Assembly: GCA_963920765.1 (NCBI GenBank)
Contig: OY987242.1
Span: forward strand, 19,616,002 to 19,680,001
Direction: 5' to 3'
DNA length: 64,000 nt
DNA from: Ulota crispa
Taxonomy: Eukaryota; Streptophyta; Bryopsida; Orthotrichales; Orthotrichaceae
Position 1 is the stretch's first letter. Each line of letters starts with the position of its first letter. The position numbers and the translations under genes are program-made. Positions 1 through 64,000 of this stretch are shown here, piece after piece. A model generated the notes under the pieces. That model searched no databases. It saw only the letters and a program-made list of their open reading frames with translations, and had not been told where the DNA came from.

Positions 1-900
1 TGGGATTTTGGGCATGTAATTTTGGATAAGCTAAGTACTTTGTGTGATTTTTTTAGATTTTTATTGAAGGTGGGGAATTTAGAGATCTACATGGGCATCT
101 AATTTTTTCTTCATTTGGACATACAACAAAGAAGTTATGCAAAAATTTCTTGAAAATAGGGGTGGAGGGGCAATTTGGGTAGCCCAAAAAACTTCATTGA
201 AAATTGCACTTTTAAAATATAAAGTTAGAACTGGTTCTTTAGATTTTTTTTACATGAGAAGCTTTTCATCATTCAATATCAATCAATGGCATGAAAGTTA
301 TGAGGAGTTTTTGTTTGCTGGCAATTATGGATTCTCTACTCTAAAATAAACTTTAAAGTCCTTTATTTTATTCAATTTTCAATATTTTGGAAAAAAATCA
401 AACCAAATGAAGTAGATTGTTTATCACAAATTATAACTATTGGGATTTGCATTTTTCATTTTAGTAATTAAATTCTTAACAATTTAGTATTTTGACTCAT
501 TCTCTACTTCATTTTACTTGATTTTTTACCCATGTGTTGTATAGTTCCAATTGATTTGAAAATCCTCCCACATACATCTAGCTTAATCTCCTACATGGAT
601 TAATAAAAGCACAACTTTGAGTAGAGCAATTTTTTTCATGTAAGAGAAGTCACATGCTTTTGTAATTTACTAGTAGCAAGGTAAAAGACCTTTTCCCTTT
701 ACGTCATATGTAGATATCTTGCTCCTCTCCATCTAGAATGACTTGATTTTTTTCCCATAAGTTCCTCTTCAAGTCAAAGGCAAGAGATCCTATAGTTGGA
801 ATTCCCAAAAAAAAGAAAAAATCTATCTTTTTACTTAGCTCTTAGAAGTGGCAGTTTTTAGTGATTATGGCAATAAAAAAAGGGCCTAGTCCTTTAGGGG
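1..900. mobile_element. TTAA-flanked MITE (piggyBac-like), cut by window start
   Basis: The right end reads TAGTCCTTTAGGGG followed by TTAA at 901-904. The body matches, in reverse orientation, the element at 7610-8454, including the shared stretch near the end (CACTAAAAACTGCCACTTCT on the other strand). The first bases of the window match the subterminal part of the other end (GGGCATGTA, then a CTTTGTGTGATTTTTT stretch), so only about 50-60 bp of the left end should be missing. No transposase is visible. The small open frame at 137-349 lies inside the repeat and is not taken as a gene. Confidence 0.6.
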
Positions 901-904
901 TTAA

Positions 905-2304
905 CCCTTAAACACCAAGGAGGACAAAAAACAACCTCTAGCTCTGAAAAAAACAATTTTTGTGACAGAAAAAGCCATTTTTCATTTGATTTTTTTGCAA
1001 AAGTGATCATAAACACATGGTCTACCATGATAGGAAAAAATTTCCTTCATTAGATGCAATCATATTTTTAGATAGCCTAAGTTGTGAGAAGATTCAAAGA
1101 CATAGTGTTAGGTCCCAAGCTGCCCTCTTGCAATTTTCATGAAAGAACCATGCAATATTGACTTTTGCAATATTTAGTAATAGTATTACTAGTAAATACA
1201 GTCCAAATCATTATACAAACATTGTAGAAGCTACAATTGGGCAGGCTGCGGTTATCTGCTTGGGGCTTAACCCCTCAAGGCCTCGGCAACGTATTTTGAG
1301 CTGTTTGGTGATTTTGGGTAGGTCACAACAAATGGGTTTTGCATTCGTTTTTTTCTTTTCACACATGAAGTACCCAAGGAGTAGCTTTCACTAGAAGAAA
1401 AAGGGGTAAAATCTAACTGGCGGGTATACAACTCCATGTCCAAAACAACTGCACTGCGACCACATAACGACTGTGAGAAAGGGTGGAGTTGAGGGAGATG
1501 CACTGTAGTAGTATGATTCTCTATCACAGATGAAGTTTGTTTCAAAAAGTTGGAGTTGGTTTCCGTTACTTATTTTAGATCCACCAGCGGATGAATATAT
1601 GTAGTTCTGACATTCCTCTAACACTTGAGTCAGCTAATTGTAAGGGAGTTGAGGTTCTTTACAACTAGTGGGCTACCATTACTCCAATGCTACTCAAAAA
1701 CAAGTCAAAAAGCACTATGGCCAAGTTTTTTAGAAAATTTCAAAGACATTGTTATTTTAGTTGTCCATTGTGATGCTCCGACAGTCACCAATTTCTCTCT
1801 ATTCACTTTCAATGTGAATGCATCTACTTGAAGTAATAGTGTAACAATTGTTTATAAATTGTTCATGAAGGTTTTATAGATAATTTCAAACTTTTTATAG
1901 AGGCATTGCACAATTAAGCTGCAATTGTATTTAAGATGTATACCAATGTTTTCATTTTGCAGTGACAAAGATTCAATTTTGAATTTAAGTCTACATGTAA
2001 AAAGAGGACGTCAACCATGGTAGCAAAAACCACATACGTTTCATGACTAGAAGTACAGATTACATAAAATGTGCATTTTTTGAGCTAGCCACTATTTTGT
2101 ATGCTCTAATATCTTGCATGAGCTAGTAAATTATCTTCTACGGATAATTCAATTGCGGACAACAGAACACCGAACTTTACTGCCAAAAATTAACCACACA
2201 AACTTCTAGAAGAAACGTGTTTTAGAAAACCCTAAACCTAAAGCCGACTCTTTGCTTTTGTCACTTGGATTTGCATTAAGAGGTGCCTAAAAATAACTAT
2301 AAGG
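905..2304. other. AT-rich intergenic DNA with MITE fragments
   Basis: No gene is recognised. A CCCTTAAACACCAAGG end directly follows the TTAA at 901-904 but has no clear partner. At 1271-1394, after TTAA at 1267-1270, a CCCCTCAAGGCC end matches in reverse the sequence at 7483-7598, so it is another fragment of the same repeat family. The remaining sequence holds only short overlapping open frames without recognisable protein character. Confidence 0.45.
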
Positions 2305-2368
2305 TTGGATACCAGAACACAATCTCCTCCTTTTGATACATCCATTGCACTTTCTTTGGAGTTAGGGT

Positions 2369-2720
2369 TTAGCATGTCAAATCCATTGCTGATAGCAACA
2401 AGCTCTTCATTACTTGCAAGTGAAGGAGTGGTGCAAGAGCTCGCGTTGCATCAACTGCGGTTACAACAAAATCAAAGCTTCCATCACTACCTCCATGAAG
2501 AAACCTGCGATTGAAGAGCACCAAGGCATTAAAATCCGCACCTTTGTCTATTGATTTTGGTGCAAGTTTTTCAAAGGATGTGAGAACAATCGCGTCCGTC
2601 TGCAAAGAAGACTCCATGACAAAAGCAGGGGTTGGAGCTCTGAAAGGCGTCTCTGGTTCACAAGCAATATTCAACGATGAAACACTTCGTTTTGTAGAAG
2701 GAGGTGTACGTAATTTTGCG
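2369..2720 (-). pseudogene. coding-like island, possible exon or gene fragment
   Basis: This minus-strand stretch reads as a continuous protein segment with ordinary composition (for example RTPPSTKRSVSSLNIACEPE and MESSLQTDAIVLTSFEKLAP). It stands out from the AT-rich surroundings by higher GC. A GTAATG donor follows CACTTGCAA at its 3' side near 2417, and a possible acceptor (GGCAATGCAG) lies upstream near 2730. I do not recognise the family, and flanking exons could not be linked. It could be one exon of a real gene or a captured fragment. Confidence 0.3.
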
Positions 2721-2849
2721 GCACTGCATTGCCGGAGAAGATGTCGATGGTGGATTCAAGCTCAAAATCATCCGATAACTCTGAAAGGGATTTCCGGAAT
2801 ATTGCATCAATTAAGATTATCTACAGCAAAAACATGTAATTGCTAATAA

Positions 2850-5800
2850 TCTTTTTTGTGCTTCCAATGCATGCAATACATTTTTGGAAGTTGTCTCCTA
2901 TCTATGGGAGTCACCTTTTTTTTTTAGAATCACGTAATTCATGGTAGAATTGTTTATATTTTTTAATAGTTCTTTCATAGTTATCACCATTACTTTAACA
3001 GTAGTGAATCCCTTTGCAACAATTGTATTACAGTTGTCACCAGTTACAATATAATTGTTTATTGTACTCAGTGGTTGTATCATAATAGTTTTTTGTGAAA
3101 ATATAGTTGCTCATTCTACTCAATAATTGTATTTCAGTTGTTTTCAGTCATGGTCTAGTTGTTATTTGTACTAAACAGTTGTGTTGTAGTTATCACCAGT
3201 TGTGGGCTACTTGTTTTGTCATACAGTCGAAGAATCTAATTGACTCTGCCAATATTAATTACAATGTTGGATTGAGAGGAGCGCATTTTGGAAACACGCA
3301 GGACATTTTGCTGCAATTGTGCGTTGCTGATTAAGAATTTTTGTCAGTTTTGATCTTCATTATTTCAATCTTTAATTTTCTGTCTTTCGTTGGCCTATCA
3401 TGTAGCTGGCTCTAGGGATATAAAAATCAAAGTAGGGATAAAAGCCCACTGGATACGAGACGGGTAAATCGGGACAACAGATACAAACTACCGTCCGTAT
3501 GATAGGATCCTAAAACTAAATTCACGATCTGCTGACCAAAATTCCAAATTATGAGGACAAAGCAAGTCTCAATTATATAAGTGATCAATTCCGCTTTGTC
3601 ACCACGATAATAAATAGGATTAAATTTGGTTTAATCCAAATTGTCCGCAATAAGATTTATAAAACAGAATAAAAATAAATTAATAAACGAGTCTCCAAAA
3701 CTGGTTAGGAATAACAAAACCACATCCTATACATACGAAAAAAATAAACCCAATACATTCCTCTTGAAGTCTTCATATCTTCAGATCTTCAAGTCTTCAT
3801 ATCTTCAGATCTTCAAGTCTTCATATCTTCAGATCTTCAAGTCTTCATATTTTTAAGTTTTTATGTTTTAATAAAAATAATAAAAATAATTACAATCAAC
3901 AAGTCATAAAAAAGCTGCAATATTCTATCTAGTGTCACAGATGGCTCAAAGATTCAAATGCTCAGTGTAATAGCATTTTGAAAAGTCCTTCTAACCTTCT
4001 GACATTCCTCTAATTTTCAACTCAATCTAAGCTACTGTCAAAAAGTTATCTGAGTTCAAAATAGAGATTTTTTTATTTTTTTTTATTTTTTTATAAACTA
4101 AACATTACCTCTTTAAACCTCTATAACTTTTGTTTTACATATTTTCATATTCACGTGATATCAATTTTGAAAAATGATACCACTGGCTACAATTTTCTAA
4201 AAATTTCACTACAAATTCAAACTCTGTCCAAAAATTCTAGTAAATCAAAGTTTGGGTCTCAATGTTTTAGAGAGCACCCAACTTCTTAACTTCTACACAC
4301 TATAACTCCTTCAGTAAAACTCAAAATTAAATGATTGAAGACAATTCAAAAAACTATGACAACAATCTAGTACTTTTTGAAGTTTGAAAAGAAATTTTTA
4401 TACTGCTCGAATGTTGTAGCTGCTCAAAATTTTGGCCTTCTCCCAACAAAAAGGCAACCATCTCTAATTTTTCATATCTCCATAGCTTTCTTTTTCAAGC
4501 TCCAAATTACAAGTTTAAAGACTTTCTAGAAAGATAAGACTAAGATGAACACTCCATCAATTTTTTTTTGTAAAATGATATATAAATCATAAATCATGGC
4601 TTGTTGAAATCTCAGCCTTACTTTATAATTTAACTCTTTAATTCCAAAGTTCAAACATTCATAACTTTTACCTCACAGTTCCAAGTTAAACTTGCAAACA
4701 TATTTTGGAAAGATGATCACACAAGAAACAACTTTTTCAAATTTCAGTTGAAAATCTTATATACTCAGAAAGTTCTCTCACATCAAAGTTCCGAGATTTC
4801 TTCATTTTTCTAACTAACACTTATACACTAACATTTAACATACTAAAGAATCTCTCCTTTTAAATTTTGACTCTATCTACAGTAGGTGGTGGAGCACATG
4901 AATCCATGCCTTTCTCTATTCTAAGCTCACCATAGATGTCAAACCCTTTTTCTTTTTACATTTTTCTTATTCACTTCTAAATCCATAGTATTTTTATTCA
5001 AATAAAGGCAAAATATATGAGCATTTCAAAATATCTAGATAAATATATAAAAAAGAATAATTACAAGATAAACACCACTGTGAAGTGGCCACGTGCCCTT
5101 AGAAACATATAACAGAGTCAAACGCATGTCTTTAGTAACCAAGTCGTAGACTTAATTAGTTGAAGAAGCAGTTGTCTTTGGCCGTCTGCCGGTTTAGATT
5201 CAAACTCTATCAGATTTGTCGAGCAATGATGGCGGCCCACGGCTTAATAGCTAATGAGGCAAAAAATTGATATAACCAACTCGCTACCTACTTTCTTGAA
5301 TTGTGCATGTAACAAGACAGCACAGCGCATTGGAATCTATGACCGCTGGGCTGTTACTAAACCGTGGTTCTCATCACGACCACCTCTTTTGCCTCAACAG
5401 TTGATTTATTGAAATCAATATAAAACTAGATATATAATATGTATTTACATTATAAAAACATCTCCATCAGGACAATGATTTTTGAAACTTTAGAGTAAAT
5501 ACCCACCGACGTAACAGTTACACCTATTGAGATATACAAGAAAGGTAATGAATAAGGAATTGTATTGTGTATAGCAGCTACACAATTCTTTATATCTTAA
5601 TCACAACTGCAACTCCATTGAAGATAAACTACTTAATTAGTAGTAAGTACTATCAAATTCAATGCAAAAGAACAACACTAGAGCATACCATATACAACTC
5701 CAAATCAACTATGGTGCAATACATAATTCCAAATCAACTATGGTTTAGTTACCATATACAACTCTAAATCAACTATGGTTCAATTACCGGGTGATTGCAA

Positions 5801-6998
5801 AAATTACCTTGACTACATTCTGTCCCCCTCACCTTCTGTGGCTTCTTTTTTGCTTGTAAATTTTGCAAAAAAAATCATATTAGCTTTTTTTTAGGATAAC
5901 GTGAACATGCAAATTTTTGACGTTCAATGATTTTTTGGTGTTTTTTTAATTATTTTGCTATTTTTAAATAGCCTCCAAATAGGTGTCTACCTTGGCCATT
6001 TTGGAGGTTTTTAGTACTATTTTGGGTCCAAAAAAAAATTTCTCGAGTTATAAATCAGAGATGTTGTTTATAGAGCATGCTTACATGCATTTATAGAAGG
6101 GTTTTGCAAAATTATAAATTCCATGGCATCTACATTGTCTCAAAGTGGGCATCCTATCTCCCTTCATTGGCAAAATACAAAGAAATTCCTTAGCAAAGCA
6201 ATTATACCATGTGAATGTGTTTAATGGGTTCTCAAATGGCCAATTTTTAATTTATTTTTTTGAATTATTTTACTATATTGTAAAAAGCAAGAAAGAAATT
6301 GGCTTTTTGTTGGTGATTTTGTTTTGTGCATAACTTTTAAAATAAAATATTTCTAGGTATGGATTTTCACGAGTATGCTATTTTAAGTGCTTTACAAATT
6401 GTCCGTGTTTTATTTTATTTTTAAAAAAGTTATTTCAAAAGCTCAAAGTACTTCAGAGTACTATATAGTACTAAAGGTGTTTGAGACAAAACTGGCAAGT
6501 CATTCTTGCAACTACCCTGCCATATACAACTCCAAAATCAACTGTGGTGCAACTGAACATGAACTCTCTTGGAAACGTGAAGAGCAAGAAGGACCTGCAT
6601 GCAAGCAATAATAATTCAATAAAGAAATTTATAAATAGAATCTCAGCAAATAGAGGTCCAACACTTGCCAAAATCCAGAACCACTTCTAGTTGTACAATA
6701 GTTGCAGCCATGTGTCACATTTGGGCACCTCAAAAAAAATTTAGTGCTCATAGGAAAATTTTGGGCACTTGCTAGACTTGCCCCGCCCCAAAAAAACACT
6801 GACACAAATGAAGCAGATGCGTGTCAAAAGGATGAATTATGCACAAACGCCATTACTGTCTAACATCCAAATTCAAACACGTTCACAATAACTAGGAGCC
6901 AACTACAAGTAATAAAGTTGTTTTCTAGTTGTTTGTGACATTTACTACTGAAAAACAACTTGTTTTTAGAGTTGTATATCTCTTATTTTCTTCTAGTG
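2850..6998. other. long AT-rich region without recognised genes
   Basis: Nothing protein-like is supported here. It holds a 24-bp tandem repeat (3767-3850) and degenerate repeats around 5685-5787 built on CCATATACAACTCCAAATCA, with a further related copy near 6520-6550. A slightly more GC-rich patch at 5160-5400 has no convincing coding frame. Confidence 0.5.
3767..3850. repeat. 24-bp tandem repeat, about 3.5 copies
   Basis: The unit is AAGTCTTCATATCTTC followed by AGATCTTC, repeated perfectly about three and a half times, then decaying into AT-rich sequence. The open frame across it (repeated SSYLQIFK) is a by-product of the repeat. Confidence 0.9.
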
Positions 6999-7482
6999 TT
7001 TAAGGCCTAACAAATTTCATAACTTTTGGGTACATGGTTCAAAAGTTATTGCATGATTAGTTGTTTTCTTAGCTCATCAAGGCAGCCCGGGCAACTCAAA
7101 AATTTCTTTACAAAGTACTTTTGAAGTTTAAAAAAAAAAGGGTTCTTTAGACCTACATATAGGTGGGAAGCTTTGAATCATTCAATTTCCATTAATGAGA
7201 TGAAAGTTATGAGAAGTTTTAGTTTGCGGATAGGTTGAGGAGTCAACCTATCCGCAAACTAAAACTTCTCATAACTTTCATCTCATTAATGGAAATTGAA
7301 TGATTCAAAGCTTCCCACCTATATGTAGGTCTAAAGAACCCTTTTTTTTTTTAAACTTCAAAAGTACTTTGTAAAGAAATTTTTGAGTTGCCCGGGCTGC
7401 CTTGATGAGCTAAGAAAACAACTAATCATGCAATAACTTTTGAACCATGTACCCAAAAGTTATGAAATTTGTTGGGCCTTAA
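6999..7482. repeat. near-perfect palindrome, 240-bp arms with 4-bp spacer
   Basis: The left arm (6999-7238) and right arm (7243-7482) are reverse complements with at most a few mismatches, for example AAGGCCTAACAA against AAGGCCCAACAA at the outer end. The spacer is GGAG at 7239-7242. The arm sequence itself is found in the TTAA-flanked MITEs elsewhere in the window (a stretch resembling CATTAATGAGATGAAAGTTATGAG also occurs near 42180 and 63880), so this is a head-to-head copy of MITE interior sequence. Confidence 0.9.
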
Positions 7483-7598
7483 AGCTACTCCTTGGGCTCT
7501 TCATGTTTGAAAAGAAAAAAATGAATGCAAAACCCATTTGTTGTGACTTGCCCAAAATCACTAGACAACTCAAAATATGCTGCTTGGGCCTTGAGGGG
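7483..7598. mobile_element. right end of a TTAA-flanked MITE
   Basis: The sequence ends GGGCCTTGAGGGG followed by TTAA (7599-7602). It matches 1271-1394 in reverse orientation. It continues directly out of the 6999-7482 palindrome, so the palindrome appears to have formed inside this element. A second TTAA (7606-7609) only 3 bp on starts the next element. Confidence 0.5.
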
Positions 7599-7609
7599 TT
7601 AAGAGTTAA

Positions 7610-8454
7610 CCCCTGAAGGATCAGGCCCTATTTTCTGCCACAATCACTAAAAACTGCCACTTCTAGGAGGTTTAGTAAAAAGGAATTTCATGTTTTGTTT
7701 TTGGGAAATCCAACCATAGGGTCTTGCCCCAAACTAGAAGAGGTCAAGAGGTACTTGTGGGGAAAAAATCAGCTCATTCCAAATTGAGAGGAGCAAAATA
7801 TTTACATCTAAAGTGAAAAAAAAGGTTTTTCTCCATGCTACATGAAAATTTTAGAAGCCTTTGACCACCCTTGTAACAAAAAAACTGCTCTACCTAAAGT
7901 TGCACTTTATTTTTTCCATGTAGGAGATCAAGCTAGGTGTATGTGGGAGGATTTTCAAATCAATTGGAACTATACAACACATGGGTAAAAAATCAAGTAA
8001 AATGAAGTAGAGAATGAGTCAAAATACTAAATTGTTAAGAATTTAATTACTAAAATGAAAAATGCAAATCCCAATAGTTATAATTTGTGATAAACAATCT
8101 ACTTCATTTGGTTTGATTTTTTTCCAAAATATTGAAAATTGAATAAAATAAAGGACTTTAAAGTTTATTTTAGAGTAGAGAATCCATAATTGCCAGCAAA
8201 TAAAAACTCCTCATAACTTTCATGTCATTGATTGATATTGTATGATTGAAAGCTTCTCGTATATAAAAAAAATCTAAAGAACCAATTTTAAATTTTTATT
8301 TAAAAGAAATTTAATTTTTAAAAAAGTTTTTGGATTGCTTGCACTATCCCTTGTCCCTCAATAAAAGTTTTAGAAAATCACACAAAGTAGTTTAGCCATA
8401 GGTACATGCCCAAAGTCCAACTTGTCCTCTGAAGGGACAATGGTCATTTAGGGG
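7610..8454. mobile_element. TTAA-flanked MITE, 845 bp
   Basis: It begins CCCCTGAAGGATCA after TTAA (7606-7609) and ends TGGTCATTTAGGGG before TTAA (8455-8458). The ends are inverted repeats of the CCCCTAAAGGACCA type, with a longer subterminal inverted similarity. No transposase is encoded. It is the best full-length partner of the element cut by the window start. Confidence 0.7.
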
Positions 8455-8458
8455 TTAA

Positions 8459-11055
8459 GGGCATCTTTACCAATGGCTCAAGCAAGCTCAAAGTGGATGA
8501 AAAGTGTTGAGGTCCCTCTCAAAACCTTGTCAAGACACTTTGTCCTACCGTGTCTAGCAAGGGCCTTTCAAGACACTATTCATCCTAATTTTGGTGAACT
8601 TTATCCTCTACTTTCCTTGACAAGTGATCAACCAATTATTTACAGTGCATGTTGGAGTGCAAGGCCACCTTTTTAAACAGCATGGATGGAGATCAAGAAG
8701 CTTGAGGACCTGCCAAAACAAATGGAAAACTTTGAAAGAGCTCAGACTGGGTGATTTCTTTCATTTAAGCTTTGAGATGCTAGGATATTCTTGCACTTGA
8801 GTTAGCCAGACTTGCAAATGCTCTCAGCAATAGTTGTCATCCTTCTCCAACAAGTCAACAACATGAATAAAGTACAAATGATAAACTTTTATATCAAACT
8901 TAAATTATGCCCCATTTAAGTAAATTGAGTTTATGCAAAGTCTAAAAATAATAATTAAGCTACACAACATTAAGGGAGATTCGTACAAAACAGTGGTGTA
9001 TGCTGGGAGATGTTTGCAAAAGATGTAGAAATCTATGTCCCTTTACATTGGAAGATCGCCCTATGCTTTGCCCACAAACGTTGGAATAACATGAATGCTC
9101 CAAAATCAATTAAATGTAGCATAATTTCAAACAATAACAACAAATTCATCTTAACCACTATTCTCATACAAAAAATTACATGACTTATGTGAGTGTCATG
9201 AGTGACATTACTGCAAGCTCCAAAAAGCTAGTTAAAATTTGTGTTAAATGTGAAGCAAATTGTATCTTTTTACAAGAAAAAACACATTCTTGTTGAACTT
9301 ATCCATGATCGTAGTCAATAAGAAAATTTACATATGAACCACCAGATTTATTGTGTGCATGGTCAAATTCAATCAACCGCCACTTTCAAAACGTGACATA
9401 ATAAGTTACATAAAATACTTAAACTCAATTTTGAACTTGAACCTCAACAGCTTTGGATAAGAAATTTTTATTCACTGGTTCTAAACCGCAAAGGAGCTGG
9501 CCTTGTATTGAGAGAAACTATCTTGAGGAATTTTGAGTAGAGCAAAATAGTGCTGCAAGCTGCACAAAGGAAACAATCTAGAGATGAGTTTTTTAATAAA
9601 CGCAAAACTTGTAATCATCTTCTCCAAAAATTCTTCTTTTCCTTTACACGGATCTTAGCATGGAAAAGCTCAATTTTTTTAATCACTAAATATATAGTAA
9701 AAAGTCTCTCCTGTTGTGGTGTTCATTTTTACCCAACTTATTCATGATAGCATGGTTGTTACTTTGGGCAAGATTCAGTTGTTGGACGCACAAAATCGAC
9801 AGCATGGATGGGCGTGTTTGTCCAATTGTTTTTTTAGGGCATTTTTAGGGCTTTTGACCTAAAATAGGAAGAATTAGATCATCACTAGTGCTTGATGTGG
9901 TTTGAAATCCACATTTGAGTTCATGTTGGCAACAATGAGTGTCACCAACATGTATGAAGTAGGTTTTTTTTATCATTTTTTATCATTTTTTGGAGTCAAC
10001 TGTGAGTTGATTACATCAAATGAACCATGAGCTCAATTGGGCACTTTTGGCGCATGGGCAGGCAGATGGACGGGTGGTCCAATGTGACAACCATGTGTGG
10101 TATACTATTTGAGGACTTTTGAATCCAAATATGAATTAATAATTCCCAAATTTCTTGTTGTGATAAATTTTGAAATCTCATTTTTTCACTAAAGTATATA
10201 AAAAACTTAAACATTTTCACTCAGGATCCACGTGAAGGAAAAGGAGGGATATGAGAAAAATAGAGGCGGATCCTGCATTTAGTAGTAAATTCACCCTGTT
10301 CTACAGCAGCACGCCAAAACCTTTCCTGAGGTAGCTGCTTGTTCTAATCTATCTTGAATTGCTTATAAGCCAAAAGCTATGGAAATTGTCACACTTGCAA
10401 AGCACTGTGCATAGCCATAATTACAGTGAATATCCAACTTTTCATTTAAACTCGTTATTCGTTTTGGGAAAAAGAGTACAAAGTCGGATTTCTAGCTTTT
10501 TTGTCCAGTAAACGTCATATTCATTGAATTGGAAATTCATTGACTGTTTTCCAATAAAATGAGATATATATCATTTAGAAATACGCAACATTGTATTCAT
10601 TAATTTGGGAAAAAGAGGTGTCTCACTTTGTTTTCCCCTCAAACCCAAAAAGTTACTTTAAACCAAATTCTAAGGTATCAAATTCAATTAGAGTCACTAA
10701 GATTTTTTCCCTCTCAAATTCCTCCTCCTCTCAGGTGAGGGCACATGTACCAAAAAAATCATGCAAGCTCGGTTTGAGATGATCACCTCAAAGTCCCAGA
10801 TTATACTCTTTTCCCAATTTAATGAATATGGTGTTACGCTCTTTTTGGACAAAAACTTCATTAACTTCTGAAATTTTAATAGACAAAAAGTTCATTAACT
10901 CCTAAAATTCTGGACAGTAGTTCATTAACTAGGTTTCAGGTAACCTCCTTAATTTGAATTAAAGTGGCGATTGGGAATTAAGGTGAGGTACAAAATGGTA
11001 CCCATCGTTTTCCCAAATTAATGAATAACACGTTTTTAGGAGTTGCCATTTACAC
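8459..11055. other. AT-rich intergenic region, no recognised gene
   Basis: An open frame at 8473-8676 begins just after the MITE end (MAQASSKWMKSVEVPLKTLS), but it matches nothing I know and has no splice context. The rest shows no coding, RNA or clear repeat structure. Confidence 0.45.
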
Positions 11056-11369
11056 TCAACATTTTTCATTGACTTGCCTCAAAAGAACGAACGGGCGTAA
11101 ACCAAGCGCACTGCAGTGACATGTGTAACTATGTCCAATCAAATTGGTACACCACACGGCAGATTCTTGAGATGCAGAAGGAATCACCAATGAGAGAGCG
11201 TTGAGTGTACAGTACAATGGAGAAGGTTGCGTTCTGATCAACTGCGAAAGAGAGCACAACATACCACCTGGAAACTGCTGATCGGAATGAGCGCACACCG
11301 GGACAGGTGTGGAGCAAATAACTCTATTAAATTCAAAGGTGGGAATCTGAGGAGCATCCCGGGGGAGCT

Positions 11370-11760
11370 TCAGATCAGAACCATGGATCCATCGATCAGC
11401 CATTTCGAGTTGAGCCGAGCATGGACGGTTGACTGGAACCGCAGGAGTCGCCGCTGTCTAATCTTCAGACAGCGGTCACTTTGGAGTACACTGACGAACT
11501 GTTGTACAACCGGTGGAGCAAGCGTGCACTGTAAGAAAAGCGTCCCAAGGTAAGAAGGGTGTGCAGCACTCCCATCTCCATCATCATAGTAACTTGATTG
11601 AGGAGGGTAGAACTTGCTGCTCGGCTTCTTCGTTGAGAACTTGTTCAAGTTACCAGCCCGGTTACCCGCTCCCACCAAAGCGAGAAGCTTGGCATCATCG
11701 TAAATTGGAACGTTCCCGGTTCAGGAATCCCGGATTCACGGGGTTCCGATCTGTCCTTTC
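11370..11760 (-). pseudogene. coding-like island, possible frameshifted gene fragment
   Basis: GC content rises clearly over its flanks. On the minus strand two frames look protein-like: ERTDRNPVNPGFLNRERSNL from about 11760 to 11700, then DDAKLLALVGAGNRAGNLNK and a Tyr/Ser-rich stretch (KFYPPQSSYYDDGDG) down to about 11545. They are in different frames, so either a short intron or a frameshift separates them. A pyrimidine-rich TTTTCTTACAG acceptor follows. Further downstream another open frame (MADRWIHGSDLKLPRDAPQI) reaches 11056. I do not recognise the family. A decayed gene or gene fragment is the simplest reading. Confidence 0.3.
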
Positions 11761-11887
11761 CTAGATGCTACGGGTAGATTGCAATTGGCAAGTGACCCCG
11801 CCGGCCTACACTTTTGGATTGCTACAAGAATCTTGTCCTCGTAAGATGCGGTACACTACTATACTCGGCTGAGATCTTGTAATCTGC

Positions 11888-12190
11888 CTACACACTAAAT
11901 AGTGCATTTGGGTTGTCCCACACTAATTTCTTGACATTCTACACTATATACGTACCTATTAGTATTATAATAAAATTTTGTCAGTAATTGCAATAAATAT
12001 TTTTTAAAGGGCTTAGCAACTACAACAAATTTGCTCAAAAATAAAATTAGTGGCATTTAGGTTGTTAACCATGTGAAATCCTAATTTACAAAAAGTGACA
12101 TACACGTCCAAGTAGACAAGTTATGAGTCATGAGGTAACTTTCTAAAGTAAGGAAACCTAATGATTTAGGTAACCTAAATGCACTATTTA
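11888..12190. mobile_element. MITE with TAGTGCATTTAGGTTG-type ends
   Basis: The left end reads CTACACACTAAATAGTGCAT and the right end, on the other strand, reads AAATAGTGCATTTAGGTTAC. The interior has the family landmarks TTTCTTGACATTCTACACTA and GAGTCATGAGGTAACTTTC. Other copies are near 22466, 25155, 25583, 51838 and 57391. The ends are approximate and no target duplication is clear. Confidence 0.6.
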
Positions 12191-13254
12191 AAATAATGAA
12201 TATCATAATTATTAGGTGAATTGGGAAAAACTGAGGGACCATTTTGTACTCCACTAGTCATACGACTAGTCACCAAACCACCTTAATCCCACATTCAGTA
12301 AATGTAGGCAATTCAAATTGTAATTAGTTGAGGTTCTTGGAGGCAATCGTTGAGACCTCACTATTGTACAAGAAAGTGCACGCTTGCTTTTTTTGTAATA
12401 TACTAAATTGTGCATAACAATAAAAAGGTGAAAAGTCCAAGAATATAATGTTTTTCCCAATTTACCTAATAGGCTAATTTGGTGTTAGTGTCTCCACTCC
12501 CCACTCAAGTTTGAAAAAATCTATTTGGGAGAGGTTGAAAATTGAGACAAGTAGCATGTATTGGTTCACTCTGAAATGTCTATCTACGTAGCAACAAACA
12601 TAGCACTAGTTTTTGGATATTTTGATATAAAGAAAGTGAGACCTTGTTCCAAGAATTGAACATAGCAAGAATGGTAACTCAACCTCCAGACCATTTAATG
12701 TGATTTCAATATCTAAATCAACCAATGTCCAAACCAAAAAAATTATGAAATTTACAAATTATTTTGAAATTGTGCCCCAATTTGTAATTATTTTAAAATT
12801 GTGCTCATATCTCTAATATTTTTTGTTTTCATGCCCCTCTTTGTAATTTCTCCTTGTGTTATATGTGATGTTGGAAATGGTTGATGGGTATTGAGAATAA
12901 GTTTGTATAACAAAATGAACATTTTCATTAAATTATATTAAATATCATAAGCTAACGTTATTACCATAATTGGATTGATAATAATCATGAAATTTTCTAA
13001 ATCTTCTTTGAAGTTTGTTTATATGGTTTATGTGTGGCGGTCCTAATTCCAACGGTGAAAATAGATAACAGATTGGCTACCGGTATTCAACTCCACGTGT
13101 CTGTGTTGTAAATCAGTATTTGGGACATAAAAATCAAGATTTTCAAAAAAGTATGACTTTTTGAAAGATACATATGATATCTTAGAGTCTTCTCCATGAT
13201 GGATAATTTGGTTTCCTTGTTTTTTCATTTTCAGTGATCCAAAGACCTTACAAA
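12191..13254. other. intergenic DNA upstream of the possible exons
   Basis: AT-rich DNA with no supported gene or RNA. A second GGTTGCC-like patch is absent. Only short open frames on both strands occur. Confidence 0.4.
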
Positions 13255-13788
13255 GGCCCCCCAAAGTAATGAAATTGGCATATTGTTGCTCCAACCAAGA
13301 GATTGAATCATCTCATTGTTTACATATGTTCTTATCATTTTCTACGTGTTTAGACAAGCAGTTACAACACAGGAGCAGTCTAGACACTAGATTGTCCTTT
13401 GGCAACGTAATGGGTCAAATTTTCTCACTTTTTCTGTACAATGATGCAGCTTCTGCTCATGCAAGCCCTCCTATAGGTGTTCAACATCTGTACATGAGGT
13501 TTTCATTTTTTGTTGTACCTTTTTACAGAGTGGATATCTGAAATTGTTCATTTCTTCTTTGCATTGGGAGTTGATCCTTGTGCAACTAAAATTTTAAAGA
13601 AATAGGGGCAAAAAGAAATATATTGAAAGTAAGTTATGTAACTGCTGCACAAGCTACCAGGTGGATTTTTTTGGCACTTTTTCACAATCGATGGATCGAG
13701 GTTTAGTAAAATGGAAGCTGGAAAGGTAGTGTGTGTCGACAAATGAACCTGACCAATTAAATAACCCTATACTAACCAATCCTTGCAG

Positions 13789-13906
13789 TGTGGTGGAGCA
13801 ATGTTGTACTGTACCTCAATCGTGCACATACTCTGGCATGTGTGAAGCATGTGCCTTGAGAATCTTCAAAACATCTGACTGTAGAGATTCCTTCTTGAAC
13901 CTTCAG
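13789..13906 (+). CDS. possible internal exon of an unidentified cysteine-rich protein
   Basis: A 118-nt segment lies between a good acceptor (CCAATCCTTGCAG) and a donor (CTTCAG followed by GTTGGT). One frame reads VVEQCCTVPQSCTYSGMCEA then CALRIFKTSDCRDSFLNLQ, with seven cysteines in the 39 residues. The neighbouring stretch 13440-13500 also has splice-like borders (ATGATGCAG before, GAGGTTTTC after), so a multi-exon plus-strand gene between about 13.2 and 14.1 kb is possible. Alternatively this is untranslated leader of the metallothionein gene that follows. I do not recognise the protein. Confidence 0.25.
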
Positions 13907-14476
13907 GTTGGTATTGCCCCCAGCACTCCAGTAGTGTTACTTAAGGGGTGATGGGAGTAACGGTTTCTGCATTTGATTCAACTTGTCTTCCCTGCATTTC
14001 ATTTCCGTGATGAGAATCTGCCTTGCAAGCTTTCAGAGGTGGTTCTTTTTTGCTTTCAATTTGCTGTAGTGACCAGCTAGGTTGCTACACATTTCCTTTT
14101 TGATTGCAGGAGCTCTGTTTTCTTGTAGTCATTGACAAGCCCAAGCACATCTGGCAATTGTTTCCCTGGATTGCTGGTTTAGAGTTTCTAGTAGAAACTT
14201 TCATATGACTAAACAATTGACAGCTTTCAATTGAAGTAGTTGATTGGGTTGCAATAGAAAGATGTTGGAGTGTTGTTGAAATTGATGGATGATATTTGAG
14301 TGGCAATTGTTGGATTGTAAACTATTTCTACATTTCTTGTTGTTTTCAAGTACCATGTCAAGTACGTTGTCAAAGTGGGCAAGGTTTGTTGTTCTAATTG
14401 CTAATACTGTATGTTGCAGTTGTTGATACAGCGCTTATCAATCAACCCAAAGCTTCACACTCATCCATTACAAACA

Positions 14477-14768
14477 ATGGCCAAGGATAACGGAGGCAAG
14501 TGCGGCAACTGCAATTGTGCCACAGGCACTTGTGCCAAGGAGAATGGCAGCAAGTGCGGCAATTGTGATTGCGCAGCAGGTGATGCATTATGTGCCTTCA
14601 CCTCTCCTTTCTTTTGTGCACTTGTGGATGCACCATGATGTGATGAAAGGTGCTGATGTGGAGGTGTGATTTTGTGGCTTGTGATGAAACTTAGGGACCT
14701 GCGCAAAGGAGAACAAAGGCAAGTGTGGCAACTGTGACTGCGGTGCTGGACCTTGCGCCAATGACTAA
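14477..14768 (+). CDS. metallothionein-like protein, three 18-residue Cys repeats
   Basis: Two exons, 14477-14579 and 14695-14768, joined across a GT-AG intron in phase 1, give 58 residues. The protein consists of three near-identical units of the form KCGNCDCAAGTCAKEN, each with four cysteines (12 in all) and no aromatic residues. Cysteine clusters of C-x2-C-x-C-x4-C type bind Zn(II) or Cu(I) through thiolates, so metal buffering and detoxification in the cytosol is the likely role. The second repeat is split by the intron, which lies just before its last cysteine. The start codon is the first Met of the Cys-rich frame. A pyrimidine-poor acceptor (GTATGTTGCAG) near 14420 suggests a 5' leader intron, and AATAAA lies at 14913-14918. 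The class within plant metallothioneins cannot be set by eye. Confidence 0.8.
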
Positions 14769-15224
14769 ATCACTTGCAAGCCATTACTACTAGTCTCCAT
14801 GGCATTCAATCCACAGCTTGGGTTTGAAGCAAGGCTGTTGGTAAGTGCCAAGCAAGCGTCAGACAAGGAAATATTCAAGTATATTATGTAGTATTCTTTG
14901 TATTACGTATGAAATAAAAGCATCAATTTGGTGAGTGCCACATTCCAAAATGGCACTTACCTTGTAATCTTGTTTTTTTTTGGACTACTAAACAGAAAGA
15001 AATCTGGTACTATTCCCTTGTGTTTTTTTGTTGGATGTGCTGCTCTATGGGGGGTTTTCTAATGCTGCACTTGTAACTGTTTTCTAGTCTTTCTTGTCCA
15101 ACCTATATGTAAGCCAATATATTTGTACACTAATAATTGTTTTGCAATTTTCAAACCCTCTTGGCATTTTATCATCTATTGTTTGGCAAAGAAGATCACC
15201 CAAAACATTTACTAACCTTTCTCT

Positions 15225-15877
15225 CTAGTGTAGATGTACACTAGGTTTCACAACATCTAACAAAACCTTGTTGCTTTCTTTGTGTTTTATCCCTTTTCTT
15301 CTTGATTGGAATTTCTTGATTGATTCTTCTTCAAATTTTTTGGTTAAAATTCCACATGCGGGTGAGTCAAGGCCTTCTTTGTAGTACCATCTTATCTCTT
15401 CTTGAAGAACCTTGTTCAAATTTTGTGTACATGAATATTCTTTGATTATTAATTCTTTAATGTAGGCATCTATAGCAAGTGTCAATCCTAACTGCAATTG
15501 CAAGAATAAGCATCTCTTGTTTGGACCCCAAATTGCATTTAGTAATTTTTGAGGTATCTTCATCTCCTCCTTAACCAAATTGTAAAAAGGGTATAAAAGT
15601 CGAGAGTGAAAGGACTTCATGATATCTGTAAACATTGAAAATCTGCATGTGTAGGATTTGTATAATAGCTTGTTTGATTCAAAATCACCCAAGCATTCAT
15701 TTTGTGCATTCATCATTTGAGGAGCATCTAGACCTTCTTTTTCTTTCTCTTTTTTGAAATCTAAAATTTTTAGAATCCCTTCCTCGGGAATTTCTTCCAT
15801 ATACTCTAAATATACTCTTCTTCTTTTTTCCATGGTCATAAGAGTTTCTTTCAAAAAAGTCCACTTTGTTTGCAAGG
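15225..15877 (-). CDS. unidentified protein segment, possible 3' exon
   Basis: A long minus-strand frame runs to a stop at 15225. The frame is open up to 16037, but upstream of about 15877 it turns hydrophobic and intron-like, and a CCATCAG acceptor stands at 15878-15884. From there the protein is plausible: MTMEKRRRVYLEYMEEIPEE, a Lys/Glu-rich stretch, then AIWGPNKRCLFLQLQLGLTL and a basic C-terminus. No domain is recognised. The composition is AT-rich but amino-acid-like over more than 200 residues, which is unusual for this background. It may be the last exon of a gene whose upstream exons lie to the right. Confidence 0.4.
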
Positions 15878-16281
15878 CTGATGGTTTGGAAATAGGCAAA
15901 TCCAAAAAAAATACCACCAAGAAGAGGTGTACACATATCTCAAAACATATCTTAAGTAATAGGTATATATTGCAAATAACTAACTTATTAATTACTAAAT
16001 ATAGTAACTTATGCAAGGTAAAAGTTGGTATATTCATAAAGACAACAAGACCAAAAAGTAAAAGATAAATGAGAAAAAAAACACATACTAAAGTAAATAA
16101 ATAAATAATTTAGTGAGATCAAAGTAGCACATGATATCCTATTCTAGGAAGATGAAATTAAAGTAAAAGATTGATGGAATTAGTTGTCAGCAAGCTAAAA
16201 TCTTCATTATTCATTCAAATCACCACATTCATTGAACAACAAAAGAGACATTGTAAGGTTTATTGCCTTGCTATGGTTGCA

Positions 16282-16474
16282 TTATGGGAAGCTCCTAGGG
16301 GAAGTTAAGGCAAGAGATGCAATGGCAACTATTGAATTTTTCAAAAGTCCTTGTTGATGAAATTTTGTATCACTATCACAATCCAATACCAACCAAACTA
16401 ATTTTCTAAATTGAATTGCCAAATTTTGTGTTGTTGGTGGCTCCAATTGCAAGGCCATTAGTAATAGCTTGAAT
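16282..16474 (-). CDS. possible terminal exon of an unidentified gene
   Basis: After a CACAATAGTAG acceptor, a minus-strand frame reads LQQFKLLLMALQLEPPTTQN and LVWLVLDCDSDTKFHQQGLL, ending in ALTSPRSFP and a TAA stop at 16282. Leucine-rich helical character suggests a real protein. It could belong with the segment at 17683-17948, but the splice phases do not join directly, so another exon would be needed. The function is unknown. Confidence 0.3.
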
Positions 16475-17682
16475 TGTTGCAACTACTATTGTGAGTAGAA
16501 ATGGAAAACTTGCAAATGTTTTCATGTAGCAAGCATATTTTGAACCTTGTGAGAGCATGGCAACTTAGTTATTACAAGATATTCATTACAATGATTGTTA
16601 GCATATGCAAGTTAAGTTGCTTTCTCATATTGCTCATGGACCTTGTAAAGCACAAAGTTTGCTACATTTTTCACAATAACCAGCTAAAATGAACATTCTA
16701 AACTATTTGAGGCTTTCAATTTGTTATGTGTAAGTCTTTTTGCTAATCCTATGTTGTTGAGCATTGCAAGTAACGACTTTGTATATACTTCATGTAAATT
16801 TGAGGTGGAAACAACATCCTAAATTTTTTGGTAAACATAACTGCCTTCAACACAAAACATTGCAATGTGACCAAAGTGAAGAACAAATTTTGTCCCTACT
16901 TTCACAAATTGGTATTTATAGCTAGACAATCACGTTGATTTCAAATATTTAGTGTCAAAAGCAAAAGAACTATTTCTTGAATTTTGATTTAGTGTATTGT
17001 AGATTTCTCCTTTGTTTGAGCAGAGCGTATATACATCGAACGGTTCCAAAAAAAATTATAATTTTTTCATGTTGCAAAATATGGCTTAGCCTTTGCTTGC
17101 CCATTCTAGTTAATATGCCAAAAACAAATCAATTCAGCTGCACACAAAGAAACATGTTAAATACCTACCATTAGTGCAAGACTTTTATGTCATATAGCCA
17201 CAATTAACCTCTAAATGCCCGTTGCCCTTATAAGGAACAAAATGGATTTTGGGTAGGCATGTTATATAGGGTTTTCTCATCAATTTTCCTGATTTTAAAT
17301 TTTTAAATAGGATTTTGCAAGGGCTACATGGAGATGTAATCATTATTGAAACTAGATTTATAGCTCAAAATTCATTGGTGTTTTATGGGTTTTTGATTCA
17401 ATTAAAAGGCCAAGCATGTTAGTTTTTTTAATTCTTTCAAGGGCAATCGATGAAGGAATGACCCTTCATTGGAGAATATCCAAAACACAAATGCATTAAT
17501 TAAACTTATTATGTATTAGATAAATAAAATAGCTTTTGAAATGCAATAGCTACTAGAGATTTGGTTTTTTTTCAAAAAAAATTGTGATTATCAATGAAAG
17601 TAAAGTCTTTTAATCTTTTGGTTGGTGTTTTTAGTTAAAAAAAAAAACCACTAAAAATATGGTTTGCAAAAAGCCTTACCGT

Positions 17683-17948
17683 AGTATGAATTTCAAGCAC
17701 ATGATTGCAATGCATGCCCATGTAGGGAATATTTGAAGTATTTGTTGGACATGAGAACTTGTGGAAATTTGCCTAATATGATTTAGAGCATGTTCGAAAA
17801 GTTTCTCTTGCATCTGTAATGCAAAGAATGTCGACCACACGTAGTCAAAGGGGCTTGAGAAATATGGATAGATAAAAAGAACTTTGCATGTTAACTCCAA
17901 ATGATCATATTCTTCAATCCGTATGGTCAAACCACATGCCCTCCTTGC
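17683..17948 (-). CDS. possible exon of an unidentified gene
   Basis: The segment lies between an acceptor (TTATGCAAG) and a strong donor (CTACG followed by GTAAGG). It reads GLTIRIEEYDHLELTCKVLF then SPFDYVWSTFFALQMQEKLF and a Leu/Ile-rich helix, ending KFILR. Both borders and the composition fit a coding exon. No family is recognised, and neighbouring exons could not be joined by phase. Confidence 0.35.
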
Positions 17949-17950
17949 AT

Positions 17951-18521
17951 AAGTATAATGTAAGATCTTATGGTTGGATTTGCAAAAAATAGAAGTGTTT
18001 TTCTTGAAACCAAATGTTTTAAAATAGCAATTTTGGGTGATTTTGAGGAAAAAATGGGCTTAAGCTTGTAGGAGTTAAAAAACTAAACAAAAAAATTACA
18101 ATGAAACATAGGGGGCTAAAAATATGCCTACTATACATAAAATAGGGTCATTTTGAATACAAAAGCAAGGTAAATAGCCCTACATCAAAGAGCCTTATAA
18201 CTTGAGTGAACACGAAAAATTATAAGGAGTGATCTCCCCCAAGCTAATAAGCTTAAATTTGCTTTTGAACTTATTGAATGTTATATTATTTTAAAGAAAT
18301 TAAAATCCACAATGATTTGCAAAAAATAAGAATTAGTAATACCCGAAAACAGTGTGCTCCACGGTTGAAGGTAGTTTCGGTGTACATCGGGTCCTTCAGT
18401 ATAAAAAATCCCATGTGCCCTTTCAATGTAGTTTTGTATCAATGGACACGAGAATTTGCAAGATCTCCACTTACAAATGTCCATAATTAATAGGCAAGCC
18501 CTAGAATTTAACTCATACCAG
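17951..18521. other. spacer upstream of tRNA-Val
   Basis: AT-rich DNA with no gene supported. The overlapping short frames at 18278-18547 run into the tRNA and are not taken as genes. Confidence 0.4.
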
Positions 18522-18595
18522 GTTTTCGTGGTGTAGTTGGTTATCACATCAGTCTAACACACTGAAGGTCTCCGGTTCGAACCCGGGCGAAAACA
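18522..18595 (+). tRNA. tRNA-Val (anticodon AAC)
   Basis: All cloverleaf parts are present. The acceptor stem GTTTTCG (18522-18528) pairs fully with CGAAAAC (18588-18594), followed by discriminator A18595. The D arm contains GTGTAGTTGG, the anticodon stem is TCAGT/ACTGA, and the loop CTAACAC has AAC at 18556-18558. The T arm contains GGTTCGAACC, which also supplies the B box. There is no intron. A TTTT run (18604-18607) just downstream fits RNA polymerase III termination. The sequence is close to the usual plant nuclear tRNA-Val(AAC). Confidence 0.95.
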
Positions 18596-19103
18596 AGCAA
18601 ATGTTTTGCTTGCATAGCTAGCTTTTGCATGTAATCGGAGCTAGCTTAGCCATTTCCCCAATAGTTTTCTTTCGTATTTTAATTGGCAGTTGTAGCTGTT
18701 TCCGACTGGAACCTGGTATAAAAATGGAGGCCCCACTTGGCCGAAACAAACTACGGATACTATGGAAAACGTACAAACCAACATTAAATGACTTGTTTAA
18801 ACACTTTCAAAACATTAAACACTCGCAGACTAGTTCACAGATAATGAGATTCGCTAGCATCCAATTAAGATGCAAAATAGACTGTGCAAAGTTTGGGCAA
18901 AGGAGGAGGCAAACAACAACCAAAGACCTAAACTCCGCATTCCACCTTCCACATTTTCGACCACCACACTAAACCAAAGGAGGGGTCAGCAGATACTTTG
19001 GGAGGCAAACTGTAAAAGAATGGATGTCAAGGATCCAAGTCCATTATGTTAAAAGCCGTAGGAGACAAATATACAGAGAAAGATACTACCTACAACGCAG
19101 TTT
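18596..19103. other. spacer and probable 3' UTR of RPT2
   Basis: The stretch lies between tRNA-Val and the RPT2 stop codon. GC is higher than in bulk intergenic DNA, which fits transcribed 3' UTR. The open frames here do not resemble proteins. Confidence 0.5.
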
Positions 19104-21997
<2,894 letters not shown>

Positions 21998-22097
21998 TGC
22001 TTTCGCCCGCTTCTTCCGAAATCCCCGCCACTTGTACGCAAGCCAAACCCTTCAAAATCAAACCCCGCACGAATCCATGTCACTAGCACCGACCTGT

Positions 22098-22112
22098 AAC
22101 CCTAAACCCTAA
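22098..22112. promoter_or_regulatory. telo-box in RPT2 leader/promoter
   Basis: AACCCTAAACCCTAA lies 101-115 bp upstream of the RPT2 start codon (read as TTAGGGTTTAGGGTT on the gene strand). Telo-boxes are known in plant promoters of translation and cell-cycle genes. Here the match is direct; a role in RPT2 expression is inferred. Confidence 0.55.
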
Positions 22113-22465
22113 GAAGCGCCCGGGACGAAAACCAGCAACAACCAAATAAGTTACTGACTGGACGGAGGTGAAGAAGTGAAGATGTGGATGCGAGCTCGAC
22201 GACGAGGCTCGCGAAGTTCAGAATCACGATCCACACAACAAACGGGGGAGATATGGCGGAAGGTTAAGGTTTGCAGCAAAGGTAGCTAGCTACCTTGTTG
22301 AACAAGAACACACCGCAACGACAACGATGAAACAAACGTCCTCCGAAGAACAGAGGATGAATACTATCAACCACAACCTCGTTTCATCCTTTCATATTCA
22401 TTTGAAATTGCCCTCTCTAATTGCACTCTCTGTATATGCACTTTTCCTGTACACTCAATCTCACC
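22113..22465. other. upstream flank of RPT2
   Basis: A moderately GC-rich stretch containing the probable RPT2 promoter and 5' end. No TATA box is clear, and no gene is seen on the other strand. Confidence 0.4.
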
Positions 22466-22896
22466 TACACCAAATAGTGCATTTAGGTTGCCCCACGCTA
22501 ATTTCTTGACATTTTACACTATTTAAATATTTACTTCAATAATTACCGTGATAGACAATGTAGGAAACAAGCATAGGTTGGGCGTAGCAATAAGCGCCAA
22601 AGTCAGGGAGCAAGGAAGTTAGAATTTCACACTATTTGAGTATTTATCAAGACTACAATAACTTTGGTTAATAATTACTATGATAAACAATGGAGGAAGC
22701 AAGCAAAGGTTGGGCACATTAACAAGCGCCAAAGTCAAGGAGTAAGGAAGTTGGAATTTTAAACAAAATCAAGAATTATTGTAGCATAAAAAGAGTTGCA
22801 TGTCCCTCCAAGTGGCCAAGAGTGAGTCATGAGGTAACTTTGCCAAGGTAAGGCAACCTAATTGTTAAGGCAACCTAAATGCACTATCTGGTATAG
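22466..22896. mobile_element. MITE with TAGTGCATTTAGGTTG-type ends
   Basis: The left end CTACACCAAATAGTGCATTT and right end (other strand) CTATACCAGATAGTGCATTT form inverted repeats continuing into AGGTTGCC. It contains the family interior (TTTCTTGACATTTTACACTA, GAGTCATGAGGTAACTTTGC) and an internal near-duplicate pair around AAACAATG(T/G)AGGAA. No coding capacity. Confidence 0.7.
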
Positions 22897-23837
22897 GTTA
22901 ACTTAACCCTTGAATGTCACAGAGGACCAAAAGTGTCATTGCATGATTTCAAAAACTTGTTTGAGGCATTGGATCTTGATCTTGCTATAAACTACAATTA
23001 TGAAGGCATTGAAGGCATTCAAGTTGTGATTGCCAATGGAATAATGGCAAGGCAAGCCAAATGTTGTACAAGTGCCTCAAGAAATTTGATTGGGTGAAAC
23101 ATCGTACGAAGCATGGTGGCAAACAATGTTTTACAAGCTTCAACCAATCAATATCCTTTGCAAACTTCCTTGTGTGTGCTTTGTGGTAGCCGGAAATTTG
23201 TTGGCAAGGGTTAAAGGCATGTTCTAGACCCTTATTATAGCAACCCTCACTGCTTGTGCAAGTCATTGTTTTCCATGCAGTAGCAATTTGAAGCCCTAAA
23301 ACTTGACATAAAAAAAAGTGCAATCTTCAATAATTTACAAGTGTGTGCTTTTGCATCTCATCTTGCTACTCGCAAAATTTAAGGTGAATTAGGGGCTTAC
23401 AGAATTTTGTAAAAACCATCAAATACCAACTACCTACCAAAATTTGAGATTTGGTCATCACGTGTTGTTTGATCAAATGTTATAATCTTCCATCTCCCGT
23501 GGTTAATTGTTCCCAAAATTTGCAAACTATTTTCTAAGTAGGTATTCCACAGTATTCAATGCTCACTTTTTGTAGACTGTCTGATTGACTGCTCAAGATA
23601 TAATACATCAAAATTGTAGGTCTTCCAAAACCTTGATTTTGGTGAAAATGGCATGGGCGCTTAGGGATAGCACATTGTCCATGGGTACAAATGGGCTTCA
23701 ATCAGTGTTGTCATGCGTGTTCAATACTTAATATGAGGAAGTTGTTCAAATAATATAATGTGGTATAGGATAAGGGCCTCATGCAAGGGTGTTTTCATAT
23801 TTAAGTACTAGGAATAAAGGTGGATCTTGTTACTAGC
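22897..23837. other. intergenic DNA with a single MITE end
   Basis: A TTAACCCTTGAATGTCAC end lies near 22908 without a matching second end nearby. The minus frame at 22985-23323 has no recognisable domain. Nothing else is supported. Confidence 0.4.
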
Positions 23838-23967
23838 CACTACAAGGAAACTATGGTCAAATCTACAAAAAGTTGACAAAAATTGTGACCTAGTCTATAG
23901 TATACTGTAGATTAGGTCACAATCTTTGTCAACTTTTTGTAAATTTGAACATGGTTTCCTTGTAGTG
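23838..23967. mobile_element. 130-bp CACTA-like MITE
   Basis: The ends are CACTACAAGGAAAC and its inverse GTTTCCTTGTAGTG, and the inverted repeat continues inward through most of the element (TACAAAAAGTTGACAAA against its complement). CACTACAAG ends are typical of plant En/Spm (CACTA) transposons. A clean 3-bp target duplication is not visible (AGC on the left, TAG on the right), so the family call is tentative. Confidence 0.55.
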
Positions 23968-24302
23968 TAGTGGCATAAATATGAGATTGTTTGTGCGTGA
24001 TGCTCTTAGCCTACGTAAATGTTGCTTGAACAAAATATTGTCACTTGTAGTAGGAGTAATGCTGTAGTGTGACACCACTCCACAATTTTTGGTGATGTTT
24101 CATTGCATATTTCACCTCCTTGCGAGCACAATTAGGTTCACATGTATAAAGCAACCAAAAAAGCATAGGTTTTGTTCAAAACAACATTTACTTACCCATA
24201 ATGTGATATATTCTACAAATTTACTTATGGTGTGCAATTATAAAGTATGTTCCTCCTGAGATAGTAGAGTATATATCATCTCCAAAATTTGTACAATGAA
24301 CA

Positions 24303-24557
24303 ATGGCCCTCTACAAAAATGCATTTCCAATTGTGCTTGTGAATGGCAAAGCAAGACATATGTTCAACCTTTCTAAGTTAATGAGACAAGGCTGCTCATT
24401 AGCCTTCTTCTTGTTTATCATAATCCTAAATTCTATGATTGAGATGCTTGCTAGCTTGTTTTATGATGTCCAAGGTTTCAACCCAGTGGGCAACACCATC
24501 CTCAAAGATGCTTTATATGCCAATGGTATAGCTCTCTATTTCCACAAGAACATTTAG
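24303..24557 (+). mobile_element. LINE reverse-transcriptase fragment
   Basis: An 84-residue frame carries LMRQGCSLAFFLFIIILNSM, which matches the RQGCPLSPLLF motif of non-LTR reverse transcriptases. Further on, DALYANGIALYF matches the LLYADDVLLF catalytic block, with the second aspartate lost (YANG in place of YADD). No endonuclease or remaining domains are found, so it is a short dead LINE remnant. Confidence 0.75.
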
Positions 24558-25154
24558 AACTTGTCAAAAGCACAAGGGATCCTAAAGACATACCATGCAT
24601 CACCTTGCTCATAGGTGAATTGGAATAAAACATATGCAACTTGAACATCAAATAGGCTCAAATAGTTTGGATAGAGGGAGAACATAGGTGTATGAGTCAA
24701 ATAGCAAAAAAAAAATTCCATAAAGAAATATCTCTTCTACAAAATTGAAACACACCACAACTCATATTAAATCCTTGATAAATTACATATTTCTTATTTG
24801 AGGAGATTTGTTTTAACAAATAAGATGTACATATGAGTATTTCCTACATATCCATGTAACCCAATCTCAAAATTTCATCACCTACATTTTTCAATCTATT
24901 ACCATATAAAACCATGATTATCATATGAAACAATCCACCAAAATTTGGGTTTTGGTTTTTTGAAATTGAATATTAGCATGCTTGATTGGAATTGGAGATG
25001 AGACGGTCAATTATCAATGATGCAGTATAACAAAATGCTCATTTTACTTTGTAATATGCAAGTTCTTTGTTTAGTAGAATAGTATAATGAAAACTTTTGA
25101 AATACTATTGTACAAACAAGTATCATGCCAACCCAGCTTTGAATTTTTTGTTCA

Positions 25155-25581
25155 CTACACTATATAATGCATTTACGTTGCATCAACAATAAAATTGCCT
25201 TATCCTCAAAAGTCACCTCAAGACTCATTGCTTGGCCGCTTGGATCCGCATGCAACTCTCTAAATATCAAATTTCACATGGTTTACTACTTTGGTGCCAC
25301 TAGTCTGTCTTTCCTCAACGTTATTCTTATTGTCATGCCCATCAAAAATGGTTGATTGCATTAATTATTAATGAAAATTGTTGCAGTATTAGTACGTATT
25401 CATATCAGGGCATTTTATTCTGGCAACAAAAACGTAATTGTCAAGAGTGGGTTGTTTAGAATTGGAGGGACTGATTTTTATTAGTGAAAATCTGTTGGTG
25501 TTGCCAAAAAAAATGCCCTAATTCATATAATGTAAAATGTCAAGACATTAGCATGGGCCAACCTAAATACACTATAATTTA
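25155..25581. mobile_element. MITE with TAGTGCATTTAGGTTG-type ends (diverged)
   Basis: The left end is CTACACTATATAATGCATTT and the right end, on the other strand, reads CTAAATTATAGTGTATTTAG then GTTGGCC. It shares the interior landmarks (CTCATTGCTTGG, TCACATGGTTTAC, ATGTCAAGACATTAG). It abuts the next copy within a few bases. Confidence 0.55.
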
Positions 25582-25582
25582 G

Positions 25583-26226
25583 TATATACTAAATAGTGCA
25601 TGTAAGGTTGCCTTAACAGTTAGGTTGCCTTACCTTAGCAAAGCTACCTCATGACTCACCCTTGAAACACCATATTTGTTATAATGAGAGTATTCCAATG
25701 AAATGAGAGGTAAATTACTCGAAATTCAAAAAAATAAATGTCAATTTGACAAAAGGTTTTAGGTCAATTCAGCTCAAATCAAGCTAAATTGACATAAAAT
25801 CTTTCAGATTTGACCTGAAATTGAAAGGTTTTAGGTCAATTTAGCTTGATTCAAGTTGAAATCTCTCATTTTAATGGAAATTGGTGATTTTGGATGGAAA
25901 TTGCTGATTTTGGTCAAAATTTAACAAATTTATTTTGAGAGGTCCTCATTCTCTCATTATAACAAATATGGTGTTGTGACCACTTGGAGGGACATGCAAC
26001 TCTTTTTATGCTACAATAGTTCTTGATTTTGTTTAAAATTCCATCTTCCGTGCTTCTAGACTTTGGCAATTGTTGTTGTGGCCAAACTTTGCTTGCTTGC
26101 TCCATTGTTTATCACAATAATTATCAACAAAAATTATTGTAGTCTTGGTAAATATTTAAATAGTATGAAATGCCAAAAACATTAGCATTGAGCAACCTAA
26201 ATGCAGTAATGCACTATTTGGTGTAG
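25583..26226. mobile_element. MITE with TAGTGCATTTAGGTTG-type ends (longer copy)
   Basis: The left end TATACTAAATAGTGCATG and the right end, read on the other strand as CTACACCAAATAGTGCATTA, bound about 640 bp. The interior carries family blocks plus an extra AT-rich stretch with repeated AGGTCAATT(T/C)AGCT motifs (25740-25860), so this copy has probably taken in unrelated sequence. Confidence 0.5.
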
Positions 26227-28516
26227 AGGCTATGTTGTAGTACATTTGAAGGGACAAATTGCGAAGAGGTTTAGCTATTGCTAGTGTCTCGTGACATTTG
26301 CAACCTCACTGCTGTACATTTAACGTAATGAATCAGCTGCAAATACAATAAATCTTGAAGAACAGCAGAGCACACATTGCAAGTCTGCCACACTAGAGTT
26401 CAGACGCTTGCAACTGGAAGCTTGCAATCTCAACCAAGTTCCGGAGATTCTAAGAGCGGGGAATCTTCTACCTTCAATCAGGCTGTCGTCATCCAGTTCA
26501 CAATATTATCTCTTTGCTGTGTCATGGATCCGTACAAGATTCCAAGATGCTCCGGGGTAAAGCACTATATATACTGACAACGAAGTCGGAGTTTATCCAA
26601 TAATGGTATTCTGTCCCTTCAAACATCTCGAACCAAAGTACGGAGTATGCTTAAATCATTATTTGGGAGATTACTGTACCTTGTGGAGAGAACACGTTGT
26701 ATACAATCTGAGTCAAACTTGTTTGAATCAAATTATTATCTCCAATTGAGGATCTTTCTTGTATCTTGTATGGTTTTGTACAGTAAGCACTCCATTTCCA
26801 TTCAGGGATCAGTGACCATAGATATTTGGACAAGTCATGTTTGCTACGTGAAGGCCCACCAAGTGTACTGCAAGTAGCATTGTTGGAAACAGGTATCAGT
26901 CAACTGGAGACAGCCAGGATCAAGTGCCGCACAGTTTTACCGGCCACAGGACAACTTACTACTGTGGCAGAACAAAGCAACCTGTTGAACTAATTGAAGA
27001 GAAAGATACTGGATAAAATTGGACCTGGAGATCCTTGAGACAGACAGAAGAGCCTGAGTTTCGTCTTCAGTGGCACCATTGCCAACTGGCGTGTCCGATC
27101 CTCTCTACACCTCTGGGAGCTGGGTTGTCGGAGAGACCGGCAGTGAGGGCGTCTGTTCAACTTCTCGTGAATGCCAAGGTGAGTGTGGAGGTTTTGTTGC
27201 TTTTCTGATGTGCAGCTTTGTTGAGATGTGTTGCAAGTCGATGTTTGTGAGGCAGGTTGTGCAGCATTGAGTACTTCTTCGTCTTAAATTTCAATCAATG
27301 AGTTGCTATTGTTACGGCACACTCTTTAACTTTGTGTCTTTGCACTTGTGAGTTTCCATCCTCTGATCGGGAGAGAGAGAGAGATGATACCCACTAGACG
27401 TAGGGGTTTCTTGCAGATTCTTGTTCTCAGCGTTAACAATGTCAGTTTGCGTTTTTTCTCTCACACGACGATAGACTTTCCTTGACAATCGGTAAGTTTT
27501 ATTTCTTACGCGGCTTTGGGTGTCTTGTCGTTAAACCCTTGGTATTGCACGGGTTGTACAAAAGCATAATCATCGGCCAGCCTTGCAAGTTCTCAATGCA
27601 GTCGCGAGCGGCTCAGCAAAGTTTGTGTTGTAGTATTATTGGCTGACCTTTGATGCAACCAACTCCCTATCGATCTTTGAAATTGAGTACTTTATGTTGG
27701 CGATTTAACTTCTTTTTGTGCTTGGTGCCAAACGACATTGACGTGGGCAATAGGAACTTTGTCTTAAAGCTCTGTGATCTCTTTTCTTTGCTCTTGCCAT
27801 AGCCAGTCAGGCGAGGTTGTGCAAGAGACCAAGATCGCTTGTTGAAGTTTCAATGTATCTGTTGATTGGATGTTGAACTAAGTTTCGTGGCATGATTGTA
27901 CCCTTTCTCAATTTCATCTCTGCGGTGACTCTGTTATTAATTTTCCTCGCACGCTCCAGCTGCTGCTGACATTGATCAACCCTTCGATGAATCGAACTAC
28001 TTTCTAATTGCTACAATTTAGTTCCTGCTATTGAATAGTTTCTGTGTGTGCGTTCGTCGTTACAGAACTCACACAGAACTTGCAAGGAGGAGTGGTGTGA
28101 TCATCGTGAACAGAGCAGGAAGCGAGTATCTTTGAAGTTGGTGAAGGTATTACCATGGTCCTCTTCCTTTTGCTTGCTTTCCGATGTGGTCATGGCTAGT
28201 TTGAAATCAAACAAGGAATGAAGTTGAAGAAAATCACCAAAATATTTTTGGGCTTCTCAATCATAACATACTCTCACATGAGCGCGCACATACACGCACA
28301 GCTTAAAAGCATACCATTTCTCCCATTGATTTTAGCCCCTAAAGGATCCCACTGGTCCTCATGTTTTATAGGGCCTTTTGAGTGTATCATATTGGGACTT
28401 CGTTTTGTTGCTTTTTATCCATGTTGCAGTTTTCTTCATTGATGTTGGTATGTGTTGTAACCAGTCTAATTCAGTTCTAATTCTGCATTTGAACAGTCCT
28501 TCACAGCAGAGCAGGA
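26227..28516. other. region upstream of the SMP-30-like gene
   Basis: GC content is nearer to genic levels than in bulk spacer. A stretch ending near 27179 (GAATGCCAAG followed by GTGAGTG) could be a noncoding 5' exon, joined to an acceptor just before the start codon (CCTTCACAGCAG near 28511). This 5' leader intron is an inference. No protein-coding gene of its own is supported. Confidence 0.35.
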
Positions 28517-29786
28517 ATGGCAGACGCGTGTTGTAATCCCCAGATCACAACGTTCTACAAAGCCGATGCTATCGTCGGGAAGGGAGGCATCTGGGATCCA
28601 AGCACACAAAACTACTACTACACGGACATCGCAGGGAAGACGATCCACAAACTGCACGTGCCAACACAAGAGCGGACAGATTACAAGGTGGGCACGCAAG
28701 TGGGAGCCATGGCCTTGATCAACGGAGGCGAGGGCCTGGCGTTGGCCTTCGAAGACGGCTTTGCAAAGTGGAGCTTCAAGGAGGACAAGTTCACCGTCTT
28801 GGCCACTCCTTACGGGGAAAACAGTGGCTGGCGTATGAACGACGGTGCCTGCGACTCCAAGGGCCGTTTCTGGGCTGGCCGCTTGTTCAAGACGGACGAG
28901 AGCAAGCCCGGCGAAATCTACCGCCTGGAAACAGACGGCAAGACTGCTACCAAGGTTATTGACAACATTTGCTGCACCAATGGACTCCTCTGGAGCCCGG
29001 ACAACAAGCTTCTGTACTAAAAATTCCTGCCCACCTCCCCCTCATCTCTCTCTCAAATGACACACTCTATAATTGCACATGTCCCTCATATCCTCAAAAC
29101 CTGCCTTTCAATTGACCATTTGTCACATGTCATAAACATAACTTAAGATTAGTGGAGAGCTCCTTTTCTTTTTTCAATCATGTTTTCTAAGTGGGACTAA
29201 TCGAATGACTCGTTTTGTTATATCTATGCTTTGGGCGCCAGCTTTATCTCTATTGTGCTACTTAGGGGAATTTGATCTTTTATAAACTTGGGTCAAGAAG
29301 TATTATTTCTGTGACTGCAAATACCGGTAGTGTCTATTGAGCAATTGTTGTTGATGCTGCCCTTCGTGCATCTGTTTTGGTTTTAGGTATTGCGGTGATA
29401 GCACACTGAAGAAGATATTTGTGTGGGACTATGATGAAGAGCGCGGCATCCCAAGCAACCGACGTCTGTTCCTGGACACGGAGCCACTGTTTGCAGGAGT
29501 GCCAGACGGAGCCACGATTGACAAGGAAGGCTTCCTGTGGGTGTGTTTCTTCGACGGGCAGAAGCTAGTGCGCATATCGCCCGAGGGGAAGCCGGTGTGC
29601 ATCATCGACATGCCCGTGAAGCGTCCGACGCAGCCATCGTGGTATGGCGCCAATCTGGATGAACTTCTGGTCACAACGGCGAGCTTGGGGGTGGACACGA
29701 AGGAATGGCCCGGCAGTGGCCATATCTTTCATCTCAGTCCTGGAGCGCAGGGTCAACTGAAGGCAAAATACAATTACAATCCATGA
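28517..29786 (+). CDS. SMP-30/gluconolactonase/regucalcin-like protein
   Basis: Two exons, 28517-29013 and 29387-29786, join across a GT-AG intron inside a leucine codon (residue 166). They give 298 residues, almost exactly the length of animal regucalcin. It is a six-bladed beta-propeller family whose members hydrolyse sugar lactones or related substrates with a bound divalent metal. Family landmarks are present: RMNDG (106-110; substrate Arg and Asn), TNGLLWSPDN (metal-ligand Asn155), VPDGATID (Asp206) and GFLWVCFFDGQKLVRI. The N-terminal Glu ligand of regucalcin (CGESPVW) aligns with Lys22 in VGKGGIW, so one of the known metal ligands is replaced. No signal peptide is seen, so it is probably cytosolic. 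Exon GC is well above the surroundings. Catalytic activity should not be assumed. Confidence 0.88.
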
Positions 29787-31108
29787 CCTTGCTCAATCAG
29801 ATTCCAGTGTCACCGCTGGTCATGGATTCTGCTCTCAGCTTCCCCCCTGCATTCTCTTTCCTTTTCTCTCCATGCTGGCTTTTGGATTGCACACTAGAAA
29901 AAATCTGTGTTTTTTTTTGACAGATTTTTTTTGGACATCTACTTATTTTTATGTTGACAATGACATCAAACATAACATCTTTCTTCCTGTGGCAGTTTAT
30001 TTGCCTCGTCTCAAACGCATCGTGTGAGAAGACGAAGATTATGCGGAATTGTGGAGGGCAAGGAAACCCAACCCCTGCTCTATAGTCGCGTTCAGTAGTG
30101 GATTCTCTGTAGATATTTCCCTACAAGTCTCACATCTCCTTACGAATCTCACCATTTGATACACTTTCCTTTTCAAGTAAGGTAGCAGCATCCATAAGCG
30201 TTTTGTCCCCATGGGCGTCACCCCACAGTGGAAGGGCTAATCAATAAAAAAAACAAATGGTTGTGGATGACTAAGTGATGGTTATGGGTGATGAAGTGAT
30301 GGCTATGAGTGACTAGCATGAGGTTTTGAGTACCCATCTCACTATTCAAGAACCAACAAACCTTGTTTTTAGCATCTCGTACACATGATTCTTACAATTT
30401 CAGTGATTTTGGACTTTGAAAAATCTTTGTGAACAAATGCTTGCAGTTGGAGCCTTGAAATTGATGCCAATATTTTTGGTTTCCACTTCCTAACTTATAG
30501 TAATTTTTTCAAAGTTAGTCAATTGTTTTACCTACTCCAAAACCCTTATTTCCACGCTTATGGGTGCACCTACCTTAAGTGATCTGGACACATGTCATTG
30601 TTTTGTTTTGAGAGATTGGTGAAACACTGCAATGGCTTGCGATTTCCATTTTTCCAATGGGCTTCTTTTCTGGGCCTTGCCCTTGTTTTAAGACCATTCC
30701 AACGAGTGTAAACATAAATCATTTAAGTAGGTTAGGAATTGTTAAACTTTGAAGTATTGGAGTTCCAAGCAGAGTTTTTTTTTCTCTGTAGCTGCACAGT
30801 AAATGTGTAGATGTGTCCTCTGAAATGAGGTGGAAATATAGAGGGACCGCATCACATTAATCTATTTCGAACCTTAATGTATCGAATCTGGCTGTTTATC
30901 ACCCAAAAAAAAACCATGGTTCCAAGTACAGTACACTGAGAAGTAGGGTAACTTTATGTGCAAGCATATCTATCAGTATTTATTACAAGCAACGTGTTTT
31001 GCATAAATGGGCAACTTTGCAACCTACACAAAAGGGCTAACCCGTGTGAATTGAGTTCCCTGCCTTGCTCTTGATCGATACATATTAAGAAGATTTATGC
31101 GTAAGAAT
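29787..31108. other. 3' flank of the SMP-30-like gene and spacer
   Basis: The first 100-200 bp may be 3' UTR. At 30260-30320 there is a short imperfect repeat of GATGGTTATGGGTGATGAAG type. No gene or element is recognised in the remainder. Confidence 0.4.
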
Positions 31109-31117
31109 CATTAAGGT

Positions 31118-32662
31118 TGTGCGACGTTAAATTGTATCCACAAAAGTGGGCCGAGCCTACGTGGAACTTGGGGTAGGGCAAGGGCTCAGCTGCCCAAACA
31201 CGACCCCATTCCTTGTCAAGTCTCGTCAAGCCCTTGTGTTCTGCGCAATACGGACCTTGTTAGACCCCTGTCAGACCCCTCCATCCTGCGCAATACACTT
31301 TGTCAGCTCTCTTGACAAAACAACTTGTAAGGGAGTGGGGATTTATCCCACATTGTTCAGCGTTGTGGGTGAGTTACTTTGGGTACAAGAAGGATCACTT
31401 GAAAGAGAAGAAACACACATTCAATTGCATTTCTCTCTAAGCAAAAATCTACACCAAGAGCAAGAATTACCAAGCACCACAATCTACAAAGTTCACCCTT
31501 GCAAAGCTTCACAAACTACTTGATAAAAAATTCAGCAAGTTTTCAAATTGAATGTATGTGATAATGTCACAAAAAGTGGAGATGTGATATTATGGAGGTC
31601 AAGATGTGATATTACAAAGGTCACTATAAATGTATCTACAATATCACACAAAGTGAAGATGTGATATTAAAGAGGTTACGCTATGATACTATAGTGATAT
31701 TAAAGAGGTTAGGCTATGATATTAAAGAGACTAGGCTGTGATGCTACAAAAATCATTGAGATTTGAGTAGTATCCTTAGTAGCAGCACTATTCTCTTTAA
31801 CCCTTTAAAGACAAGGCAGCCCTTTGCAACCTATACAATATGATGTATTTTCTTGTATTTGGAGAGTATCCACACCTTTATTACATTTGAGATCAACAAA
31901 GAAGTTAGAATATAGATCAATGCTATTCTAGTGAGGTAGTCAAGATCCCAAATTGAAAAAAAATTGTTAGAAGCCAATGCCAGTTATACAACAGCGTACA
32001 TAATATGTATAATAGTAGCCCCAACCTTTAAGGGTTAATATCACAGCCTAGCCTCATTAAGATCACATCCTAACCTCTTTAATATCACTATAGTATCATA
32101 GCGTAACCTCTTTAATATCACATCTTCACTTTGTGTGATATTGTAGATACATTTATAGTGACCTTTGTAATATCACATCTTGACCTCCATAATATCACAT
32201 CTCCACTTTTTGTGACATTATCACATACATTCAATTTGAAAACTTGCTGAATTTTTTATCAAGTAGTTTGTGAAGCTTTGCAAGGGTGAACTTTGTAGAT
32301 TGTGGTGCTTGGTAATTCTTGCTCTTGGTGTAGATTTTTGCTTAGAGAGAAATGCAATTGAATGTGTGTTTCTTCTCTTTCAAGTGATCCTTCTTGTACC
32401 CAAAGTAACTCACCCACAACGCTGAACAATGTGGGATAAATCCCCACTCCCTTACAAGTTGTTTTGTCAAGAGAGCTGACAAAGTGTATTGCGCAGGATG
32501 GAGGGGTCTGACAGGGGTCTAACAAGGTCCGTATTGCGCAGAACACAAGGGCTTGACGAGACTTGACAAGGAATGGGGTCGTGTTTGGGCAGCTGGGCCC
32601 TTGCCCTACCCCAAGCTTTGCATAGACTTGGCCCACTTTCGTAGGCACGATTTAACGTCGCG
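31118..32662. mobile_element. foldback / Mutator-like non-autonomous element, 1.5 kb
   Basis: Two inverted arms (31118-31796 and 32039-32662) surround a 234-bp MITE. From about 31186 inward the arms are nearly identical, so both encode the same spurious frame (SCPNTTPFLVKSRQALVFC and onward). The outermost 70 bp or so are more diverged. CATTAAGGT is present at both borders (31109-31117 and 32663-32671), a perfect 9-bp candidate target duplication. Long inverted ends plus a 9-bp duplication are typical of Mutator-like elements. The inner arm is rich in GATGTGATATTAAAGAGGTT repeats. No transposase is encoded. Confidence 0.7.
31801..32034. mobile_element. TTAA-flanked 234-bp MITE inside the foldback
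   Basis: It begins CCCTTTAAAGACAAGG after TTAA (31797-31800) and ends CCAACCTTTAAGGG before TTAA (32035-32038). It is near full-length kin of 43564-43796. Removing it with one TTAA restores CTCTTTAATATCAC, a unit of the host repeat. It forms the whole spacer between the foldback arms. Confidence 0.75.
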
Positions 32663-32671
32663 CATTAAGGT

Positions 32672-33141
32672 TTGTGTAGGGTTTTATTCTATTAAGACCC
32701 CATCCATTGCAAGGTGGACATCAGATTATTGTCTTTTCAAAGTACATTGTCAATCTTGAAACGTGATTTTGATTTTTTTACAGTGAAAGATGAAATGTCT
32801 CCTACCTAATTGTTTAGCAATGACTTTTGATTTCGTGAGTGCTAATTTTAAACTAATGACAAACACACTTGAAGCAATTTAAAAAGCACAGTAAAAGCCA
32901 AATGAAGGGCAAACCCAATCGTTGTCAAGATGAATGAATTACACAATCACATCCACTAACAATGCTTAAACAAAGTATTTTGTGTATTTTTTATTTCAGA
33001 CCTTGTACATATATACATATACATACATGCACACATACATGTATGCATGTCTACATATGCACACACACTATCTCATTTTCTAATAGTTTGTAAAACTATT
33101 GCACAAATGCTTCAAAAAACATGCAGCCAAAACTAGAATTC
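32672..33141. other. spacer downstream of the FSIP1-like gene
   Basis: AT-rich DNA with a purine/pyrimidine-alternating ACATAT/ACACAC stretch near 33005-33070. No gene is supported. It may include the 3' UTR of the minus-strand gene. Confidence 0.4.
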
Positions 33142-36100
33142 CTATTGGAAACTACAATCACAATTTTGAAAAGCAGAAGGAAAAGGGTTAACCCTATGAA
33201 CTATATCACATTCAGTTACCACAACTTGGGGAGTATGGTCGGATATTGTGGCATGCTGACATGGTTTGTCTAAATTGCAATTATCTTCACTAGGGGATGT
33301 TGAATCAAGCATCTGCAATGCAGAAGATTCTTCTAGCACATTCGATAACAATCCTTGCTCTTTTCTGCACTCCATTATCTGTTACAACAAAATCCTCTAA
33401 CGACCGTAAACAAATTGGACTTCTTTTATAATTTACAAATAATGATAACATAAAAAATGTATCTCACACTTATCATTTTTTATACAGAAAAAACAAATAT
33501 CTGTACAGCAAAAAAACAAATCACATTGTCTAGTTACTCTAAAATCTACATGCCACGTGTGATTAAAACTTTATTTTCTAAGAAAGTAAAGAAATGTGGA
33601 ATATGTTGCAATTCTTAATTGATTTTTTTCAAAGAAGAGGTACATAACATTGTGATATACAATTTCAAAACATACAAATTCTTGACAAGACAATTAGTCA
33701 AGAATTTAAGTTACATAATTAGCAAATATTTTCGTTGAAGTGAAGTACTTACCAGGTCTTGCAATTCCTTTTCTGTAAGCTGTGGAAGTTCCATGGTTTC
33801 AAGTTCTTCCAACATCTTATCAATTTCCTTAATGACAACAAATAACATGGATTTCTTTGGTAAATAAGATAATTTTAGACCAAACATTAACTACGTACTC
33901 ATCATGATTCATTTCATTAAAGAAAGTCTTCTGGCGTTATTAGTGGCATAGTAAAAATCACAATAATTTTTTGAAATGTCTAATTGAATGAGGGAATTGA
34001 TACATACACACCTAGGGTTTGTTATATGTATATTGGGAGTATAGTTTTAGATATTTATCATATACAAGTTGAATTTGAAAAATTTGAACTTGCATTTGGA
34101 TATAGAGATCTTTATTTAGTCTAGAACCACTAAGGAGCATGCAATTGAATGACATCAAGTGGAAAAGCTTAGTTAGGGAGAAAATATTATTATAACCCTT
34201 GTTTATAAAAAATCTAAGCATTTTCACTAGATGTTGTTCAATTGTATCTTCCTTTGTGGTTCTAAAATAATTTAGGGTCTTTGAATCCAAAAGTCAATTC
34301 AAAATTTTCACATTCAATTTGTTGATGTTAAATATCTAAAATTTACCACTCCCTCTAGATGTACATATAACAAACCCTAGGTGTGCATATATCAATTCCC
34401 TTGTATTAATGCATGAAAACTTAAGACTTTCTATTTACAAATAAATTCTATGTTTTGTATGAAAATAATAACTCAAATAAAACTACAAGAAAAGGGAAAC
34501 TTGTATTTGAAACTTTGTGGGATTTTCCCTATTTCTCATGTTTTGGATTTTTGATCTATTATCAAAAAATCGTTATGTCATTTTCATTGAATTCATTTTT
34601 GTTATTTTTTAAGTTCAAAATGTAAAAAAATCAATTTTATTTACCTCAAGTCGTTTTTGACATTCTCTATGCATGCGTTGTTCTTCCAAATAATGGTTTG
34701 CGTTAAAATTACTACTATGTGTAGTCATGGTTGACATGCAATCCCTTTGAATTTTATTACAACTATGGCTCAAAGACTTTTTGGTGCACGCCGTACTATT
34801 TCCTTGTTTTGTTGATATTGAAGGTGTTTTTAGGCTTGTTCCACATTGTGGCAAAATTGCTGTAGATGAATGGAATAAAAAAAATCTTTAAAAGCACAAT
34901 TTTTAAACTAATGACAAACTTTGATCTTTGATTTGTTTTTACAATGCAATCCATTTCACATGTTTTAAGATTTTCATCAATAAGGACGTTATTCACAGAA
35001 AAGAAAAATTAAATTCAAGTCAAAGAAGTTGACCATTTAGTCATTTCATTCATAATTCAAATAGTTTGTTTGTCATTTAATGAATAGTTTTTAAATTAAG
35101 TTATACAATTTTTCAACTTAATCAATCATACATTTGAGGACTTATTGAATATGAAATTTTTATCATTAAATACCTCTTGAAGAATAATTAATTCCACCAT
35201 TAGAAACACAATGATTTTGTTCCTCCTTATCACATTTGCTGGAAATGCTAAAAGATTCATTCAAGTGGAATTCTAGATGGTTCAATTGTGCATTAATCTC
35301 AGCTACTCGTTTAGCATCTTCTTCATCAAAATCATAGCCCTATTGATATTACAAGTTTAAATGTCATCTAATATAATAAAATAGAGCAAAAGTATTTTAT
35401 GTATGTAAAATATTACTTATGTGTAGCACAAATATCAAAATCTATTACATATGAGTAGTTTCATATAAGTTTACAGTTGAAGCAAAAGACGTGTTGCTGC
35501 AACCATCATTTGTTGTATCTTCAATAATGTCTGGCCGATCTAAAATTTGTTCCACTAACTCTTCTTCTTCTTCCTAACCTTGTTGTTTCAATAAAACATT
35601 AATCCAATATATAATTGATACAAAATTCATTCAAAAGGTACATTAAATTTCATATATAGTATGTCAAAAAATTTGTTACAAGAATACCAAAATTACATGA
35701 CTCCTTTCATGAGACATTGAATTATATTGATAATCAAAGTTGTTAATTCATAATGTATAGTTACGAGGAATTTTAAAGTTCAAAATTCTTATTTCTACAA
35801 AGGTTCTAGTTTCAAATTCTGTGATTGTAGAATATAATATTATAAACTTACCGTAAGTTTGTAATAGCGAGCATCTGGACCAAGCTTGATATTTCGCAAG
35901 ATTTTGTCATTAGCCTTTTTTGAAAATTTTGCTTTTATTACTAGTGTATCAATTGCATCACAATTGTTTTCACTAAGTCTTTTCTTTTTTCTACAAACCT
36001 CAATGTAATGATGTATTTTATATTAATATCTATTCAAGTAATAATCAAAAAAACGTATGAAGTTTTTATTTATTTATCAACATATTTGATGTTTTGTGGT

Positions 36101-38735
36101 ATAAACTTTAATAAGCTTGAGAATATTTTTTTAACATAAAATTACATTTTTTTAACATAAAATTACAAAAGTGATTTGTTTGGTAATACCGAGGAGATTT
36201 CAAAGCTTCTTTTATTATATGATGTTTTTGAGGAAAATTTTGAGTGATCGTTGTAGTGTTGTTTCTAGTAACGTCTTGTAAATCATTATCCAATTTGTAC
36301 ATAGTTTCCAAGCTGGAACATTACAAATGTAAAATCAAATAATCGGAAAATTACAAGTAATCTTTAAATTCTCAAAAAATTAGCATAAATGAAGTTAGAA
36401 CATCAAATCGATAATATTGCTATATTTAACAACACTTTGTATTTTTATTTTTATGAACATGATTTTTTTAATAACGTGAAAATATCAATGCATAATTTTG
36501 TGAAAAATCACAATCTATCATGTTTGCACAAAATTACACATATATTCAAATTGTATGTAAATTGAATATGTTAGTTTTAAAGATTGTAATTACTGCAAAA
36601 GCACATGTGCATTTTTATTTAAAAATTTAAGAAAATCAAAATATTTTAGTTATTATCTATTGGAAGGTTGAATGTCATTACTTTTCTTTTAATTTTAGTG
36701 ATGTCAACTTAGTAACTTCATTTGCAACCTATAAACATAAATGCTTAAATGTAAAACCTTCCTTGAATCAATTCTTCTTATTGACTTTTTTTTCTTGATA
36801 AACAATTTTTACTATTTAGTTTATAGTAACAACAATAAATCAACCAACTTCAGCATATAGGCTAATTTATATTTTAACACCTTTTGATATTTAGAAAGAC
36901 GAAGTGAACTCTTTTTCTTCATTTTTTCCAAAAATACTTGTGTCTTTTTAGGTAAAGTTTTCAATCCATTATGTGTAAAAAGTTCCTTGTTATCAACCAT
37001 AATTTCTTTTAAGCTTCTGGATCTTTGAATTAGTCTTTTAAAATCTTGATAGTTTAAACTTCTGTTTATTATACTAGGTTCAGGACTAGAACAAGAAGAA
37101 ATACCTTGAAAGTTTGACAAACGTGCACTTTCAATTTTGAAGTCTGGATGAGATATTGGACCTTCTAGATTGTCTTGAAAATATGGTTGGACACTACTAA
37201 TTGTATCATAAAATAAAGATTTTTCAAATCTGAGCTTGTTTTTCAATTGAGGAGAACATTTATTATTTTTAAATAATTTTTCATTAGATTTAAGAAAGGT
37301 GTTGGCTTCCTCACTTGGTTGCAAGTTGCAAAGGTGCTGCAAATGACTTTGTCCCAATTCCCTACTTTTGTTCAAAGATTGAAGCTCTTGCAATGAAAGG
37401 CCATCTTCAACATCACTAAATTCATCAGACAATCCATTGTAATCATACAATTCATTATCATCATTTTCATCCATATTTGAATTTGAATAAAATTCATTCG
37501 TATTAAATTCATCTAATGAACCATGTTTAGAACCTATAGAATCTAAGGTCTCATTGCTTTCCTTTTGCTTGGATCCCTCAGGTCCAATATCAACATCTAG
37601 TACATATGGAGCTTGTTCCAAACACATGCTTGTAGTCTTTTTGTAAGGGATTTTATTACCCAAATGACCTTTAACAATGTCTTGGAAGTTTGACATTTTT
37701 TCATTAAATTTGGAATTGAAATAAGCGTCAATTTGTGTCTCAGCCATAATGGGTTTCTTTTGTCCGTCCAAAGAATACTTTTGACAATTAGAATCAATTT
37801 GTTTGTCTATCCACTTTTTGATATCAAAAGTTTCATTTTCTGTATGAATCAACCCATCTTCCAAATTAACAGAAATTCTCTCAAAACCAGGATGTAGGTT
37901 TTGACAATTAGGCTTCAAAGTTTCAACTTCCATGCTATGAAAAACTTGATCCATTACTTTTGTGGATTCACTGGATTCTAGAAATTTGTGCTTTGATTTG
38001 ATTATATCATTTTCAAATTTTATGTCCTCAATTTTTGTCTCTATGTTGTGTTCCTTTTGCTTTGCAATATCAAAATCTTTTATAGAATGGGTTTCTGTTG
38101 AGTCCAATTGCTTTGAAATGCTTAAAGCTTGTGATGATAAACCCGTAGTACAATTTTCCGTTTGGCTTCTTTTAAAATTCAAAAACTCCAACCTAGTTTT
38201 TAAGATACAAATATTGAGTTGCAATTTAATTGAAAGAATTTTGGAGTTTAGATTATTGTTCATTTGTATGTTACCTATGAGACTAAAGCTATATTGAAAA
38301 TTATCATGCATTGGGTATATCATAAATAAGAATATGTTGCATATGAGATTGAAATGTTTTCTCTATCTAAAAAACCATTTAGAGTATTTAAAATGTATTC
38401 AATTTTGTATTGAAATGTTCCTAACAATTCATAGTAAATCAATGAATTCACCAAAGTCATTTGAAGTTAATGTAATCATAATTTTGTATAGATTAAATTT
38501 ATACATCAATTTTGCCACACATGTATTTTTCTCAATTCAAAAATGTGTTGAAATAATCATAAAGCTGGCAAATAGTTTACCGTTTTCTATGCTCTTTGAC
38601 TTTTGGTTTGGTGTTTAAAATTTCTGCACTTTCTACGCTTGAAGTTGATTTTGAAAGCTCATTGTTTATTTCAGTTTGTTTCTTCATAGTTCTCTTCCTC
38701 CATATTTGATCAAAATACTTGCTCATATTATTCAT
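33142..38735 (-). CDS. FSIP1-like protein (fibrous sheath-interacting protein 1 family)
   Basis: Ten exons chain in phase: 38735-38581, 38192-36881, 36728-36682, 36312-36190, 35990-35852, 35573-35475, 35339-35174, 34859-34645, 33827-33753 and 33378-33142. They give 855 residues, with a stop in frame ahead of the start. The N-terminal half is Ser/Asn/Glu-rich and unlike known domains. From about residue 570 it follows FSIP1 as I remember it: LRNIKLGPDARYYKL, then EEEELVEQILD (FSIP1 KKRLVELLKDLD). GYDFDEEDAKRVAEINAQL follows (FSIP1 GYELAVTQHQQLAEIDIKL), then a C-terminal coiled coil RLEEIDKMLEELETM with LTEKELQDLIMECRKEQG (FSIP1 LREIDEKL, LSEEQLKCLLDECILKQ). FSIP1 is a sperm-tail and ciliary protein, so expression in motile sperm is inferred. 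Exons are AT-rich. A MITE sits in intron 8. Confidence 0.75.
33992..34400. mobile_element. MITE with GGGAATTGATATATGCAC-type ends, in FSIP1-like intron 8
   Basis: The left end GGGAATTGATACATACACAC and the right end, on the other strand GGGAATTGATATATGCACAC, are inverted repeats continuing through CTAGGGTTTGTTATATG. The size is 409 bp. It lies wholly within the intron between exons 8 and 9 and leaves the splice sites intact. A related copy is at 39891-40302. Confidence 0.75.
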
Positions 38736-39890
38736 TTTTTTAAACTCTTATGTAAAAATTCATGTCAAATATGACAGTTGAAGATTGATTTTTTTTCTAG
38801 TGTAGTTGAAGTTCTTATTACAATTTCAACACCGATTTCCACTTTGATAAATTATGTTTTAACTCAACAGGAACTCCCATTCTCATAGTTTAGCCTTTGA
38901 TCTTAATGTTTATTCTTATTTCACTACCCATACTTCCATTTCCATAGTAGACCAATTATGAATGCAATGAAGATGGTAAACAATACAAGGTAACACATAA
39001 TCAAAAAATTGCATTGCCTAGTACTGTAGTAAGTTTGAGCAAATTGAAAACCTAAATGTTTCTTTACAAATCAATATTGAAAATCAACCCAAATAATTTT
39101 AGAATATTTTTAGGTTGTTTAGCCTAAAAATCATCAAGTCCAACATGTTAAGACTTTAAGTTACAATATTACGTTAGTAAGTAATATGGTAGTCAATGGA
39201 TTTGTAAAACCCTATGGCATTCTTTATTTTAGAATAAGCTTTTCAATCAATTGTAGAACCTTGGCATATGTTATAAGATTCAATAACTTTTTGACACTTG
39301 TCGCTAGCAATAATGAGTTGTATAGAGCTTTTCAACTTGAAAATCTCTTTGATTAGTAGGTTTTTGAGACTCATTTTCTTTTCATAAGTTTTTTTTTGAA
39401 TGAGTACAATTTAAAGTATCTACTTTTTGTATCCTTATACTAGAGATCTTATACCAACCCTTTTTTTTACCATTTTAGAGCCAAGTTGCACCATTTTAAA
39501 AGAATTCTCAACTAGAGAGGCTAGAGATTATAGTTTTTAGTAAAACTATTTTAAAGTCTTGTAAAAGTGTGGACGAAATCGATGTGGTGTACAAAAGAAA
39601 TTTGCAATTAAAATTGGATTTTTTTTAAATTTTAAATTGACTACATACCATGTCACAATGATTTATACACAATATTTGCAACAAATAATATCCCATAAAC
39701 ATACAATTATAAATTTCTGCACGAAATGAGGTGCAAAGTATTTGGGACTTATTTGAGCTAAAAAAAAAAGGTTCAAGATTTCTTTTTGAAACTGGTTTTA
39801 TTGAATTCCTTCAAATATACAACATATTGCAAATGACATATGAAAATCTGATCTTTTGCAAGAGTTATTGAAAGTTCAATGTTTTTGGAA
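38736..39890. other. upstream flank of the FSIP1-like gene
   Basis: AT-rich DNA with no gene supported. It should contain the promoter of the minus-strand gene, but no clear TATA or other motif stands out. Confidence 0.4.
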
Positions 39891-40302
39891 GGGAAGTGAA
39901 ATGTACACATAGGGGTTGATATATGCACACCCCCTTGGGGAGTAAATTATAGATTCATGAAAAAGCTAAACTTGGGAATTTTGAGTTTCAAATTTGGACT
40001 TAGAGACCACGATTTAATCTAAAACCATAAAACCATAAAAAAGGCTGCAATTAAACAACACCCAATGAAAAAAATTATTGTTTTTTACAAACAAAAGCAG
40101 AAGTAACACATTTCCCCCTAGCTAAGCATTGCCATTGGGTGTTGTTCAATTGCAACCTTTTTAATGGTTCTAGACAAAACCATGGTCTTGGAGTCCAAAT
40201 TTGAATTCAAAGTATCAGATTTAGGATTTTCATGGTAAAAAATCTAAAATTTACCCCTGGGGTGTGCATATAACAACCCCTTGTGTGCACATATCAATTC
40301 CC
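39891..40302. mobile_element. MITE with GGGAATTGATATATGCAC-type ends
   Basis: This 412-bp element has inverted ends (GGGAAGTGAAATGTACAC on the left; GGGAATTGATATGTGCACAC on the other strand at the right). A second inverted block lies inside (GATATATGCACACCCC against its complement). The interior shares TTAAACAACACCCAATG-like sequence with the copies in intron 8 and at 57894. Confidence 0.7.
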
Positions 40303-40850
40303 TTTTGGAATTTCAAAGTTTTTTTTTAATGGAATGTTCAATCCTTCAATATTTTAACAATCATCCAAAACTTCGATTATTTAAATCGTATTTTCTTTTG
40401 TTCCTCTCTTGTTTTGCTATCATATGTATTCTTCAATAAAAATATAAGTGACATCATATTCCAAACCTATGTAATTAAAGTAAATCCATACAAGTGCATA
40501 AAAAACAAAGCGTGCAACTCAAAATCACAAACAATTCTTTAAGATGCATTCAAACTAGCAAATACAAACATTGTAAAATACTTGTGTATGGAAGATTGTA
40601 GAATTCTTGCAATCCTATCAAGTAATTCAGTTTCCTTTTTATGGCTTTCTGCATTTGCTACACGCCGCTTTTCAAGTCTAACAAAAACACTCTAAGAATT
40701 GTTGGGCTCTACATACTTCAATGCTTGAGTCATTGTGGCCTCCACTTTAAAAAATCACACAATCCATAAGTGATTGTTAATTAGCATCAAAGCTTTTGAA
40801 CCACAATATCCTAAAACTACCCCACATGACAAATAGGGTGGATGAGCTTG
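40303..40850. other. spacer, no recognised gene
   Basis: AT-rich DNA between two MITEs. A weak minus-strand reading near 40620-40720 (around ACACGCCGCTTTTC) could be decayed coding sequence, but no exon borders support it. Confidence 0.35.
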
Positions 40851-40854
40851 TTAA

Positions 40855-41510
40855 CCCCTCAACACCCTTGGCATTTTTTAATATCTCAAAATTTGCTTGG
40901 AAATGAACAAAATGTTGACATTTTTATCAATTTTATCAAATTTTTTTGAAGCGCAACCGTACAAATTCAAGACAGACATGCAAGTAGACATGTTGGAGAT
41001 CACATTAGAAAAGAAAACACAATAATATCTGTTATGGATTGAATGATTATAATGTTTGATCATGAGGGTGCTAAAAGTGTAAAACTGATTTGAAGTCTTT
41101 CAATCCTCTTTTTGCATCTCAAATTTAAAATTGAGGGTATCCAAAAAATATGAGTATATAAAGTATAACATGCATAACCCCAATCAATCTACGGTTTCTC
41201 AAAATCTATTCTACAAATTTTTAAATTGAACTTTAAATGTGATTTTTTCTCCAAGTTGTAGTGTACTTGAGGCTCATTCCCAAGAGCCTTCAACACTAGA
41301 AAGTGAAGATTTGCAATAGACGCCCTTGGGCAAAATCTTGATAGACAAATCACTTTAATACATTTTCAAAATCAAACTCCTAATGCTGAAATGAGACTTC
41401 AATAAGAGTTTAAAAATATAATAGCCACTAAAATAAATCTTGAAGAAATGTTGTGCATCTTTAAATAAAATTCAGATGGGTGCAATTTGAGCTCCTTGGG
41501 CCTTGAGGGA
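40855..41510. mobile_element. TTAA-flanked MITE, 656 bp, diverged
   Basis: It begins CCCCTCAACACCCTTGG after TTAA (40851-40854) and ends CCTTGGGCCTTGAGGGA before TTAA (41511-41514). The ends are imperfect inverted repeats of the same pattern as 7483-7598. No coding capacity is visible. Confidence 0.55.
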
Positions 41511-41876
41511 TTAAACATGCTTTTAGGCTTATGAGGTCTTGATTCCTATTGATTTTGCTAATTTGATGGGAGAAACAGAAACTCTCACCATTGATGTAGG
41601 TGTCGTCTCAAGCTTATTGTTAGAATTTGTTGTGGCTTAGTTGTGGCAGCCAATCACATGTATTATATGTATGTATTAAAACTTTGGTAACCCCTAAAAG
41701 ATGTTGTTGTATTGTATACGCTCTCCTGTGTTGTATATGAATGGGGTACTTGGGTAGCACCTGAATCCCATTGGCGTTGTAAATTTTAAGCCAAGTCATA
41801 AACATACTATTGGTCACATGAGATTTTCTGGGGAATTTTTGGCATTTGTCATAAAGCCATTTATTCAAATTATTAA

Positions 41877-42343
41877 CCCCTAAAGGACCAAGCTCCCTTT
41901 TGGGGGACAAATGCAATTTTGGGCATGTACCTATGGCTAAACTACTTTGTGTGATTTTTTGAAACTTTTGTGAATGATGGGGAATTCAAATGTTTACGCA
42001 GGCATCTAATTTTTCCTTCATTTTGACGTTTATTGAAGAAGTTCAAAATGAATTTCTAGAAAATGGGCAAAATCAGGCAGCCCAAAAACTTTTTAGGAAT
42101 TGCATTTAAGAAAAATAAAAATATGAAATAGGTTCTTTAAACTTATATATATGCGAGGAGTTTTGAACCGTTCAATTTTCATTGATGAGATGAAAGTTAT
42201 GAGAAATTTTCATTTGCGGGTAGGTGTGGTTTTGGGACCCCATAATCCATCAAAAGTTTCAAAAAATCATACAAAGTAGTTTAGCCAGAGGTACATGCCC
42301 AAAATTGCATTTGTCCCCCATAGGGACAATGGTCCTTTAGGGG
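41877..42343. mobile_element. TTAA-flanked MITE, 467 bp, best-preserved copy
   Basis: The terminal inverted repeat CCCCTAAAGGACCA is perfect at both ends and lies between TTAA at 41873-41876 and TTAA at 42344-42347. Inverted similarity continues for about 100 bp (GGGGGACAAATGCAATTTTG, then GGCATGTACCT and GGCTAAACTACTTTGT on both ends). This is a short non-autonomous element with the TTAA duplication and CCC-type ends of piggyBac-like transposons. Confidence 0.85.
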
Positions 42344-42412
42344 TTAAATGATCCTTGTATGAACACAACCAACACTTTTGGTAGGCATCATCCTTTAGGG
42401 GTTAACCCTTAA

Positions 42413-43344
42413 CCCCTAAAGGCCCAAGGATTTTTCTCTAGAGAAAATCACTGTTAATTGCCACTTTGGGGGAATGAGTAGAAAAATAGGAAATAAAGTT
42501 TGTTTTGCAAATCCAACCATAGGATCTTGCCTTGGACTAGAAGAGGTACTTGTGGGAAAAAATTAGGTCATTCTAGATTGAGAGGAGGGAGATATTTACA
42601 TCTAAAGTGAAAAAAAAGGTTTCTTTTTGTGATGCCCAAAAAATTTCAGAAGCCTTTGTCCATACTTACATGAAAAAAATTACTCTACACAAATTTGAGG
42701 TTTATTTTTTCCATGTAGAAGACCAAGTTAGGTATGTGTGGGAGAATTTTCAAATCAATTGGAACTATACAACACATGGGGGAAAATAGTAAGTAAAAAG
42801 AAGTAGAGAATGAGTCAAATCTCTAAATTGTTAAGAATTTAATTATTAAAATGAAAAAATGAAAATTCCAACAGTTATAATGTTGTGATAAACAATCTAC
42901 TTCCTTGAGTTTAGTTTTTTTTCCAAAATATTAAACATTGTGGAAATAAAGGACTTCAAAGTTTATTTTAGAGTAGAGAATCCATAACTGGCCACAAACT
43001 CAAACATCTCATAACTTACATCTCATTGATTGAAGTAGAATGATTCAAAGCTTCCCACATATAAAAAAATCTAAAGAACCAATTTCAGATTTCTATTTTT
43101 AGAAAATACAAAATTTTAAAAAGTTTTTGGGCTACCTGGATTGCCCTTCCTCCCTGGGGCAGCAAAAATTCTTGCATAACTTCTTTGTCAAATGTCAAAA
43201 TGACAAAAAAAATTAGATTTCTAGGTAGGTTTTGGAATTCTCCACCTTCAATAAAATTTTAAAAATCACAAAAAACTAGATTAGCTATAGGTACATGCCC
43301 AAAATCACAACTATCCCCTTGGGGGACAACTAAGCCTTTAGGGG
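42413..43344. mobile_element. TTAA-flanked MITE, 932 bp
   Basis: It begins CCCCTAAAGGCCCAAGG after TTAA (42409-42412) and ends TAAGCCTTTAGGGG before TTAA (43345-43348). The size and interior match the 926-bp copy at 55599-56524 only in part, but match 7610-8454 well (CTGCCACTT-like block, TACTTGTGGG block, CATTCTAGATTGAGAGGAG block). No transposase. Confidence 0.75.
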
Positions 43345-43348
43345 TTAA

Positions 43349-43559
43349 ACAACCAAAAGGCCCTTTGTGGCTAGTACAATACGGGGTATTTTTCTTGTAT
43401 TTGGAATGGATTTGTGCCTCTACTACATTTGAGACCAACAAAGAAATTGGAGTATAGATCAATGTAGTTCTAGTGAGCTACTTGAGATCCCAAATTAAAA
43501 TTTGTTATTGGTAGCAAATGACAATTATACGTCATCTATGCCCTATGGTCGTTTAAGGG
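43349..43559. mobile_element. short TTAA-flanked MITE, left end eroded
   Basis: It lies between TTAA 43345-43348 and TTAA 43560-43563. The right end GGTCGTTTAAGGG is typical. The left end is poor, but the body (GCCCTTTGTGGCTAGTACAA, TTTTTCTTGTATTTGGA) is the same as in 31801-32034 and 43564-43796. Confidence 0.55.
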
Positions 43560-43563
43560 TTAA

Positions 43564-43796
43564 CCCTTGAATGACCAAGCAGCCCTTTGCGACCAATACA
43601 ATACATGTATTTTTCTTGTATTTGGAGTGCGTCCACATCTTTATTACATTTGAGATCAACAAAGAAGTTAGAATATGGATAAGTGTTGTTCTAGTGAGGT
43701 AGTCAAGGTCCCAAATTAAAACTTTTTGTTGGTAGCAAATGCCAGTTTTACAGCAGCCTACACAATATGTATTATAATAGCTCAATCCTTTAAGAG
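43564..43796. mobile_element. TTAA-flanked 233-bp MITE
   Basis: It begins CCCTTGAATGACCAAGCAGC after TTAA (43560-43563) and ends CAATCCTTTAAGAG before TTAA (43797-43800). The length is one base from the 234-bp copy at 31801-32034, and the order of blocks is identical, so the two are clear siblings of one subfamily. Confidence 0.75.
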
Positions 43797-43813
43797 TTAA
43801 ACAAACAAATATG

Positions 43814-44064
43814 GGTATAAGGTAGTGTGCTCTAATTGTATTCATGCTCTAATTCCATTTGACTCTAGGAACAAGAGTCATTTTAGATGAAATTTTTATG
43901 ATTATAATTAATGAGGTAGGTAAGTTTCGCAATATGCTAAGCCTACATGCTAAGCCTACCTAACTCATCAATAACTTCCATAGATATTTCATCTAAAATG
44001 ACTCTCGTTCCTAGAGCGGCTAATTAGAGCATGAACGTAATTAGAGCACACTACCTTACCTACC
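43814..44064. mobile_element. foldback MITE of about 250 bp
   Basis: The left arm GGTATAAGGTAGTGTGCTCT mirrors the right arm end AGAGCACACTACCTTACC. The inverted match continues through GAACAAGAGTCATTTTAGAT and its complement to a centre near 43930. It ends about 440 bp before the glucosidase II start codon. No target duplication is evident. Confidence 0.7.
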
Positions 44065-44504
44065 TTAGCACATGCAGTAGCCAATCAGCCTCAGAGGTTA
44101 CCAAGAAAAAAAAAAAAAAAAACACTGAGTCAATGCTCTTTTGGGCACCTTGTAAATTTGCTGCCCTGCTTCTTCGGATTCCCTGCCGGTGATGTTGGGC
44201 AGGAATTTTTTCAGAGTGCCCTTGGTTGGGCAGTATAACCACAGCGTAAACTACTCTAATAAGACTAAAACCCACCGTTGCGATTGGATGCCACCGGCTG
44301 CGACCGGTCGCTTACTGGGGACTGGAAATCTACTATTGTCGAGATCTACGATTTGATCCGAGATCTAAGTTTGAGTCAGGGGCGAGAGAGACGACTTTGG
44401 AACATGGTGCCGACGGTGGAGAGGGAGAGGGTCTGAAGCTCAGGAATGCTGGGACTGGGAGGTGTTGCTCTTGCGAGGGTTGTGACTTCGGATTCAGGAT
44501 CACA
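44065..44504. promoter_or_regulatory. probable promoter and leader of glucosidase II alpha gene
   Basis: GC content rises from about 44280 toward the start codon. A run of A residues at 44105-44121 and a GTTAC-rich region precede it. The coding frame is open upstream of the chosen ATG (44505) to 44397, but an earlier start would bury the signal peptide. No TATA box is clear. Confidence 0.4.
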
Positions 44505-47500
44505 ATGGCCTCAACGGGGAGGTACCTGTGTGGCCTCGCGGTGATTTTGATTTTCCTGGCTCGATTTGGAGCAGCATTCAAGGAGGCGGAGTTCCGCAAG
44601 TGTGATCAGTCCAAGTTTTGCAAAGACGTGCGAGAGCGGGCGGCAGCGTGGGCGCGCGGCGAGGGAGTCAGAGAGATCGAGGCGCGGGATGTGAAGGTGA
44701 GCGGGGAAGGGCGCGTCACGGCGCGCTTGATTCCTGCCGGGGTTGAAGAGGAGGCATTGGCCTTGGAACTCTCAGCTTACAAGGACGGAATTGTGAGAAT
44801 TAGGGTTCTCGAAGAGAAGGCGCCACGCAAGCGGTTCGAGGTGCCCGATGTGGTGGTCACGGATTTTGAGCAGAAGCGTCTCAAGCTCAGCCGCGTTTCG
44901 AAGAAGGATGGAGCCTCTTTCGTCCAATTGAGTGGATGTGATGTCATTATTCAGCATAAGCCTTTTCAGGTCAGTGATCGCGCCCTCTGTCTTTCCGATC
45001 GGAGAAGAAGTTCTCTGTCGGTGGTGTTCAGATTCACAATGCGATCCATCTGTGGTCTTGTTTTGCTTGAATCCTTCCACCGGATAAACGTCCGTGTGTG
45101 TTTTTTAACTTTTAGGGTTAGGTTATGAGAAGCAACTATTGCCGGCATTGTTTTGTTTCAGCTGAATATGGTGCCTTTTTACTGTTCTCGTAATAGGTTT
45201 ACCATACACTGTACACCTAGGTTCAGAAACTTGGTCAGACTGCGAGTACATAGTCATATTCCGTGTTTCATGGTGCCCAGTATCCAGAGCTCTAAATCTA
45301 GACCCAGTGTAGATCTGATGTTTGAACCCGGTGACTGAATCTGCGACAATCTAACTGAAATCTGCTGTTTTAATGAACCGAGGTTGTGTGTTACAGTTGC
45401 CTCGTTATTAGATGGTTGGAATTACCCGTGGAGTTAATTGACGCAAATCTTTCTTCAAGTTAGAGTGAGATCTCACTGTAAGGGTGTAGTGGACTCTGAG
45501 GGTAATCAGAGTTTAAGACCACATGCGTATCCACTCTTCTGTACATACTACATGGGTACATAAAGGCCCAGCTCTATATCGAAGTCACACACAGTACGAG
45601 ATGGTCCGGCATTGGCATATCCACGTGAGGATTCGTTGACTGGTTAAGAACGCATGAACACTATAGTTTGGTTTTTGAACCTGCGCTAGGTACCAATCTG
45701 GAATCAATACAACAGATGTACCGTGCATAGGATCAGACATAGAATCCAGTATAGCAATCGATTGCTTCATTTAATGCATGCTATAAATAACATGGTGTTA
45801 ATCTATTGCGTCATGGCAGGTGAAATTGACTAATTTGTGTATTCGTTCAGGAGTATTGTCGATATACTCAGGATTTAACTTGAATCATTTGTGCTTTGAT
45901 TTTAGGGTGCCCTTACGAGATGTTTTCTAATTCATTTGATTTGGTATAGTGCATCTCAAGTAATTTCTGCTCATTATTACTGTTGTGACTCTCCAGATTC
46001 AAGTGAAACGAGGAAATGATCTCGTCCTCTCCATTAACAGCAAGAACCTATTCGAAATTCAACACTTGAAAGTGAAGAAGGAGGGTGAAGACTGGGAAGA
46101 CCCTTTCCGCACCCACACTGACAAAAGACCCCATGGACCACAAACTGTGAGCTTCGACGTCTCCTTTCATGGATCAGATCATGTGTATGGTATCCCGGAG
46201 CGCGCTACCAGCTTTGGTCTCAAACCTACAAAGGGGCCTAATATTAAGTCGGAGCCCTACCGACTCTTCAACCTAGACGTGTTCGAGTATTTGGACGAAT
46301 CGCCATTTGGTTTATATGGTTCTATCCCTGTCATGATTTCTCACAGCAAGAAGCGAACCACTGGTTTCTTTTTATTAAATGCTGCTGAGATGCAAATAGA
46401 TGTTCTAGCACCAGGTTGGGAGCAAACGGGTATTGAACAGGTGGGTGATGGAAGCAACTTGGGCGAGCATTCGACTGGAGAAAAGGATTCAAAACGTGTT
46501 GATACCCATTGGATAGTGGAGAGCGGAGTTTTTGATGCCTTTGTGTTTGTGGGCCCAAGTCCCAAGAATGTGGTCCAACAGTACTGTTCAGTGACGGGAA
46601 CCTCAGCACTTCCACAGCTGTTTTCCACGGCTTACCATCAGTGTAGGTGGAACTACAAGGATGAGGCTGATGTTGCAGGAGTGGATGCTTCCTTTGATGA
46701 ACACGATATCCCATATGACACCATATGGCTAGACATCGAGCATACTGACGGCAAGAAGTATTTCACTTGGGACAAGAGCTTGTTTCCTACTCCCAAAGAG
46801 ATGCAGGACAAAATAGCGGCAAAGGGTCGTCACATGGTGACAATTGTGGATCCTCATGTGAAGAGAGATGAGAATTTTCCTCTGCACAAAGAGGCCACCT
46901 CCCTCGGCTATTACGTGAAAGACGTGAATGGCCGAGACTTTGATGGTTGGTGTTGGCCTGGGGCATCTTCGTACCTTGATATGCTCAGCCCTGCAGTTCG
47001 GTCCTGGTGGGCAACCAAATTTTCCTATAGTAATTACGTCGGGTCAACCCCAATTTTGTACATATGGAACGACATGAATGAGCCTTCGGTGTTCAATGGC
47101 CCTGAGGTACTACTCCCTTCACCACGGTGATTACCTCTTCTTTTCTATGCATAAATGGGCAGTTTTGCATAATGTGGAAGGCTTAGTTTATTCTATGTGG
47201 AACAAGGGTTTCCTTTAGCTCTCTGTAATATTTGTAACCTTGGTTTTGTTTTTTGTTTGAGCTAGGCAACGATGCCCAAAGATGCAATTCATTTTGGTAA
47301 TGCGGAGCACCGTGACCTCCATAATGCCTACGGCTACTATTTCCATATGGGATCTGTACAAGGTGTTTTGAATCGAGGAGGAGGTAAAGATCGACCCTTC
47401 GTATTATCACGAGCCTTCTTCGCTGGCACTCAGAAAGTCGGTGCTATATGGACTGGAGACAATACTGCGGATTGGAATCACGTGCGCGTCTCAGTGCCAA

Positions 47501-49633
47501 TGCTGTTGGCCCTTGGAGTAACGGGCATTGCAAATGCTGGTGAGTTTCTGGATTCTTAGAATTTTCATATTACAGTATGCCTTTTGTTTTGGTTTGGATG
47601 TGATGTGGATTGGACCATGAAACTTTTCCATGTCTGCAGAGTAGGTTATGAAAGTTGTGAGTAGTGCATTCTTTTTACGATTATTTCTTATTTTGAATGC
47701 CAAGATGAATCCAAACTTAGATTACATACGTAGAAACATTCCATTTTTTTCACATGTATACATTCATTTATTACTTAATATTGGTCAGTTTTGCGATCAA
47801 GAATTAGTTTCAAATAGTTCATGAAATTTAATGAGATGTCTCTTGACGATTTTGCGGATTAGCTTCATCTTCTAGGAGAAAAGAACTGTCAAAGTCCTAT
47901 GGGGGCCCTTTGCGACCTTTAGGGGTTAAAGTCAGGCTCTGTCCAAGAAATTTGGGCCTGGCTTTGAATCTAATGGTCCATCCTTTTTCACACTTCGTTG
48001 CAGGTGCCGATGTTGGTGGCTTCTTTGGAAACCCAGACGCTGAGTTGCTGACAAGGTGGTACCAGTTGGGTACTTACTATCCCTTCTTTCGAGGCCATGG
48101 TCATCTAGACACAAAACGCAGAGAGCCTTGGCTTTTCGGGTGAGTCTTTCATGGTTTGTGCAGTCATTGCCATTTTGTCCTTGGCATTTTGTTTCCTGTT
48201 TTCAGTTCCAAGGAATTCTATTGATGCCACCGCCAATTTTGAAGTACGAAGCTTATGTTAAATTATGTGTATATGTGAGTAACGAATGGTGATATACAGG
48301 GAACCATACACAACGTACATGCGGCAAGCAATCAGCGCTCGTTACCAGATATTACCCTACGTTTACACATTATTTAAGGAAGCCAGCGCGACAGGTCTTC
48401 CTCTTGTGCGGCCACTGTGGATGGAGTTCCCCGAGGATGAAGCAACTTTCGCAATAGATGACGAGTTCCTGCTTGGACCAAACCTCTTGGTACATGGAGT
48501 TTATTCTGAGGTAACGGGCACTTACAACCCTAAGGCATTATGTACTTGATTTCCACCTCTAAATACCTGATCATGCACTTCTTAATCAAGTTGAATTTTG
48601 TCTTGCATACATGATGTATAACTTGTTTTCAACTTTGTCTGTCTAAGAGAAATGTATGCAACGGAAACATTATAACAATCCAGGAGGTATCAAGCATTGA
48701 TTTGCTAATTATGATCACGGTGCTCATGTGATTGACGTGGTGACTGGTGTGGATGGCAGGGAGCAAAGTCTGAGATGGTTTATTTCCCTGGCAGTGAACC
48801 ATGGTATGACGTTAGATCAGGGGCCACATTTCCAGGGGGACACGAAGTGGAGATTCCAGTGACTCTGGAAACTGGCATACCTGTGTACCAGCGTGCAGGC
48901 TCCATTATTCCTAAAAAGCTACGACATCGTCGCAGCTCCACTCAAATGCAGAACGACCCTTACACCTTGGTACGCTTCTATTGCTTCACCGATCCTTCTA
49001 TTTGGTTTCGTCCATCATTCAGCTTGGAAATGGGTTTCTATTGTTAATTAGGATGCCTTGGGACCGTCATGTAGAAGTTTCTGAGTGAGTAATCAATCAA
49101 TCAACAAGACAAGATTTAAAGCTCACTATGCTTCTACCGATTGTTAGAGCATGGTATTCTCTTCCAAGATGACCTCATGCTCGTAAATCATAGCTAGTTT
49201 CGTACTTGCTTTTGATTTTTTAACAAAACTAACAGCTGATGTTGGCAACCAGGTTGTGGCATTGGATTCCAAATATGAGGCTGAAGGCGAGCTCTATATC
49301 GATGATGGTAAAAGCTACGAGTTTGAGCAGGGCGCCTTGCTCCACAGACGCTTCAAGTTTGCCACAGGAAAGCTGACGTCCACTAACTTGGCTTCCACCA
49401 AGTCGAACTCGAAGAAGTTTACGTCTCCTTGCCTCGTAGAGCGCATTGTTTTCATGGGTGTTCGAGCTAAAGATCTCGTCACGGGTAAGCACGCAGTCGT
49501 GGAGTCCGAGCAAAGATGGATTCAAACCGACATTGGAGCTCCTTCATTGATCCAGGGCGCTCATTCAAGCGCCTTGATTCTTAGACTTCCAAATGTGCCC
49601 ATTGCTGATGACTGGTCAATTAAACTCGGTTAA
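44505..49633 (+). CDS. glucosidase II alpha subunit (ER, GH31)
   Basis: This ER enzyme removes the two inner glucose residues from N-glycans, gating the calnexin/calreticulin folding cycle. Seven exons join in phase: 44505-44969, 45997-47106, 47266-47539, 48004-48139, 48300-48510, 48760-48969 and 49253-49633. They give 928 residues against about 921 for Arabidopsis RSW3. A signal peptide (about residues 6-23, [17 protein letters not shown]) precedes the conserved [11 protein letters not shown]. The GH31 nucleophile is Asp514 in [12 protein letters not shown], and the acid/base is Asp590 in [12 protein letters not shown]. The [20 protein letters not shown] and [18 protein letters not shown] blocks are intact. 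There is no HDEL tail, as expected because the beta subunit retains the complex. Intron 1 is 1,027 bp. Intron 3 holds a MITE end fragment (near 47905-47930). The gene appears complete. Confidence 0.96.
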
Positions 49634-51704
49634 GGGTCTTTATTAGCTTTCTTTTCAGAATACAAAGGGAGTCATCAAATCATATCCTGTCTTTTTGTGC
49701 ATATAGGGTGATGGATAATAGTCCATTATTACCCACAGGATTTGTTACGGCAGCAAGCCAGACCTAACGAGCCAATCTTTATTTTCATCTTCTGAAATCT
49801 TCACAAGCTATTATTACGCTTATCCCCCTAGTCCAGGTTTACTTGTATGCAGTGATCTTTCGAGTAGGCTAGGGACACATACAGTGATCAGGCGGCTACA
49901 TAGAGAGCGCATAATATTCATATCAGATCTCGTCTCTCACGTAAGTTTTCAAGTGGCAAGCTATATTCCTGTAACTGCAATTTCAGTGTGATACATGAAT
50001 GCCATTCTTTTCTTGACTGGCTTTATTTAGATCCAGTTTAGGAAATTGAGAACTGTTTTGCTGCCAGTATTTACTGAGGTATATGACATCTTTTTTGAAA
50101 CTATTGTGGAATTATCTGTCATTTGTAAATAGCCTTACTTATGAAGTATGTAGCTGCAGAAGTGTCTTGCTGGCATTTTGTGTTCACCGTATTGTTGTTT
50201 AACATTCAGTGCACGAAGCTGCTTGGTTGGAGTTGATGATAACAGACATGGAAGTGTTCTAGACGTTCACGGTCAGTAAAAGCTCCACACTGATGATGGT
50301 ACACCCAACTCTGTAGTTGTACAATCCTGTAAAACTATCATGTGAAGGTACGATGTTTATTTAGAAGCGATTTCTCCCCTCGAGGCAGTGCCAATAGAGA
50401 GGAGTGAGGAAATCCTCAATAGCGTCACGTCTTCTCCCTTTTCCTCGACCAACAGGCATTATTCATCGGTGGAGCTGGGGTGTTATCTAAGCATGTTAAG
50501 AAAAATATAACTTTAGCAGAAAAATGAAGACTCCTCTCCTTTTTTATGATTGCACGGTCCAAAAGTTGTTGCTAGTCTTTTCTTTGATTCCTTCTTGTTC
50601 TAGTTGTTTCTAAATGCACGCTTCTTTCTTGCATATGTATTGGTTGAGGTTTTATATTACTACATTATTCGGGCCCTTAATTTTAGTATAGGGAACTTCC
50701 AACCCTTTTGATAAATGTTTAGCAGATTAGATGGAGATTCAACAATGATTTTGCAGATCAATTCTCTTAGGGCACCTTCACTAATACATGATAATTTTGT
50801 TGTTGTTGGATTTAGAATCAAGGGTTTACTTGTTTGTCCCACCTGTGCAAGTTGTTATATGAACTTTCAACCCAATCCTCCTAGCATTTGCGAAAGCAAA
50901 GAGCAAGCCATTATCTATTTACCCATCTTGTAAACTGTAGATAAAAAAAAAGTATTGTTTACCAAAATTGTCATCTGTCAAAAATTGGTTATATAGAGCA
51001 ATTTCATCCTAAATTTGGAAATATGAAGGTTTTTTTGTGCACCTTTTCTTGCAAGATGCTCTTTGGCACTGCCAGTATCTTCAAAGAACTAATGACACTA
51101 CTAACACCCATGAATTTGAATGGAAACATGTAGAATATGGATGGGACTGTCTTTTATTTGTTCAAAAACAGGTACATTTATCTGAAACGTTGCCACATCA
51201 GCAAAGAGCACCTCAGCAATTCCATGCAGACTGAAATGGGGAATGTTTGTCGACGACCCAGTTGAAATTTTGAATATGGCTTCTGAGCGGAAAAATGTGA
51301 GGAAAACTTGATTTGGGATGCAGAGAAGCGAGAGAAAGGACGGAGCATCCTACAGCAAGTACTTTGCAGTCGTAGCACTCAGTGCGACATTCATTAAATT
51401 GGGAAAACTAGATTCCCAAGTTGTACCCTAATGATTGGTTTTTGTTAGTTTGAGTTGGTCACCTTAATCCCAAAATGTTACAAAATTCCCAATTTAATGA
51501 ATATAGCCATACTTGTAATGCTGCAAGCATGCGGTTGACCGAGCTTCAGGGCAACAGTGACAAGTGCAAGAGTAGCAACTTAAAAGTGACATGCTTTCCC
51601 ATGGACTCGCTAAGGTTGTTGACAATCTAAACTTGCTGAAATCTTGAGATCCGCATTGCAGCTATTCCTGCATGTTACATGATTTTTTTATTTACAATCA
51701 AGAC
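49634..51704. other. 3' flank of glucosidase II alpha and spacer
   Basis: The first few hundred bases are likely 3' UTR. No further gene is recognised. Short frames at 50660-51378 on both strands show no domain or splice support. Confidence 0.4.
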
Positions 51705-51832
51705 TAAGGTAGCACCACCCATTCTTGACCGTGTCACAAACCTGACCCCTTGTATGTAGGGTTTCACTTCAAAACCCTGAGTACATAGGGGTCAGGTTTG
51801 TTAAATGGTCAGGTATGGGTGGTGCTACCTTA
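51705..51832. mobile_element. 128-bp foldback MITE
   Basis: The ends TAAGGTAGCACCACCCAT and ATGGGTGGTGCTACCTTA are perfect inverted repeats. A second inverted block (ACAAACCTGACCCCT against its complement) makes nearly the whole element self-complementary. TA at both borders could be a dinucleotide target duplication, which would suggest a Tc1/mariner-type origin, but the motif is too short to be sure. Confidence 0.7.
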
Positions 51833-51837
51833 CTACG

Positions 51838-52168
51838 TTGAATATTGCATTTAGGTTGCCTTGACAATTAGGTTGCCCTACCCTAGTAAGTTACCTCATG
51901 ACTCATCACTTGGTCACTTGGAGGCACATGCAACTCACTAAATGTTTAGATTTCACATGGTTTGTGATTTGGAGGCCACTAGTTTGTCTTTTTGTTATTT
52001 CATTGTTGTTAATAGGTCATCTAAAAATGGTTTGTTGCAATGATTTTTTATGAAAAATACTACAACAGCAGTAAATATTAATATAATGTGAAATGTCAAT
52101 AAATATTAATATAGTGTGAAATGTCAAGAAATTAGTATGGGGCAACCTAAACGCAATATTCCGTGTAC
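51838..52168. mobile_element. MITE with ATTGCATTTAGGTTGCC ends
   Basis: The left end GAATATTGCATTTAGGTTGC and the right end, on the other strand GAATATTGCGTTTAGGTTGC, are inverted repeats. The interior has TCATGACTCATCACTTGG, TTTAGATTTCACATGGTTTG and TGTCAAGAAATTAGTATGGG in the family order. It belongs to the same family as 11888-12190 with a variant first block. Confidence 0.7.
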
Positions 52169-54192
52169 TGAGGTAAGTCTTCGTGTTGCTTCTCAAGGCT
52201 TGGTCACATTGGTCTGACCTAACAGCACTTTGATGTCGTGTTCCGTCAATAGTAGAAAATTGTCTTGTAGCTATTTGGTGGTACGGTGGGGTTGTAGCTT
52301 TTAGAGATAAGAGTGTTTCAACAAAAATTTGGCGACAGGGAACACAACCCCAAATCCCCAAATCGCCAATGTTCAAACATCACGGTTGACTCAAATTTAG
52401 TGCGCTTGTAGATTATATGTTTTGTCCTTGAACATTAGCCCTTTGATATATTCAATTGCTGTGGAACTTCTCCCCGACTATTAATACTGAGGTCAAAGAA
52501 ATTTCCTAGGGGAGGTGTATCTTGTCAACCAGTCCTGTCCTGCCACCTGCCCCTTGACCGGATTCCCTGTCGAGGTTATGGCCAGATTCGACATTAATCA
52601 ATTAGTTTCTGCAAGCCACCTGCAGCTCGCGCCCTCATATGATTGATCTCGAGTCTCGACGCCGATCAGTGAAAATATTTTGGATAAAGTGGCCTTAGAG
52701 CTTCCCAGCCTTTCTCTCCAAACGGAGGACTGGAAACGGATTTTTCCGTGTGACTTTTCCTGTGCAGGGTGTGGTTCCGGACGGGGTCTAGCTTGACTTG
52801 CCAAAACGAGGATGAAAACAGAAAATTGTGAGATCACTGTCTAGAATCATCGAAAGCAATATGCGCTGGCAGCGGGTAGTGCCACAGCAGCAAACAAGCT
52901 TCCAAAATAAGAACACATCAAATTTCCTGGACACGCTGAAAATTGACGTCTTAGAAGAGAAGTTTGGCAAGGCCGGGAGGAATTTCCAGTTTGGCATGTC
53001 CTCGCTGGGTCCGTATTCGGCATCTTCGCTAGCCCGGGCCCGGAGCTTCTTTATCTGGTGAGCAAGGCTGGAGCTGCTCTTAGCTTGTTTTTCTAACCAA
53101 AAAATGGTTGAGTAGCAAGGATGGCTACATTTTTTTATAGATGTAAAGTTGGATGCTTTCAACTTTTCATCAAAGTTATATCTCATGATGGTTTTGTGAG
53201 AAATTAGAATGTTGCACTAGTTGGGTGAGGTGACATCAAGTGGAACCCTAAAAACCGGGCTCCTACTCCCAAACCCGTGTATAAAAGTTGGCTAAATATT
53301 TTACATTTTCTCAAAAAATACTACAAAACAATTAGCTACACCAATTTTGGTGTAGCAAAAAAGCAATAATTAGCACAAAATAATTTCACTGCAGCCGATG
53401 CTAAAGAAGGTGACGTCAATATTGTTGTTTTTATGGATGCAGAGTCAAAGACAAATAAAAACAAAATAGAAATAGGGTTTTCTTTTTGTAGTGTAGATGA
53501 TTAGGAAAACGCTACGTGCCTTATCAGGGTAGGAGAATTTTTAGAGAGACAAAAGTCAATTGACTAATATCAAATTTAGAAAAGTCAAATTTGGCGTTTA
53601 AACGCCAAAAGAAAAAAAAACCTTGAACATAACTAGATTGCCCTGTAAGGATACCTTTCCATGGGGGGCTCTTGTAAGGATACTTTTCCATGCAGGGCTA
53701 GAGGGATCCGACCTAGACATCCAACCTCTCATTTTGCAAAAGTCAAACTACATCCCTTGAGGGCCTAGACCCAAGATTGGAGGTGACTTTCTAAACTCTA
53801 CACATCATGAAAATTTCAAAAAAAGTTCTCCATTTTGCCCGTGGTCAACTTGGATGGGCCTCCGGTTCCAATTACTCATGGCAAGGTACCCTAAGGTAGA
53901 CATACTCATACCTGACCGTTTAAGGGTTTGGGGTACTTCAAGGTTTCGAAAAATTTAGGAAAAAAATCCAAAGGGTTAGCATTTCAATAATCTATCATGG
54001 AAAATAATTTTTGTGGAAAAAATAGTGTAGGTTATTTTATAATAGAGGGCAAAGTTGCAGCCTATAGGGTCCCTAGCTATTAGTAACTCTTAACTAACCT
54101 TGAAACTAATTGGATGTGTTCTTACAATGGCACTTGACAATCCTAGTTCCAACCCTCCCAAAGCAATATAGCAAGCTCCACTTTGGGTTTAA
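52169..54192. other. spacer with one coding-like patch
   Basis: At 52788-53060 the minus strand reads a plausible protein stretch (AHQIKKLRARASEDAEYGPS, EDMPNWKFLPALPNFSSKTS) in GC-rich DNA. I recognise no family and no exon borders. A CTTTTTGTAGTG motif at about 53480 resembles one CACTA end. The remaining sequence shows nothing supported. Confidence 0.35.
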
Positions 54193-54660
54193 CCCCTAAA
54201 GGACCAAGCCTTTTTTTTTTGCCAAAATAACTGAAAACTGCCACTTTTGGGGGAGCTAGTAGAAAGCTAAGGAATTTATTTTTTTTGAAAATCCAACCAC
54301 TGGATCTTGCAATAGACTACTAGAGGTACTTGTGGGACAAAAATTAGCTCAATACACATGGAGAGGAGTGAGATATTGACATTTGAAGTGGGAAAAAAAA
54401 ATTCATCCCACCCAAAAATTTCAGTGGCCTTTGACCACTCTTAGAGCAAAAAAATTGCTCTATGCAAAGTTGAGGTTTATTTTTTCCATGTTGAAGACCA
54501 AGTTAGGCTTGTGTGGAAGAGTTTTCAAATCAATTGGAGGTGTACAACATACCTCAAAAAATCTTGCAATGTTGGAAGGTACTGAAATTTGCAAATACAC
54601 TATGCAAAATTGGAAGCTTTATAGAAGATTCAAAAAATTAATTTCACTAATCCAGTTGGT
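54193..54660. mobile_element. TTAA MITE, left part only
   Basis: CCCCTAAAGGACCAAGCC follows TTAA (54189-54192), and the next 400 bp match 42413-43344 (TGCCACTTTTGGGGGAGC, TACTTGTGGGACAAAAATTAG, GAGAGGAGTGAGATATT). The second half is absent, so the copy is truncated before the palindrome begins at 54833. Confidence 0.65.
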
Positions 54661-54839
54661 AAAAACCTAGGATTCTTAGCCTAATACAACAAGGGAGAAA
54701 AAAGTTTACAAATAGCTAAAATAAATAAAAAAACAAAAATTAGAAAAGGGCAGGAAGAATGGAGGGTTTAGGGGTCCATGGCACGTGTCCCCTCCACTCC
54801 ATCCTCCCACCCTTTTTTGGCAAGCAGCACAGTAGGGAA

Positions 54840-54985
54840 TACCAAAACAGCCACGCTTCGTCATGCCCCGAACTCTGGGCCACCCGAGCCTGCCTTGCTG
54901 GTTGAGGGCGGGTATTTGTGGGAGACCCAGGCTAGAGCCTGCCAGCTCAGCCACTTGAGCTTAGTGGCACTGCATTCATGTTGAG
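54840..54985 (-). mobile_element. tRNA-derived SINE-like fragment (left arm copy)
   Basis: On the minus strand it carries TGGCTGAGCTGG, a close fit to the Pol III A box, and about 70 bp on AGAGTTCGGGGC, a weak B box. The spacing and GC-rich body fit a tRNA-derived SINE head. No tail or target duplication is seen, so the call is tentative. The mirror copy is at 62074-62218. Confidence 0.35.
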
Positions 54986-55036
54986 AAAAAGAGTTCAAGC
55001 TCCAAGATATAAAATGTGCCCCCATTAGTGAGTGTC

Positions 55037-55405
55037 AAAACTTAAAGAGGTTATGGTGTGTTACTAAAGAGGTTATGGTGTGATACTAAAGAGGTTATGG
55101 TGTGATACTAAAGAGGTTATGGTGTGATACTAAAGAGGGAGGGTGTGATACTAGAGAGGTAGAGTGTGATACTAAAGAGGTAGAGTGTGATACTAAAGAG
55201 GTAGAGTGTGATACTAGAGAGGTAGGGTGTGATACTAAAGAGGTAGAGTGTCATACTAGAGAGGTAGGGTGTGATACTAAAGAGGGAGGGTGTGATACTA
55301 CAAAGGGAGGGTGTGATACTAAAGAGGGTAGGTGTGATACTAAAGCGGGAGGGTGTCAATTAAAGAGGTGGTTGTGATAATAAAGAGGTGGGGTGTGATA
55401 TTAAA
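55037..55405. repeat. 21-bp tandem array
   Basis: About 17 copies of GTGATACTAAAGAGGTAGAG plus one base, with variants (GAGGGAGG, GAGGTTATG). Because the unit is a multiple of three, it is open on both strands (CDTKEVE on plus, SITLYLF on minus). It is a minisatellite rather than a gene. Confidence 0.9.
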
Positions 55406-55598
55406 GAAATTAATGTTACCACTAACCATACTACTAAAATCTCAATTACCTTTGTAATATCACATCCTAACCTCTTCAATATCACATCTCCATTCTTTGT
55501 GATATTATGGATACAATGATAGTGACCTTTGTAATATCACATTTGACCTCTTTAATATCATATCGTACCTTCTTTAATACCACACCCTACCTCTTTAA

Positions 55599-56524
55599 TC
55601 CCTAAAGGACCATTGTCCCTACGAGGAACAAATGGAATTTTGAGCAAGTACCTACGGCCTCAATTTTTGTCTTGTTTTTTTGAAACTTTTTTTTGAAGGT
55701 AGGAATACACATTTACTTTTGGGGAATCAAAATTTTTTTCCTTGTTTTTTTCCAATCAATGCCAGGGAGCAAAAGTTTTGCCCAAATAAGCACAAATTTT
55801 GGGAATCTAGGTAGCAAAAAAAATTTATACAAAAACTCAAAATATATTTTTAATTTTCTTTCTCATAGATTACATCTTTATCAACATCTAAAGCTTTGAT
55901 TCATTCCATTTGGACTACTCATGAGAAAGTTATGGACAATCTTGTTTTTAGGGCAATTCAAGCATCTTCTTGAAAAATAACTTATAAACTTCTTTTTTGA
56001 ATGCAAGCCTAACATTTTTTCAAAAAAATTGTTGGAGAGGGTGAAGTTTGCTTTCTAGAACAACCTCACTATTGGGATTATTCAATTCCATTGCATGGTT
56101 ATTAGCAATTTAAGTTTTTGTTCAATCTCATACCTTCTTCTACCTAATGATTTTTTAAAGAATGAAACTTAAGTACTTTTTGTTCTAATTCTTTTCCCAA
56201 GATTCCCAACTCAACTTTCCACCACAAAAAAAAAAGTTCCAAAATTTATGGTGCAAAAAATTTAAGTTAAAAAAGTTCAAAGTCAAATAACATAGTCATG
56301 CAAGGTGCAAAAAAACTTGTTTTTTGCACTTTAAATGCAATCATCATCCAATTTGTTTGGTCAAAGTTCTTGAGTTTTGTAGGACATATTTTTATACTAG
56401 TCTAGTAAAAGATCCTATGGTTAGATATGGAAAATGATCAATTTTCAGACATTTTTACGCTTTGCCTTAGAAATTTCAGTTTTGAGTGTCTTTTGACAAA
56501 ATAAAGGCTATGGTCCTTTAGGGG
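55599..56524. mobile_element. TTAA-flanked MITE, 926 bp, inside the palindrome
   Basis: TCCCTAAAGGACCA follows TTAA (55595-55598), and TGGTCCTTTAGGGG precedes TTAA (56525-56528). The flanks CCTCTTTAA and TTAATATCACACCCTA rejoin to a normal unit of the surrounding repeat. The inner end of the palindrome arm (56429) falls 95 bp short of the element's right end, so the arm formed after the insertion. Confidence 0.75.
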
Positions 56525-57390
56525 TTAATATCACACCCTATTGTCCCTACCCTCTTTAATATCACAAACTTTGCGTGAAGTAGTGTTTAGGATTTAGTAG
56601 TGAGAGGAGGTTAGCATGCTAGAAGAGAGCTACAAGATCACTTGGTAACTTATATAAAAAGAGACCATAACTAGGTTGAGTAGTCAACCACCTCTAGAGG
56701 TAGGTGATAAAGTTATCATACTTGATAATTCGCAAAAGTGGTTGAGTTATGGGATGAACCTGGCCAAAGTTATCCGGTGGGAAACACCAAAAATTAGCTA
56801 GGTTTGACACCCACTATTCACCTTGTAGAAATTCACAACCTCGAGCTAGACTATTTGTACTACATTGAAAATCACATTTCTAATCATGTTGATCAAATTC
56901 TGCAGTTGCTAGGACAAAAGTTTATGGTGAAAGAGTTTGCTAGTGCTGTTAGAGGCTTAGCTATGGTAAGAATCAACTCTCTCTAAAAAGATAATTTTTC
57001 TCAGCATCACCACTCTTGGCAACAAAAAAGACTAGTGGCAATATTTTCTTCAAGCAACATTTACGCAAGCTAAGGGCCTTTGGCCTCTCGCACAGGCAAT
57101 CCCACAATTGTGGCACTAGTTAGTTATTCAAGCTTTACCCTTGTTCCCAATGACTTAAACGTGAGAATGCCCCTTGCGTGAAGCCGTTACCCTACATGTT
57201 GTAATTATGCATGTTCCAATTCCTCTCACCAATCACAACACGCTCCCACATTTTGGCCAACATATTCTTCACCTACACCTTGTCTACCAAGAGATTTGAA
57301 CTTCACCGGCAAAATCCAACATTTCTCACTTTCAATTGGTCTTCTTGAGTACATGCAATATTGCACGTAAACTTTATACTACATCTATAT

Positions 57391-57677
57391 TGAATATTGC
57401 ATTTATGTTGCCTTATCCTAAAAAATTTACCTCATGCCAATCATCACTTGACCACTTGGAGGCGCATGCAGCTCTCTAGAACTTGAATTTCACATGGTTC
57501 ACATCTTGAATGCCTGTAATTTATTTATTTTGCAATGTTGTTGTTGTAGTTGTCAAGCCCTTTAAAAAATGTTCATTGCATTAATTATTGATGAAGATGA
57601 CTGCAGCAGCGGTAAATATTTATACTGTGTAAAATGCCAAGAAATTAGTGTGGGGCACCCTAAATGCAATACCCGGT
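57391..57677. mobile_element. MITE with ATTGCATTTAGGTTGCC-type ends
   Basis: The left end GAATATTGCATTTATGTTGC and the right block GGGGCACCCTAAATGCAATA are inverted. The interior landmarks match 51838-52168. The same element appears again at about 59859-60145 in the duplicated contig. Confidence 0.65.
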
Positions 57678-57893
57678 GAAGACATTGTAAAAAAGTAAGC
57701 CAATTTTTACTCAACAAACTCAAAATTTGACCAATAATATTACCATTTCACTTACCTAACTTCCTATTGTTTTCTTTAACCTCTCCACTCATTGCCTACA
57801 ACACGGTTCCAAGAAAATTAGACAGTAAAAAAATAGGTCTTTCATGCCAAGCTATCAAGGTGTAATAGCAACAGGTACTCCTCAACAAAACTT

Positions 57894-58160
57894 GGGAATT
57901 GATATGTACATATCTAGGGTTTGATATATGCACACCATGGCGGGGTAAATTTTATATATTTACCCTCAGTAAGTTGATTTTGGAAAATTTGCATTCAGAT
58001 TTGGGTTTAGAGACCTTAATTAAATCTAGAACCACAAATGAGGTTTCAAGTAAACAACAACAACTGAAAAAGCTAAACTAAAGAACAAATGATTACTTTC
58101 ACCTTGATTTATATAAGAAGTTTAGTTTCTCCAATGGCTGTTATCCTTTTGTGGTTCTAG
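57894..58160. mobile_element. GGGAATTGATATATGCAC-type MITE, cut at the palindrome junction
   Basis: The left end GGGAATTGATATGTACATAT and the interior match 39891-40302 and 33992-34400 (TTTAGAGACCTTAATTAAAT block). The right end is missing: the sequence switches at 58161 to the inverted arm. The second appearance is at 60362-60628. Confidence 0.7.
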
Positions 58161-58578
58161 CATATCTAACCATAGGATCTTTTACTAGACTAGTATAAAA
58201 ATATGTCCTACAAAACTCAAGAACTTTGACCAAACAAATTGGATGATGATTGCATTTAAAGTGCAAAAAACAAGTTTTTTTGCACCTTGCATGACTATGT
58301 TATTTGACTTTGAACTTTTTTAACTTAAATTTTTTGCACCATAAATTTGGAACTTTTTTTTTTGTGGTGGAAAGTTGAGTTGGGAATCTTGGGAAAAGAA
58401 TTAGAACAAAAAGTACTTAAGTTTCATTCTTTAAAAAATCATTAGGTAGAAGAAGGTATGAGATTGAACAAAAACTTAAATTGCTAATAACCATGCAATG
58501 GAATTGAATAATCCCAATAGTGAGGTTGTTCTAGAAAGCAAACTTCACCCTCTCCAACAATTTTTTTGAAAAAATGTT
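58161..58578. repeat. start of right palindrome arm, cut by gap
   Basis: Reverse complement of the inner part of the left arm (56429 back to about 56012). It ends at the run of N. The same arm is read in full at 60629-62225. Confidence 0.85.
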
Positions 58579-58778
58579 NNNNNNNNNNNNNNNNNNNNNN
58601 NNNNNNNNNNNNNNNNNNNNNNNNNNNNNNNNNNNNNNNNNNNNNNNNNNNNNNNNNNNNNNNNNNNNNNNNNNNNNNNNNNNNNNNNNNNNNNNNNNNN
58701 NNNNNNNNNNNNNNNNNNNNNNNNNNNNNNNNNNNNNNNNNNNNNNNNNNNNNNNNNNNNNNNNNNNNNNNNNNNNNN
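58579..58778. other. assembly gap of exactly 200 N
   Basis: The run of N is 200 long, a round number typical of an arbitrary scaffold gap. Both sides are in the palindrome and the sequence after the gap repeats sequence before it. Confidence 0.97.
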
Positions 58779-61047
58779 AACTTGTTTTTTGCACTTTAAA
58801 TGCAATCATCATCCAATTTGTTTGGTCAAAGTTCTTGAGTTTTGTAGGACATATTTTTATACTAGTCTAGTAAAAGATCCTATGGTTAGATATGGAAAAT
58901 GATCAATTTTCAGACATTTTTACGCTTTGCCTTAGAAATTTCAGTTTTGAGTGTCTTTTGACAAAATAAAGGCTATGGTCCTTTAGGGGTTAATATCACA
59001 CCCTATTGTCCTACCCTCTTTAATATCACAAACTTTGCGTGAAGTAGTGTTTAGGATTTAGTAGTGAGAGGAGGTTAGCATGCTAGAAGAGAGCTACAAG
59101 ATCACTTGGTAACTTATATAAAAAGAGACCATAACTAGGTTGAGTAGTCAACCACCTCTAGAGGTAGGTGATAAAGTTATCATACTTGATAATTCGCAAA
59201 AGTGGTTGAGTTATGGGATGAACCTGGCCAAAGTTATCCGGTGGGGAAACACCCAAAAATTAGCTAGGTTTGACACCCACTATTCACCTTGTAGAAATTC
59301 ACAACCTCGAGCTAGACTATTTGTACTACATTGAAAATCACATTTCTAATCATGTTGATCAAATTCTGCAGTTGCTAGGACAAAAGTTTATGGTGGAAAG
59401 AGTTTGCTAGTGCTGTTAGAGGCTTAGCTATGGTAAGAATCAACTCTCTCTAAAAAAGATAATTTTTCTCAGCATCACCACTCTTGGCAACAAAAAAGAC
59501 TAGTGGCAATATTTTCTTCAAGCAACATTTACGCAAGCTAAGGGCCTTTGGCCTCTCGCACAGGCAATCCCACAATTGTGGCACTAGTTAGTTATTCAAG
59601 CTTTACCCTTGTTCCCAATGACTTAAACGTGAGAATGCCCCTTGCGTGAAGCCGTTACCCTACATGTTGTAATTATGCATGTTCCAATTCCTCTCACCAA
59701 TCACAACACGCTCCCACATTTTGGCCAACATATTCTTCACCTACACCTTGTCTACCAAGAGATTTGAACTTCACCGGCAAAATCCAACATTTCTCACTTT
59801 CAATTGGTCTTCTTGAGTACATGCAATATTGCACGTAAACTTTATACTACATCTATATTGAATATTGCATTTATGTTGCCTTATCCTAAAAAATTTACCT
59901 CATGCCAATCATCACTTGACCACTTGGAGGCGCATGCAGCTCTCTAGAACTTGAATTTCACATGGTTCACATCTTGAATGCCTGTAATTTATTTATTTTG
60001 CAATGTTGTTGTTGTAGTTGTCAAGCCCTTTAAAAAATGTTCATTGCATTAATTATTGATGAAGATGACTGCAGCAGCGGTAAATATTTATACTGTGTAA
60101 AATGCCAAGAAATTAGTGTGGGGCACCCTAAATGCAATACCCGGTGAAGACATTGTAAAAAAGTAAGCCAATTTTTACTCAACAAACTCAAAATTTGACC
60201 AATAATATTACCATTTCACTTACCTAACTTCCTATTGTTTTCTTTAACCTCTCCACTCATTGCCTACAACACGGTTCCAAGAAAATTAGACAGTAAAAAA
60301 ATAGGTCTTTCATGCCAAGCTATCAAGGTGTAATAGCAACAGGTACTCCTCAACAAAACTTGGGAATTGATATGTACATATCTAGGGTTTGATATATGCA
60401 CACCATGGCGGGGTAAATTTTATATATTTACCCTCAGTAAGTTGATTTTGGAAAATTTGCATTCAGATTTGGGTTTAGAGACCTTAATTAAATCTAGAAC
60501 CACAAATGAGGTTTCAAGTAAACAACAACAACTGAAAAAGCTAAACTAAAGAACAAATGATTACTTTCACCTTGATTTATATAAGAAGTTTAGTTTCTCC
60601 AATGGCTGTTATCCTTTTGTGGTTCTAGCATATCTAACCATAGGATCTTTTACTAGACTAGTATAAAAATATGTCCTACAAAACTCAAGAACTTTGACCA
60701 AACAAATTGGATGATGATTGCATTTAAAGTGCAAAAAACAAGTTTTTTTGCACCTTGCATGACTATGTTATTTGACTTTGAACTTTTTTAACTTAAATTT
60801 TTTGCACCATAAATTTTGGAACTTTTTTTTTTGTGGTGGAAAGTTGAGTTGGGAATCTTGGGAAAAGAATTAGAACAAAAAGTACTTAAGTTTCATTCTT
60901 TAAAAAATCATTAGGTAGAAGAAGGTATGAGATTGAACAAAAACTTAAATTGCTAATAACCATGCAATGGAATTGAATAATCCCAATAGTGAGGTTGTTC
61001 TAGAAAGCAAACTTCACCCTCTCCAACAATTTTTTTGAAAAAATGTT
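58779..61047. repeat. second copy of 56314-58578, probable assembly duplication
   Basis: It runs in the same direction as 56314-58578 for about 2.27 kb. The differences noticed are single-base changes in homopolymer runs (for example GTCCCTACC against GTCCTACC, GGTGGGAAACACC against GGTGGGGAAACACCC, AAATTTGG against AAATTTTGG). It includes repeat appearances of all the elements in 56430-58160. Confidence 0.8.
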
Positions 61048-62225
61048 AGGCTTGCATTCAAAAAAGAAGTTTATAAGTTATTTTTCAAGAAGATGCTTGA
61101 ATTGCCCTAAAAACAAGATTGTCCATAACTTTCTCATGAGTAGTCCAAATGGAATGAATCAAAGCTTTAGATGTTGATAAAGATGTAATCTATGAGAAAG
61201 AAAATTAAAAATATATTTTGAGTTTTTGTATAAATTTTTTTTGCTACCTAGATTCCCAAAATTTGTGCTTATTTGGGCAAAACTTTTGCTCCCTGGCATT
61301 GATTGGAAAAAAACAAGGAAAAAAATTTTGATTCCCCAAAAGTAAATGTGTATTCCTACCTTCAAAAAAAAGTTTCAAAAAAACAAGACAAAAATTGAGG
61401 CCGTAGGTACTTGCTCAAAATTCCATTTGTTCCTCGTAGGGACAATGGTCCTTTAGGGATTAAAGAGGTAGGGTGTGGTATTAAAGAAGGTACGATATGA
61501 TATTAAAGAGGTCAAATGTGATATTACAAAGGTCACTATCATTGTATCCATAATATCACAAAGAATGGAGATGTGATATTGAAGAGGTTAGGATGTGATA
61601 TTACAAAGGTAATTGAGATTTTAGTAGTATGGTTAGTGGTAACATTAATTTCTTTAATATCACACCCCACCTCTTTATTATCACAACCACCTCTTTAATT
61701 GACACCCTCCCGCTTTAGTATCACACCTACCCTCTTTAGTATCACACCCTCCCTTTGTAGTATCACACCCTCCCTCTTTAGTATCACACCCTACCTCTCT
61801 AGTATGACACTCTACCTCTTTAGTATCACACCCTACCTCTCTAGTATCACACTCTACCTCTTTAGTATCACACTCTACCTCTTTAGTATCACACTCTACC
61901 TCTCTAGTATCACACCCTCCCTCTTTAGTATCACACCATAACCTCTTTAGTATCACACCATAACCTCTTTAGTATCACACCATAACCTCTTTAGTAACAC
62001 ACCATAACCTCTTTAAGTTTTGACACTCACTAATGGGGGCACATTTTATATCTTGGAGCTTGAACTCTTTTTCTCAACATGAATGCAGTGCCACTAAGCT
62101 CAAGTGGCTGAGCTGGCAGGCTCTAGCCTGGGTCTCCCACAAATACCCGCCCTCAACCAGCAAGGCAGGCTCGGGTGGCCCAGAGTTCGGGGCATGACGA
62201 AGCGTGGCTGTTTTGGTATTCCCTA
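60629..62225. repeat. right arm of the large palindrome, 1,597 bp
   Basis: Mirror image of 54833-56429, with the inverted MITE (end CCTTTAGGGATTAA near 61460), the inverted 21-bp array (about 61653-62021) and the SINE-like stretch at its outer end. The flanks beyond 62225 and before 54833 differ, and no clear target duplication is found. Confidence 0.9.
62074..62218 (+). mobile_element. tRNA-derived SINE-like fragment (right arm copy)
   Basis: An A-box-like TGGCTGAGCTGG at 62105-62116 and a weak B box AGAGTTCGGGGC near 62183, as in the left arm copy. Tentative. Confidence 0.35.
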
Positions 62226-63573
62226 GTAGGGTGCAGCTACTATGGGCTGGCCATGTGACACGCAAGCCGGGCCTGCATTGTGGTATCAGAGGCCCGGGGG
62301 TGGGCCTGCATTAACTTCCCTTGCGACTGATAGGCCGGATTCTCAAAATTATGAAGCCGGGTCTAGACATCTTCACCCAACCTTCTTTGCCCAATCTTGT
62401 TGCATTCTCCTACCCTTGAAAGTTGCCCCTTTTGCTAGTCAACTCTCACATACAAAACGAAGGCCTTGCCCAAATTGCCCCTTCTTCCCTTGTTTTGAAA
62501 AATTCTTCATAACTTCTTTGTCAAATGTCAATATGAAGAAAAAGTTAAATGCTCGCGTAAGTCTTGGAATTCCCCACATTCAATAAAAGCTTTAAAAAAT
62601 CACAAAAACTAATTGAACTATAGGTACGTGCCCGAAATCCATTTATCCCTTGAGGGGACAGTTGATCTTTTAGGGGTTAAGAGTGGACAATGAACACCTC
62701 AAAAATAAGGTGCGAAATTGGGGAGCGGTTGGAAATGGGTGTGCATACCTTACATGAAATAGTTCTTCCGATTTCCGAAGCGTTGGATTTGACCTGTAAT
62801 TATGATTGTATGGGTAGGCCACACTATTGGACTGCGATGCCTGTCACGTCTTTTGTGCACACCATCGTACCCTTCATGAGTAAACCGAAGTCTCTGAAAC
62901 TCACACAGTCTGCGAAGCAAAAACCTGTGGCTATGGCCTGTGGGTGGTAGCAAAATCTGTGGAATCACTGGAGTGAAGGCATGTGATCCGCTTTAAACGG
63001 GTACTGTTCACCCCCCAACGTGATCCCGATTCTGGACTCACTCACAAATAGCCGACCCCAGATTTCTGGGCTTCACAAAATACCGTGGGAGGATGAGGAC
63101 GATTTGTCACCAGATTCTCGCACTTCTCTCAAGACCGGGCCTGCTCGAATTTGGACTGAAAACCATCTCTTTACATCAACCCTACTGCTGTGATTGAGAT
63201 TTTCTTTTACTTGTTAGAACTAGGTATGGACTATTCTTATAATTATAGACTTTTTCTGCCCCCAAATATTTGGAGATCTTCTCATATTTTGAATGTATCT
63301 TTGGATGTTTTGCAAGTATCTCCTGATGTTTTGCAAGTTTGTCCTAATGTTGTGCAAGTTTGTCCTAATGTTGTGCAAGTTTGTCCTAATGTTGTGCAAA
63401 TCAAAGTTATTTTTGGATTAATACTCATGGACATTGGGTAGTCCATAAGTGATTAAGTATGTCACAAGAACATTTTTTTTTTAAAAATTCTCTAACATGA
63501 TAATTTCAAAAGTTTATGGGTGCCAAAAACAATAGTATTAATCCGTTGGTTTTATTTATCCTTCTTGACAATT
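62226..63573. other. mixed spacer with MITE fragment and tandem repeat
   Basis: At about 62430-62660 a MITE fragment ends GATCTTTTAGGGG before TTAA. The frame at 62690-62950 is GC-richer and somewhat protein-like (EALDLTCNYDCMGRPHYWTA) but has no recognised family or exon borders. A 21-bp tandem repeat lies at about 63296-63400. Nothing else is supported. Confidence 0.4.
63296..63400. repeat. 21-bp tandem repeat
   Basis: The unit TTTGTCCTAATGTTGTGCAA plus G is present about three times perfectly, preceded by two diverged units (ATGTTTTGCAAGTATCTCCT type). The QVCPNVV repeat peptide is a by-product. Confidence 0.85.
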
Positions 63574-63577
63574 TTAA

Positions 63578-64000
63578 CCCCTAAAAGACCAATTGTCTCC
63601 TCGGGGGACACTTGGGATTTTGGGGATGTATCTATGGCTAAACTACTTTGTGTGATTTTCTTAAACTTTTATGAAAGATGGGGATTTCAAGGATCTACGT
63701 GGGCATCTAATTTTTTCTTCATTCTGACATTTATTAAAGAAGTTATGCATGGATTTCTGAAAAACAAGGATGGCAGGCAACCCAAGAACTTTTTCAAAAA
63801 TTGCATTTTTTTAAAATAAAAAACTGAAATTGGTTCTTTAGATTTACACATATGTGGGAAGCTTTGAATCATTCAATTTTGATTGATGAGATGAAAGCCA
63901 TGAGAAGTTTTAGTTTGCGGGTAGGTATAGGACTCCCAAACCTCCATTCCTTTTGCCCCTTATAAAATTTGGTGCTTTACTTTTTGAGCTCTTTGTGTAT
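63578..64000. mobile_element. TTAA-flanked MITE, cut by window end
   Basis: CCCCTAAAAGACCAATTGTC follows TTAA (63574-63577). The next 400 bp match the family (TATGGCTAAACTACTTTGTG, GATGAGATGAAAGCCATGAG, TAGTTTGCGGGTAGG). The right end lies outside the window. Confidence 0.7.

Follow-up and report, generated by a model that had tools for sequence, protein, structure and literature searches.

Within a 64,000-nt stretch of a moss nuclear genome (hereafter the window), repeats with CCC...GGG termini lie between TTAA tetranucleotides, and this locus raises the question of which transposons they belong to and which enzyme moved them. Our analysis leaves very little doubt that the repeats are non-autonomous members (MITEs), arisen by deletion and fold-back, of piggyBac cut-and-paste transposons resident in the nuclear genome. 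The observations that bear directly on this reading are the TTAA targets, the common ends, the catalytic triad and the copy number.

Both strands of the window were searched for TTAACCCCTAAAGGACCA with up to 3 mismatches, which returned 21 matches, against a mean of 0.10 and a maximum of 1 in 100 dinucleotide shuffles; the ends in the window are far more numerous than chance would give. With end profiles, five members of the main family were recognized as complete (7606-8458, 17204-18078, 41873-42347, 42409-43348 and 55595-56528), and all five have TTAA at both flanks (Table 1). A first-pass annotation of the letters had described one MITE family with at least eight copies between TTAAs. The ends that it saw are real, but the copies at 31797 and 43560 (31797-32038 and 43560-43800) are not members of the main family and represent a separate family of approximately 242 bp with CCCTT ends, and the copy at 40851/41511, which does have TTAA at both ends, gave no match to any of the three principal end profiles. 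Its copies at 7606, 42409 and 55595 proved to be complete, with TTAA on either side and the boundaries given above. The ends that it placed at 901 and 63574 are genuine (904 and 63574) but lie in copies cut by the window edges, and the divergent, complete 875-bp element at 17204-18078 was missing from its list. The idea of a single family was not borne out; there are several families with one common end. In the best copy, which we call the focal element, TTAA is followed by CCCCTAAAGGACCA from 41873, and the exact inverse of CCCCTAAAGGACCA finishes at 42347. The perfect 14-bp inverted end and the approximately 100 bp of subterminal likeness ascribed to this copy were both recovered, the inverted terminal similarity measuring 91.0% over 111 bp. 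The first C is mutated in the 55595 end (TTAATCCCTAAAGGACCA) and in the right end near 41511 (TTAATCCCTCAAGGCCCA, 41497-41514).

Table 1. Elements and element ends in the window, and parent elements elsewhere in the assembly
Feature	Position	Strand	Remarks
MITE, start lost at window edge	1..904	-	right-type (F) end at 904, F-end profile E 1.4e-24; 77% to 43309-42409
Complete 853-bp A/F MITE	7606..8458	-	F end 7606, A end 8458; TTAA both flanks
Divergent complete 875-bp A/F MITE	17204..18078	+	TTAA both flanks; E 2.8e-8 and 3.4e-9 with nhmmer end profiles
242-bp MITE, second family, CCCTT ends	31797..32038	.	adjoins TTAA-containing 22-bp minisatellite; 84.8% to 43560-43800
Other element with CCCCTCAA ends	40851..41514	.	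TTAA at each end; none of the A/B/F end profiles match
MITE with CCCCTAAAAGATG ends, host of focal insertion	41687..42405	.	248 bp minus insert and one TTAA
Focal 475-bp A/A (left-end/left-end) fold-back MITE	41873..42347	.	one arm truncated; perfect 14-bp inverted ends; TTAA both flanks
Complete 940-bp A/F MITE	42409..43348	-	end profiles; TTAA both flanks
~242-bp CCCTT-ended family, second copy	43560..43800	.	84.8% to 31797-32038
F-type end with exact 14-bp terminus	54189..54549	+	E 7.8e-33; 361 bp resemble 42409-42774; partner end not found
Complete 934-bp A/F MITE	55595..56528	+	within TTAA-containing 21-22-bp minisatellite; TTAA both flanks
F-type end	58976..58993	-	copy of 56528 end, other side of N gap
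A-type end	61446..61463	-	copy of 55595 end
A-type end at 62680	62474..62680	-	E 2.8e-31; 79.8% to 43140-43348; partner not found
A-type end, element continues past window end	63574..64000	+	E 4.1e-36
Parent f16	C3:27054300-27062805		8,506 bp; TCAA left, TTAA right
Parent f3	C7:11814404-11822436		8,033 bp; nested 926-bp MITE inside
Parent g72	C9:12440860-12449389		8,530 bp
Parent g73	C8:11097229-11105483		8,255 bp
Parent g74	C5:3044791-3052748		7,958 bp
Parent g75	C1:38394082-38402104		8,023 bp
Parent g77	C9:10758322-10766277		7,956 bp; TTAT left, TTAA right

The window also holds repeats of other kinds. A 200-N gap (58579-58778) is flanked by a 1,597-bp inverted repeat with 100% identity (54833-56429 / 62225-60629) and has a 2,270-bp direct repeat around it with 99.7% identity (56314-58578 / 58779-61047); these repeats are probably an assembly artefact that duplicated transposon ends. 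Another inverted repeat, with 625-bp arms that are 97% identical (31118-31742 / 32040-32664), encloses the 31797-32038 element and contains a 22-bp minisatellite with TTAATATCAC. A separate self-complementary repeat family of approximately 410 bp, to which no type was assigned, occurs at 33991-34401, 39889-40304 and 57894-58116, and also near two transposase loci (L004 41-446 and L046 452-844).

We searched the whole assembly (274,817,297 bases, 157 contigs) for the common end. The exact 14-bp end occurs 8,876 times (4,405 + 4,471), and a reversed-pattern control gave 0. The same end preceded by TTAA, the search that the first-pass annotation had recommended as a check, was found 7,555 times (3,781 + 3,774), which is 85.1% of the exact ends, again with 0 in the control. 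When an 18-mer was allowed up to 2 mismatches, the count rose to 33,777 (16,847 + 16,930; control 12), from which we infer approximately 17,000 elements in the genome if each has two such ends. In a test of insertion preference, 16 ends were found to adjoin the minisatellite motif TTAATATCAC, which was counted 2,363 times against 1,400 for its reversed-pattern control.

To reveal empty sites, the joined flanks of 58 candidate spans were searched against 360 kb of fetched sequence, and unoccupied counterparts were found for three window elements (41873-42347, 31797-32038 and 55595-56528). The clearest of the three is that of the focal element. Its host MITE (41687-42405) has an unoccupied copy at L071 2685-2926 (80% over 244 alignment columns), in which one CTAA stands where the focal element has a TTAA on each side, and TTAA is therefore the target. 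The joined flanks of 31797-32038 run through a single TTAA in their alignments with window 55469-55359 (79%) and L070 1946-1848 (80%), as do those of 55595-56528 with L070 1916-2006 (81%); for these two elements, the counterparts are minisatellite repeat units and not orthologous insertion sites, and TTAG is present in many further units. The first-pass annotation had allowed that TTAA might be part of the element itself. The unoccupied sites, which contain it singly (once as CTAA), did not bear this out. Because TTAA is palindromic, empty sites by themselves fit either a 4-bp target site duplication (TSD) or a TA or TTA duplication with an A or T borne by the element. A complete MITE at L015 574-1518 is bordered on both sides by a direct ATAA repeat instead of TTAA, which fits a 4-bp duplication and is possibly a non-canonical target duplication; a 4-bp TSD is assigned from this element and from the transposase family. 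Among 31 complete short elements from the window and fetched loci, a non-random sample drawn from the window, the first 30 end loci of C1 and regions near transposases, in which L021 and L023 look like one duplicated element, TTAA was present on both sides in 25, on one side in 3 and on neither in 3, L015 being one of the last.

Searches with the piggyBac transposase profile PF13843 gave at least 120 scored matches on C1-C11 (116 scored of 528 candidates) and none in 14 control genomes (0/14), and by this profile the moss genome encodes many predicted piggyBac transposases. In the first 12 transposase loci (L001-L012), taken with approximately 1.5 kb of flank, the CCCCTAAAGGACCA end was not found; one of them, L003, was recognized as the parent-lineage gene f3 once more flank was read. 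Two genes, T16 (f16) and T3 (f3), were picked through their ends, the downstream F-type end coming first and the upstream A-type end after extension of the flank, and six further genes of this lineage (52-56% protein identity to f3) were fetched blind to their ends. Both ends were present in 5 of the 6 blind-chosen genes and in 7 of 8 overall, with A upstream and F downstream, inverted, and 7,956-8,530 bp apart. TTAA flanks both sides in 5 of these 7 parents. The alignment of g74 runs end to end at 90-92% with g75 and at 84% with g77; thus, the 8-kb unit itself has been copied. Several findings count against the overall reading: no recognisable A/F end pair spans the gene in g76, the left flanks of f16 and g77 read TCAA and TTAT, and the catalytic triad is mutated in g75 and g77.

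A stop-free stretch of 363 aa in f3 matched PF13843 with an E value of 3.2e-44 and, among PDB entries, matched 6x67 (E 1.8e-17) and piggyBat 9c0f (E 1.2e-11). The entry 6x67, named only 'Transposase', we take to be Trichoplusia piggyBac. The aspartates of the f3 motifs TIDE, LDNF and GVD align with positions 268, 346 and 447 of the 6x67 chain, and D268, D346 and D447 are described as the catalytic residues of Trichoplusia piggyBac in PMC7351741. The triad is DDD in f3, f16, g72, g73 and g74 (5/7), DDN in g75 and DNN in g77. By eye, a Cys/His-rich tail resembling the piggyBac CRD (CxxC...CxxC...C...CF..H-like) was seen in 6 of the 7, partly degraded, with partial coverage in g75 and no separate Pfam CRD match. 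A conserved acidic stretch (e.g. g75 1127-1666) with no Pfam match precedes the catalytic part by approximately 3.5 kb and appears to be an N-terminal exon followed by a long intron. Stop codons fall within the matched stretch of each of the eight genes but f3, whose wider PF13843 match has two, and introns may inflate these counts; the coding copies examined are interrupted. The proposal that a piggyBac-like transposase stood behind the elements gained support, since the longer copies bounded by these ends code for a DDD piggyBac transposase, and the contrary outcome, an autonomous copy with an unrelated transposase, was not what these members carried.

Other coding lineages of piggyBac have different ends. 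T1 and T10 end in CCCCTCATYGCC...CCCTTCATTGCC, T6 in CCCTTGACCGCC...CCCTTCACCGCC and T5 in CCCTTTAGGGACC...CCCTTTAATGACC. The left boundary of T1 is TTAA followed by CCCCTCATCGCC and its right boundary is GGCAATGAAGGG followed by TTAA; T10 is 90% identical to it over 5,029 bp (a pair of approximately 5.0 kb), and the left TTAA of T10 is mutated to TTCA. Because the T1/T10 gene elements bear other ends, several CCCYT-ended piggyBac lineages coexist in this genome. Among 16 loci of other piggyBac lineages, examined with shorter flanks, no A-upstream/F-downstream pair spanned the gene; one of them, the more distant relative T4 (43% identity), had none of these ends in its flanks, which counts against the overall reading. 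L046 was considered as a parent with a B-type end and rejected, the B end belonging to a complete 969-bp MITE beside the gene, and MITEs near T1, T3, T9, T15 and T18 were likewise not accepted as the ends of parents. Coding lineages with CCCYT ends of different sequence, the 5.0-kb pair among them, lie at L043/L001 with L044/L010, at L055/L005/L056 and at L057/L006. Hairpins of approximately 79 bp at L043 2622-2699 and L026 2645-2723 have CCCCTAAATGCCCA-like ends and TTAA flanks (ATAA on one side in L043) and are apparently minimal elements of another piggyBac-like family.

The MITEs resemble the parents well beyond the terminal repeat. L021 (916 bp) shares 89.4% identity with f16 in its initial ~190 bp and 88.0% in its terminal ~350 bp, and L037 is similar; the middle ~375 bp of both gave no alignment to f16. 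In the window, 42409-43348 matches the f16 ends at 77.3% over ~182 bp and 79.0% over 354 bp, and 7606-8458 matches them at 92.2% over ~100 bp and 71.3% over ~354 bp. Within the same non-random sample of 31 complete short elements, 26 combine an A-class end (A or B) with an F end, 5 are A/A and none is F/F.

Just inside the terminal repeat, we tested for palindromes against mononucleotide shuffles and positional controls, using 143 ends that remained from 170 after near-identical ones were merged. A perfect 7-bp arm at bp 14-38 was found in 17 of the 143 ends, where shuffling predicts 0.5 (no more than 3 in any of 200 shuffle sets), and 54 ends paired at 6 or 7 of the 7 positions, where 9.0 are predicted (no more than 18 in any set); other, partly overlapping intervals scored 0-12 (perfect) and 10-35 (at least 6 of 7), so part of the background exceeds that of mononucleotide shuffles. 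The palindrome varies with the type of end (TTGTCCC/GGGACAA, GTGGCTG/CAGCCAC or TTTTTTC/GAAAAAA). In the 21 A-type ends scored, the designated positions pair in 64% of cases, compared with 19-41% when the positions are slid. All seven pairs, with G-T allowed, form in only 5 of these 21, and the palindrome has thus often decayed.

Four fold-backs of 708-748 bp (L027 1497-2204, L031 1497-2244, L043 1430-2155 and L070 3240-3978) are palindromic over their full length and consist of two ~360-bp left ends placed head to head. Arm identity within each element is 78.5% in L027, 86.2% in L031, 95.9% in L043 and 93.2% in L070, and one element is 70-79% identical to another. Three of the four thus show a closer likeness between their arms (86-96%) than exists between elements. 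Left/left palindromes either recur at the same junction or have homogenised arms. The focal element is a derivative of such a left/left palindrome that has lost most of one arm.

On the piggyBac reading, the parents are elements of approximately 8.0-8.5 kb with the left (A) end upstream and the right (F) end downstream of a predicted DDD piggyBac transposase gene. The MITEs compared with them have lost this gene and keep approximately 100-200 bp of the A end and approximately 350 bp of the F end, and a minority of the complete MITEs, including the focal copy, are A/A fold-backs. The transposase presumably bound the 14-bp ends and the subterminal palindrome at bp 14-38, and may have used TTAA hairpins to excise the element before inserting it at TTAA again; MITEs would have been mobilised in trans by the parental enzyme.

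Alternatively, the MITEs might belong to Kolobok or Sola3, superfamilies whose target is likewise TTAA, and the piggyBac genes might be neighbours without any relation to them. Yet in 7 of 8 cases a piggyBac gene lies between these two ends, the elements so bounded carry PF13843, g74 is collinear end to end with g75 and g77, and the 16 loci of other piggyBac lineages, with their shorter flanks, gave no such pair; this explanation is largely refuted and strikes us as very improbable. A duplication of TAA/TTA or TA that mimics TTAA, as in MITEs of PIF/Harbinger or Tc1/mariner, would agree with the canonical empty sites, since a palindromic TTAA fits a duplication of 2-4 bp. Against this, conservation extends to the outer T and A, with exact TTAA at 85.1%, the ATAA of L015 is a direct repeat on both sides, and the transposase of the parents is PF13843. 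PIF/Harbinger (Tourist) elements are characterized by a 3-bp TWA target and symmetric ends; here, TTAA is conserved outside symmetric CCCC/GGGG ends, and we give this origin hardly any credence. The duplicated segment around the N gap does inflate the count in the window, but matches lie on C1-C11 (C1-C10 measure 15.8-41.4 Mb), C1 carries plant genes and the ends number in the thousands genome-wide, which makes contamination or an assembly artefact exceedingly improbable.

An alternative of another kind, compatible with assignment to the piggyBac superfamily, is that another piggyBac lineage of this genome (e.g. T5/T13, with CCCTTTARNGACC ends) was chiefly responsible for amplifying the MITEs in trans and that the 8-kb lineage is only a cousin. 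Several lineages with similar CCCYT termini do coexist, the identity of MITEs to parents is 67-92% rather than near identity, and for MITEs with B-type and GAGCCCA-type ends no parent was identified. In contrast, among the transposase loci examined, a match to the A and F ends beyond the terminal inverted repeat (~190 and ~350 bp) occurs only in the T3 lineage. We regard amplification by another lineage as unlikely, with the 8-kb T3 lineage as the preferred source.

Animal piggyBac-derived MITEs, such as those of Helicoverpa, are short derivatives of piggyBac-type elements. The moss MITEs differ from them in the kingdom of the host, and they comprise several subfamilies with one common 14-bp end and different subterminal palindromes. 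By the sequence characters that could be compared, the moss elements qualify as piggyBac and are unusual in their size, probable intron and host. TTAA is duplicated on insertion (three empty sites; 7,555 of 8,876 ends), the short inverted ends start with CCC, CCCCTAAAGGACCA standing at both, and a PF13843 DDD transposase lies within the same ends. They share with Trichoplusia ni piggyBac (6x67) and piggyBat (9c0f) the TTAA target, CCC...GGG termini, an alignable DDD transposase and asymmetric ends. Unlike the examples of the superfamily, the moss has elements of approximately 8 kb with a probable long intron, thousands of MITEs and left/left fold-backs. A compact element of 2-3.5 kb with a single uninterrupted ORF is typical of piggyBac without defining it, and here the ends are 7,956-8,530 bp apart. 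Terminal rules of CCYT and CCCT for piggyBac are given in PMC10175614 and PMC12732532, and the beetle elements reported in PMC12732532 range from 2,074 to 3,465 bp and have one ORF each. The palindrome to which a CRD dimer binds in Trichoplusia piggyBac lies at bp 17-33 (PMC7351741), immediately internal to the terminal repeat like the enrichment at bp 14-38 here, and by analogy the tail and palindrome of the moss elements may have a similar role. The same source states that the insect element requires asymmetric ends in cells and that a hyperactive enzyme shows some left/left activity.

We also put forward a broader proposal, tentatively and with more doubt than belief. Moss genomes may host a distinct plant radiation of piggyBac, made up of large intron-containing elements of approximately 8 kb whose lineage-specific subterminal palindromes are read by the C-terminal domain of the transposase, and which also spawn two-left-end palindromes of approximately 710-750 bp that transpose as such and keep their arms alike. 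If this is true, synapsis of two left ends, at which the insect enzyme is weak, would be productive in the moss.

The first-pass annotation called piggyBac-type elements little described in land plants. This is a fair statement but not an absolute one, since PiggyBac labels exist in some plant repeat tables. A review lists PiggyBac among angiosperm MITE superfamilies (PMC10004981), a repeat table for the fern Ceratopteris gives 1,230 hits and 122,417 bp (PMC6890710), and one for the grass Stipa gives one element of 75 bp (PMC8319324). The superfamily label is the same as here; in the portions of these sources consulted, it stands as a label or count, with no parent element or empty site. According to a 2025 paper, piggyBac is found widely in animals, fungi and protists but only occasionally in the genomes of plants, red algae being the example named (PMC12732532). 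Searches of open-licence papers returned none whose title describes native piggyBac elements in bryophytes, mosses included; PMC10619864 deals with 'expression piggybacking'. This gap in plants would be filled by a moss that has piggyBac MITEs in the thousands and several coding lineages. It would also offer a native plant system targeting TTAA for comparison with the insect enzyme used in biotechnology, which is discussed in PMC5505980 as a possible tool, as yet untried, in Physcomitrella. The natural variants of the end palindrome are test material for the structural model of asymmetric end binding.

Host genes accompany the transposons in the window, namely the proteasome subunit RPT2 (19741-22051), an SMP-30-like protein recognized by eye (28493-29786), a glycoside hydrolase 31 gene (44250-49633) and tRNA-Val (18522-18595). 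The likeness of the glycoside hydrolase 31 gene to glucosidase II alpha was judged by eye, beyond the Pfam family. An open frame of 513 aa at 36821-38362 had no Pfam match. A moss host is very probable from the genes themselves. PsaL of this genome scored highest with 8htu (381.6 bits), followed by 7xqp (330.8), 6l35 (320.8), 9lut (316.1) and 7ksq (309.9), and reached at most 287.3 bits with the entries from 7ew6 downwards; we take 8htu, 7xqp, 6l35 and 7ksq to be Physcomitrium patens photosystem I and several of the lower entries to be from seed plants or algae, and the chains compared differ in length. A LEAFY domain was also found (103.6 bits). RPT2 scored 285.4 bits with 8amz, which we take to be the spinach protein, against 225.9 bits with 12bm, presumably the human one.
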